Shown here piece by piece: positions 1 to 34,391 of a stretch of 34,391 nt of DNA. The notes beneath the pieces were generated by a model, which worked only from the letters and a program-made list of their open reading frames with translations, had not been told where the DNA came from and ran no database searches. The stretch is from a virus. Where the stretch lies: positions 1 to 34,391 of the IMG/VR virus record IMGVR_UViG_3300028228_000421; one strand, 5' to 3'. How positions within the stretch are numbered: position 1 is the first letter of the stretch; each line of letters starts with the position of its first letter. The position numbers were made by a program, and so were the translations under genes.

Positions 1-50
1 CCGGACACAAGCGCGGCAAGAATCGTGCGGGATGAATACCACGGTTTCAT
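1..50 (-). CDS. Holin-like protein, 5' fragment cut by window edge
   Basis: These are the first 16 codons (MKPWYSSRTI...) of the 85-residue membrane protein found complete at 32211..32468. The ATG lies at 48..50 and overlaps the TAA stop of the upstream gene by one base (TAATG). The fragment is truncated only because the circular map was opened here. Confidence 0.85.
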   Translation of the reverse strand, partial: MKPWYSSRTILAALVS

Positions 51-352
51 TACATTTTGCCGCGAGCGATGAGGTTTTGAAGGGCAAGTTCCACAGTGGC
101 ATTGACGACCGAGGTGGACGCCTGAATGCCTGTAGCAATGGCCCGCGCTTGGATCTCGTCAACGGCCTGCTTACGCTTGATTTCCCCGGTGGCCTTGCTG
201 TCAGCCATAGATAGGACAACATCGAGAGCGATGGGCGCGAGTTGCTCCAAGAGGGTTGCCGCAGACGATGCTAGGATCGGCGCGAGGAAATTAAATAATG
301 CAACGGATGAGCCAGTAATCCAGGCCCAGAGTCGGAGGAATGTGTTCTTCAT
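50..352 (-). CDS. Small membrane protein of lysis region (100 aa)
   Basis: A 100-residue protein with a short positively charged N-terminus, a hydrophobic stretch at about residues 12-35, a second moderately hydrophobic stretch to about residue 50, and a polar Lys/Glu/Gln-rich C-terminal half predicted to be helical. The start overlaps the previous stop in an ATGA junction, and its own stop overlaps the next start in a TAATG junction. It is therefore translationally coupled with the neighbouring small membrane proteins. Its position just upstream of a two-TM holin-like gene and the lysin suggests a role in lysis or envelope disruption. No family was recognised with certainty. An identical copy lies at 32468..32770. 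Confidence 0.8.
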   Translation of the reverse strand: MKNTFLRLWAWITGSSVALFNFLAPILASSAATLLEQLAPIALDVVLSMADSKATGEIKRKQAVDEIQARAIATGIQASTSVVNATVELALQNLIARGKM

Positions 353-657
353 AATTTTTCTTTGACGTGTTCGAGAGCCCGCGTGTTGTCCGCCAATGCC
401 TTAGTGGCCCCGGCTAGGAGGACGGCCAATTCCCGGTTTGTGGTGATGAGATGCTCCGTAAAGTCCTTGCTCAGGGCTGTAAATTCTTGCCGTGCTTGCT
501 GGATTTGACTGGTAAAATACCGGGTCATCCACGCGCCGCAGATTAGGAAAATAATCAACATCGCCACAAACATCCAGCGGTCGGTCTGTTGGGCCATAAA
601 ATTTGCAGTTTCAAAGAGACCAGGCAGGTCAGTGGGATCGGGGATAGAAGGCGGCAT
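349..657 (-). CDS. Membrane-anchored coiled-coil protein (102 aa)
   Basis: A single strong transmembrane segment (about residues 28-44, WMFVAMLIIFLICGAW) is followed by a long polar helix (about residues 45-102) with heptad-like hydrophobic spacing. An N-in/C-out protein of this shape in a lysis region resembles an inner-membrane spanin subunit, but no outer-membrane partner was identified, so this is an inference. The stop overlaps the next start (ATGA). No Shine-Dalgarno site is visible; the upstream sequence is AT-rich (TTTTATATC before ATG). An identical copy lies at 32767..33075. Confidence 0.82.
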   Translation of the reverse strand: MPPSIPDPTDLPGLFETANFMAQQTDRWMFVAMLIIFLICGAWMTRYFTSQIQQARQEFTALSKDFTEHLITTNRELAVLLAGATKALADNTRALEHVKEKL

Positions 658-686
658 GATATAAAATTGCTAAAGAGCACTCAGCC

Positions 687-1103
687 TCATGGTTCTGGCG
701 TTGGCTCCGGCACGGGATCAATCGTCACGGTGCCGTCTTCGTTAATCGTGATGGCGGGAATGCGGCCGTTGATGGCGGCGAGGCGAGCGAGGCCAGCTGC
801 GTCGCCTTGCGCGGTCAGGAATCCGGCCACTAGCTCGCCAAATGATTGATTGATCGCAAAGACCGACGCGGCCTTGGTGCCGAGAGCGGCCAGCACGGCA
901 GCGGGATCGGGCGCGGACCATAGCCGCTGACTCGCATCGTCGAGATGGTTGAGGATTACGTCACGAGTCTGCGTTGGCGCGATAAGCAACTCGCGGGCTG
1001 TTCGCTGTGCTTGCGTCTCCGGCTCTGTGGTCAGGAGAGATTGCGCGGTTGCGTTAAGGGTGAGGGCCGCAAGGGCCGCGAGGATTGGGATTAGTTTTCT
1101 CAT
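687..1103 (-). CDS. Secreted protein with Sec signal peptide (138 aa)
   Basis: The N-terminus MRKLIPILAALAALTLNATA is a textbook Sec signal peptide: basic n-region, hydrophobic core and an A-T-A cleavage site before Q21. The mature part is helical and Ala/Leu-rich and ends in an acidic, proline-rich tail (EDGTVTIDPVPEPTPEP). The gene begins two bases after the stop of the signal-peptide fibre gene, so the two secreted proteins are probably made together. It may act in the periplasm at lysis, or it may be a chaperone or partner of the fibre. No family was recognised. An identical copy lies at 33105..33521. Confidence 0.82.
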   Translation of the reverse strand: MRKLIPILAALAALTLNATAQSLLTTEPETQAQRTARELLIAPTQTRDVILNHLDDASQRLWSAPDPAAVLAALGTKAASVFAINQSFGELVAGFLTAQGDAAGLARLAAINGRIPAITINEDGTVTIDPVPEPTPEP

Positions 1104-1105
1104 AA

Positions 1106-2584
1106 TTATTGCTCAGTCACGCGGATTTCCTGGACATATAAGTTGTCGGTATTTGTATCTCCGGCATTGGTTCTAATCGCCCAAAATGTTACAATGATTT
1201 GCGCTGCGGTTGATGGAATCACGATAGAATCGCTTTCGTAGAGTTTCGGATCTGTCGCTGAGGTGGGCGCGGCGTAATCGCTCCCAGTCACGGAGTCTCC
1301 CAAAATAGTGCCTCTCGCGGAGCTGAGCATTCCAGACAGGGCATTTCCTCCAGTGAGTTCAGCCGCGGTCAAATAGTTTAAATTAAACCTGAGCCTAAGA
1401 TTTCCGGCGCTAGTGCCATTAACCGCCACAACCGCGCCGATCTTAATTGTTTTCCCCGCCCATTCGCTCGGCGAGAGCGGCCCTTCGAGAACCGAGCCGT
1501 CCGCCCCGTCCACAAATGTCACAACCTGAGCAGTCCCAAAACTGGTGACGGTAAGCGACAAATTACTGTAAGTGCTCATCTTTGCCGCTCTCCACGCGAG
1601 TCCGGCCTTCGTGCGGCGAAAGTAGGCGTTGGGGATGTTCACCGTCCCAGCATTGATCGTCACGGCATCTCCGCTGGCGTCTCCAAGGGTCGTGTTGCCG
1701 CTCGCATTGACGGTGACAGGCGCGATAGTGCCCCCACTGATAGTGCCGGTGTTGACCGTCGTTCCCGCGAGCGTGCCGCTGGTGATGGTGCCCCCGGCTG
1801 CTGCGACACCGCCGAGGCCAACAAGCGTCTGATTCCCGGTGTTGATGCCGGAGGACGTGCCGGAGAAAATGCCGTCCTGCGTAGCGAGAGTGCCGAGGCC
1901 GAGGGTGCCCCGTCCGGCGGTTGCGTCGGCATCATCCAATAGGCTTAGGCCGAAGGCGCTGGCTTGGCTGTCGTCGAGCTTTAGATCCAGCGCGGTCTGA
2001 CCTGAGGTGGAGACAGGCTTGGCCGCATCGGATGTGTTGTCCACATTTCCGAGCCCCACGTCACCTTTGACGAGGCCCGTAGGGGTGGTGATTACCGGAG
2101 ATGTCAGGGTCTTGTTGGTGAGCGTTGCCGTCGCAGCGTCCTTTGTGGCATCGCTGGTGTTGTCCACGTTGCTGAGGCCAACCTGCGATTTGGTCATGTC
2201 GGTGAGCGCGGAGCCATTGCCGTTAAATGATCCGGTCGCAGTCACGTTGGTCGCATTCACGTTGGTCGTATTCACGTTGTTGGTCGCATTCACGTTGTTT
2301 TCCGCATACACGTTGGTCGCATCCACGTCGCCGGTCGCAGTCACGTTGCCGCTCGCAGTCACGGTGACAGGCGTGAGAGTCCCCCCGCTGATCGTGCCGG
2401 TGTTGATCGTCGTGAGCGCGAGCGTCCCGCTGGTGATGGTGGTAATCCCGGTAAAGGCATTGGTGCCAGTCCATGTTAGCTCTCCCGTGGCGGTCCCGTT
2501 AAATTTCGGGGACGAGATGTTGTTTTGAGCATGGACGGACCCCGAAATGAAAAGGATGGCGAGAATGTATTTAGGCAATTGCAT
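1106..2584 (-). CDS. Tail fibre-like protein with Sec signal peptide (492 aa)
   Basis: I chose the ATG at 2584 because it gives a clean signal peptide (MQLPKYILAILFISGSVHA, cleavage after V-H-A). The open frame extends further upstream to 2653 but without a plausible start context. The mature protein is a low-complexity beta-repeat fibre: Thr/Gly/Asn/Val-rich repeats (TSGTL, NTGTISGGT, VNATNV) plus two copies of VGLxNVDNTSDA, a motif common in phage tail fibres. The C-terminal ~200 residues (from about NAYFRRTKAG) look globular, a likely receptor-binding or trimerisation head. The start overlaps the upstream fibre/baseplate gene by 14 bases. A Sec signal on a tail fibre is unusual, because virion fibres normally assemble in the cytoplasm. 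The 5' part is missing from the second copy at the right end. Confidence 0.85.
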   Translation of the reverse strand: MQLPKYILAILFISGSVHAQNNISSPKFNGTATGELTWTGTNAFTGITTITSGTLALTTINTGTISGGTLTPVTVTASGNVTATGDVDATNVYAENNVNATNNVNTTNVNATNVTATGSFNGNGSALTDMTKSQVGLSNVDNTSDATKDAATATLTNKTLTSPVITTPTGLVKGDVGLGNVDNTSDAAKPVSTSGQTALDLKLDDSQASAFGLSLLDDADATAGRGTLGLGTLATQDGIFSGTSSGINTGNQTLVGLGGVAAAGGTITSGTLAGTTVNTGTISGGTIAPVTVNASGNTTLGDASGDAVTINAGTVNIPNAYFRRTKAGLAWRAAKMSTYSNLSLTVTSFGTAQVVTFVDGADGSVLEGPLSPSEWAGKTIKIGAVVAVNGTSAGNLRLRFNLNYLTAAELTGGNALSGMLSSARGTILGDSVTGSDYAAPTSATDPKLYESDSIVIPSTAAQIIVTFWAIRTNAGDTNTDNLYVQEIRVTEQ

Positions 2585-4136
2585 AATAATGGAGCAGGTA
2601 ATTGGCTGAGTCTGTGGGGCCGGAGAAATTGGCGGTGAAGCCAGTAGTGGCAATGCTTGCGGCCTCGATGGCTGCGTAAATCAAACCCTCGCCGGAAGGC
2701 GCTTCGATGGTGCAAATGATCGTGGTCGGCGCAACCGTCAACGCGGTGGAAAAGGTGACGTCTAATGTTGATACGCCGCTCCCGATGGCTTCCGCGCCGT
2801 ATCGTCCCACGCCCGGAACCGGGGTTGGGCTCAGGTTTCCAGCCTTGATAATGTCCTCAGAAATTGAGACGGAAGCGGAATAGGTTTGGATCTTGCCGGA
2901 CTCTGTGACTTCAACCTCGAAAACCAAGGTCAATTCGCTGGCCCCACTAACGTCAAAAAGGTCCTGAAGTGAAAAGGTGGAAAGCGTCAATGTCCCGGTC
3001 TTGCCAAGCGGTGCGGAAAGGATTGCGTCCTCGACCGTGATTTGCGGAAAGTTTGCGTTTTGTTTGCTGCCCGTAAAGCTCAAGACGTACGCGACGCCAG
3101 GGGTCCCGCTCACGCTGACGTTATCGGTCCCGATAGTATCGATAGCAACGAGCGCGGTTTGAACTGCGGAGACGGAAGCGTCAAAATCAATTTCGGCGGT
3201 CGTCCGCGCGGGAGTGGTGATCGTGCCAGTTCCCGAGTCGGCGGTGGCTGTGGTTATCGCTGCGCCGCCTGAAGTGGCTGCAATCGTGAATGTGGTTGGA
3301 GACGGTGCCGCTACAATATAATAAGTGGTGCCCTCTGTCCAGTTGGCCTCGTTAGTAAATCCCGTGCCGACTACTGGCTGGCCGACCGCAAAGCCGTGAT
3401 TGGCCGTGGTGGTAAAGACTCCCGCAACAACTGCCGCCGTGACGGAGCGCGTATCCGAAGGGATAGTAATGGAGAAAGTTCCGCCAACTGGAGCGGGCGC
3501 GAAATCAATTTGCTGGACCTCACTGGCCGTCAATGTCCCGGCAGTGACTGTGGACGGGGTAGCGGTGACGGTGCTGGCCAGGTTTGTAAAGCTGGTTTGG
3601 AGCGCGACGGGATCTGGCGAAAGAAAGATTTCCTGAACTTCCTGCACTGACCCCGACCCGGCAATGCGCTCAGAAACGATTGCAGTGGTGTCAGGGACTA
3701 GCGAGCTGTCTGTGACGGTGAACGCCGCCTGTGCTGCCGCTGTGACGAATGTAATGGCGTAGCGCGAACCGAACGCCGATTTGGTGATGGTGACGCCGCC
3801 CGCACTGGTGACAGATGCCAGAGCATTGACCGCCGTGGAGAGCGCGGCCGCAGTGATATTGTAGGCCAGCGCGGCGGTTGTGTCCCCGCTGAGAGTGATT
3901 GTCCAGGTGCCGCTGGTGGGAACTGCCCGCAAATCGCCGAGCCCAACTTTGATGCTGGCACCGGATTTATCCAGATACGAATACGGCCGGCCAAAAATGC
4001 CCGTTTGTTTTAAGAAATGGACTTCAACGGTGTCAGAGTCGCCATTGAAAAAGTCCGCCGGAAGCAATCTGCCGGAATCTGTATCCGACTTGACAAACGC
4101 AAGGTCGGTTGTATCGATGAAAAACTTGCGAGCCAT
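2571..4136 (-). CDS. Tail tip/fibre protein, lectin-like C-terminus (521 aa)
   Basis: The N-terminal ~65 residues include an extended segment (IFGRPYSYLDKSGASIKVGLG) similar in style to BppU-like baseplate attachment domains. The middle is made of beta-rich Thr/Ala/Val repeats, with at least two related modules containing paired TxxEI-D and GxxYxxTF elements. The C-terminal ~80 residues (VTFSTALTVAPTTIICTIEAP...NYLLHYYAIA) resemble H-type-lectin domains that bind surface carbohydrate. It lies between a Cys-rich tail-tip protein and the second fibre, so a host-recognition or baseplate role is likely. The gene is preceded by a TTTGACACC intergenic motif. The domain assignments are visual resemblance only. 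Confidence 0.8.
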   Translation of the reverse strand: MARKFFIDTTDLAFVKSDTDSGRLLPADFFNGDSDTVEVHFLKQTGIFGRPYSYLDKSGASIKVGLGDLRAVPTSGTWTITLSGDTTAALAYNITAAALSTAVNALASVTSAGGVTITKSAFGSRYAITFVTAAAQAAFTVTDSSLVPDTTAIVSERIAGSGSVQEVQEIFLSPDPVALQTSFTNLASTVTATPSTVTAGTLTASEVQQIDFAPAPVGGTFSITIPSDTRSVTAAVVAGVFTTTANHGFAVGQPVVGTGFTNEANWTEGTTYYIVAAPSPTTFTIAATSGGAAITTATADSGTGTITTPARTTAEIDFDASVSAVQTALVAIDTIGTDNVSVSGTPGVAYVLSFTGSKQNANFPQITVEDAILSAPLGKTGTLTLSTFSLQDLFDVSGASELTLVFEVEVTESGKIQTYSASVSISEDIIKAGNLSPTPVPGVGRYGAEAIGSGVSTLDVTFSTALTVAPTTIICTIEAPSGEGLIYAAIEAASIATTGFTANFSGPTDSANYLLHYYAIA

Positions 4137-4150
4137 TTACTAGCGGACTG

Positions 4151-4158
4151 GTGTCAAA
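4151..4158 (-). other. TTTGACAC intergenic motif
   Basis: The minus strand reads TTTGACAC in the short gap between a stop at 4164 and the next ATG at 4136. The same octamer occurs in at least three other late-operon gaps. It resembles a -35 hexamer but lacks a matching -10, so its role is unknown. Confidence 0.45.
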
Positions 4159-4163
4159 GTTGA

Positions 4164-4391
4164 TTACGTGTTGAGAGCACTATCGCAACAGCCGCTGGCC
4201 CTTGGAGCGGTTGCAGGGTGGCTTCTCTCGGCTCTTGCGAAAAGCTCTGTGGCGAATTCTTGAGTGTTATTCCCGGCAGCGATGCATGATTGGCATTGTC
4301 CAAGGTAAGGCTTGCCGCCGTAGAGATGGAGAGCACAAAGTCGGCGTCCAGTGTCTTTGCCGGGTGGCTGGGATTGGTGTGGGCAGGTCAT
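4164..4391 (-). CDS. Small Cys-rich, probable zinc-binding protein (75 aa)
   Basis: This 75-residue protein carries C3, C19, C33 and C36 in a C-x15-C-x13-C-x2-C pattern around a GGKPYLGQC segment, which suggests a structural zinc site, and it has a further CC pair near the C-terminus. The ATG overlaps the stop of the larger Cys-rich tail protein in an ATGA junction, which is the main reason to call it real. Its place between tail-tip genes suggests a tail-tip accessory or an assembly factor. The function is not recognised. Confidence 0.7.
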   Translation of the reverse strand: MTCPHQSQPPGKDTGRRLCALHLYGGKPYLGQCQSCIAAGNNTQEFATELFARAERSHPATAPRASGCCDSALNT

Positions 4392-5023
4392 GCGGATATA
4401 ACTTCGAAATAGCGTTCAAACACCCTACAGTCAAACAACCAATAGGGACCTATCGGGGAATTTGCCCGATGCCCACAAAAAGATCTCTTCTCCATCCTTC
4501 CGCCCCAACCATACTCCGGCGCACCTGGCTCTTCACCAAACAAGCCCCCGAAACAGCTCCACCCTATATCATAAGGATTGAACCTTAGAAACCCAGACCA
4601 TTCGTTTTCCCATCGGCACAATGACACTCTGTGAACCAACACCTCCTCAAGAACTTCATCGTAGTCGACCAGCCTAATGATATAAGTTGCCGCAAACTGA
4701 TCCTCTACGGCATTGTCTCCCGGCGTCAGGTTGCCGTCTCCCCCGATCAGGCAGGCTTGAGTTGTCCTGACTCCGCCAACATATTTCGCCCACGTGTCAG
4801 TTTCAAAAATCACTCCGTTTGTCGTGTCGCCGTAGCTGGTCCCTGAGCGCGACAAGCTGCCGACCCCAAGAAGGGTGATTGCGTCCGGCAAATCCTCTGC
4901 AATTAATAAGTCACCAAGGGGCGTAGGTTTCGCCGGATACATGCAGCAACCTCCGCAGCACTCACAAGAAGCCTTCCCGTCTTTCAGGACAACCTTTCCG
5001 TCAGATAACTTGATCGTAGCCAT
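4388..5023 (-). CDS. Tail-region protein with N-terminal CC motif (211 aa)
   Basis: The N-terminus contains two short KVVLKDGK-like beta strands and then a dense cysteine cluster (C20, C22, C23, C26, C27; CECCGGCCMYP). After a linker comes a beta-rich domain with several aromatic residues and more cysteines. The cluster could bind metal or cross-link the virion tip. It lies four bases downstream of an 86-residue gene and overlaps a small Cys-rich gene at its 3' end, so several cysteine-rich products are made side by side. It is probably a tail-tip component; no enzymatic motif was seen. Confidence 0.78.
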   Translation of the reverse strand: MATIKLSDGKVVLKDGKASCECCGGCCMYPAKPTPLGDLLIAEDLPDAITLLGVGSLSRSGTSYGDTTNGVIFETDTWAKYVGGVRTTQACLIGGDGNLTPGDNAVEDQFAATYIIRLVDYDEVLEEVLVHRVSLCRWENEWSGFLRFNPYDIGWSCFGGLFGEEPGAPEYGWGGRMEKRSFCGHRANSPIGPYWLFDCRVFERYFEVISA

Positions 5024-5026
5024 AGC

Positions 5027-5287
5027 CTAGCAAGCCTCTGTTTCAAGCAAGGTAAAGACGCCATCAATAAACCCGAGAACATACGTGCCGGTGGCCGGGA
5101 CATCAAACCCGAAGCCTAACTCGTCACTCAGCGGAAAGTTTGGGGTGATCGTAAACATTGCTTCAACCGGTGAAGCAACCTTGAGCCGGACCGCCGTGAA
5201 ATTCTCGTCAATCTCGCGTGCCACAATTGGCTTCACTCGCCCCTCCGGCGACTTAACCTTGTCCTGAAATTTGTATAGCTCAGCCAT
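5027..5287 (-). CDS. Hypothetical tail-region protein (86 aa)
   Basis: A small, probably all-beta protein (MAELYKFQDKVKSPEGRVKP...). Its start overlaps the stop of the upstream gene by one base (TAATG), so it is coupled with the tail-tip genes. It ends in LLETEAC. No family was recognised. Its position between a 201-residue tail gene and the Cys-rich protein suggests a baseplate or tip component. Confidence 0.75.
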   Translation of the reverse strand: MAELYKFQDKVKSPEGRVKPIVAREIDENFTAVRLKVASPVEAMFTITPNFPLSDELGFGFDVPATGTYVLGFIDGVFTLLETEAC

Positions 5288-5892
5288 TATGATACGCTAT
5301 TTCTCCCTATTACGTTATATTTCCATGATTCAATTACGGTTTCATATTGTCCGTAATTAGATATTACAGTATCAATGATTTGCCAGTTGCCGCGCACGTG
5401 AAGAAGACGAAGTAGCGTTGAAGAGGGATCATCTGATGAAAATATTATTGGTTCCAAAATTATTCTTTTCACGCTTCGCAATGGCGCATTAACTTGCTTT
5501 GTATAAAAATACCGATGAGTTGGGATTGTGCGAGAAATAACTTCGCCTAAGGGCCTGATTATTCTTGTAGTTTCAATCGTTACATTTAATGTCTCATAGC
5601 TTTCCCCTCGCCCGCCTTCAGAGACCCCGGTGACGCCATAAAAAACGCAGTCGAAATAAACGTGGGTTGCGTCTTGCGTCTCTGTTGGCGGATTGAACAA
5701 ATAAAGATTTGCGTATCCTTCCGCCCTGTAGCCCGGACGCAAGACCTGCCTGGCGTCCCTAATCTTATCTTTTCGGATAGCGTATCGCCGTTGCAACTCG
5801 GTCAGGTTCGATTGTCCAGTTGTAACCTTGTCCCCGGCCTGCCGGATAAGCGTGTCCGCGCCTAGATATTTGATGTTAGCGCCGTTGTTCAT
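5287..5892 (-). CDS. Hypothetical distal-tail protein (201 aa)
   Basis: It follows the tape measure gene directly with an ATGA overlap, the position usually held by distal-tail or tail-tip hub genes in siphophages. It is rich in Ile/Arg/Tyr with alternating beta-type patterns (TLNVTIETTRIIRPLGEV). The DNA here is visibly more AT-rich than the neighbouring tail genes, which may mean a separate origin. There are no catalytic motifs. The distal-tail role is inferred from position only. Confidence 0.78.
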   Translation of the reverse strand: MNNGANIKYLGADTLIRQAGDKVTTGQSNLTELQRRYAIRKDKIRDARQVLRPGYRAEGYANLYLFNPPTETQDATHVYFDCVFYGVTGVSEGGRGESYETLNVTIETTRIIRPLGEVISRTIPTHRYFYTKQVNAPLRSVKRIILEPIIFSSDDPSSTLLRLLHVRGNWQIIDTVISNYGQYETVIESWKYNVIGRNSVS

Positions 5893-7721
5893 GCCATTAC
5901 CTGTTGCGGGAGTTTGGGTTCAATTTTTTCAAGGATTGCTTTGATCGCGGTTACGATTGATTCCATGGATTGCGCTTCTGGCTTTTTGGAGTCTGGCCCC
6001 TTGCCTTGCTTGCTCTCGCCTTCGATTTCCTTTTCGGCTTGTTTCTTTTTTTCAGACTCCCCCTTCATCGCATCCATTCGCGCATCAAGCTCTTCCCTAA
6101 GAGTGCCGCCCTTTGTCCTGTCGGCCATTGGGATATCCCGATCAGCGTCAATTTGCTTTTGCCTTGCGGACTTCCCGAGGTTCCTGATCTTGTCTGCTCG
6201 CGGTTGCCGACGGATTGACGGTTGATTTATTTCAACCGCATCGGCATCGGCGGCATCGGCGGCATCAATAGGTCGCTCTCCTCTTTGCCGGGAAGTTGTT
6301 GGAGCAACCGGCGGCCCGTCTGGAGCAACCGGCGGCCCGTCTGGAGCAACCGGCGGCCCGTCTGGAGCAACCGGCGGCCCGTCTGGAGCAACCGGCGGCC
6401 CGTCTGGAGCAACCGGCGGCCCAATGAAATCCGCTGCCGAAATGCCAGCCAAGCCATCCTTAACTCCTTCTGTGATTTTCTCGCCAATGCCTTGCGCCGA
6501 TTGTGAAAGCGCAACCTGAGCTGCGGATTCGGCTTTTTGATAGGTGTCATATGCGCCAAGAACATCTTCCACAATGTAAGGAGTTGTGCTTTGCGCATAA
6601 TCAAAAGCATCTTTAATTGATTTGCCCGCTACCTGCATTCCTACTCTTGCGGACTCAGACGCAACAATCATTGCGGAATTTGCCTCAATCAATGGCTGTA
6701 CCCCGGCCTGAAGAGAAGGGAACACTACCGACAACGCATTGATAACATTCAGTGCCGCATCAATCAGTATCTTATTGAACTCAGACCCAGCATAAAATAG
6801 CCCTTGGAAAAGTAATGTTGTAACATTTGGGATTAAGTCCGCGCCAGCCAGATTAAAGAAGTTTTCTCCAACTGCAACTGCGTATTGAGCCATTGCTATC
6901 AGCTCATTCCCGATGTCTTTCACTCTTCCGTACATCTTCAGTCCGATAGCCTCAGCCGACGCGCCAAAGTTAGAAATTAACGCGGCTAGACCTTCTCCAA
7001 ATGACGCGCCGGAACCAGCTGCGTCTAATGTCGTTAACGATCCGATAAGCTCATTGATTGCTGGCAAAACTTCCGAGAGAAGCCCTGCAGAAAATTCTGT
7101 GCCTTTACTTTTAATGGCAGCAAAACCATCGCCAAAATCATCAAACGCTTGATTTGATTTATCCAAAACGTCAGGCAGGCTTCCAAGCTGATCTTTTGAT
7201 CGCTGGATTTGCCCATCAAAATCTCTCAAGAGCGGAAGCAATTTAGACCCGGACTTTCCAAAAACGCCCATGGCTGCGGCAGCTCTTTTTGTCGGGTCAT
7301 CAATTGCAGCAATCCCGGCAGACATGATTTGCATTTGCTCCGTGGGTAATTTGCCCTCCAGGTCTGCGGCGGTTAGGCCCATGAGCGCGAGCGCGTCAAC
7401 CGCCTCGGCGGTTCCTTCGGACGCGTCTTGGATAGACTTCTGCATTTTTGCAATAGCCGGACCAACATTCTCAGCTCCCGCTCCTGCATTTTGAAACGAC
7501 CTTTCCAGAATTGCCAGATTGCCAGCCGTGTCTCCCGTGCTGGAAGCCAAGTCGTTCAACCGTCCTCCCATGTCGAGCGCGTCGGAAAATGACGAAATGA
7601 CTGCCCGCACCGAAATGAAGGCGGCAGCCATTCCAGCAATCGACCCCATAGCGCCCTTTATGCCGCTGCGAAAAGCCTTAGCGTCGGCCCCTATTTTGAA
7701 ACTGAGTGCTTCAACGGCCAT
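5889..7721 (-). CDS. Tail tape measure protein (610 aa)
   Basis: This is the longest late gene. The N-terminus (ALSFKIGADAKAFRSGIKGA) is a typical tape-measure start, followed by Ala/Gly-rich amphipathic helix with the FGKSGSKLLPLL motif seen in many siphophage tape measures (about residues 150-165). Hydrophobic segments lie in the middle, and the C-terminal region contains six PPVAPDG repeats followed by a highly charged Lys/Glu/Arg-rich segment. The family sets tail length and is ejected with DNA. With 610 residues the predicted tail is modest, below about 100 nm. The gene overlaps its upstream neighbour by 11 bases and the next gene by ATGA. Confidence 0.92.
   Translation of the reverse strand: MAVEALSFKIGADAKAFRSGIKGAMGSIAGMAAAFISVRAVISSFSDALDMGGRLNDLASSTGDTAGNLAILERSFQNAGAGAENVGPAIAKMQKSIQDASEGTAEAVDALALMGLTAADLEGKLPTEQMQIMSAGIAAIDDPTKRAAAAMGVFGKSGSKLLPLLRDFDGQIQRSKDQLGSLPDVLDKSNQAFDDFGDGFAAIKSKGTEFSAGLLSEVLPAINELIGSLTTLDAAGSGASFGEGLAALISNFGASAEAIGLKMYGRVKDIGNELIAMAQYAVAVGENFFNLAGADLIPNVTTLLFQGLFYAGSEFNKILIDAALNVINALSVVFPSLQAGVQPLIEANSAMIVASESARVGMQVAGKSIKDAFDYAQSTTPYIVEDVLGAYDTYQKAESAAQVALSQSAQGIGEKITEGVKDGLAGISAADFIGPPVAPDGPPVAPDGPPVAPDGPPVAPDGPPVAPDGPPVAPTTSRQRGERPIDAADAADADAVEINQPSIRRQPRADKIRNLGKSARQKQIDADRDIPMADRTKGGTLREELDARMDAMKGESEKKKQAEKEIEGESKQGKGPDSKKPEAQSMESIVTAIKAILEKIEPKLPQQVMA
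6301..6426 (-). repeat. 21-bp tandem repeats in tape measure gene
   Basis: Five identical 21-bp units start at 6301, 6322, 6343, 6364 and 6385, and a sixth at 6406 diverges after 17 bases. Each encodes PPVAPDG in the tape measure protein. Perfect identity, including synonymous positions, suggests recent expansion or active homogenisation. Confidence 0.97.
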
Positions 7722-8334
7722 TGACGTATAGCCCCGGATATTTTGCGGCGATGTCTTTGGCTTTTTTAAAGACGCCTTTCCGCATATTTGTTTTGAAGAA
7801 TGAAAGTCTGCCTCTGATCGCGCCAGACAATGCCCGCACGATTCCGGGAGCGTAATTTCGCAGAGACGTGCCTTGGATTGTGTATCCCGATCCGCTCCCG
7901 GTCTCGCTGCCGCTTGCGTCGATGGGGTAGTCTCCCTTTTTGGTTGTGGCCTTCCGAACTTGTCCGGCGACCTTGATCGTCAAATTAAGTTCCTGCGCAA
8001 TTTGCAGCCAGATTTTGCGAGCCAATCCTCGCACTTTCAACTTTTCGACGAGGCTTCGTTTTTGCTCACGCTTAATCATTGCCCAGGTTGCGTCTGGGTA
8101 TTTGTGGCTGAGCTTGTAAAGTTTCCCGTTGATGTTTTTCCATCCCTTCGCTTCCTGCGCGGCTTTAATGTCTTTGGCTTGCGCCATTGATGTACGCCGA
8201 GCCGCCCCTTCGAGAATCTTTTCCGTTTCGTTTCTAACGACTGTTCGGAAATCCTTGCCGGAAACTCGCGCCAATTCGCGCAAAGCTCCAGCCATTCGGC
8301 TCGCGTCCATCTCGATTGTTACAGTCTTAGCCAT
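7711..8334 (-). CDS. HK97 gp10-like minor tail/neck protein (207 aa)
   Basis: The N-terminal region (MDASRMAGALRELARVSGKDFRTVVRNETEKILEGAARRT) has the long-helix pattern of the HK97 gp10-like / virion morphogenesis families, and the rest is basic. I chose the ATG at 8334; a TTG lies one codon upstream. The start lies inside the -1 frameshift extension of the chaperone gene, whose stop is at 8327..8329. Its position after the chaperone and before the tape measure is unusual for gp10-like proteins, which usually precede the tail tube gene. The assignment is moderate. Confidence 0.75.
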   Translation of the reverse strand: MAKTVTIEMDASRMAGALRELARVSGKDFRTVVRNETEKILEGAARRTSMAQAKDIKAAQEAKGWKNINGKLYKLSHKYPDATWAMIKREQKRSLVEKLKVRGLARKIWLQIAQELNLTIKVAGQVRKATTKKGDYPIDASGSETGSGSGYTIQGTSLRNYAPGIVRALSGAIRGRLSFFKTNMRKGVFKKAKDIAAKYPGLYVNGR

Positions 8335-8940
8335 CAAATATAGAGTCTATGTCAACACTGTCCCCGGCCCACCTTAGCCCTACGCCGGCGCGGAAAAGAA
8401 TCGTGTCGTGAATTTGGATGATAACCGCCGCTGGAATTTCCCACATTATTGATTGATAACTCCATCCGGTTTCCTTAGCGATTGATGAAACTACCCACGC
8501 TGACCAACCCGGCGACCAGCTTTTTTTTTAGGCCCCGGTGCGTCTGTGGACTTGGTTTGGATTCGAGCAAAATCTTGGCACATTTTCTGAATGATTGGGG
8601 TGAGCTTGGAAATGTCTGCCATGATCGCTCCGTTTTCGGTCAGATATTCATTTACGAATTCGCGCCATGCCACGCGCCCTTCCCATGCCATGTACCGCGC
8701 CCGCCTTGCTGCCTGTTTGTCGGCCTGGTGGATTAAAAGGAAACCAATGACATCCGAAACGCCAGCATTTTTAGAGCTTCCAGTGAAGAATCGGTTTTGG
8801 GTTTCTTGCAGCAAATCCAGCGTCCCAAAGGATAGCGGGGAAAGCGCAATTCCATTAAAGGAAATGGAATCATGTTGCGTGAATGCCCTGCGTTGGGGCG
8901 CGTCGTGGTCGTCTTCGAGAAAGTCGGTGTCGTCGTTCAT
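8327..8940 (-). CDS. Tail assembly chaperone, -1 frameshift product (204 aa)
   Basis: The zero frame reads AAA AAA AAA (Lys 138-140) at 8529..8521. Slipping back one base there gives AGC TGG TCG and opens a 64-residue extension that ends at the TAA at 8327..8329. The extension contains MWEIPAAVIIQIHDTILF and RAGVGLRWAG, a plausible protein segment, and it stays open across the otherwise unexplained gap between the G-like gene and the next ATG. Lambda gpG/gpGT-type chaperones make such a minor fusion to bind the tape measure and tail tube subunits. The layout (directly upstream of the tape measure region, long A run, overlap with next gene) fits that model closely. Confidence 0.85.
8491..8940 (-). 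CDS. Tail assembly chaperone, G-like short form (149 aa)
   Basis: I chose the ATG at 8940 rather than the further upstream in-frame start (9075) because the latter overlaps the previous gene and 8940 has the recurrent A/C-rich leader (AAACCAAAATACCAA before ATG). The acidic N-terminus is followed by a helical core (about residues 40-125) and ends in KKKAGRRVGQRG. It is the major zero-frame product; the longer frameshift form shares its first 140 residues. A role as chaperone for tail assembly is inferred from the frameshift architecture and the position upstream of the tape measure gene. Confidence 0.85.
   Translation of the reverse strand: MNDDTDFLEDDHDAPQRRAFTQHDSISFNGIALSPLSFGTLDLLQETQNRFFTGSSKNAGVSDVIGFLLIHQADKQAARRARYMAWEGRVAWREFVNEYLTENGAIMADISKLTPIIQKMCQDFARIQTKSTDAPGPKKKAGRRVGQRG
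8521..8529 (-). promoter_or_regulatory. A9 slippery site for -1 frameshift
   Basis: The minus strand has nine consecutive A residues exactly filling three Lys codons, followed by GC. It contains the heptamer A AAA AAA, which is strongly slippery in bacteria. Shifting -1 here opens the 64-codon downstream frame. Confidence 0.85.
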
Positions 8941-8960
8941 TTGGTATTTTGGTTTAGTTT

Positions 8961-9434
8961 TTAAGAGTGATTGATAAGTGCGGTCAATTGTTCGCGGTTG
9001 GCCCCCTCGCGATAAATCACAGTTCGACCGCCAGAAATTTCCTTGGCAATCATCGCCTTTTGATTGCGACCGCAATGCATAAGCGTCGAGCCGTTGTTGA
9101 GCCCGGAGCGGGCTGCGTCAAAAGCAATTAAAACGTACTCCTCTGCGGTGACTCCGCGAGCAGCAAGGATTTCATCAACTCGGCCTGGCAGGTCCACCTT
9201 GTTGTTGAAAGCGTTGAGCATATCCACCGCCTTCACTCCTTGGTGCTTAGGCTCAAGTCGGAAAGATAACGTCTCCCGGCCCTTAGCGATGATTCTGGAA
9301 ATACCAGTGATTACTTCTTCGCCGTTTTCAATTGCGGTTTTCAGTCCGAAGCCTGCCGCCGTCATTGCTGCGGCGAGCTTTAGGTTATCGGTCAAAAAAA
9401 ATTGATCGCGTTTTTCCTGCGGGAGTTTGTTCAT
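8961..9434 (-). CDS. Hypothetical tail-region protein (157 aa)
   Basis: It starts with MNKLPQEKRDQFFLTDNLKLAAAMTAAGFGLK. The FxTDNLxLAAAxxxxGF pattern is reminiscent of small phage proteins with a DUF5659-like fold, but I cannot confirm this. It lies between the tail tube gene and the chaperone. The leader ATATACCAA before ATG matches the A/C-rich starts of nearby genes. No catalytic motif is visible. The remainder alternates helix and beta strand. Its real role is unknown. Confidence 0.78.
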   Translation of the reverse strand: MNKLPQEKRDQFFLTDNLKLAAAMTAAGFGLKTAIENGEEVITGISRIIAKGRETLSFRLEPKHQGVKAVDMLNAFNNKVDLPGRVDEILAARGVTAEEYVLIAFDAARSGLNNGSTLMHCGRNQKAMIAKEISGGRTVIYREGANREQLTALINHS

Positions 9435-9470
9435 TTGGTATATGTCGGGCCACGAAGGGCCGGGTCATTT

Positions 9471-9806
9471 TTAAGCTGAGATGCCGCCCCATGAGGTCAA
9501 GCTAATGGTCACGCGTTGGAAGTCCGTATTGCCGAGCTTGAGTCCTTTTGCAGTGATGTAATACGTGCCAGCGGGAGCCCCGGTTACGGAGATTGCGTCA
9601 TTGATTGCAAGGGCCTCGGAGTTGTTCACCCCTTCAATTGTCCCGGTGATTTTGGGGGCGTAAATTGCAGCGGAAACAAAGTCTCCATCTTCATCAGCAA
9701 CTTCCGCAATGCTGCGGATTTCGTCAAAAGAAGCGGATTGAACCACCAATCCGGTGACGGTTGGAGCCCCAAAAGAAAGTGCGGTGCCGAGGACAGTAGA
9801 AGCCAT
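9471..9806 (-). CDS. Major tail tube protein (111 aa)
   Basis: A compact beta-rich protein with TGTIEGVNNSEALAINDAISVTGAPAGTYYITAKGLK and a final VTISLTSWGG strand, the pattern of small siphophage tail tube subunits (gpV-like fold). It lies directly downstream of the tail terminator-like gene and upstream of the chaperone and tape measure, the canonical order. At 111 residues it is shorter than lambda gpV and lacks an Ig-like C-terminal domain. A TTTGACAC motif lies just upstream. Confidence 0.8.
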   Translation of the reverse strand: MASTVLGTALSFGAPTVTGLVVQSASFDEIRSIAEVADEDGDFVSAAIYAPKITGTIEGVNNSEALAINDAISVTGAPAGTYYITAKGLKLGNTDFQRVTISLTSWGGISA

Positions 9807-9818
9807 ACCACTGCGGCG

Positions 9819-9826
9819 GTGTCAAA
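9819..9826 (-). other. TTTGACAC intergenic motif
   Basis: The minus strand reads TTTGACAC immediately after the TAA stop at 9827..9829 and 12 bases before the tail tube ATG. It is the same octamer seen at 4151, 12447 and 15363. Confidence 0.45.
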
Positions 9827-10255
9827 TTAACGAAGCCCGCCGTGCAAGGTGAGGTTGCGCGTCCTCACGAAACGATTCCCTTCGATCGCTTGCTCTCTGC
9901 CCCCGGTGACAGCACCATAAATTGCGAGCGTGCTAGTCGTTAGCTTTGCCGAAAGTCCTGAGTCCTCCACCACACAATCTATTCCAGAAACGATCCGGGT
10001 GTCTTTGCTGGACGAGTTTTGCTGTTTGGCGTCGATGTAGGTTATGATTTCAACCGCCACCTCGTAAACATTTACCGAAATGAGATCGGGCGTCTCTAGG
10101 ATTTCCGCTCTCACCACCACGCGGGGAAGGATTGCATTATCTTCGTCGCCGCCTTGCATATACGGTACGACCTGGACGCCGCCAGTGATCGGCATTTGCC
10201 TAGTAATAAGCCTGCAAAGCCCGTCCTCAATTAATCTGTCCAATGTGTTGCTCAT
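9827..10255 (-). CDS. Tail terminator/completion-like protein (142 aa)
   Basis: It begins with a helix (MSNTLDRLIEDGLCRLITRQ) followed by beta strands (AILPRVVVRAEI, VNVYEVAVEIITYID) and a C-terminal helix-strand, consistent with the gpU/tail-terminator style fold. It sits between the head-closure-like gene and the tail tube gene, as expected for a protein that caps the tail tube before joining to the head. It overlaps the upstream gene by four bases (ATGA). The assignment rests on position and predicted fold, not on a signature motif. Confidence 0.72.
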   Translation of the reverse strand: MSNTLDRLIEDGLCRLITRQMPITGGVQVVPYMQGGDEDNAILPRVVVRAEILETPDLISVNVYEVAVEIITYIDAKQQNSSSKDTRIVSGIDCVVEDSGLSAKLTTSTLAIYGAVTGGREQAIEGNRFVRTRNLTLHGGLR

Positions 10256-10563
10256 GAGTAGGGAGCGACGAGGGTAAGAAACCAGGAAACCTCGTCTTTA
10301 GTGACTGGCCTTCCGACTTTATGCAGGACTTCGTTTACGAAAATATCTTCGTCCGGCTCCGGGTCACCTCCAAGAACCTGAGAAAACGGGATCAAAATGT
10401 TCCCGGTCAGCTCTTGCTCAAATCCGCCAGCGGCAAGAACGTCCGATTCAGAAAGCTCTGAATAAATGCCGGTGAATGATTTGTTCCGAAATGTAAACTT
10501 TGTCGGAATCTCCGCCACAGTCTGCGCCAATCCGGCGGCCATCAAATCGGAAAATTCGCTCAT
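10252..10563 (-). CDS. Head-tail connector-like protein (103 aa)
   Basis: A small protein (MSEFSDLMAAGLAQTVAEIPTKFTFRNKSFTGIYSELSESD...) with an N-terminal helix and then a beta-barrel-like pattern, similar in layout to head-closure/stopper proteins. It is the first gene after the major capsid gene and its terminator, and it precedes the tail terminator-like gene. The upstream gap holds TGTGACACC, a variant of the TTTGACAC motif. The function is inferred from gene order. Confidence 0.68.
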   Translation of the reverse strand: MSEFSDLMAAGLAQTVAEIPTKFTFRNKSFTGIYSELSESDVLAAGGFEQELTGNILIPFSQVLGGDPEPDEDIFVNEVLHKVGRPVTKDEVSWFLTLVAPYS

Positions 10564-10587
10564 ACAAAGGGCACGGTGTCACATTAC

Positions 10588-10624
10588 AAAAAAGACCTCG
10601 GAGCGGGATTGCTGCCGAGGTCTT
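10588..10624 (-). terminator. Rho-independent terminator after major capsid gene
   Basis: On the minus strand a perfect 10-bp stem (AAGACCTCGG pairing with CCGAGGTCTT) encloses a 13-base loop and runs into TTTTTT. It lies 20 bases after the coat protein stop. It probably raises coat mRNA relative to downstream tail genes through partial termination and 3'-end protection. Confidence 0.92.
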
Positions 10625-10644
10625 AATTTGCTGGGGTGAATTAC

Positions 10645-11799
10645 TTATCCTAGGAGGATAGCCGCGTGCTCTGGTTTTTCCATCGCCCAGCCCCAAAGGG
10701 CATGAACGCGGTATTGCACCATTCCGTCGCCAGGATAGACGCGGAGATCAAAGCTGATTCCGGTGCGGGGATCAGTGATGATCTCGCTATCAATGGCAAG
10801 GTCGCCTTGGCGAGGGAAGATTGGCAGACGAGTGGCGAGGGTAAGCGCGTTGGCCGAGAAGGCCAAGTTGCGGACGCTGGTAGCGTTAACCGTGATTGCC
10901 TTAGTGGCCGCGCTCATGGCGATTCGCAACCCAGGGGCTGCAATGGTGACGGTGCCGCCGCCAGAGACATCAGCGTCTCCACTGACCACCACGTATTTGT
11001 TTACGTCGCCAACGAAGGAGAGGATGTCGCCAGCAACAATCGTTCCGGTCCCGGCAGAAGCCAAGGTCAAGACGGTTGCGCCAACAGCGTACCCGGCAGT
11101 GTCAGTGGTTGCGCTCGATCCGGTTCCGGCTGTGCCGTTGTAAATCTGAGCAGATTCACGGACTGCGAATCCGTGAAGGCTCAGAAGCTCGCCATCGCGA
11201 AGAGTCATCGTGGTTGCCGCCTCGTTGGCTTTGGTGAGTTGTCCCAATGATCGGAGAGCCGCGCCTGCGCTGGTGTTGATAACCAAAGACCGACCGGAAG
11301 CCGGAGCACCATTATCGTCAAGGATTTTCTTGGCTTGCGCCGAATCTCCGAGAGTGGTGGCAAACGGGGTAGTGCCAGCAGTGCCATAAGCGCGGGAAGC
11401 GCCAAGGGCAAGTGCGTCGCAAACATCGTTTTCCATCTCATTGACCAAAACCCGAAAAGCCTGGGCGATTTGGTCTTGCTGGATGGACATCGAACCGGGG
11501 CCTTGGTCCACGCCGTATTCCTCTTCGCCGGTCCAAGAAAAACCTGCGTACTTGTTTTTCGACAAGGACAACTCGACATTTCCGACCGTCTGATCAATGG
11601 CAGCGGGGACGCTCATTGCCGGAGTGTACGTCGCAGTCGTATTGACTGGGACAACGGACGACCGAAGGGTTTGTCCGGTGGCAAGGCGGTCGGCCTTAGC
11701 GTTGCGATTGACGCCGGGAATCGCTCCAACGAGTTCGCGAGAAACTACGTCGAGGGCTTCGTAAACGTCGGGGATCAGGTTTGAGAGGGTGTTGGCCAT
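10645..11799 (-). CDS. Major capsid protein, P22 coat-like (384 aa)
   Basis: The N-terminus (MANTLSNLIPDVYEALDVVSRELVG) followed by the QTVGNVELSLSKNKYAGFSWTGEE segment at about residues 70-95 is the hallmark of the P22 gp5-type coat family. A beta-rich stretch at about residues 225-295 with GDILSFVGDVNKYVVVSGDA looks like an inserted domain comparable in position to the P22 I-domain. The C-terminus holds the closing P-domain/A-domain strand (ISFDLRVYPGDGMVQYRVHALWGWAM). The start has an A/C-rich leader (CACACAAATAAAATACC) and no Shine-Dalgarno site. The gene is flanked by a 55-aa gene upstream and a strong terminator downstream, as fits the most abundant virion protein. Confidence 0.93.
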   Translation of the reverse strand: MANTLSNLIPDVYEALDVVSRELVGAIPGVNRNAKADRLATGQTLRSSVVPVNTTATYTPAMSVPAAIDQTVGNVELSLSKNKYAGFSWTGEEEYGVDQGPGSMSIQQDQIAQAFRVLVNEMENDVCDALALGASRAYGTAGTTPFATTLGDSAQAKKILDDNGAPASGRSLVINTSAGAALRSLGQLTKANEAATTMTLRDGELLSLHGFAVRESAQIYNGTAGTGSSATTDTAGYAVGATVLTLASAGTGTIVAGDILSFVGDVNKYVVVSGDADVSGGGTVTIAAPGLRIAMSAATKAITVNATSVRNLAFSANALTLATRLPIFPRQGDLAIDSEIITDPRTGISFDLRVYPGDGMVQYRVHALWGWAMEKPEHAAILLG

Positions 11800-11829
11800 G
11801 GTATTTTATTTGTGTGAGATTGGAGTTTT

Positions 11830-11997
11830 TTACTGGTTGGAAGTGATGCCGCATTTTTCGCGGAAAGATTGCTTTTCTTTGTCGGTCATTGCCTCGACTT
11901 CGGCCATAGTTTTAATGAGCGGATCGGAGGCGGGTGCAGGCGCGTGCTCGACTTCTTGAGCGGATTGTTTCGGCGCGTTATATTTTTCCTTTGCCAT
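11830..11997 (-). CDS. Small protein sharing scaffold C-terminal motif (55 aa)
   Basis: An ORF of 55 codons (MAKEKYNAPKQSAQEVEHAP...) lying two bases after the scaffold-like gene stop and ending before the coat gene. Its last ~20 residues (AMTDKEKQSFREKCGI) align with the end of the preceding 144-residue protein (AMSPADRLAFCKSGGKI): A-M-T/S-x5-F-x4-G-x-I/K. Scaffold proteins of this kind bind coat through a short charged C-terminal helix, so this may be a mini-scaffold or a capsid accessory made by partial duplication. That is an inference from the shared motif and the position. Confidence 0.68.
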   Translation of the reverse strand: MAKEKYNAPKQSAQEVEHAPAPASDPLIKTMAEVEAMTDKEKQSFREKCGITSNQ

Positions 11998-11999
11998 AT

Positions 12000-12434
12000 T
12001 CAGGAAATTTTGCCGCCGGATTTACAAAAAGCCAAACGGTCGGCGGGGCTCATAGCATTAAATTCGGCGCGGTCGATAGGCTCGGCAGATGCGACAGGTG
12101 CTCCGCTAACCACGGTCTCGACGGGAGCGTGTCCGTTACTGGCAACCACTCGGGCAGCTTCGGCATTTACTTTTTCAGGGAGCGCGGCCACTTCGGCAAC
12201 CGCCACTTCGAGCTTGCCGGAAAGGTCAATCTTTTCGGCTTCGAGAGCGTCAATGGCTTCCTGTTTAGGAGCGGCTTCGATCTTAGCTTCAAAATCCGAA
12301 ACGCTGGATTTCAGCGCGGAGATTTCAGCGTCTTTTAGTTCGACGGTTGCAAGCGCCTCCGTGAGTTTTCCGACAACTGATTCGAGTCGGTCCGACTGGC
12401 CGGTGATTTTGGAAAGGAAATCTTGTAGGTTCAC
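12000..12434 (-). CDS. Probable scaffolding protein (144 aa)
   Basis: Residues 10-90 form a continuous Leu/Glu/Lys/Ala-rich coiled coil, followed by a Pro/Ala/Val linker and a short charged C-terminal helix. It sits between the S49 protease and the coat gene, the lambda Nu3 position, although here it is a separate gene and not nested in the protease. The start codon is GTG (12432..12434); no in-frame ATG lies nearby. A TTTGACAC motif lies in the upstream gap. The family was not recognised by sequence; structure and context support scaffold. Confidence 0.78.
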   Translation of the reverse strand: MNLQDFLSKITGQSDRLESVVGKLTEALATVELKDAEISALKSSVSDFEAKIEAAPKQEAIDALEAEKIDLSGKLEVAVAEVAALPEKVNAEAARVVASNGHAPVETVVSGAPVASAEPIDRAEFNAMSPADRLAFCKSGGKIS

Positions 12435-12446
12435 GCCATGGTTGGC

Positions 12447-12454
12447 GTGTCAAA
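12447..12454 (-). other. TTTGACAC intergenic motif
   Basis: The minus strand reads TTTGACAC immediately after the TGA stop of the protease gene and 12 bases upstream of the GTG start of the scaffold-like gene. Confidence 0.45.
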
Positions 12455-13264
12455 TCAGATTGCCGCCGGGGAGGCTCCCACAACGTCCGCGAGCCCAAGC
12501 AAAACTGCATCGCTGCCGCCATACCAGCCAGCGCGGAAAACCTCATCATGCACCTGGCGATTTGCAGAAACGTGGGAGCGAAACATCCCGCCCATGCGAT
12601 TGACATTATCTTGCAGGAATTCGCGCTGGTCTTCGGTGAGGCTCGGCCCGTGCATTGTGCTTTTAAGATCGCTCCCCTCGCTGACGATAGGATCGAACTC
12701 CAGCCCCATCATTTCCCATGCGCCTGACGAATCCACCCAAGGTAGTATCACGCCTATGTTGCCAACCATTGCGCTCTCGGTCGCAACAATAGCGGTGCAT
12801 CCTGCGGCTAGGTAATAAGCAGCGGAACACATAAGGCCGTCCGTGAAAGCTACCGTGAAAATGCTTGTCTCGTCGCGGAGCCGTGAAATGGCCTGCGCCG
12901 CCTCATGGCAACCCATGCAAGCCCCGCCTGGTGAGTCAAAAAGGAAATTGATCCGAGCCGCCCCAGCTTCCTTAGCTTGTTCGATCTCTGAAACAATATC
13001 CTCGTACGATGTGTTGCCGCATGATTTCTCAATGTTGGAAAGGTGGGGCCCCAACACGCCGAGAATGTTAATGGTCGCGGTCCCGGTCATCGGGTCAAAC
13101 ACCATCCCTGGACGCTGCCGGATGAAGTCGGAAAAATCTTCGCCAAGGTCTGCCGATGGTTTCGCCATCGCGTTTTCCAGCAACGCCCGGACTGAGCTAT
13201 AACCCGCCGAGGAGATAAACCAGGGCTGGTGATTGACGGCTTCGTGGATGCGTTGGAATCTCAT
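12455..13264 (-). CDS. Prohead protease, S49/SppA-type serine peptidase (269 aa)
   Basis: The ClpP-crotonase fold is recognisable from the FLFDSPGG element (residues 107-114), the nucleophile region DGLMCSAAYYLA with Ser147, and the ATESAMVGNIGVI segment (161-173) that follows in S49 peptidases. The lambda gpC family has this arrangement and matures procapsids by cleaving scaffold and portal. It lies between the portal and the scaffold genes. Length is normal for a protease without a fused scaffold domain. Confidence 0.92.
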   Translation of the reverse strand: MRFQRIHEAVNHQPWFISSAGYSSVRALLENAMAKPSADLGEDFSDFIRQRPGMVFDPMTGTATINILGVLGPHLSNIEKSCGNTSYEDIVSEIEQAKEAGAARINFLFDSPGGACMGCHEAAQAISRLRDETSIFTVAFTDGLMCSAAYYLAAGCTAIVATESAMVGNIGVILPWVDSSGAWEMMGLEFDPIVSEGSDLKSTMHGPSLTEDQREFLQDNVNRMGGMFRSHVSANRQVHDEVFRAGWYGGSDAVLLGLADVVGASPAAI

Positions 13265-13279
13265 GGTGTTTCGGCTTTC

Positions 13280-15055
13280 TTAAATCTCGTCGTCTTCGCT
13301 TTGCTTCGGCTCACCTAAGAGCCCGTCTTTTCCCACAAGGGTTATTGGTCGCCGCACCCCGCCGTCTTCTTCCCATGCTTTTTTGACGTTGGCGTTGATT
13401 TTTGGCAGCCCTAACTGCGCCCGAAAGGTCGCCTCGTCCTCGTTATTTGGGGTGATTGATCCCGATCTGACGCCGACGCCATAGGCATCCATTTGGCGTT
13501 TTGTGTTTTCGATGCCCACGTCTGGCTCGTCCTCGGCATCATCGCCATCAGGGTCATCGGTTTCGGAAACAGTTGCTTCGCCGCCCATGTCGTTCGGCGT
13601 GAACATCTTCATTTCCCGGTCTTCAATTTTCATCCCGGACGCTTCCTCTTCCGCAAGCTGCGCCTTTTTGCGCGTGATAACGTCTCTGGCCCTTTTCTGG
13701 CAGAACTCTTGATAAGTGGTATTCCCGTCCTCCTCGACAATGGTCGAATCTAGGACCAAACCGAACTTGCTATCCTCCCGGCGCTGCTGCCGGTCCCGGC
13801 CCTCGTCGATGCTGATCCGGGGCGGCTTGGTGAATCCCCATTTGAGAAATCCGCCCTTGTCCTGCCCCGGGTAAGCCGGGAGCATTCCGTTTTTGATGGC
13901 AACTGAAATTGCGTAGCCAACTTGCCGACGAGCGCAAGGTTCCAGCAGCGATTGCCGATCAGTAACCGCGATGCGGGCCTTGGTGTTTTCGGTGCGTTGG
14001 CTGGTCCCGTTCGCTTCGCCGGGTTTCCAGCCCCACGAATAAGGCCAGTTTGCCGCCGCTAAACATTTGCGATACGTCCGGTCCTGAAATGATTCCCAAT
14101 CTGCGCCGGGACGATTGTTAATATGTTGCTCCAATTTTTGCCCGGAGCTTGCCTTCATGTATCGGATCAATCCGCCGTACATCGTCTTGACTTCCATTCC
14201 GTCCGGGGTGCCGTCGTTAGATTGCAGAGAGAGCGGGTCATCCTCAGATGTATCGCCCTCGCCGGTCTCGTTATATTCGAGCAACCCGATGGCCGAAGCA
14301 ATCAAGCCAGCTTGCTGTTCCCATTCGTCCGACTGAGCAATCACGCGGAAATCTTCGATGCATGAAGAGAAAATCGGGAAGCCCCGAGCCTGGTCGTTCC
14401 ATTTTGGCTCGAAAGTGTGGACAACATAATTTGCCGCCAAGTCTTCAAATTCGCCGTTTGTCTCGCCGAGTTTTCGATAAGCCATCGGTCGCTCGTTGCG
14501 GGTCATGATTACGCCGTTGCGCATGATAAGTCCTTTATAGTCACCGTCTTTTAAAACTTGGTCGGCTGCGGAAAACCTTTCCCATTGGCCGATTTGGCGA
14601 TTGGGAATGTCCTGAACCATTGGCCATCCATTGTCAGACTCCGAGAGCATTTTGATCGTGTCACCAGCCCGGTCAATGGCAACGGATTGCTGATAAAGAT
14701 TCGTCACAAAATCGTAATTGGTGCCGCGAATGTCGCACGTCGGGTACCATTCTTCGATCAGCCACCTTCGAGCTTCCTTGCCCCATTCTTCGTCCGCGCC
14801 AAAGAACACGGGGAGCCATGCATTCCCGACCGCAAACATTGCCTTTTGGCAAATCACGCCTTCGACGACGCCGAAATTTGCATAAAGTTTATCGGAAAGA
14901 AACGATGTCGTGAGCCAGTCCCGATAGGTAATCAATTTCTTGAGCGGGTCAAGCACGCGGAGCGGAACAGATGGGACACGGCCACCGCCATTTTCTGCCG
15001 CTTTTAGAAAAGTTCGGGAAGAAATTGCGTTGCCGTATTGATCGAGGATGGCCAT
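13280..15055 (-). CDS. Portal protein, lambda family (591 aa)
   Basis: The protein contains the lambda gpB-type elements: the N-terminal DWLTTSFLSDKLYANFGVVEGVI segment, a central DLAANYVVHTFEPKWNDQARGFPIFSSCIEDFR block and the later WPYSWGWKP motif near residue 345. The last ~100 residues are acidic and charged. It forms the dodecameric DNA channel at the capsid vertex and docks the terminase. It follows a 97-residue gene with a one-base gap and precedes the S49 protease, the standard lambda-like order. Confidence 0.92.
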   Translation of the reverse strand: MAILDQYGNAISSRTFLKAAENGGGRVPSVPLRVLDPLKKLITYRDWLTTSFLSDKLYANFGVVEGVICQKAMFAVGNAWLPVFFGADEEWGKEARRWLIEEWYPTCDIRGTNYDFVTNLYQQSVAIDRAGDTIKMLSESDNGWPMVQDIPNRQIGQWERFSAADQVLKDGDYKGLIMRNGVIMTRNERPMAYRKLGETNGEFEDLAANYVVHTFEPKWNDQARGFPIFSSCIEDFRVIAQSDEWEQQAGLIASAIGLLEYNETGEGDTSEDDPLSLQSNDGTPDGMEVKTMYGGLIRYMKASSGQKLEQHINNRPGADWESFQDRTYRKCLAAANWPYSWGWKPGEANGTSQRTENTKARIAVTDRQSLLEPCARRQVGYAISVAIKNGMLPAYPGQDKGGFLKWGFTKPPRISIDEGRDRQQRREDSKFGLVLDSTIVEEDGNTTYQEFCQKRARDVITRKKAQLAEEEASGMKIEDREMKMFTPNDMGGEATVSETDDPDGDDAEDEPDVGIENTKRQMDAYGVGVRSGSITPNNEDEATFRAQLGLPKINANVKKAWEEDGGVRRPITLVGKDGLLGEPKQSEDDEI

Positions 15056-15056
15056 A

Positions 15057-15350
15057 TCAGCAAAAGAAAACTCGAGCTTTGTTGGTGGCGCGACGGGTTA
15101 AAAATGACGCAAGCTCGACAGTGGTGTGAGAATCAAACCAGGAAAGGGTTTTATCCGCCGCCGTCATAATCACGGCAACCGAAAGCGCGGGGTCAACCTG
15201 AAATGAAAAGCTCTTGTTTGTTGCGCTGGCGGAAATCATGACCTTGCCGGAACCTTTAACAATCTCGAACTGGCCAGTCACAAGGGCCTCGATTACGCCG
15301 CGCCCTTGGAGGCTGGCTATCCTGAGTAAAACGCTAACGAGTGGAGTCAC
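15057..15350 (-). CDS. Small protein at head-joining (gpW) position (97 aa)
   Basis: A 97-residue frame begins with GTG at 15350; an in-frame TAG lies two codons upstream, which fixes the upper limit. A second GTG about 23 codons further in is an alternative start. The sequence alternates beta and helix and ends in ELASFLTRRATNKARVFFC. In lambda-like phages the gene between the large terminase and the portal encodes gpW, but I see no gpW signature, so the function is open. It ends one base before the portal ATG. Confidence 0.6.
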   Translation of the reverse strand: MTPLVSVLLRIASLQGRGVIEALVTGQFEIVKGSGKVMISASATNKSFSFQVDPALSVAVIMTAADKTLSWFDSHTTVELASFLTRRATNKARVFFC

Positions 15351-15362
15351 ACACTAGAGAGA

Positions 15363-15370
15363 GTGTCAAA
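15363..15370 (-). other. TTTGACAC intergenic motif
   Basis: The minus strand reads TTTGACAC 12 bases upstream of the GTG start at 15350. A near copy (ATTGACAC, 15471..15478) overlaps the terminase stop codon at the other end of this 123-base gap. Nothing else was identified in the gap. Confidence 0.45.
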
Positions 15371-15473
15371 GGTGGGGCGGGTATTTCATGCGGATAAATC
15401 AAACAAAAACCCGGCCGCGAATTTCTTCAACGAACCTGCCCCGCGCCCCGCCTCTGACAAGACTGCCGCCGTG

Positions 15474-17285
15474 TCAATGACTGCTTTCTTCGGTCTCCGG
15501 CTCCGGTGCCCCTACCAACTTGTAAAGAAACGCCATGAAGGTAATTCCGATCTCGCAATCCCAGTAATGGTTGGGACGCTTTCCGATCTGCCGCCAGATT
15601 CCGCGCTTGCTGTCCTTCGTTTCTGACTCCATCGAATCGACGTAAAGCTGGCAAATGTCGTCGGGGATCTGGTGCTCCTCCATCGCCCGCAACCGTGAGA
15701 AAACGTCTTTGAAATACGTGTTGGAAAACTCCAGCACCTTGATCTTTTGGCCCTTTACGTGGTGCGCCTTGCCTGTCATGTATTCGATTACTCGCTGATA
15801 CGGGACAAGCAAGGTCGCCCGTTTCCCTCGCGTCTTGGTAAAGTTGTTAATGTCCCGGCCACGCATTGCGCTCCATTTGTATTGATGGCAAAAATCCAAG
15901 GCATCTGATTTCCAGTTGCCGACATCGAGCGCGAAGGCCCCTGACTTCAGACCGTAATGCTTCACCGCCTCGTCCACCTCCTCAATTTTCTGCAACTCCT
16001 CGCAATACACCAGCCGGGACCCGCCACCGCCAAACGCGCGAATGCAAACAGGGAAGCGGTCCTTTTGCATATCGGCAAACCCAAAACGCTGATCTTCGCC
16101 GTTAATTTGCGGTGCCTCTTCAGCCGCGCCTTTGTCGTAGTCCTCAACCCGGTAGCCTGCCGCGCCCTTAGTGTTGACTATCGGAATCTCTTTGTCCTTG
16201 ATCGTCCAGAATTTCGCCTCTTCTTTTTGAGTAAATGCTTTCAACTCCTCAATGCTCCCGCGCCGCAAGGAATCTTTTGCGCGTAAAAAGCTCTCGATTA
16301 TGTCGGCCCAATCACGCCACCAAAGCGTATAGCCGGAATAGCGGAACGATTCATGCCCCGGAGAATTGTTGAAATTGGTTTGCACGTACTTCCAATTCTG
16401 CACTAGTTCCCGGCGCACTCGCTCACGGTTTTCAATCACGCCGTCACACTCGGGGCATTGCATTCTCACCGTCTGCCGGACCGCTTTCCAGTTCCATTCT
16501 TTGGTTTCTATGTTTCGAGTTTCTGGAGTTTCGTCCCAGCACAAAATAAATTTCCCGTCATCTTCCCGCCGAGTCTCCGGTGAAAAATACTTTTCGCAAT
16601 GCGGACATTGAACATGAAAAATTTTCTGCGTCCCTTGATGCCACCACGCGCCCCATTCATCCCAATCAGACTCCCCATATTCATTTGCAATCTGTTCGCC
16701 ACCCTGTGAAACACTCAGCACTTTCTTATTTCTGACTGCATTTGCACGGCGCAAAATCTCCGCCATCGTTCCCTTTTTCCACCGCCACATTTCGTCATTC
16801 AGAATGTAGTGAATCGTTTTTGATTGCAGGCCGGAGAGCGATGGTCCTTGGATCTGAATAAACATCGCGGGAGTGATGATGTGTTCCTTGGTAATGTCGT
16901 CCCGCCCAAGCCCTGCCACGATGTCCCGCGTGCCTGGAGACTCACGCAGGCACGGAAGAAGCTTCGTCTTTGCGAAAAACGCGGACTCAGAATCCGTCTG
17001 CGTTGTAATCATCATATTCCCCGGCCTCTTCTTTAGTGCCCTGGCAACCGCGATTTGCTCGAAGCCTGTCTTGCCGCCTTGCACCCCAGCCAGCACCGAT
17101 ACGCCCCATATTTTAGGATCGTCCCATGCCCGCATTGGTTCAATGAGCATCGGGATATTATCCCGCCTAAAGTCCTCAGCAATCGGCGAACCTGGGAATC
17201 GCACGTACTTTTCCGCCCACTCATCCAACGGCAAATCGTCATCTTCGGGAATCGAAGCGAGCAGGGATTTAGAAATAAAGCTCAT
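15474..17285 (-). CDS. terL: Terminase large subunit, GpA family (603 aa)
   Basis: The ATPase domain has a Walker A variant GVQGGKT (residues 67-73) and a Walker B segment HYILNDEMWRW with the acidic pair at 164-165. Two CPxC zinc knuckles (CPHCEKYF, CPECDGV) follow at about 220-290, which is characteristic of lambda GpA-type terminases. The C-terminal nuclease domain includes GAFALDVGN with a metal-binding Asp. The enzyme cuts concatemeric DNA and drives packaging. It starts two bases after the small subunit stop. Confidence 0.95.
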   Translation of the reverse strand: MSFISKSLLASIPEDDDLPLDEWAEKYVRFPGSPIAEDFRRDNIPMLIEPMRAWDDPKIWGVSVLAGVQGGKTGFEQIAVARALKKRPGNMMITTQTDSESAFFAKTKLLPCLRESPGTRDIVAGLGRDDITKEHIITPAMFIQIQGPSLSGLQSKTIHYILNDEMWRWKKGTMAEILRRANAVRNKKVLSVSQGGEQIANEYGESDWDEWGAWWHQGTQKIFHVQCPHCEKYFSPETRREDDGKFILCWDETPETRNIETKEWNWKAVRQTVRMQCPECDGVIENRERVRRELVQNWKYVQTNFNNSPGHESFRYSGYTLWWRDWADIIESFLRAKDSLRRGSIEELKAFTQKEEAKFWTIKDKEIPIVNTKGAAGYRVEDYDKGAAEEAPQINGEDQRFGFADMQKDRFPVCIRAFGGGGSRLVYCEELQKIEEVDEAVKHYGLKSGAFALDVGNWKSDALDFCHQYKWSAMRGRDINNFTKTRGKRATLLVPYQRVIEYMTGKAHHVKGQKIKVLEFSNTYFKDVFSRLRAMEEHQIPDDICQLYVDSMESETKDSKRGIWRQIGKRPNHYWDCEIGITFMAFLYKLVGAPEPETEESSH

Positions 17286-17287
17286 GA

Positions 17288-17989
17288 CTAAATGGTTTTC
17301 AACATATTCTTGAAATCGTTTTTGAACTTTTTCTTGCGGGGTTGCGCAAGCGATTCAATTTCAGGAAGGGATCGGTCAGAATAAATTAATGGATGATCTC
17401 CGAATTCTTTTTCAATTAACGAATCAAACTTTGCCATGATTGATTCGCACTCTTCTTTGATTGCCGACTTCAAAACCACGGCGTCGCTTTCCCGAGAAAA
17501 ACGAAGCTCTGCAAGCATCCTTTGCGCCCGGACCAACCCGCGCTTTTCTTCGAGAATGTCGTCAACCTCATCCGCAAAATCTTTAGAGTTTTGAATAGCC
17601 CACCTGCCAAGCTCCAGCGCGTTGATCCGCCCGTCGTCACGAAATGCCGAGCATCCCTCTTTCTTCCATCGGCCTAAAGTCCGTCGGTCGCACCCAATAT
17701 GTTTTGCCGTTTCTGATATTGACTGGAACCATTTCGGGGCGGTCTTGATAACCTCTGGCATCCCAGACATCTCATCCATCGTTGCGTCCTGTTCCTTCTC
17801 GGCCAGTTCAACGGCTTTCTCTTCCCGCGCCGACAGCGACTTCCCGGCTTTTACTTTTTCGAGTGCTCGATTGAGCGTGATCCTCTCGTTTGCTATCCGT
17901 ACCTTTTCGGCAATCTGAGATTTTGACGACTTCTCTGCCGTCGCTGGTGCCTGCTTTTTTTTATCGCCATGCAATTGCGTCAATGTCAA
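17288..17989 (-). CDS. terS: Terminase small subunit, Nu1-like (233 aa)
   Basis: The central segment FQSISETAKHIGCDRRTLGRWKKEGCSAFRDDGRINALELGRW (about residues 90-130) is a winged helix-turn-helix of the Nu1/DNA-packaging type. A basic N-terminal helical region and a C-terminal helix (ERIxLEE-like EEKRGLVRAQRMLAELRFSRE) for oligomerisation flank it. It lies immediately before the large terminase gene. It should bind the packaging start site and recruit the large subunit; a candidate site lies near 19476..19762. Confidence 0.85.
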   Translation of the reverse strand: MTLTQLHGDKKKQAPATAEKSSKSQIAEKVRIANERITLNRALEKVKAGKSLSAREEKAVELAEKEQDATMDEMSGMPEVIKTAPKWFQSISETAKHIGCDRRTLGRWKKEGCSAFRDDGRINALELGRWAIQNSKDFADEVDDILEEKRGLVRAQRMLAELRFSRESDAVVLKSAIKEECESIMAKFDSLIEKEFGDHPLIYSDRSLPEIESLAQPRKKKFKNDFKNMLKTI

Positions 17990-17992
17990 ATG

Positions 17993-18849
17993 TCATTTTA
18001 TCTTAATCAACTTCATTCCGTAGTTGTTTATTCCCTTCGGTATGACAATACCATGCTTTCTGATAAGCCTGTTTTTTTGAAACGGCTTATAATTTACATG
18101 ATGCTGCCAACGGCCCCAGCGTCGCCTTATTGTGCATACGTCGGGATGTTGCCGCTGCAAGGATTTTGCCATTTCAAGACGCCCATCAAACCCTGCGTCC
18201 TGCTTGTAAAGTAGATCGGTGTTCCCGCCTTTCATCTTTAGTGTTGCCTGCTTGTTACACAAAAACCGTTAAACAAAATGGTGCAATGTCCATCTTTCAG
18301 AATTCTCAAACTCAGGTCGGTATCTTCATTGTATCTTCCCCGCCAACGATAGCTGATTTTATTTGAAAGAAGTATGCACGAATAAATTCTTGCATTCAGG
18401 CAAAATGGAGTCTTGACCGTGCCTTTAGCCGTTGATGATTCGACCACCGCGAATGATCCATATTGAAACCCCGCCATATGAACATTCATGTACCTCTCAA
18501 CAAATCCCTCGGCTATCGCAAAAATAGACCCGTCAGAAACTTTAATCTTGTCTCCTTTATACAGCCGGACAAACCCTCTCAGGTTGTCATCCATAATCCA
18601 ATGTCGACCGTGGCCTTCGCTTATCGAATGTTCCCAAACCCAATTTCTCGCAGGTATGCCGCCCTGACCTAAATTCGAGAAAGGTAAAACAAGAATCTTT
18701 TGTGGATCAATCACCGATGCATATTGCGCAAATTCATGCGGCTCAATTACAATTCGATAATCAACTCCAATTGATTCTAGCGCGATGCTTGTATAGCGAG
18801 TTTTCCACCGTCCCTTGCTGATTATATAAATCGGGAATTTAGGATTCAT
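17993..18849 (-). pseudogene. TET-associated-type glycosyltransferase, split by -1 frameshift
   Basis: Frame 1 runs from the ATG at 18849 (ATGA overlap with parB-like gene) through MNPKFPIYIISKGRW, FSNLGQGGIPARNWVW, the DDN motif (87-89) and GRYNEDTDLSLRILKDG (171-187), then stops at 18238 soon after ILFNGF. The rest of the family sequence (CNKQATLKMKGGNTDLLY, RRRWGRWQHHVNY, NRLIR) continues in the -1 frame to 17993. The two frames join at a T5 run (18261..18265), giving 285 residues, a full-length enzyme. Known relatives glycosylate modified bases in phage DNA and occur beside TET/JBP dioxygenases; none is seen here. The frame change is a one-base deletion, an assembly error, or a functional -1 slip (the Phe codon re-pairs perfectly). 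Confidence 0.85.
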
Positions 18850-19475
18850 TCTGGTTGCCCAATAAACTGAGAGTCTTTTTCGTTGCCCTTTGGTCGCGAT
18901 GGATACCAAATAAATTTAGCGGAGTCCGGGAGCAATTGACCGATACATTTTCCAAATGCAATCACCGCGGCCTCGCTTGGAAAATGTACAATTATTGTTC
19001 GGACTCCTTTTGGCTGGTTTTCATATTCGGGCATATCTTCCCATTCCTGTTCTGGATTTTCTACAAAATCGCCCGGCGTGATGATGTTTTCCAGTTCTTC
19101 GTCCGTCCATCCGCTGAACGTCAAGCTCGTTAAGTCGATAGACTTTAATTCAGTGATTTCGATTTTAAGCATCTCGTCATCCCACCCCCCGCCAATTTCC
19201 GCAAGCCGATTGTCGGCTAGGATATACGCCCGCCGCTGCGTGTCGGTAAGGTGCCCTAGCCTGATGCACGGCACGTCCGCCAGCTCCAAAAATTGCGCGG
19301 CCAGCACCCGGCCATGACCCGCGATGATTCCGTCGTCCTTGTCGATCAACACCGGATTACAGAAACCGAACTCCCTGATGCTCCCGGCAATCTTCGCAAC
19401 CTGGCCAGCGTCGTGCTTCTTTGCATTTCTGGCATACGGCACCAGCGTTTCAGTTTTCAGCGTTTCGATTTTCAT
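18846..19475 (-). CDS. ParB-like nuclease-domain protein (209 aa)
   Basis: The N-terminal half is a ParB/Srx domain: LVPYARNAKKHDAGQVAKIAGSIREFGF, then the core IIAGHGRVLAAQFL (about residues 50-63), and the RRAYILADNRLAE helix. The C-terminal segment (VIVHFPSEAAVIAFGKCIGQ...KFIWYP) matches an extra domain that follows ParB modules in many phage proteins. Stand-alone ParB-like proteins often lie next to phage terminases, sometimes fused to methyltransferases. Here the gene overlaps the glycosyltransferase (ATGA), so the pair may act together on the DNA to be packaged. Confidence 0.88.
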   Translation of the reverse strand: MKIETLKTETLVPYARNAKKHDAGQVAKIAGSIREFGFCNPVLIDKDDGIIAGHGRVLAAQFLELADVPCIRLGHLTDTQRRAYILADNRLAEIGGGWDDEMLKIEITELKSIDLTSLTFSGWTDEELENIITPGDFVENPEQEWEDMPEYENQPKGVRTIIVHFPSEAAVIAFGKCIGQLLPDSAKFIWYPSRPKGNEKDSQFIGQPE

Positions 19476-19762
19476 AAATTATTTTCCAGCCATTTAATGA
19501 GACATTTCCTTTTTGGGTTGCGTGCTCGTTTTGAAGGGGGTTCCGAGTATACCTAGCTGGGGCGGCTGTGGCGTAGGGTCCCCGTGTGGGGGGTGGGGTC
19601 TGGCATCGCTCCGGTTTGGGTAGGAGTGGCCCGACGTTGCCCGACGAATGGCTTTGATTGCAGGGTGATAGAAGGCTCTTGTCATGGAGAAATAGAATTC
19701 CTAGAGGATTATTCTTGACGAGTTGGAAAAGTTGACGTTACCCTTTTTTCAGAGAGTTCCGA
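19476..19762. other. Non-coding gap with G-rich segment, candidate packaging (cos) region
   Basis: This is the longest gap in the late operon (287 bases). It contains a very G-rich plus-strand segment (19556..19620) with GGGGCGGCTGTGG, an inverted GTCCCC/GGGGG pair around 19578..19592, and a tandem direct repeat GCCCGACGTT/GCCCGACGAA near 19629..19648. Two TTGACG hexamers occur near 19713 and 19730. A 63-codon frame (19494..19685) crosses it but looks like a by-product. Its place upstream of parB-terminase genes and its odd composition make it the best candidate for a cos site or terminase-binding region. This is an inference. Confidence 0.45.
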
Positions 19763-20275
19763 TCAAAGCGTCTGGTAAAGTTCCGCCATTGGCTTCAGTC
19801 GCGCTTTCAGGGTCAGTCGCTGAACCTCTGGCCACTCTTGGATAGCCAGCCGTTCCTTCGCCTTCGAGATTTCTTCCCATGATTTACTGAGTGCTGCCAG
19901 CCAGCGTTGAGCGTCTTTGTGCGCGGTCTGGCTACCTGGCTCCCGCTCTTGAGTTGGCAACAGGTCGAGAGCAAGGAATGCCTGCTTGGTGCTGGTGATA
20001 GAGTCAAGAGCGTCCTCAGGTATAGCTGCCAGCCGTATCCAGTCAGCGGCCCGACTTGGTTTGATGTTGCCTAGAGCTTCGGTGTTGTCAGCGATCCAGA
20101 CGACAAATTTGCCAGCGGGCAGGTTTTCTTTTGCGGTTTTCAGGAATTGTCCACACTCACGCGCTTTGAGAAACGCGGCCTTGGCGTGGTCGTTTGCCTG
20201 TCCGGCCAGGGTCATTGCCTCAGTAAAGGCGGTTGAGATTTGTGAGCAGAGAGAGAGTTGCAGTTGATTTTCCAT
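19763..20275 (-). CDS. DUF3102-like phage protein (170 aa)
   Basis: The segment AAFLKARECGQFLKTAKENLPAGKFVVWIADNTEALGNIKPSRAADWIRLA (about residues 33-83) resembles DUF3102-type proteins, which have a KxxLPxGxFxxW core and occur in phages and mobile elements. Other parts are helical. Its function is unknown; the family has been linked to DNA-related roles. It is the last gene of the replication operon and follows an 80-residue gene by five bases. Confidence 0.75.
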   Translation of the reverse strand: MENQLQLSLCSQISTAFTEAMTLAGQANDHAKAAFLKARECGQFLKTAKENLPAGKFVVWIADNTEALGNIKPSRAADWIRLAAIPEDALDSITSTKQAFLALDLLPTQEREPGSQTAHKDAQRWLAALSKSWEEISKAKERLAIQEWPEVQRLTLKARLKPMAELYQTL

Positions 20276-20280
20276 GATAC

Positions 20281-20523
20281 TTACCCTTTGATTTTCAATG
20301 GATTCTTGCCTTCAAGTTGCAAACTTTCCCCGATAAATGGAATTGTCGGGCGCTCACCTCTGATGGCTGCATATTCCAATTCAAGCTTTAACGAGCCGAG
20401 AACCTTCCCGGCTGTGTTGCTGAGTTCCTTGACTTGATTGTGACGGCGAGGATCGGCTTTCAGCATTGCGTATGCTTCAAGTAGGTCTTCGCGGAGTTCT
20501 TTTATGTTCGATGGTGTTTTCAT
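20281..20523 (-). CDS. Conserved phage hypothetical protein (80 aa)
   Basis: A helical protein with the pattern IKELREDLLEAYAMLK...NTAGKVLGSLKLELEYAAIRGERPTIPFI, typical of small conserved phage proteins of unknown role. It starts with an ATGA overlap, and the region before the ATG is CA-rich (AAACCAACAAACCAAAA). Confidence 0.78.
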   Translation of the reverse strand: MKTPSNIKELREDLLEAYAMLKADPRRHNQVKELSNTAGKVLGSLKLELEYAAIRGERPTIPFIGESLQLEGKNPLKIKG

Positions 20524-21164
20524 TTTTGGTTTGTTGGTTTGGTTTTTCTGAGTTCTCTGTTTAATGCAAGATGAGCCATCTTTAATTGGATCATTTCTAA
20601 AGGGATTTGATTTGTTGGGATCAAACTTCCCGCTGAGATTAATCCCGCGATATGCCTATCAGGATGTTTGGCCATCCATTTGTATGTTCTTAAGACGTGA
20701 TTCTTTTTCTTTTCCTTAATTCGTTCCGCGTCTCTAGCCTTAGCCTTTTCTGGATTATTTTTGTTCCAAGTGTCGCTTTCTGCTTTAAGTTTTGCTTTAA
20801 GTTTTGCTTTATCTAGCTGGGCTTTTGATCGAGATTTTGCGTAAACTGCCCTAGCCTTATACCTAATAGCATCAATGTTGTTTTCCCGGTACTTTTCCCG
20901 GTACTTTTCCCTTTTCGCCCTGTCTCGCTCGTAGTTTTTTGCGATATACTCTCTTTGTTTCTCGTTAACTAAATTGCGGTTTTTGTTCCTGTAATTCCTT
21001 TGGCGTTCTTTCGCTTTTATTGGATCGTCGTGATACAGGAGTCTTGCTCTCGCTCTACATTTCTCAGGATTCGCTGCATACGCCGCCCTTTGATCCGCCG
21101 CTAACTTAGCCTGATTCTTTTTCCGCCACTCTTTTCTGTACGCGGCAATAGCCTCCTTTGTCAT
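20520..21164 (-). CDS. Basic repeat protein, NPEK-type repeats without HNH core (214 aa)
   Basis: This protein is very rich in Lys, Arg and Tyr and is built of ~15-20-residue helical repeats (YRKEWRKKNQAK, YAANPEKCRARARLLYHDDP, YRNKNRN, YREKYREN, KAKLKAKLK, WNKNNPEKAKARD). Such repeats usually precede HNH or other nuclease domains in phages, but no HNH motif follows; the C-terminus is a short helical domain ending in KTKPTNQK. It may be a DNA-binding remnant of a nuclease or a stand-alone nucleoid-like protein. The DNA shows tandem duplications, for example around 20785..20815 and 20884..20910. Confidence 0.75.
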   Translation of the reverse strand: MTKEAIAAYRKEWRKKNQAKLAADQRAAYAANPEKCRARARLLYHDDPIKAKERQRNYRNKNRNLVNEKQREYIAKNYERDRAKREKYREKYRENNIDAIRYKARAVYAKSRSKAQLDKAKLKAKLKAESDTWNKNNPEKAKARDAERIKEKKKNHVLRTYKWMAKHPDRHIAGLISAGSLIPTNQIPLEMIQLKMAHLALNRELRKTKPTNQK

Positions 21165-21652
21165 GCCTCAGAAAGTTGAGATTTGCGATTGTCCGAATAA
21201 GCGTTGCGGGCCTCGACACTCTTTTGAGCACCGATGGCTGGCAGGTTGTTTTGGCGTTGGAAGGCCAGCTTGTGCGCTGAGAAGTTGGCTCTGGTGACGT
21301 TGTGGTGAGTGACCTTTCCGCATTCCTTGCAGCTATGTTTTGTGGCTAGGGACTTTGCCAGGTCTGAGTCTGATTGGCCTGCACATGATACGTGACTGAG
21401 TGCCGACGCCACTGAGAGCACCCTGGTGGCCAGTTCTGAATTGTTATTCGATTCCCGCAAGAATCCGATTACTAACTGCATCCAGATAAAGGCGTCGCGA
21501 AAAATTGCGAGTTCGCGCCGGTGTTCCCATTCTTCGCGGGTCTCCTCCCGGTCCTCGTCCTGTGATTCGCGCCCATCCTGGCAGCGGTCGTCAATGCGGT
21601 CGTATTCGTATTGGCTCATTGTGTTGGAGTGCCTGGCCGTGGAACGCTGCAT
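21161..21652 (-). CDS. Hypothetical protein with CxxC...HH element (163 aa)
   Basis: I chose the ATG at 21652, eight bases after the ATPase stop, because AAAATCAA precedes it; an ATG at 21619 (MSQYEYDRIDDR) with CCAACACA before it is the alternative. The N-terminal region is strongly charged (Asp/Glu/Arg), followed by a helical hydrophobic stretch and then HSCKECGKVTHHN, a possible half zinc knuckle. It overlaps the next gene by ATGA and lies in the replication operon. The function is unknown. Confidence 0.72.
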   Translation of the reverse strand: MQRSTARHSNTMSQYEYDRIDDRCQDGRESQDEDREETREEWEHRRELAIFRDAFIWMQLVIGFLRESNNNSELATRVLSVASALSHVSCAGQSDSDLAKSLATKHSCKECGKVTHHNVTRANFSAHKLAFQRQNNLPAIGAQKSVEARNAYSDNRKSQLSEA

Positions 21653-21659
21653 TTGATTT

Positions 21660-22406
21660 TCATTTGCCCGAAATGCGCGATTGCGGTGCATTTGTAAAGC
21701 AATTTATTTTTCGCGCTCTCATCGACGGCCAGTTGCAGGGGACGATCATTCCGTGCTCCGATAAACGTGAGATGATAGAGTCGTCGGTGTTTTGCTCGAA
21801 CTCTACAGCGGACTCGTTGCTGATGATGATAGTGTCTTTTTTGGCGGAATATCTCCGATCAATAATGTCAGTCAGAATCCTCGGAGCGACATTAAGGGCG
21901 TTCGCGTCGTGTTTTTCATCAATTATCAGGAGTCCAATTGAGCATAGCGCGTCCCGCATTGCCACCAGCGAATCGGTCCGCGTTGACCCGTGATCAGAAT
22001 AAAGTGGTTTAAGAATCTCAACGATAGAAAGCATCTTGCGGTATATCGGGAGGCCAATCGGGGCATTCTCGCGCCGTTGCGACTGATTCCAGTAGGCAAC
22101 CCACTCCTCAGCAATCTGGATTGCAATTTGCGCTGAGATGGTAGTTTTCCCGGTACCACGGATTCCTACTAAGGCGATGATAGCCCCTTCGCCAAGAAGT
22201 TTGGATCTTACCACCCGAAACACCTTTTCCTGATTCGGCTCCAGATTCCAATCGGCCCGTTCTCGGAATCGTCCATCAAACCCGGCATCGGCAAGAATTG
22301 GGCGTATCTCATTGCGCCATGTCCATTCGCGGATCTCGGCGTCGGAGCGCACCGGGATTGCGCTGAGCCTGCTTAAAATTTCAGGGAGTTGTAAATCTGT
22401 TGTCAT
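21660..22406 (-). CDS. DnaC-like helicase loader ATPase (248 aa)
   Basis: An AAA+ P-loop domain follows an ~65-residue N-terminal part. Walker A is GIRGTGKTT (residues 81-89), Walker B is GLLIIDEKHD (158-167), sensor 1 is TIIISNES, and an arginine-finger-like ISRLSEHG lies near the C-terminus. This is the DnaC/DnaI helicase-loader type that delivers the host DnaB helicase to the phage origin. It overlaps the replisome organiser gene in an ATGA junction. Leader GACCCCAACACACCTGAAAACCA is coding sequence of that upstream gene. Confidence 0.88.
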   Translation of the reverse strand: MTTDLQLPEILSRLSAIPVRSDAEIREWTWRNEIRPILADAGFDGRFRERADWNLEPNQEKVFRVVRSKLLGEGAIIALVGIRGTGKTTISAQIAIQIAEEWVAYWNQSQRRENAPIGLPIYRKMLSIVEILKPLYSDHGSTRTDSLVAMRDALCSIGLLIIDEKHDANALNVAPRILTDIIDRRYSAKKDTIIISNESAVEFEQNTDDSIISRLSEHGMIVPCNWPSMRARKINCFTNAPQSRISGK

Positions 22407-23245
22407 TGGTTTTCAGGTGTGTTGGGGTCAAATACAAGGTTCTTGTATTCACCGGGTTTGATTGCGTTGTCCGTGGCGGTTTTTTGGTTTCCTCGACGGT
22501 TGGTGAATGCGCCCTCGATGATTTCCTCAACCTTGCCGGGCCGCAAAAACCAATTGATAGTTGCCACCCATCCACGGTCATTCTTACCGGTGCAGAAATC
22601 GCTCTTGGAAATGAGTTGAATTGCCTGCAATGCGTGACATTTAAAAAATGGGTCGCGCATCCTTGCTGAGAATATCGCTTTGCGCTTTGCCCCTAGGCTC
22701 GAGACTTTGGGGAAACATCCGCACAAATTCCATGCAGCAATGATGGGAGGAACCGTAGGTTCCGGTAATTCTTTTTCTACATCTACATCTACATCTACAT
22801 CTACATCTACTATGTGTGCATTTGATACATTTGTAGCTGCCTGTGTATTTGTGTCATTGACAGTCATTGACAAGGCATTTGCTTTGTCTTTTGCCCGATA
22901 CTCCGATTGTTTACGGCGGTTGTATTCTCTTCTCTCTTCGGCATTTAGGAGAGCGCAATACTTCCCATGATTGAGCAAAGCCCAGCCGCCATCTATCACT
23001 TTCACACGCTTTCCCTCGTAGTCTTTCGTCCTGCTGTACGGGTCCGGCGTCTGGAAACTGGCTAAAGCCTCCTCGCATTCTTGGATAGAAACACCCGTTC
23101 TAGCCGCAAGGCCGGGAATTGATGCGTGTACCTCGCCGTGGCGGTCAACCATAGCAAGCATCGTGATCCAAGTAAGTTTCGTATGGGCTGGTTCCTGCCA
23201 GATCGTGGAATCTAAAATTGAAGAAAAAAGTTTTGTAAAGTGCAT
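22403..23245 (-). CDS. Phage replisome organiser/replication initiator-like protein (280 aa)
   Basis: I chose the ATG at 23245 because MHFTKLFSSILDSTIWQEPAHTK is the conserved start of these proteins and the longer frame would begin inside the promoter. The N-terminal domain is a winged-helix type (WITMLAMVDRHGEVHASIPGLAARTGVS). A repetitive VDVDVDVDVDVE linker lies at about residues 146-157, and the C-terminal part (residues 160-260) is helical, DnaD-like in style. It should recognise the phage origin and work with the loader encoded next. The tail ends in DPNTPENQ, encoded by the next gene's leader. Confidence 0.82.
   Translation of the reverse strand: MHFTKLFSSILDSTIWQEPAHTKLTWITMLAMVDRHGEVHASIPGLAARTGVSIQECEEALASFQTPDPYSRTKDYEGKRVKVIDGGWALLNHGKYCALLNAEERREYNRRKQSEYRAKDKANALSMTVNDTNTQAATNVSNAHIVDVDVDVDVDVEKELPEPTVPPIIAAWNLCGCFPKVSSLGAKRKAIFSARMRDPFFKCHALQAIQLISKSDFCTGKNDRGWVATINWFLRPGKVEEIIEGAFTNRRGNQKTATDNAIKPGEYKNLVFDPNTPENQ
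22776..22810 (-). repeat. Hexanucleotide tandem repeat (TCTACA)n
   Basis: About six TCTACA units on the plus strand encode alternating Val-Asp in the linker of the replisome organiser. Slippage could change the linker length in two-residue steps without breaking the frame. Confidence 0.95.
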
Positions 23246-23263
23246 CTTGTCAAAGTTTTGTGT

Positions 23264-23293
23264 ATAAAAGCATACACTGTGTATTGTTGTCAA
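23264..23293 (-). promoter_or_regulatory. Promoter with palindromic operator for replication operon
   Basis: On the minus strand a consensus -35 (TTGACA, 23293..23288) is followed after 18 bases by a weak -10 (TTTTAT, 23269..23264). The spacer contains a perfect inverted repeat, ATACAC-A-GTGTAT on the minus strand (23284..23272), so a bound repressor would block RNA polymerase. The start of the replisome organiser lies 18 bases downstream of the -10. The 79-base gap holds nothing else. Confidence 0.65.
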
Positions 23294-23324
23294 GAGTAGC
23301 GCATTTGCCGCTACAGTATCTAGA

Positions 23325-24254
23325 TCAAGCTGGTATCAGTTCTTGCTCGACGTGGTGTTCAACGGAGGCGAGGTTTCTCACGGCTTGGTTGTAATAAGCC
23401 GTCTTTAGTTCGATGCCTAGCCCTTTGCGGCCATTAATCACGGCCCCATAGACCTCGCTACCGACCCCCATAAACGGCGTCAATACAACTTCGCCGGGAT
23501 TGCTCCACAAAACGCAAGCGCGTTCAATTACGTCAAGTTGCAGTGGGCACAAATGCTTCTCGTCATCTGACTCCCGCGCAATCTTTGCGTTCAGTGTGAG
23601 CGTTTGCCGTATGTCCATCCATACGGGAGACGCGTAAGCCCTCCATATGTTGTGAGATTTCTTTAATCCACTGAGTCCCTTGGTCGGGTCACTGCTCCCG
23701 CTGTATTTGGTCAAGCCATCGGGATGAGTTACCGGGCATTGATTTTCTCCTGAGTTGCGAAATGCCAGCAAGTAATCAGGAAGCCCAGCGCGTGACTTTA
23801 GGCTGTCCTTTTGTATCTGCTTGTGCATCAAGCCTAACGCTTTAGTTCTGACTGCCTCGATGAGTGGATCTTTCCATATCGTATGGCGAGAGTGATAGAC
23901 GAATCCATGTTTCTGGAATAGGCGGATAATGTCTCCGCTGAAATCCTTGATGCCAATGTATCCATCCCGCTCCTTCATCGCCGGGATGTCCATGCAATGA
24001 ACTGCGCAATTCCGGCCCGGCTTAATTACCCGAGCAAGTTGCTCAACGACAAATGAGAAGTGAGCGAAGAACGCATCGTAATCTTTGCAGTTGCCAAGAT
24101 CTTCAGGGCTGTCGCTGTAACAGTATAAATCCGCAAATGGCGGTGAAAAGATGGAGAAATCCACCTTGCCTTCAGGCAGTGATTTCATTGCCTCGACGCA
24201 ATCGCCGTTGATGAGTGAGTATTTTTCAGATGTCGTCTGATTGATTATAGCCAT
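23325..24254 (-). CDS. DNA N4-cytosine/N6-adenine methyltransferase, beta type (309 aa)
   Basis: Motif IV is SPPF (residues 37-40) near the N-terminus, and the AdoMet-binding motif I region TPFMGVGSEVYGAVINGRKGLGIEL lies near the C-terminus. This order defines the beta class. SPPF rather than DPPY favours N4-cytosine, but N6-adenine cannot be excluded. The central region holds the target recognition segment. It overlaps the helicase gene by 10 bases. A phage-encoded orphan methyltransferase normally protects against host restriction. Confidence 0.9.
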   Translation of the reverse strand: MAIINQTTSEKYSLINGDCVEAMKSLPEGKVDFSIFSPPFADLYCYSDSPEDLGNCKDYDAFFAHFSFVVEQLARVIKPGRNCAVHCMDIPAMKERDGYIGIKDFSGDIIRLFQKHGFVYHSRHTIWKDPLIEAVRTKALGLMHKQIQKDSLKSRAGLPDYLLAFRNSGENQCPVTHPDGLTKYSGSSDPTKGLSGLKKSHNIWRAYASPVWMDIRQTLTLNAKIARESDDEKHLCPLQLDVIERACVLWSNPGEVVLTPFMGVGSEVYGAVINGRKGLGIELKTAYYNQAVRNLASVEHHVEQELIPA

Positions 24255-25594
24255 GATGGTATTTGTAATTGGTTGGTTGGTTGATTTTTCTTTTCGATGC
24301 GAAGCTCGTCGTTAATGAGTTCAACTAGCTTTGCAAACATCTGTTCGGATTGTGCGGCCTTGCGATTGAGGTTTTTCAAAACGCCTGACTCGCCTTCGCT
24401 TGAAATGATATCTACGGTCACTGTGTTTTTTTGCCCGAATCTCCACGACCTGCGTATTGCTTGATACCATTGCTCGTAAGAATGCGATGGGAAAAATGTC
24501 TGGTGAGCGCAATGCTGCCAATTAAGCCCGAATCCACACACGCTTGGCTTTGTGACCATGTTCATCGCTTGACCTGTTGCAAATGCTTCAATTTTCTCTT
24601 CCTTTTCCTCGTCTGAGTCTGCGCCAGATACCTGCACGCAATTAGGTATCAGCTTGGCGAGCAAGTCCCCCTCTGGATTAAGATGGCACCACGAAACCGA
24701 TGCGCTATTGTGCGCTGATGCCAGTTGCGCGGCCAATTCGCACCGCTCGTTGATTGTGCGCTTTCGGTCCTTGCGTTGCTCATCTAGTCCGACCGCTGGC
24801 ATGTCGAATAGATACTCTGGATTTTTAGTCAGTGACCTGACGACGTGTTCAACAGTTCGCAATTCCGGCAAATCATATCCAGGCTGGTCAAATCCTGCAT
24901 CGCTTGGCTTCTTTACGGCCCGCGCCCATGAGCACACCCATTGCCAGAACATACTCTTAGCTGCGTGTTTTTTGATCCTCCATTTAGACGTGTCTCCGCC
25001 GTCGTGGTTGAAGTATTGCGCCAGCATTTCTACCCGTCGCAGATATCCAAGTGCCTCGCTGGATGTGCCTAGCTCAACATGATCGTTAGGCGCGGCTGTT
25101 GCGGTGCAAAGAAGCCGGTAAGAAAGTTTACGCATAAAGTCCGTGACCTGAGATTTGATTTGCCCATCAAAGTTTTTAAGGATGCTGGACTCATCGCAGA
25201 CCACCCCGCCGAATTGCTGCCAGTCAAACTTGTGAAGCTGTTGGTAATTCGTGACCGTAATCGGAGCGGCGACCTTTCCGTCTCGGGATTGCGCGGCCTC
25301 TATCCCAAACTTGCCCGCTTCTCTGACTGTTTGCGCTCCAACTGAAAGCGGGGTCAAAATCAATACAGGTTTGCAGGTTTTTTCGACTACGTTTTGAGCC
25401 CATACAAGCTGCATGGGAGTTTTGCCGAGACCACAATCCGCGAAGATTGCGGCGCGGCCCTTGCGAACAGCCCACTCGGTGAGAGACCGCTGAAACGGAA
25501 AAAGGAAATCGGGCATATACACCGGATCAAATCCAGACGATTCTCCAATGTGAGTTTTGTTTTTGAGGAAATCCTCGTAGTTTGCGTATGTCAT
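24245..25594 (-). CDS. SF2 DEAD/SNF2-like helicase (449 aa)
   Basis: I chose the ATG at 25594 (MTYANYEDFLKNK); the upstream extension of the open frame lies in a structured leader. Motif I is ADCGLGKT (residues 52-59), motif II is CDESS (133-137), motif III is LLCTATAAPND, and motif VI is QAIRRSWRFGQ near residue 385. Phage relatives are commonly next to VRR-NUC nucleases, as here, and act in recombination or replication-fork processing. The last residues (KKNQPTNQLQIPSWL) are encoded by the leader of the methyltransferase gene. Confidence 0.92.
   Translation of the reverse strand: MTYANYEDFLKNKTHIGESSGFDPVYMPDFLFPFQRSLTEWAVRKGRAAIFADCGLGKTPMQLVWAQNVVEKTCKPVLILTPLSVGAQTVREAGKFGIEAAQSRDGKVAAPITVTNYQQLHKFDWQQFGGVVCDESSILKNFDGQIKSQVTDFMRKLSYRLLCTATAAPNDHVELGTSSEALGYLRRVEMLAQYFNHDGGDTSKWRIKKHAAKSMFWQWVCSWARAVKKPSDAGFDQPGYDLPELRTVEHVVRSLTKNPEYLFDMPAVGLDEQRKDRKRTINERCELAAQLASAHNSASVSWCHLNPEGDLLAKLIPNCVQVSGADSDEEKEEKIEAFATGQAMNMVTKPSVCGFGLNWQHCAHQTFFPSHSYEQWYQAIRRSWRFGQKNTVTVDIISSEGESGVLKNLNRKAAQSEQMFAKLVELINDELRIEKKNQPTNQLQIPSWL
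24255..24283 (-). promoter_or_regulatory. CA-rich SD-less leader of methyltransferase gene
   Basis: The minus strand reads CAACCAACCAACCAATTACAAATACCATC directly before the ATG. There is no AGGAGG-like element. It lies inside the end of the helicase gene. Confidence 0.6.
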
Positions 25595-25628
25595 AATCAA
25601 AAAGAGCCCCCGCACCCGTTTGTAGGAA

Positions 25629-25713
25629 CGAGCCGACAAGCGCGAAGAGACGCACAGGTACGAGGGCAAGGTGTTGATTTTATTCTCTTCGCTGTCATGA
25701 GTTTGTCGGCTCG
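25629..25713 (-). ncRNA. Large hairpin in the untranslated leader of the helicase gene
   Basis: Two nested perfect inverted repeats face each other: CGAGCCGACAA (25629..25639) with its complement at 25703..25713, and GCGAAGAGA (25642..25650) with its complement at 25684..25692. Together they form a 20-bp stem with a 2x10 internal loop and a 33-base apical loop. The element fills most of the 137-base gap between the VRR-NUC and helicase genes, and a T5 run lies close to the helicase ATG. It may control helicase translation, protect mRNA ends or act as an attenuator. No known family was recognised. Confidence 0.6.
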
Positions 25714-25731
25714 ATTTGGATACTGTCGCTT

Positions 25732-26307
25732 TCAGCCGGATATGGCAAGCGGTTTCTTCCCGTCGGTGTCGGCGAGAACCTGGTTGATTTCCTCGCAGAC
25801 CTGTCCGCGAGTCATGCGACAAAACGGGTCTCGAATCTTGGATAAAAGTCCTCTGGCTGCGGCGAGTTGCTGCGCTAGGGTCGCCGTCACGGTTAGGGTG
25901 CTGTCTTCCAATTCCGCCAGGTGGTCAAGCCCTTCCCGGTACGAGCGGATCACGCGGACGATAGCCCCGTTCGGAGCCGCTTCCAGTTCCCGGTGGCATT
26001 TGTATTGCTGCGGGGTCGGATTCTTCCCCGGCAATTTCACTTCCCAGTGGACGCTCAGGCCGTGAATTTCAAAGGCGATGTCGGGCATCCCTGGCGCAAT
26101 CTGGCTGCGTTTTCGGGTGGGCTGCATTCGGGGCCGGTGACCGCGACGGTATAGCAGACTGTAAAGCTGCCCCTGCAATTCCATTTCGGACTTGGCAACG
26201 GCACCCGCTTCCGCCTCGTCGTATGTCACTCCAGATTTACCAAAGGATTTCCGGTCCTTGGTGGACATCATGAGCTTTTGCTTGTCGGTCAAATCTCGGA
26301 TATCCAT
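25732..26307 (-). CDS. VRR-NUC domain nuclease (191 aa)
   Basis: The nuclease core is APGMPDIAFEIHGLSVHWEVKLPGKNPTPQQ, giving the PD-(D/E)xK residues Asp76, Glu89 and Lys91, with an N-terminal Glu in the helix SEMELQGQLYSLLYRRG. The C-terminal ~70 residues are helical. VRR-NUC proteins are structure-specific nucleases and in phages pair with SF2 helicases, as here with the following gene. The start overlaps the previous gene by 19 bases. Confidence 0.9.
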   Translation of the reverse strand: MDIRDLTDKQKLMMSTKDRKSFGKSGVTYDEAEAGAVAKSEMELQGQLYSLLYRRGHRPRMQPTRKRSQIAPGMPDIAFEIHGLSVHWEVKLPGKNPTPQQYKCHRELEAAPNGAIVRVIRSYREGLDHLAELEDSTLTVTATLAQQLAAARGLLSKIRDPFCRMTRGQVCEEINQVLADTDGKKPLAISG

Positions 26308-26486
26308 TTAGCCTCCCGCAGTCCAGCGTTGTAAGCTCGCAACAAATCCAGAGTCGCGATGTCGTCAAGGCATAGGCAAAGGTCGCTGCAAAGGTTGCGG
26401 TAATAAAGTTCGTTCATAAGTTCTGATTTGGTTTTTGTGCCGTGGATTTTGTGAAGCTGAAGGATTATTAGATCACGCTCAGTCAT
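26289..26486 (-). CDS. Hypothetical helical protein (65 aa)
   Basis: A small acidic, Leu-rich helical protein (MTERDLIILQLHKIHGTKTKSELMNELYYRNLCSD...) containing a possible helix-turn-helix-like stretch in the first 30 residues. It follows a hairpin-T-run element and starts with the same CTTTTTxATTATGAC sequence as the helicase gene. The function is unknown. Confidence 0.7.
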   Translation of the reverse strand: MTERDLIILQLHKIHGTKTKSELMNELYYRNLCSDLCLCLDDIATLDLLRAYNAGLREAKWISEI

Positions 26487-26490
26487 AATT

Positions 26491-26527
26491 AAAAAGGGGT
26501 CCCGGCTGGGTGTTGATGCCCAACCGG
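26491..26527 (-). terminator. Terminator-like hairpin after SSB-like gene
   Basis: The minus strand can fold CCGGTTGGG with CCCAGCCGG (26527..26519 with 26510..26502; one G-U pair) around an 8-base loop, followed by GACCCC and five to six T residues. It ends a few bases before the ATG of the next gene, so it may act as a partial terminator or attenuator. Confidence 0.6.
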
Positions 26528-26534
26528 AGATTTC

Positions 26535-26816
26535 TCAAAACGGTAGGGCCTTTGAGTCGTCTTGTTCGGTGGTAGGTTCATGACTGGCAGCGGGAGCTTT
26601 CTTAGTTACGATCTCCTTCCAGTTGCCGAGAATCGGTCCCTTTTCGCCAGCTTCCCGCGCTTCTTTTCCAAGGTCTTGCACGACAAATCCCATGTTCCCC
26701 CACTCGTCTTCCCCGTCTTTGTTGTCGAAAAAGGTGAGGTCCAGGTAAGTCCCTTTCTTGCCCTTGTAGAGTTTTTCTCTGATGATTTTTGTAACATCGA
26801 TTTGTGCTTTTCTCAT
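26535..26816 (-). CDS. Single-stranded DNA-binding protein-like (93 aa)
   Basis: I chose the ATG at 26816 (MRKAQIDVTKIIREKLYKGKKGTYLDLTFF), which has a CA-rich leader; the open frame upstream overlaps the exonuclease gene. The pattern KGKKGTYLDLTFFDNKDGEDEWGNMGFVVQD is a compact OB-like beta segment, and the protein ends in the acidic-hydrophobic tip DDSKALPF, comparable with the DDDIPF tip of bacterial SSB. It lies beside recT and the exonuclease gene, so it likely coats ssDNA during recombination and replication. Confidence 0.78.
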   Translation of the reverse strand: MRKAQIDVTKIIREKLYKGKKGTYLDLTFFDNKDGEDEWGNMGFVVQDLGKEAREAGEKGPILGNWKEIVTKKAPAASHEPTTEQDDSKALPF

Positions 26817-26852
26817 GATGTTTTCTTTGGTGGTTTTGATGTTGTTTTGGTT
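26817..26852 (-). promoter_or_regulatory. CA-rich SD-less leader of SSB-like gene
   Basis: The minus strand has AACCAAAACAACATC followed by AAAACCACCAAAGAAAACATC and then ATG. It lacks G almost entirely and contains no Shine-Dalgarno site. It starts directly at the exonuclease stop codon. Confidence 0.6.
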
Positions 26853-27492
26853 ACTGATTGGGAATTTTGAGCCGTGGGAGAGCGTCGGCATAAGCCGCCT
26901 TATAGCTCGCCACAAATTGCGCTAGAGCGGTTTCGAGTTTTGCGGTGTAGTCATTGCGCCGAACGATGATGTGTAGCGGCATCAGGCCGGGGAAATAGCT
27001 CCAGAAATGCCACTCAGGCAGCCCGGTAATAGCCATTGATCCATGGACCTGTTGTGCGTAGGCAGCGGGGAGTCCCCCATCTAATACATAGCCGACGTGA
27101 ACTTTGGGCGATGGGCATTTGATTTCCACCCCAGAAACTAAAGTTTCCCCTTCGTAAATCAACCCATCCGGCGAGCATCCGCAGACGCCATCATCCCCCA
27201 GGACGAAGCCGACTTCCTCAACTCTAAGGGTGCCGTCAAGAATAGTTGCGAACGCATCCCGAGCTTCCGGCTCGGTCTCTTTGCCCCGGTCCGTAAATTT
27301 GTTGCCGAGCCACTCCTCCCAATCAGGGCAAAACGACTCGCCGATTAGCTCTCGGATGTAGCCCGTGGAGCTTTTCGACAACTCGCCTTTAGCCGCCGTG
27401 ATAATGTCAGAGAAACGGGAGGCCGTCGGGTGGCCCTTGCGGATGGCGATCCACTCGGGCGAGCCCTGTTCAATGTCGCGAAATATATTCAT
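26851..27492 (-). CDS. YqaJ-type/lambda-exo-like exonuclease (213 aa)
   Basis: The N-terminus WIAIRKGHPTASRFSDIITAAKG is the typical YqaJ start. The catalytic residues of the PD-(D/E)xK fold are visible as Asp109 in CSPDGLIYEG and Glu123-x-Lys125 in GVEIKCPSP, and ETEPEARDAF supplies the upstream acidic helix. The enzyme degrades one strand of dsDNA ends and hands ssDNA to the RecT annealase, whose gene overlaps it by ATGA. Confidence 0.93.
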   Translation of the reverse strand: MNIFRDIEQGSPEWIAIRKGHPTASRFSDIITAAKGELSKSSTGYIRELIGESFCPDWEEWLGNKFTDRGKETEPEARDAFATILDGTLRVEEVGFVLGDDGVCGCSPDGLIYEGETLVSGVEIKCPSPKVHVGYVLDGGLPAAYAQQVHGSMAITGLPEWHFWSYFPGLMPLHIIVRRNDYTAKLETALAQFVASYKAAYADALPRLKIPNQ

Positions 27493-28298
27493 TCAGATTC
27501 CTCTTCTGCGGTGGCGGTGGCCTCTGGCAACTCAGGCGGAGTGAACGGGTCAAGCGGTTCGGAAATCGCTTGCACTTGCTTTGCCGTCTCGAATCGGCGT
27601 GATTCGATTTTGTCGGCGTCATGATCTAATGCCTCGCGGAATTCCGGGGAAAGCTGAATCCATTTTGAGAGCCGCCGAAAGCAAGTTTTCTTTGCCATCT
27701 CGTCATAATCCGTGACCCATGGGCCGAACTTGCCAGAGCGAGACCGTGCGCGAATAGCGTCAACATCTTCGCGTGGCATCACCTCGCACTTTTCCGAGCC
27801 GTCTTTGAACCGAACCAGCGCATAGTAAGCGTAAGCATTTCCCCGCGCTTCCTTGAAATTAATCGAGTGTTTCTTAATTTCCCCCCGGTCAAACTCAAAA
27901 ATGTCATTGTCACAAACTTTATCGGCGTGAATGTTGGCGACGGTGCCGGAGCGCATAGCTAGGTCCACCAACCCTTTGTAATCAATAATTAGCTGGCATT
28001 CTGTAATGCCGAGCTTTCGATTTTCAAAGGGGATGAGGTGAGCATTTCGACCGTCCGGCTCAAGCCCGAGTTGCGAGAGAGTCAAGAGCGCGTTGAAGAA
28101 GCTACCTTGATGACAATCCTTGAGCTTTGGCGTCCGCATAAGACACGTTGCCGCAACCCGAATAAAGCGTTCTGGCGTCAAATGCGTAGGCAATGCTCGC
28201 GTAACTTGGGCCCTGAAATCCTCGCTTTCGAGGAGTCCCTTGATGGTGGCGGGAGCCTTTACGGCATCCTTAGTAATTTGGGTCTCGGTTGCGCTCAT
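27489..28298 (-). CDS. recT: RecT family ssDNA-annealing protein (269 aa)
   Basis: The RecT core is clear: LTPERFIRVAATCLMRTPKLKDCHQGSFFNALLTLSQLGLEPDG (about residues 40-83), then the HLIPFEN and CQLIIDYKGLVDLAMRSG blocks and the FGPWVTDYDEMAKKTCFRRLSKW helix. It anneals complementary ssDNA and promotes strand exchange in phage recombination. ATGA overlaps join it to both neighbours. The C-terminal tail is acidic (EATATAEEESE), a likely partner-binding site. Confidence 0.95.
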   Translation of the reverse strand: MSATETQITKDAVKAPATIKGLLESEDFRAQVTRALPTHLTPERFIRVAATCLMRTPKLKDCHQGSFFNALLTLSQLGLEPDGRNAHLIPFENRKLGITECQLIIDYKGLVDLAMRSGTVANIHADKVCDNDIFEFDRGEIKKHSINFKEARGNAYAYYALVRFKDGSEKCEVMPREDVDAIRARSRSGKFGPWVTDYDEMAKKTCFRRLSKWIQLSPEFREALDHDADKIESRRFETAKQVQAISEPLDPFTPPELPEATATAEEESE

Positions 28299-28570
28299 TT
28301 CGATTCTTCCTTAACGAGTGTCATTCCGAGCAGGGCGGCTTCAGCTTGCAGGTTTTTGATGCGCGTGTCGCTGGACGATTTGAGCTTTTCAAGGGCCGCT
28401 GCAATGCTCCGGCCATCGGCGAAATTATCTTTATCACGTACGCTGAAAAACTCATTTTTGTCGTGCATGGTTAAAATCACGCCAATGGACGAGAGCCCGT
28501 TTTCCGCAAGGGCGTTCCGCATTTCGGCAATGATGTCTTTTGGCGTTTCCGCCGGTGTTGTTGTATTCAT
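28295..28570 (-). CDS. Hypothetical protein upstream of recT (91 aa)
   Basis: Two parts are visible: an N-terminal Thr/Pro-rich segment and a helical part with SVRDKDNFADGRSIAAALEKLKSSSDTRIKNLQAEAALLG. I chose the ATG at 28570, preceded by a CA-rich leader (ACCACCAACTAAAACCAAAATC). It may assist the recombination module; no family was recognised. Confidence 0.75.
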   Translation of the reverse strand: MNTTTPAETPKDIIAEMRNALAENGLSSIGVILTMHDKNEFFSVRDKDNFADGRSIAAALEKLKSSSDTRIKNLQAEAALLGMTLVKEESK

Positions 28571-28597
28571 GATTTTGGTTTTAGTTGGTGGTTTATT
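28571..28597 (-). promoter_or_regulatory. CA-rich SD-less leader of the 91-aa gene
   Basis: The minus strand reads AATAAACCACCAACTAAAACCAAAATC directly before ATG. It is free of G and overlaps the stop of the upstream gene (28593..28595). Confidence 0.55.
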
Positions 28598-28859
28598 CTG
28601 TGAGGCCGTCTTGGATGAGATTGTCCTCAATTGAGCTGAGGATGTCCGGGTCTATATAGTCCACGATGTCGAGCCGAGCGGTCGAGACTTTGCCGGTGAC
28701 ATCTCGGGTCTTGCGGACTAACTCGATGCTCTGGATCTCAACCCCTGGGTCCTCGCCGGGGTAGCAGTCCTCAGGAGCACCTGAGATATATGGTTCCGTG
28801 CCGGGGTCGTAGTCGTATTCGATTTCGACTTCGATTTCGATTGTGGTTGTTCTTGTCAT
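28593..28859 (-). CDS. Conserved phage hypothetical protein (88 aa)
   Basis: An acidic protein that begins MTRTTTIEIEVEIEYDYDPG, a strand with alternating Ile/Glu/Val, and contains PYISGAPEDCYPGEDPGVEIQSIEL. Small phage proteins with this N-terminal pattern are common in early regions and have no assigned role. The leader (CCAAATCAAACCCATAAA) is CA-rich. I chose the ATG at 28859 over an upstream frame start at 28934. Confidence 0.78.
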   Translation of the reverse strand: MTRTTTIEIEVEIEYDYDPGTEPYISGAPEDCYPGEDPGVEIQSIELVRKTRDVTGKVSTARLDIVDYIDPDILSSIEDNLIQDGLTE

Positions 28860-28887
28860 TTTATGGGTTTGATTTGGATTCTCGGGG

Positions 28888-29061
28888 TCAGGGTCTGTTG
28901 CCGTCGCGGTCCAGCCCGTCTGGCCCGGCTCCATGCCGCAAATTTTCGCACCATTCGCGCCATTTTAGGTCCTGCGCTTTTTTGGTTGCGAGTTCGGTGA
29001 TTTTGCATGAGACCGCAAATGCCGAAACAATGAGGATGATTAATGCGAGGAGTTCGATCAT
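28888..29061 (-). CDS. Small single-TM protein (57 aa)
   Basis: The N-terminus MIELLALIILIVSAFAVSC is one transmembrane segment, followed by a polar Lys/Glu/Arg-rich tail ending in DRDGNRP. The ATG overlaps the previous stop (ATGA) and has the same CA-rich leader as other early genes. The cysteine after the segment does not form a convincing lipobox. A small membrane protein in an early operon could be a superinfection-exclusion or host-takeover factor; this is speculative. Confidence 0.7.
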   Translation of the reverse strand: MIELLALIILIVSAFAVSCKITELATKKAQDLKWREWCENLRHGAGPDGLDRDGNRP

Positions 29062-29264
29062 GATATTTTAGTTTTGTTGGTGGTTTTGTTGGTGATTTTA
29101 TTTTTAGGACGCCAGCCTTTGCCGAAATTAAATGTTCTTCCTTTTTCGTATCCGTCCTCGTTTTTCTCGAGCCAACGTGTGCAGGCCGCCCCAACGTCTG
29201 ACAATGTTTCCCGGCCCATTCCCTCATGGCCGTCAGGGCTCAGGGTGAGGTCACGCCCGTTCAT
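29058..29264 (-). CDS. Hypothetical early protein with leader-encoded tail (68 aa)
   Basis: It starts at MNGRDLTLSPDGHEGMGRETL and ends with NKITNKTTNKTKIS, whose codons form the CA-rich leader of the downstream gene. The middle part includes WLEKNEDGYEKGRTFNFGKGW. The start overlaps the previous gene by 14 bases. No family was recognised. Confidence 0.68.
   Translation of the reverse strand: MNGRDLTLSPDGHEGMGRETLSDVGAACTRWLEKNEDGYEKGRTFNFGKGWRPKNKITNKTTNKTKIS
29062..29098 (-). promoter_or_regulatory. CA-rich SD-less leader of the 57-aa gene
   Basis: The minus strand carries ATCACCAACAAAACC, then ACCAACAAAACTAAAATATC, and then ATG. It is coding for the C-terminal TNKTTNKTKIS tail of the previous gene. 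Confidence 0.55.
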
Positions 29265-29430
29265 GCGTTTCACGATTGTTTGTGGGCCGAAAAGGCCATA
29301 AAAATTGAGCGGGAGTCCCGAACCACGAATGTTTCGTTCCCCAAGTAACGACCTGGCGAGGGGAGGAATGAACGACACGGTGGGTCTCGCCGTCCTTGTG
29401 TTTCCAGGAGGTGTAGGGTGACGGAATCAT
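29251..29430 (-). CDS. Hypothetical early protein (59 aa)
   Basis: The sequence MIPSPYTSWKHKDGETHRVV continues HSSPRQVVTWGTKHSWFG. It is Trp- and His-rich with several aromatic residues, and the same style is seen in other small phage early proteins. It overlaps the RHH gene stop in an ATGA junction and the next gene by 14 bases. Other open frames in this interval (29270..29500 and the upstream part of 29058..29378) are discarded in its favour because of that coupling. Confidence 0.65.
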   Translation of the reverse strand: MIPSPYTSWKHKDGETHRVVHSSPRQVVTWGTKHSWFGTPAQFLWPFRPTNNRETHERA

Positions 29431-29600
29431 TTCCCGGCCCCCAATGCGCGAGCCGCCGTCTTGCGCTGCTGCAACTCCGCAAAAAATGCCTTCCGGGCAA
29501 AGTCCGTGATTGTTTCTCGCGGGCTAGATTTCGCGCAGGCCAAAATGATGGCTTTTTTCATCGTCTCTTTGACGCTGATATTCAGTCGAGGTAATTCCAT
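29427..29600 (-). CDS. Ribbon-helix-helix transcriptional regulator (57 aa)
   Basis: The sequence MELPRLNISVKETMKKAIILACAKSSPRETITDFARKAF shows the RHH pattern: a beta strand RLNISVK (residues 5-11), helix A (13-24), a turn with Ser-Pro, and helix B (29-43) with hydrophobic spacing. I chose the ATG at 29600; a start at 29636 would lie in the operator. Arc/MetJ/CopG-type regulators bind 8-11-bp repeats as dimers, and three GCGCAA repeats spaced by 8 bp lie 15-36 bases upstream of the start. It should repress its own operon and may also act on the divergent one. Confidence 0.78.
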   Translation of the reverse strand: MELPRLNISVKETMKKAIILACAKSSPRETITDFARKAFFAELQQRKTAARALGAGK

Positions 29601-29614
29601 GGGAAAACTTTTAC

Positions 29615-29650
29615 GCGCAAATGCGCAAGTGCGCAAGATAAATATTGCGC
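29615..29650. promoter_or_regulatory. Octad-spaced operator repeats
   Basis: GCGCAA occurs at 29615, 29623 and 29631 with exact 8-bp spacing, and an inverted copy TTGCGC lies at 29645..29650. The array lies in the leader of the RHH regulator gene. The spacing fits an RHH protein binding tandem octads, as MetJ does. Confidence 0.65.
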
Positions 29651-29671
29651 TGATGGTAAAATAAATTATGG

Positions 29672-29681
29672 TACCTAGGTA
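29672..29681. promoter_or_regulatory. 10-bp palindrome TACCTAGGTA
   Basis: A perfect 10-bp palindrome in the divergent control region between the RHH gene and the plus-strand operon. It may be a second operator. No other evidence. Confidence 0.35.
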
Positions 29682-29707
29682 GATGAACCCAAAAACCCCA
29701 AAATATC

Positions 29708-29761
29708 ATGAAAACCAAAATTAACGGAAACAACGCGGCACCCTCCGGTTATCGGTCCTGA
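29708..29761 (+). CDS. Possible 17-aa leader peptide
   Basis: The ATG is preceded by CCCCAAAATATC, like other genes here, and the frame runs 17 codons (MKTKINGNNAAPSGYRS) to TGA. It lies upstream of the plus-strand promoter, so it would need another promoter. It could be chance. Confidence 0.2.
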   Translation: MKTKINGNNAAPSGYRS

Positions 29762-29781
29762 AAAATAAATGAAAATAATTG

Positions 29782-29810
29782 TTGACGTGGCGCAACGTCA
29801 CGTGCATATT
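29782..29810 (+). promoter_or_regulatory. Promoter with inverted-repeat operator for the plus-strand operon
   Basis: A -35 TTGACG (29782..29787) and a -10 CATATT (29805..29810) are separated by 17 bases. The inverted repeat TGACGT-N6-ACGTCA (29783..29800) overlaps the -35 and the spacer, so binding would block the promoter. It drives the 88-aa gene and the Mom-like gene. Confidence 0.72.
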
Positions 29811-29843
29811 GATCTCGTAAGCAAAATCAACCCAACCAAAAAA

Positions 29844-30110
29844 ATGAAAAACATCACCGAACTCCTCGCCGAAGCTCAAATGTCCGCCGTTATGGTGGCC
29901 GAACAAATCAACTCTCAGGATTGCACCCCTGAAGCCAACGACGCCTACAACGCGCTTGCCAAGTCGGAAGATTGCCCAAGCCCTGCCAACAATGCCAAGG
30001 CCGACAAGGCTGCCTCCGCTTGGATCGCCGCCAACGATGACAAGGCCCGCGAGATCATCATGCGCCGCATTGGCGTCCGCGCAGCGTCCGTCGCCCGCCG
30101 AGGATATTAA
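29844..30110 (+). CDS. Hypothetical helical protein, first gene of plus-strand operon (88 aa)
   Basis: I chose the ATG at 29844 (MKNITELLAEAQMSAVMVAEQ), with the leader CAACCCAACCAAAAAA. The protein is Ala/Asn/Asp-rich and helical, with a C-terminal basic end (RRIGVRAASVARRGY). It has no recognised domain. It leads an operon of four genes that ends in a Mom-like modification protein. Confidence 0.7.
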   Translation: MKNITELLAEAQMSAVMVAEQINSQDCTPEANDAYNALAKSEDCPSPANNAKADKAASAWIAANDDKAREIIMRRIGVRAASVARRGY

Positions 30111-30138
30111 CTGCACCCAACCAACCAACCAACAAAAA
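30111..30138 (+). promoter_or_regulatory. CA-rich SD-less leader with (CCAA) repeats
   Basis: The intergenic sequence CTGCACCCAACCAACCAACC then AACAAAAA separates two genes and carries tandem CCAA units directly before ATG. There is no purine-rich SD site. Confidence 0.6.
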
Positions 30139-30354
30139 ATGAACATCACTACACCATCAGACATCGGAAAGGCCGTCGCAAGCGGTCAACTCATCAAATC
30201 CCACACCAGCCTGGCCCGCGGATACGTGAGTCGCAAGGGACCCGGATCTGTGGCACCATACAAAGGCAGATTTGGCTCCGGATACGTCCACCTGGCCCCA
30301 TGCTGGAAAAGCTCACGTTACTATTTCCGGAGCTATTACCTTTTCGTACAATGA
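30139..30354 (+). CDS. Hypothetical small basic protein (71 aa)
   Basis: MNITTPSDIGKAVASGQLIK begins a Gly/Lys/Arg/Tyr-rich protein with KGPGSVAPYKGRFGSGYVHLAP in the middle and an aromatic end (SSRYYFRSYYLFVQ). Its stop overlaps the next ATG (ATGA). The function is unknown. Confidence 0.7.
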   Translation: MNITTPSDIGKAVASGQLIKSHTSLARGYVSRKGPGSVAPYKGRFGSGYVHLAPCWKSSRYYFRSYYLFVQ

Positions 30355-30506
30355 CCGCGACCGAAATGCAAAAACGATCCGCCATCAAGCGATGGGCCGG
30401 AAAAACTGCGGAACAAAAATCCGCCGCAATGTCCAAGATCCGGAAGGCCGGGATCAAAAATGCGAAGGCGAACACCACAATCACCAATCCACATGGCAAA
30501 GCCTGA
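30351..30506 (+). CDS. Hypothetical basic protein (51 aa)
   Basis: It runs MTATEMQKRSAIKRWAGKTAEQKSAAMSKIRKAGIKNAKANTTITN-. It is strongly basic and helical, similar in style to short DNA-binding motifs near HNH or NUMOD proteins. It is coupled to the previous gene (ATGA) and to the Mom-like gene (TGATG), so it may assist the modification enzyme. Confidence 0.68.
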   Translation: MTATEMQKRSAIKRWAGKTAEQKSAAMSKIRKAGIKNAKANTTITNPHGKA

Positions 30507-31063
30507 TGAATACCGCGCCCTCCAGCTCCGCCTCGCCTATCGACTCCCTCGCGGGAGTCATTGGCAGCGATGCCTTGTTCAGTTTCGTCGGGTTCGAGCC
30601 AGTGAAATTGAGCGCGGCGAACGCGATGCTGGAAGCGTGGGGGCACAAAATGGGCGCTCTCAATCGCGGCAACCAAAAAGCGGTCGCGTGCCATGCGCTG
30701 ATCTATCAGGGTGAGCCGATGGCGGTCACCACGGCCAGCACGCTGATCGCGCCAGTCGTCGGCGGCGGCTGCAACTGGATGACCCGAGAAAACACCCTCG
30801 AACTGTCCCGTTTATGCGCTGCCCGTCCCGGCCTGTGCCGTGTCGCTCTGCGCCTCTGGCGCGAGTTCGTCTTCCCGGCTCTGCCCTACGAATGGGCGAT
30901 GTCCTATCAGGACGCCGATCTCCACAACGGCAATACCTACCGCTTCGACGGCTGGCGGATGGTCGGTCGCGCCCGAAGCGGCCAGGACACCCGAAGCGCT
31001 CGCCCTGGTAGAGACAAACGAGTTTGGGCGTGGCCGCCCCGCTCTGAGAAACTGAACGCCTAG
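30506..31063 (+). CDS. Mom-like DNA-modification protein (185 aa)
   Basis: The later two-thirds contain the pattern of phage proteins similar to Mu Mom: GNQKAVACHALIYQGEPMAV (about residues 55-75), ELSRLCAARPGLCRVALRLWREF, WAMSYQDADLHNGNTYRFDGWRMVGRARSGQDTRSARPGRDKRVWAWP. This is the GNAT-like acyltransferase fold, and Mu Mom converts adenine to a methylcarbamoyl form that resists restriction. It starts in a TGATG overlap with the 51-aa gene. Here it has its own repressible promoter and is expressed divergently from the early genes, so its timing is probably controlled. The chemistry of this version is not shown by the sequence. Confidence 0.85.
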   Translation: MNTAPSSSASPIDSLAGVIGSDALFSFVGFEPVKLSAANAMLEAWGHKMGALNRGNQKAVACHALIYQGEPMAVTTASTLIAPVVGGGCNWMTRENTLELSRLCAARPGLCRVALRLWREFVFPALPYEWAMSYQDADLHNGNTYRFDGWRMVGRARSGQDTRSARPGRDKRVWAWPPRSEKLNA

Positions 31064-31067
31064 CTCA

Positions 31068-31119
31068 TGGACGCCGAAAATACAGCCCGAAATCATCAGA
31101 CGCCTTCCTCGGCGTTCCA
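31068..31119. terminator. Inverted repeat between convergent operons
   Basis: TGGACGCCGA (31068..31077) can pair with TCGGCGT-T-CCA (31109..31119), ten pairs with one bulge, around a 31-base loop; ACGCC/GGCGT gives an alternative smaller hairpin. It lies in the 137-base gap between the convergent ends of the Mom-like gene and the lysin. It has no T run, so terminator function is uncertain. Confidence 0.35.
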
Positions 31120-31200
31120 CGCAGCACAAGCAAAGGGGCGATAAGTGACTCGCAGCAAACGAGAACGGCTCAAACGAAGCCAATAGGCCGGAAGGGGGCA

Positions 31201-31770
31201 TCAATGGGTGTACTCAAAATGCATGGCATCCCTTGACCAGAACGCCCCGGCTGATAACCACCCATAACTCGAGAATACTTCCATAATTTCAATCGGCATC
31301 GTTGCGACTGTTGGCCAGTGGGTGCGGTTGCCATTGTTGGCGGCGTCGAGGTCGATGGCTGCCCCCCTAGCGTGGAGGGATGGCGTAGAGCCGCCCCGCA
31401 TGAGGCGATTATTGTAACAGCCGTCATAGGTTGTAGCGGCCCGCATGATCCGCTTGTTGGACCCGTAAAGGGATTTGATCTCAGTAAACACATCGAGCAG
31501 CGTGGGAACGCACTCCCGATGCACCCTTGTAAAATTCACTGGTCGTCCCTCGTAGTACATGGGGATCGGAAATTGCATCCGTTCGAGTTTCGATTCGTCG
31601 CCCGCTTTACCATAAAACGCCGTCAGCGATCTCTGGTCGGAGCGGGGTGCTGGGTTCGGCTGCGGCATCATTGCCAAGAGGTGAGCTTGGCAGGCAGCGG
31701 TGGATCTCGGTCCCCAGAACCCATCTGGGTTAGCTCCCACGCGTTTTTGCAAATCGGCGATGTCGATCAT
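31201..31770 (-). CDS. Endolysin, M15 peptidase (L-Ala-D-Glu/VanY type, 189 aa)
   Basis: I chose the ATG at 31770 (MIDIADLQKRVGANPDGFWGPRST), which begins with a peptidoglycan-binding-like helix pair; the longer frame overlaps the preceding small genes. The M15 zinc ligands are H133 and D140 in SLHARGAAID and H184 in DAMHFEY. The enzyme should cleave the stem or cross-link peptide of peptidoglycan. It has no signal peptide, so it needs holin for release; several candidate membrane proteins lie directly upstream. It overlaps the previous stop (ATGA). Confidence 0.92.
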   Translation of the reverse strand: MIDIADLQKRVGANPDGFWGPRSTAACQAHLLAMMPQPNPAPRSDQRSLTAFYGKAGDESKLERMQFPIPMYYEGRPVNFTRVHRECVPTLLDVFTEIKSLYGSNKRIMRAATTYDGCYNNRLMRGGSTPSLHARGAAIDLDAANNGNRTHWPTVATMPIEIMEVFSSYGWLSAGAFWSRDAMHFEYTH

Positions 31771-31910
31771 GGCGTTGCTAAGTCGATGGTTGCCGTGATG
31801 TCTGGATAAACGGGGTCGAGATGGCAGCGGGAAAAAGTCATGGCGACGATTCCGGCCAGGATTATGACGAGGAAAACCGTTGCCCAGCGCGAAGAGTTTG
31901 TTGCGGTCAT
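31767..31910 (-). CDS. Tiny single-TM protein before the lysin (47 aa)
   Basis: MTATNSSRWATVFLVIILAG starts a protein with one TM segment (about residues 11-26), a Cys at position 29 and a short hydrophilic tail (HLDPVYPDITATIDLATP). The ATG shares a base with the stop of the 71-aa gene (TAATG) and its stop overlaps the lysin ATG. It could be a holin, antiholin or spanin-like protein. An alternative start lies two codons upstream (31916). Confidence 0.72.
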   Translation of the reverse strand: MTATNSSRWATVFLVIILAGIVAMTFSRCHLDPVYPDITATIDLATP

Positions 31911-32125
31911 TACCATGTTGCGTGGGTTTGAATTTTTGCGGAGAAAATCGGATACGGAATCCCGCTGTCTGAAACTTTCCAGCCAGTGACGATTTTGCCC
32001 TCTGCGTTTTCGACAAGCTGAGTGAAAAACCCTCGCTGGTCCTCGATTGGAACGAGTTGAAGGATATCTTCAGGCACCCGGCCAAGAAACTCCCCGTAGC
32101 GGTCAACCTCGAAGCCGCGATTCAT
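31910..32125 (-). CDS. Hypothetical protein in lysis cassette (71 aa)
   Basis: I chose the ATG at 32125 (MNRGFEVDRYGEFLGRVPED), which overlaps the stop of the 30-aa TM gene. It is a soluble-looking protein with no TM segment; the remainder (FFTQLVENAEGKIVTGWKVS...) shows alternating strands and ends in KIQTHATW. No family was recognised. Its position inside the lysis cassette suggests a regulator of lysis or an accessory of the lysin. Confidence 0.7.
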   Translation of the reverse strand: MNRGFEVDRYGEFLGRVPEDILQLVPIEDQRGFFTQLVENAEGKIVTGWKVSDSGIPYPIFSAKIQTHATW

Positions 32126-32214
32126 GGCGTCAGAGGGAATCGCCAGAGGAGTAGCGCGATAAATGCAAACGTTGAAAGGATAACTGCGGCGACGTGCATT
32201 TTGACGATGTTCAT
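32122..32214 (-). CDS. 30-aa single-TM microprotein
   Basis: MNIVKMHVAAVILSTFAFIA continues LLLWRFPLTP. It is a single TM helix with a basic end on each side. Both ends overlap neighbouring genes in ATGA junctions (32211..32214 and 32122..32125), which is strong support for translation despite the size. A role in lysis timing or as a membrane co-factor of the holin is possible. Confidence 0.65.
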   Translation of the reverse strand: MNIVKMHVAAVILSTFAFIALLLWRFPLTP

Positions 32215-32468
32215 AGCCGCCTCCCTGGCTTGATCTCAGCATGAGGATTAAAGGGTCCCCCGGGAATGGTTTTGCCGATTTGATCTTTTGCGCGAATGCG
32301 TCCTGAGATGGTGGCGACCATCGAGCCGAGCGCGATTGCCGCAAGGATTGCGTCGGTGATTCCTCCCGCGAATTCCTGCACGTCGTACTTGAAAAAGATG
32401 GCGACGATGGCAAGGATGCCGGACACAAGCGCGGCAAGAATCGTGCGGGATGAATACCACGGTTTCAT
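32211..32468 (-). CDS. Holin-like two-TM protein (85 aa)
   Basis: The start MKPWYSSRTILAALVSGILA is typical of small phage holin-like proteins (KPWYxSK/RT). Two TM segments are visible (about residues 9-27 and 39-58), followed by a polar, basic tail (RIRAKDQIGKTIPGGPFNPH). It lies two to four genes upstream of the M15 lysin. Two-TM topology corresponds to class II holins. The assignment is good by context and topology. The first 16 codons are also present at 1..50. Confidence 0.78.
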   Translation of the reverse strand: MKPWYSSRTILAALVSGILAIVAIFFKYDVQEFAGGITDAILAAIALGSMVATISGRIRAKDQIGKTIPGGPFNPHAEIKPGRRL

Positions 32469-32770
32469 TACATTTTGCCGCGAGCGATGAGGTTTTGAAG
32501 GGCAAGTTCCACAGTGGCATTGACGACCGAGGTGGACGCCTGAATGCCTGTAGCAATGGCCCGCGCTTGGATCTCGTCAACGGCCTGCTTACGCTTGATT
32601 TCCCCGGTGGCCTTGCTGTCAGCCATAGATAGGACAACATCGAGAGCGATGGGCGCGAGTTGCTCCAAGAGGGTTGCCGCAGACGATGCTAGGATCGGCG
32701 CGAGGAAATTAAATAATGCAACGGATGAGCCAGTAATCCAGGCCCAGAGTCGGAGGAATGTGTTCTTCAT
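32468..32770 (-). CDS. Small membrane protein of lysis region, second copy
   Basis: This is identical to 50..352 as part of the terminal repeat; in this copy it reads directly into the complete holin-like gene (TAATG overlap), so this is the intact genomic context. Confidence 0.8.
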   Translation of the reverse strand: MKNTFLRLWAWITGSSVALFNFLAPILASSAATLLEQLAPIALDVVLSMADSKATGEIKRKQAVDEIQARAIATGIQASTSVVNATVELALQNLIARGKM

Positions 32771-33075
32771 AATTTTTCTTTGACGTGTTCGAGAGCCCGC
32801 GTGTTGTCCGCCAATGCCTTAGTGGCCCCGGCTAGGAGGACGGCCAATTCCCGGTTTGTGGTGATGAGATGCTCCGTAAAGTCCTTGCTCAGGGCTGTAA
32901 ATTCTTGCCGTGCTTGCTGGATTTGACTGGTAAAATACCGGGTCATCCACGCGCCGCAGATTAGGAAAATAATCAACATCGCCACAAACATCCAGCGGTC
33001 GGTCTGTTGGGCCATAAAATTTGCAGTTTCAAAGAGACCAGGCAGGTCAGTGGGATCGGGGATAGAAGGCGGCAT
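32767..33075 (-). CDS. Membrane-anchored coiled-coil protein, second copy
   Basis: This is identical to 349..657, part of the terminal repeat. Confidence 0.82.
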   Translation of the reverse strand: MPPSIPDPTDLPGLFETANFMAQQTDRWMFVAMLIIFLICGAWMTRYFTSQIQQARQEFTALSKDFTEHLITTNRELAVLLAGATKALADNTRALEHVKEKL

Positions 33076-33104
33076 GATATAAAATTGCTAAAGAGCACTC
33101 AGCC

Positions 33105-33521
33105 TCATGGTTCTGGCGTTGGCTCCGGCACGGGATCAATCGTCACGGTGCCGTCTTCGTTAATCGTGATGGCGGGAATGCGGCCGTTGATGGCGGCGAG
33201 GCGAGCGAGGCCAGCTGCGTCGCCTTGCGCGGTCAGGAATCCGGCCACTAGCTCGCCAAATGATTGATTGATCGCAAAGACCGACGCGGCCTTGGTGCCG
33301 AGAGCGGCCAGCACGGCAGCGGGATCGGGCGCGGACCATAGCCGCTGACTCGCATCGTCGAGATGGTTGAGGATTACGTCACGAGTCTGCGTTGGCGCGA
33401 TAAGCAACTCGCGGGCTGTTCGCTGTGCTTGCGTCTCCGGCTCTGTGGTCAGGAGAGATTGCGCGGTTGCGTTAAGGGTGAGGGCCGCAAGGGCCGCGAG
33501 GATTGGGATTAGTTTTCTCAT
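33105..33521 (-). CDS. Secreted 138-aa protein, second copy
   Basis: This is identical to 687..1103, part of the terminal repeat; the signal peptide is intact. Confidence 0.82.
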   Translation of the reverse strand: MRKLIPILAALAALTLNATAQSLLTTEPETQAQRTARELLIAPTQTRDVILNHLDDASQRLWSAPDPAAVLAALGTKAASVFAINQSFGELVAGFLTAQGDAAGLARLAAINGRIPAITINEDGTVTIDPVPEPTPEP

Positions 33522-33523
33522 AA

Positions 33524-34391
33524 TTATTGCTCAGTCACGCGGATTTCCTGGACATATAAGTTGTCGGTATTTGTATCTCCGGCATTGGTTCTAATCGCCC
33601 AAAATGTTACAATGATTTGCGCTGCGGTTGATGGAATCACGATAGAATCGCTTTCGTAGAGTTTCGGATCTGTCGCTGAGGTGGGCGCGGCGTAATCGCT
33701 CCCAGTCACGGAGTCTCCCAAAATAGTGCCTCTCGCGGAGCTGAGCATTCCAGACAGGGCATTTCCTCCAGTGAGTTCAGCCGCGGTCAAATAGTTTAAA
33801 TTAAACCTGAGCCTAAGATTTCCGGCGCTAGTGCCATTAACCGCCACAACCGCGCCGATCTTAATTGTTTTCCCCGCCCATTCGCTCGGCGAGAGCGGCC
33901 CTTCGAGAACCGAGCCGTCCGCCCCGTCCACAAATGTCACAACCTGAGCAGTCCCAAAACTGGTGACGGTAAGCGACAAATTACTGTAAGTGCTCATCTT
34001 TGCCGCTCTCCACGCGAGTCCGGCCTTCGTGCGGCGAAAGTAGGCGTTGGGGATGTTCACCGTCCCAGCATTGATCGTCACGGCATCTCCGCTGGCGTCT
34101 CCAAGGGTCGTGTTGCCGCTCGCATTGACGGTGACAGGCGCGATAGTGCCCCCACTGATAGTGCCGGTGTTGACCGTCGTTCCCGCGAGCGTGCCGCTGG
34201 TGATGGTGCCCCCGGCTGCTGCGACACCGCCGAGGCCAACAAGCGTCTGATTCCCGGTGTTGATGCCGGAGGACGTGCCGGAGAAAATGCCGTCCTGCGT
34301 AGCGAGAGTGCCGAGGCCGAGGGTGCCCCGTCCGGCGGTTGCGTCGGCATCATCCAATAGGCTTAGGCCGAAGGCGCTGGCTTGGCTGTCG
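33524..34391 (-). CDS. Signal-peptide tail fibre, 3' part cut by window end
   Basis: This is identical to 1106..1973. The N-terminal part with the signal peptide lies beyond the window end and is seen only in the left copy. The ATG-like start at 34357 is internal and should not be taken as a gene start. Confidence 0.85.
   Translation of the reverse strand, partial: DSQASAFGLSLLDDADATAGRGTLGLGTLATQDGIFSGTSSGINTGNQTLVGLGGVAAAGGTITSGTLAGTTVNTGTISGGTIAPVTVNASGNTTLGDASGDAVTINAGTVNIPNAYFRRTKAGLAWRAAKMSTYSNLSLTVTSFGTAQVVTFVDGADGSVLEGPLSPSEWAGKTIKIGAVVAVNGTSAGNLRLRFNLNYLTAAELTGGNALSGMLSSARGTILGDSVTGSDYAAPTSATDPKLYESDSIVIPSTAAQIIVTFWAIRTNAGDTNTDNLYVQEIRVTEQ

Follow-up and report, generated by a model that had tools for sequence, protein, structure and literature searches.

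The window analysed here, a 34,391-bp stretch that constitutes one IMG/VR virus record, encodes a tail-fibre-like protein with a predicted signal peptide, next to a second predicted exported protein and close to tail and lysis genes (Table 1). The first 1,973 bases of the window are identical to its last 1,973 (positions 1-1973 and 32419-34391, a direct repeat), so the genome looks complete, circular or terminally redundant, with a unit of 32,418 bp. The fibre C terminus, the second exported gene, and the holin-like genes lie within this repeat, and each is thus present twice in the window; a reading of these copies as gene duplications was dropped, since the ends are one exact repeat. The gene set, with a gpA-type terminase, a lambda-type portal, an S49 head protease, a P22-like coat protein, and a tape-measure protein, is that of a siphophage, and no integrase was seen in the subset of the window's ORFs tested. 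All genes with an assigned role lie on the minus strand, apart from one doubtful plus-strand ORF (30272-31063) with a weak match to Mom-like DNA modification proteins (4.8e-5). A separate match at 18238-18909, to the beta-glucosyl-HMC-alpha-glucosyltransferase family (phrog_842, 3.7e-33), suggests that the phage DNA is modified.

Among cultured matches of the large terminase, Verrucomicrobia phage P8625 has the best E-value (4e-22). Because the terminase has matches at E ≤ 1e-30 in 13 of 388 Verrucomicrobiota genomes, as against none of 386 Pseudomonadota genomes, the host is probably a member of the Verrucomicrobiota, which are diderm.

Table 1. Features of the window, with position, strand, and basis of assignment.
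Feature	Position	Strand	Basis or remark
Fibre-like protein, 492 aa, predicted Sec/SPI signal peptide	1106..2584	-	heuristic; PHROG tail-fibre shaft matches
Fibre signal peptide, predicted, residues 1-19, VHA/Q	2528..2584	-	heuristic score 11.3
Fibre C-terminal part, residues 296-492, beta-sandwich, exchangeable among relatives	1109..1699	-	low to moderate model confidence
Second exported protein (predicted), 138 aa, helical (low confidence), no known family	687..1103	-	
Signal peptide of second protein, predicted, residues 1-20, ATA/Q	1044..1103	-	
Second copy of the 687-1103 gene	33105..33521	-	part of 1,973-bp terminal repeat
Upstream tail protein, 521 aa, no signal peptide, relative of P8625 gp22	2571..4136	-	
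Small protein, one transmembrane segment, lysis-cassette candidate	349..657	-	
Holin_LLH-like protein	50..352	-	Pfam PF09682 E 4e-4, below cut-off
Holin-like membrane protein	32211..32468	-	phrog_4712 E 3e-6
M15-type endolysin	31201..32106	-	phrog_17001 1.3e-20, PF13539 1.2e-7
gpA-type large terminase, used for host inference	15474..17285	-	
Tape-measure protein, tail module marker	5889..7721	-	

Predicted signal peptides of the fibre and its neighbour

The fibre gene is placed in the tail module, between the tail tip and the lysis genes, and its ATG overlaps the stop codon of the upstream 521-aa tail gene by 14 nt. The product of this upstream gene matches P8625 gp22, an annotated tail fibre (blastp, 2e-9). 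A preliminary description of the locus had proposed that the fibre starts with a Sec signal and that the adjoining gene also encodes a secreted protein, and had called for a SignalP-type prediction. We scored N termini with a heuristic (not SignalP) that weighs the n-region, the h-region, and an AxA-type cleavage site. The fibre, which begins MQLPKYILAILFISGSVHA/QNN (slash, predicted cleavage site), scores 11.3, and the second protein, which begins MRKLIPILAALAALTLNATA/QSLL, scores 11.5; both proposed signals are thus borne out at this level, and both ORFs were found at the coordinates given, on the minus strand. Three of the 49 window ORFs pass the heuristic, the third being the holin-like membrane protein; by this measure, all remaining tail and head genes of the window lack a signal peptide. 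Of internal 45-mers taken from P8625 proteins, 0.16% score at least 10, as do 1.6% of open stretches that begin with ATG, whatever the frame. When the sequences are shuffled with their composition kept, 4.6% and 9.5% of the shuffles pass, whatever their score, so composition alone is controlled only in part.

The annotated ATG of the fibre appears plausible. An obvious Shine-Dalgarno sequence is absent from all window genes compared, and the context of the fibre start (TTATT ATG) is similar to that of neighbouring genes. The preliminary description had considered translation from a start downstream of the signal; no in-frame start was found just after it. A TTG at 2653 was rejected as the start, because translation from there would give an 83-nt overlap with the upstream gene and leave the signal buried. 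The fibre signal is invariant across relatives even at the DNA level, and its conservation is hence uninformative about signal function there. The fibre has no lipobox (SVHA/QNN) and contains no cysteine.

The signal of the second protein, by contrast with that of the fibre, does vary among relatives (MKNLIPILAALAALTLHGHA, MKNLIPILAALAVALTLNATA), with its features kept and the following QSLLTTEPET invariant. Outside the close clade, no relatives were found in phages or in PHROGs. One weak match among the 388 Verrucomicrobiota genomes was discarded, as it contains internal stops and lies inside an unrelated large membrane protein. The structure model of the second protein (pLDDT 52) is too uncertain for structure searching. 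A further protein of the tail region (4388-5023, 211 aa) has 10 cysteines, with CECCGGCC near its N terminus, and no family match.

Architecture of the fibre

The fibre gene is kept in every relative that covers the place. Residues 1-48 are identical in relatives, the number of shaft repeats, which match PHROG tail-fibre shafts, varies, and the C-terminal region comes in two unrelated forms. This combination of a constant N terminus, a variable shaft, and an exchangeable C terminus is the behaviour of a receptor-binding protein. In one relative, L001, the fibre (from position 1585) reaches 709 aa because its shaft is duplicated in tandem and in frame.

AlphaFold models residues 296-492 as a beta-sandwich with a mean pLDDT of 59, rising to about 70 over the second half. 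The best Foldseek matches of this model include a Klebsiella phage tailspike, carbohydrate-binding modules, and a phage baseplate protein; at low to moderate model confidence, the C terminus thus resembles carbohydrate-binding modules and phage tailspike domains. The fibre has no Pfam match, hence no C-terminal S74 chaperone domain, and PDB sequence searches with the fibre and the second protein returned nothing useful. By its anatomy as predicted from sequence, the protein is a tail fibre, for which an export signal would not be expected.

Signal-bearing fibres in other phages and prophages

Signal-bearing fibre genes recur in tail/lysis modules of other Verrucomicrobiota prophages, of Bacteroidota phages, and of a Bradyrhizobium/Nitrobacter clade. 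Most of about 75 other viral loci with the GNVDNTSD shaft motif have ordinary cytoplasmic N termini. Clear signals, unrelated in sequence, mark independent cases in the viral contigs L014, where the fibre follows a gpJ-like gene, L017, L032, a 175-kb phage in which three signal-bearing fibre-like genes lie side by side (5845-10885), and L049, where a lysozyme and a further exported protein come after the fibre. Prophage-like tail modules with such fibres, further independent cases, were found in Bradyrhizobiaceae (L108), Nitrobacter (L122, whose fibre has an S74 domain), Chitinophagaceae (L105), and Verrucomicrobia (L152).

The Verrucomicrobiota prophages L284, L286/L296, and L290, found through their terminase alone, repeat the gene order of the window, with the signal-bearing fibre placed after a gp22-like or minor-tail protein that has no signal. 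Further exported proteins follow in L284 and L286/L296, and the L284 fibre has a tail-fibre C terminus (phrog_11393, 3.2e-15). The corresponding fibre has no signal in P8625, L297, or L305/L306, nor do the Flavobacterium and Janthinobacterium phage fibres that share the shaft motif. In L305 (9333-10169) and L306 (9534-10370), gp22-like relatives with the fibre fused to them precede a lipoprotein (LAGC lipobox) and membrane proteins. Many Bacteroidota encode secreted proteins with the same shaft motif that are apparently chromosomal, and we kept these apart from the phage cases; in L114, L119, L130, L132, and similar loci, such proteins combine the N terminus GISYQAVI with the GNVDNTSD motif of the phage fibres. 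The same arrangement in unrelated phages of several phyla suggests that some phages probably send tail fibres through the host secretion machinery, rather than building all of them in the cytoplasm.

Two forms of the fibre N terminus in the Bradyrhizobium/Nitrobacter clade

The N-terminal domain of the fibres of this clade is known in two forms, one starting at its own methionine (MAQHDYVIAN...) and one with a signal of about 20-30 residues ahead of it. Proteins annotated as tail fibres or as structural in Roseobacter, Pelagibacter, and Prochlorococcus phages have the own-methionine form. The signal is present in 17 of the 20 closest loci (L185-L204, near-identical ones included) and absent in L196, L202, and L203. 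In the alignment, the start methionine of the signal-less homologues stands at the predicted cleavage column of the signal-bearing copies, as in the close pair L201 (...AIEA/SQNATVLPNTG) and L196 (M/SQNSLVLPTTG), and cleavage would thus restore an ordinary fibre N terminus.

The signal is accompanied by cysteines. Exactly two are present in the N-terminal domain of 14 of 16 distinct signal-bearing copies, as opposed to two or more in none of 42 signal-less ones, counts that come from related sequences and not from independent events. Over their full length, signal-bearing fibres mostly have an even number of cysteines, and those of L184 and L108 contain 12-21 per 1000 residues, compared with 5.5-6.4 in the gpJ of the same phage. 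Such pairs and enrichment are what would be expected of periplasmic oxidative folding. Because the window fibre has no cysteine and the signal-bearing fibres of other Verrucomicrobiota and of Bacteroidota type mostly have 0-2, the disulfide argument holds for the Bradyrhizobium clade only; tested on the window's own clade, it does not apply.

In Bradyrhizobium phage ppBdUSDA122-1, gpJ (PF24801, 2.5e-23) is followed by two signal-bearing fibres in tandem, the second with a Collar domain (2.9e-10). Laboratory Bradyrhizobium lysogens release phage spontaneously (PMC10127595). The signal-bearing protein at L108 5984-8272 and the signal-less one at L225 764-1861 share both the N-terminal domain and a phrog_863 Gly-rich C-terminal domain.

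Discussion

The match between the predicted cleavage site and the start methionine of signal-less homologues, together with the cysteine pair that accompanies the signal, makes export very likely for the signal-bearing fibres as a class, and we consider it likely for the window fibre as well. Export of the fibre-like protein, and likewise of its neighbour, is thus well supported, if by inference. The preliminary description had listed exclusion, lysis, decoration of released virions, and assembly outside the cytoplasm without ranking them. Among these, we favour that of a real tail fibre that is exported, given the exact junction, the retained N-terminal domain, and the tandem copies. Its place beside holin and endolysin genes is no indication of a role in lysis.

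The protein would then be a late receptor-binding tail fibre with a cleavable Sec signal, translated beside the cytoplasmic 521-aa tail-tip/fibre protein. Once exported, it would lose its first 19 residues by cleavage and form a folded trimer in the periplasm; lysis of the cell by holin and endolysin would release it, and the released fibre could dock on progeny tails as the cell lyses, where it would recognise the host through a glycan-binding tip. The signal peptide, the tail/lysis position, the C-terminal exchange, and the recurrence were computed here. We see roughly an even chance that this whole course of events, with docking on progeny virions as its most likely end, is correct. Docking at lysis is preferred because the virion-fibre N-terminal domain is retained and, in one clade, two such genes directly follow gpJ. 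Late docking is chemically possible: in extracts, completed T4 particles can still acquire their long tail fibres. Tailed-phage virions and their tail fibres are, however, normally assembled in the cytoplasm, and an exported fibre and the virion would stay apart until lysis, which counts against docking. It also counts against this reading that the phage already encodes a fibre-like protein without a signal, of 521 aa, and that P8625, L297, and L305/L306 have no signal on the corresponding fibre.

An exported fibre could instead remain a free adhesin that is never part of the virion. Acting in the periplasm, or once the cell has lysed, it would bind surface glycans or the receptor used by the phage itself, block superinfection, and keep progeny off debris, much as T5 Llp does with another fold. 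Small exported proteins often adjoin the fibre, as in the window, L284, and L049, and Bacteroidota have signal-bearing proteins with the same shaft motif. Phages offer partial precedents in T5 Llp (PMC9586334) and lambda Lom (PMC12309495), and bacteria secrete tail-fibre-like adhesins such as the MAT proteins of Bdellovibrio (PMC10769870). A blocker would nevertheless have no obvious need for the virion-fibre N-terminal domain that is retained and conserved in the Bradyrhizobium clade, or for the tandem placement directly after gpJ; a soluble periplasmic protein, moreover, cannot reach outward-facing receptors before lysis, and the window fibre lacks the lipobox of an Llp-type lipoprotein. We regard a free adhesin, the main rival reading, as rather unlikely.

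Quite improbable, in our estimate, is that the hydrophobic N terminus is a virion-attachment or packing segment, or that translation starts elsewhere, and that the fibre is a normal cytoplasmic virion protein. This would fit the usual cytoplasmic assembly of tail fibres, and the segment in the window's clade shows no variation that could reveal selection for signal function. Yet signals of unrelated sequence and the same features recur on fibres of unrelated phages, predicted cleavage regenerates the N terminus of signal-less homologues, cysteine pairs go with the signal in one clade, and the reading frame offers no alternative start just 3' of the signal. The signal-bearing fibre-like proteins common in Bacteroidota genomes could also point to recent capture of a secreted host protein with tail-fibre-like repeats and no settled phage role. 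This we hold to be very improbable, as the tail-module position is conserved across Verrucomicrobiota phages, the gene overlaps the upstream tail gene and is kept in all relatives covering the place, and the L284 fibre ends in a recognised tail-fibre domain.

The exported fibre favoured here shares its tail-module position, shaft repeats, and receptor-binding C terminus with conventional siphophage and marine-phage fibres (Roseobacter, Pelagibacter, Prochlorococcus), and the Bradyrhizobium-clade fibres have the same MAQHDY-type N-terminal domain as the marine phages. Conventional fibres start at this domain itself, whereas the exported kind adds a signal peptide and, in one clade, a cysteine pair. 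In P8625, the gene order of the tail is similar and gp22 is related to the 521-aa protein, but gp22 and gp24 have no signal peptide, and gp23 has a weak score of 6.0, compared with 11.3 for the window fibre, and is not fibre-sized. Filamentous phage coat proteins are virion proteins made with Sec signals, as is predicted for the window fibre; those virions assemble in the membrane, whereas the window is that of a tailed phage. T5 Llp, a small lipoprotein that limits superinfection (PMC9586334), and lambda Lom, an outer-membrane barrel encoded between tail-spike and fibre genes (PMC12309495), are phage envelope proteins with export signals, as predicted for the window fibre, but neither is a fibre. 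The MAT proteins, phage-tail-fibre-like adhesins with a beta-rich domain of about 130 aa after the signal and in many cases S74 (PMC10769870), are likewise signal-bearing and fibre-like; they are bacterial, and the likeness is one of description. In the open-licence papers searched, we found no report of signal peptides on tail fibres as a class.

Current pipelines pass such signal-bearing fibre genes without comment. Tentatively, they may represent a recurrent class in phages of diderm hosts, with Sec-exported fibres, periplasmic folding (with disulfides in one clade), and virions completed at lysis. Should the fibres stay free, they would constitute a new fold and mechanism for exclusion or for progeny protection. 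If they are exported, different rules would govern host range, the folding of the fibres (disulfides, possibly envelope modifications), and the control of adsorption, and if they are also added at lysis, tail-fibre assembly would be divided between two compartments.

Follow-up and report, generated by a model that had tools for sequence, protein, structure and literature searches.

The stretch of viral DNA analyzed here (the window; all 34,391 nucleotides of IMG/VR record IMGVR_UViG_3300028228_000421) encodes a phage glycosyltransferase of the TAGT family, GT-A type, and loci of this kind are paired in a nearly obligate manner with a small, previously undescribed domain that we designate D. 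Both the identity of the enzyme and the linkage between D and TAGT are established by computation. The reading that we favor, and consider probable, is that the two constitute a module for DNA glycosylation that depends on D and not on TET.

The ends of the record form an exact terminal repeat of 1,973 bases (positions 1-1973 and 32419-34391), an overlap that may stem from long-read assembly or from true terminal redundancy. Once this repeat is counted, the unique genome measures ~32.4 kb, in agreement with the 32-kb genome of a preliminary description of this DNA. When a stretch of the window was searched for exactly among genome contigs, no match was obtained. The genes of interest lie on the minus strand in the order ParB-like protein, TAGT glycosyltransferase, TerS-like protein, and gpA-family terminase large subunit (TerL), as the preliminary description had proposed and as the profile matches bear out. 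The ParB-like protein (209 aa; 18846..19475), recognized by ParB_N and PHROG matches, consists of a ParB_N-like domain (approximately residues 1 to 135) followed by D. The TAGT gene likely starts at the ATG at 18849 (MNPKFPIY), forming an ATGA overlap with the stop of the ParB-like gene. The TerS-like protein (17288..17989), with a helix-turn-helix, is assigned from weak HTH matches and from its place between TAGT and TerL, and TerL itself (15474..17285) matches GpA_ATPase (E value of 4.3e-27) and GpA_nuclease (E value of 4.1e-11). Elsewhere in the window, a large protein with a tandem PPVAPDG repeat, possibly the tape measure protein, is encoded at 5889-7721, and at 23325-25822 a helicase-like protein adjoins an N6/N4 methyltransferase. 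Counterparts of the latter pair, 50-56% identical, are found ~1.5 kb from the TAGT gene of another locus (L066:2265-4537).

The glycosyltransferase occupies two minus-strand frames. Frame A (18238..18909) matches the Pfam TAGT profile (PF20691) with an E value of 3.6e-41 and 141.8 bits, against a curated cut-off of 27.5, over positions 1-198 of 205, and it also matches PHROG 842 (beta-glucosyl-HMC-alpha-glucosyltransferase). The metal-binding acidic motif (WIMDDN, 18583-18600) and the ED motif (YNEDTDLS, 18310-18333) are both conserved in relatives. Frame B (17993..18262) has no family match of its own; it is homologous to a conserved C-terminal extension (KGGNTD..., RWGRWQHHVNY...) that most relatives read in frame, and it shares 56-70% identity with the C-terminal ends of six relatives. 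The glycosyltransferase identity put forward in the preliminary description is thus upheld by the profile search. The name TAGT reportedly originates with Iyer et al. in 2013. The TAGT of Nonlabens phage P12024L shows 28% identity in an alignment that covers 83% of the query. A sequence search for a solved TAGT structure found none, the only match being a chance one to an apolipophorin.

The break between frames A and B very probably reflects an error of sequencing or assembly. The two frames overlap at a T5 run (18261..18265), precisely where the preliminary description had placed their junction. The length of this run is unlike that in three near relatives, picked out by DNA pattern (L081, L082, and L083), in all of which TAGT is a single open frame (3/3); the split is therefore not a property of the lineage. 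L081 corresponds to window positions 13814-19553 over 5,742 bp with no substitutions and only two single-base differences in homopolymer length. One splits TAGT, and the other, in an A8 run at the TerS start (17955..17962), shifts the TerS body off its ATG; the TerS start in L081 is MAIKKKQAPATAEK. L083 shares both homopolymer differences over 12.5 kb, along with 36 substitutions, and L082, 96-98% identical in two long alignments, likewise has more bases in the A run where TerS begins. In 61 of the 76 relatives checked, the T run at the joint reaches only 2-4 bases at its longest. An error is favored because two coding-damaging homopolymer differences occur 0.3 kb apart, with no substitution, and because the run is not conserved. 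In nature, the TAGT locus would then be one intact enzyme gene, a point that we take as part of the favored reading and regard as probable along with it.

The preliminary description had left error, inactivation, and regulated slippage side by side. A true private frameshift that inactivated TAGT in this phage, as when a modification gene loses selection, is possible in that broken copies are found in nature (in-frame stops are present in the TAGT genes of L033 and L020, so natural gene loss occurs), and the shift would delete the conserved C-terminal 70 residues. We nevertheless consider it improbable, as the three near relatives are intact, the comparison with L081 over 5.7 kb shows two homopolymer-length differences against zero substitutions, and the second of these harms the beginning of the TerS gene, which is essential. 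Slippage programmed at the T run, by which a single gene would give two products of different length, can be given hardly any credence. A homopolymer is indeed present at the joint, and a T run is found there in the near relatives too, but these differ from the window in its length and read one frame throughout, the run length is not kept among relatives, and a conserved slippery heptamer was not seen. Since the slippery run is not conserved, we reject regulated slippage; error is strongly favored and inactivation unlikely.

D is a domain of ~65 residues that forms the C-terminus of the ParB-like protein in the window, where its core (EWEDMPEY ... IIVHF ... IWYP) lies at 18900..19046 on the minus strand. 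Its consensus is W..EW..MPEF.Q...P...I.V.F...ED...FAKLIGQ.(L/I)T.KTKSIWYP, or, in shorter form, W..MPEF...IIVHF...FAKLIGQ...KTKSIWYP. D loci were detected with an HMM made here; for the domain search, a broad alignment (A1) was too variable and a narrower one was used. With the HMM, D was present at 76 of 80 TAGT loci, at the C-terminal end of a ParB-like protein (33 loci), as part of a ParB-D-TAGT chain (1 locus), fused N-terminal to TAGT (12 loci), as a small ORF (29 loci), or within a longer ORF (1 locus). Of the four loci without D, two offer hardly any sequence upstream of TAGT. Where D is present, it is in most cases either fused to TAGT or ends within 75 nt of the TAGT match. The reverse search, by D alone, retrieved 80 viral and 10 genomic loci, some of them on contigs that also belong to the first TAGT set, and TAGT was present in 88 of the 90; at the other two, the stored stretch stops just past D. 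When a single D query was run against 50,697 phage records, all nine matches were located at a TAGT (9/9), and with a D-TAGT fusion as the query, further Aeromonas, Tenacibaculum, Pectobacterium, and Vibrio phages aligned across both parts. Cultured phages with D-TAGT include Vibrio phages 1.076.O and 1.124.O and Aeromonas phages 65 and Aeh1. D gave no family match in Pfam or NCBIfam, and PHROG 22103 (function unknown) weakly matches one of its members. By these searches and the tests in both directions, D is a previously undescribed domain paired nearly obligately with TAGT. It was found in none of the TET-linked TAGT loci examined, eight from a single lineage, and within this small set TET-linked and D-linked TAGTs are separate. 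The preliminary description had named TET as the usual partner of the enzyme and had overlooked D, which is the constant partner in this branch.

Several loci have unusual architectures. A single open frame of 1,217 residues (L075:4163-7813) comprises D, TAGT, and a family-A DNA polymerase (PF00476; E value of 1.8e-22), and two D-TAGT chains (L005:5596-7284 and L054:5554-7293) carry a C-terminal uracil-DNA-glycosylase-like domain that scores below the Pfam cut-off. Tandem TAGT copies are present in L002, L021, L029, L033, L064, and L067, each copy having its own D in L021, L029, L064, and L067.

Structure models were obtained for D and for an intact relative of the window protein, the D-TAGT fusion of L021. 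The AlphaFold2 model of the fusion (pLDDT of 89.9 and pTM of 0.90) retrieved almost exclusively GT-A enzymes as top matches when compared with the PDB by Foldseek, the closest solved folds being protein and sugar glycosyltransferases, and many TAGTs when compared with viral models. D alone was modeled with a pLDDT of 78.1 and a pTM of 0.48. The MPEF segment is predicted more firmly in the fusion than in D alone, which suggests that D packs onto the transferase.

The N-terminal part of the ParB-like protein follows a different pattern. Its ParB_N match (E value of 1.5e-4; 22.2 bits) is under the curated cut-off of 26.3, below what marks a partition ParB, and no ParA was present among the proteins scanned. 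The protein belongs instead with phage ParB-like proteins (PHROG 620; E value of 1.6e-44) and ParB-methyltransferases (PHROG 498; E value of 4.3e-43). Its nearest ParB relative is the ParB-methyltransferase gp03 of Verrucomicrobia phage P8625, which is 52% identical over residues 2-158 and is followed by two more genes and then a gpA-type TerL. For the terminase families modeled, TerL is found within ~3 kb downstream in about two-thirds of the ParB-D loci and rarely at loci with D alone, indicating that the ParB part, and not the glycosyltransferase, tracks the terminase neighborhood. The suggestion in the preliminary description that modification is tied to packaging is thus weakened, although the gene order that prompted it stands. 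ParB was also considered as the constant partner of TAGT and rejected, since D without ParB, as a small ORF, is about as common as ParB-D (29 and 33 loci).

We searched for enzymes that could prepare an acceptor base. No Tet_JBP (PF12851) match was found anywhere in the record, in accordance with the preliminary description, nor in any of 42 related records, while the positive control, Nonlabens phage P12024L, gave a match directly upstream of its TAGT; we therefore discard the idea of a TET elsewhere in the record. This absence is genuine, and it is normal for the D-TAGT branch, so that what had seemed unusual about this genome is typical of its relatives. Thymidylate-synthase-family enzymes were likewise absent from the 42 records (0/42), several of which exceed 60 kb. 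Among four isolate records, one (Vibrio phage henriette) has such an enzyme, and two of ~47 kb have neither a TET nor a thymidylate-synthase match. In a set of 36 records that includes the window and P12024L, a C5 methyltransferase was present in 3 records, the window not being one of them, and an N6/N4 methyltransferase (PF01555) in 8. We rejected the former as a general acceptor maker on the basis of these counts and the latter because it is not constant. The earlier idea that another enzyme encoded here makes the acceptor thus finds no TET, thymidylate-synthase-type, or C5-methyltransferase candidate in this genome or in most relatives. As many of the records are fragments, these absences are weaker than the counts imply.

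In the module that we favor, the GT-A TAGT enzyme and D would operate as two parts. The 12 loci with natural D-TAGT fusions and the one ParB-D-TAGT fusion count in favor of this arrangement. D would bind the transferase directly, whether within one polypeptide or as a separate protein, a contact that the linkage and the structure model point to. In the phage of the window, D would be supplied by the ParB-like, DNA-associated protein, whose gene immediately precedes TAGT, its stop codon overlapping the TAGT start codon. The module would glycosylate phage DNA without TET, and the sugar would probably shield the DNA from host nucleases. The best argument from gene context that the module likely acts on DNA is by analogy with P8625, in which a methyltransferase occupies the position of D and TAGT. 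The TAGT fusions with a family-A DNA polymerase and with a weak UDG-like domain also point to DNA as the acceptor, and so, by analogy, may the TAGT of phage T6, which acts on phage DNA (PMC13216743).

The same three lines of evidence argue against a non-DNA target. It could be proposed that the target of D-TAGT glycosylation is a protein, lipid, or surface sugar, with D as the acceptor or its binder; the closest solved folds are consistent with this, as is the absence of known base-oxidizing or hydroxymethylating enzymes in most of these phages, and we judge it unlikely. Another proposal overlaps with the favored reading and departs from it solely in where the acceptor originates, which would be the host or an unrecognized phage enzyme, such as a divergent TET-like oxygenase or a divergent dCMP or dUMP hydroxymethylase, in a pathway that is conventional. 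Profile searches can overlook divergent enzymes, many records are fragmentary, and the enzyme of phage henriette belongs to the thymidylate synthase family; the lack of TET and thymidylate-synthase matches in the 42 records and in the two isolates of ~47 kb makes this proposal unlikely. To return to the TET-independent module, its chemistry is incomplete in that no acceptor-making enzyme is recognized here or in most relatives. This raises the possibility, which we advance only tentatively, that D and TAGT represent a widespread sugar system for phage DNA in which no enzyme of a known pathway readies the base and D acts as a base-presenting or activating subunit. If DNA is modified without a known oxidizing or hydroxymethylating enzyme, current pathways for phage DNA miss a step.

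D separates D-linked from TET-linked TAGTs, indicates which genes should be coexpressed in assays, and points to cultured phages in which to look for the modified nucleoside. Solitary TAGTs, a large share of the family, lack an assigned function, and a constant companion offers a handle on them. Compared with the TAGT family at large (PF20691 and PHROG 842, including TAGT of phage T6), the window enzyme is alike in profile, in GT-A fold as modeled for its relative in L021, and in DDN and ED motifs, but it differs in having no TET or recognized hydroxymethylating enzyme and in having D, which the eight TET-linked loci lack. The TET-TAGT-methyltransferase operon of Nonlabens phage P12024L has TAGT in common with the window, whereas there TET lies directly upstream and D is absent. 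The ParB-DNA methyltransferase fusion of P8625 shares the ParB part and its place in the genome before the terminase genes, with the difference noted above. The available text of PMC13216743 describes T6 TAGT as adding a second glucose to alpha-glucosylated cytosine and reports that 288 of 753 phage genomes have TAGT without alpha- or beta-glucosyltransferase, suggesting novel transferases among these; it makes no mention of a companion domain or of a ParB linkage. The window resembles these solitary TAGTs in having TAGT without the T-even glucosyltransferases, and the linkage to D fits the open group that they form.
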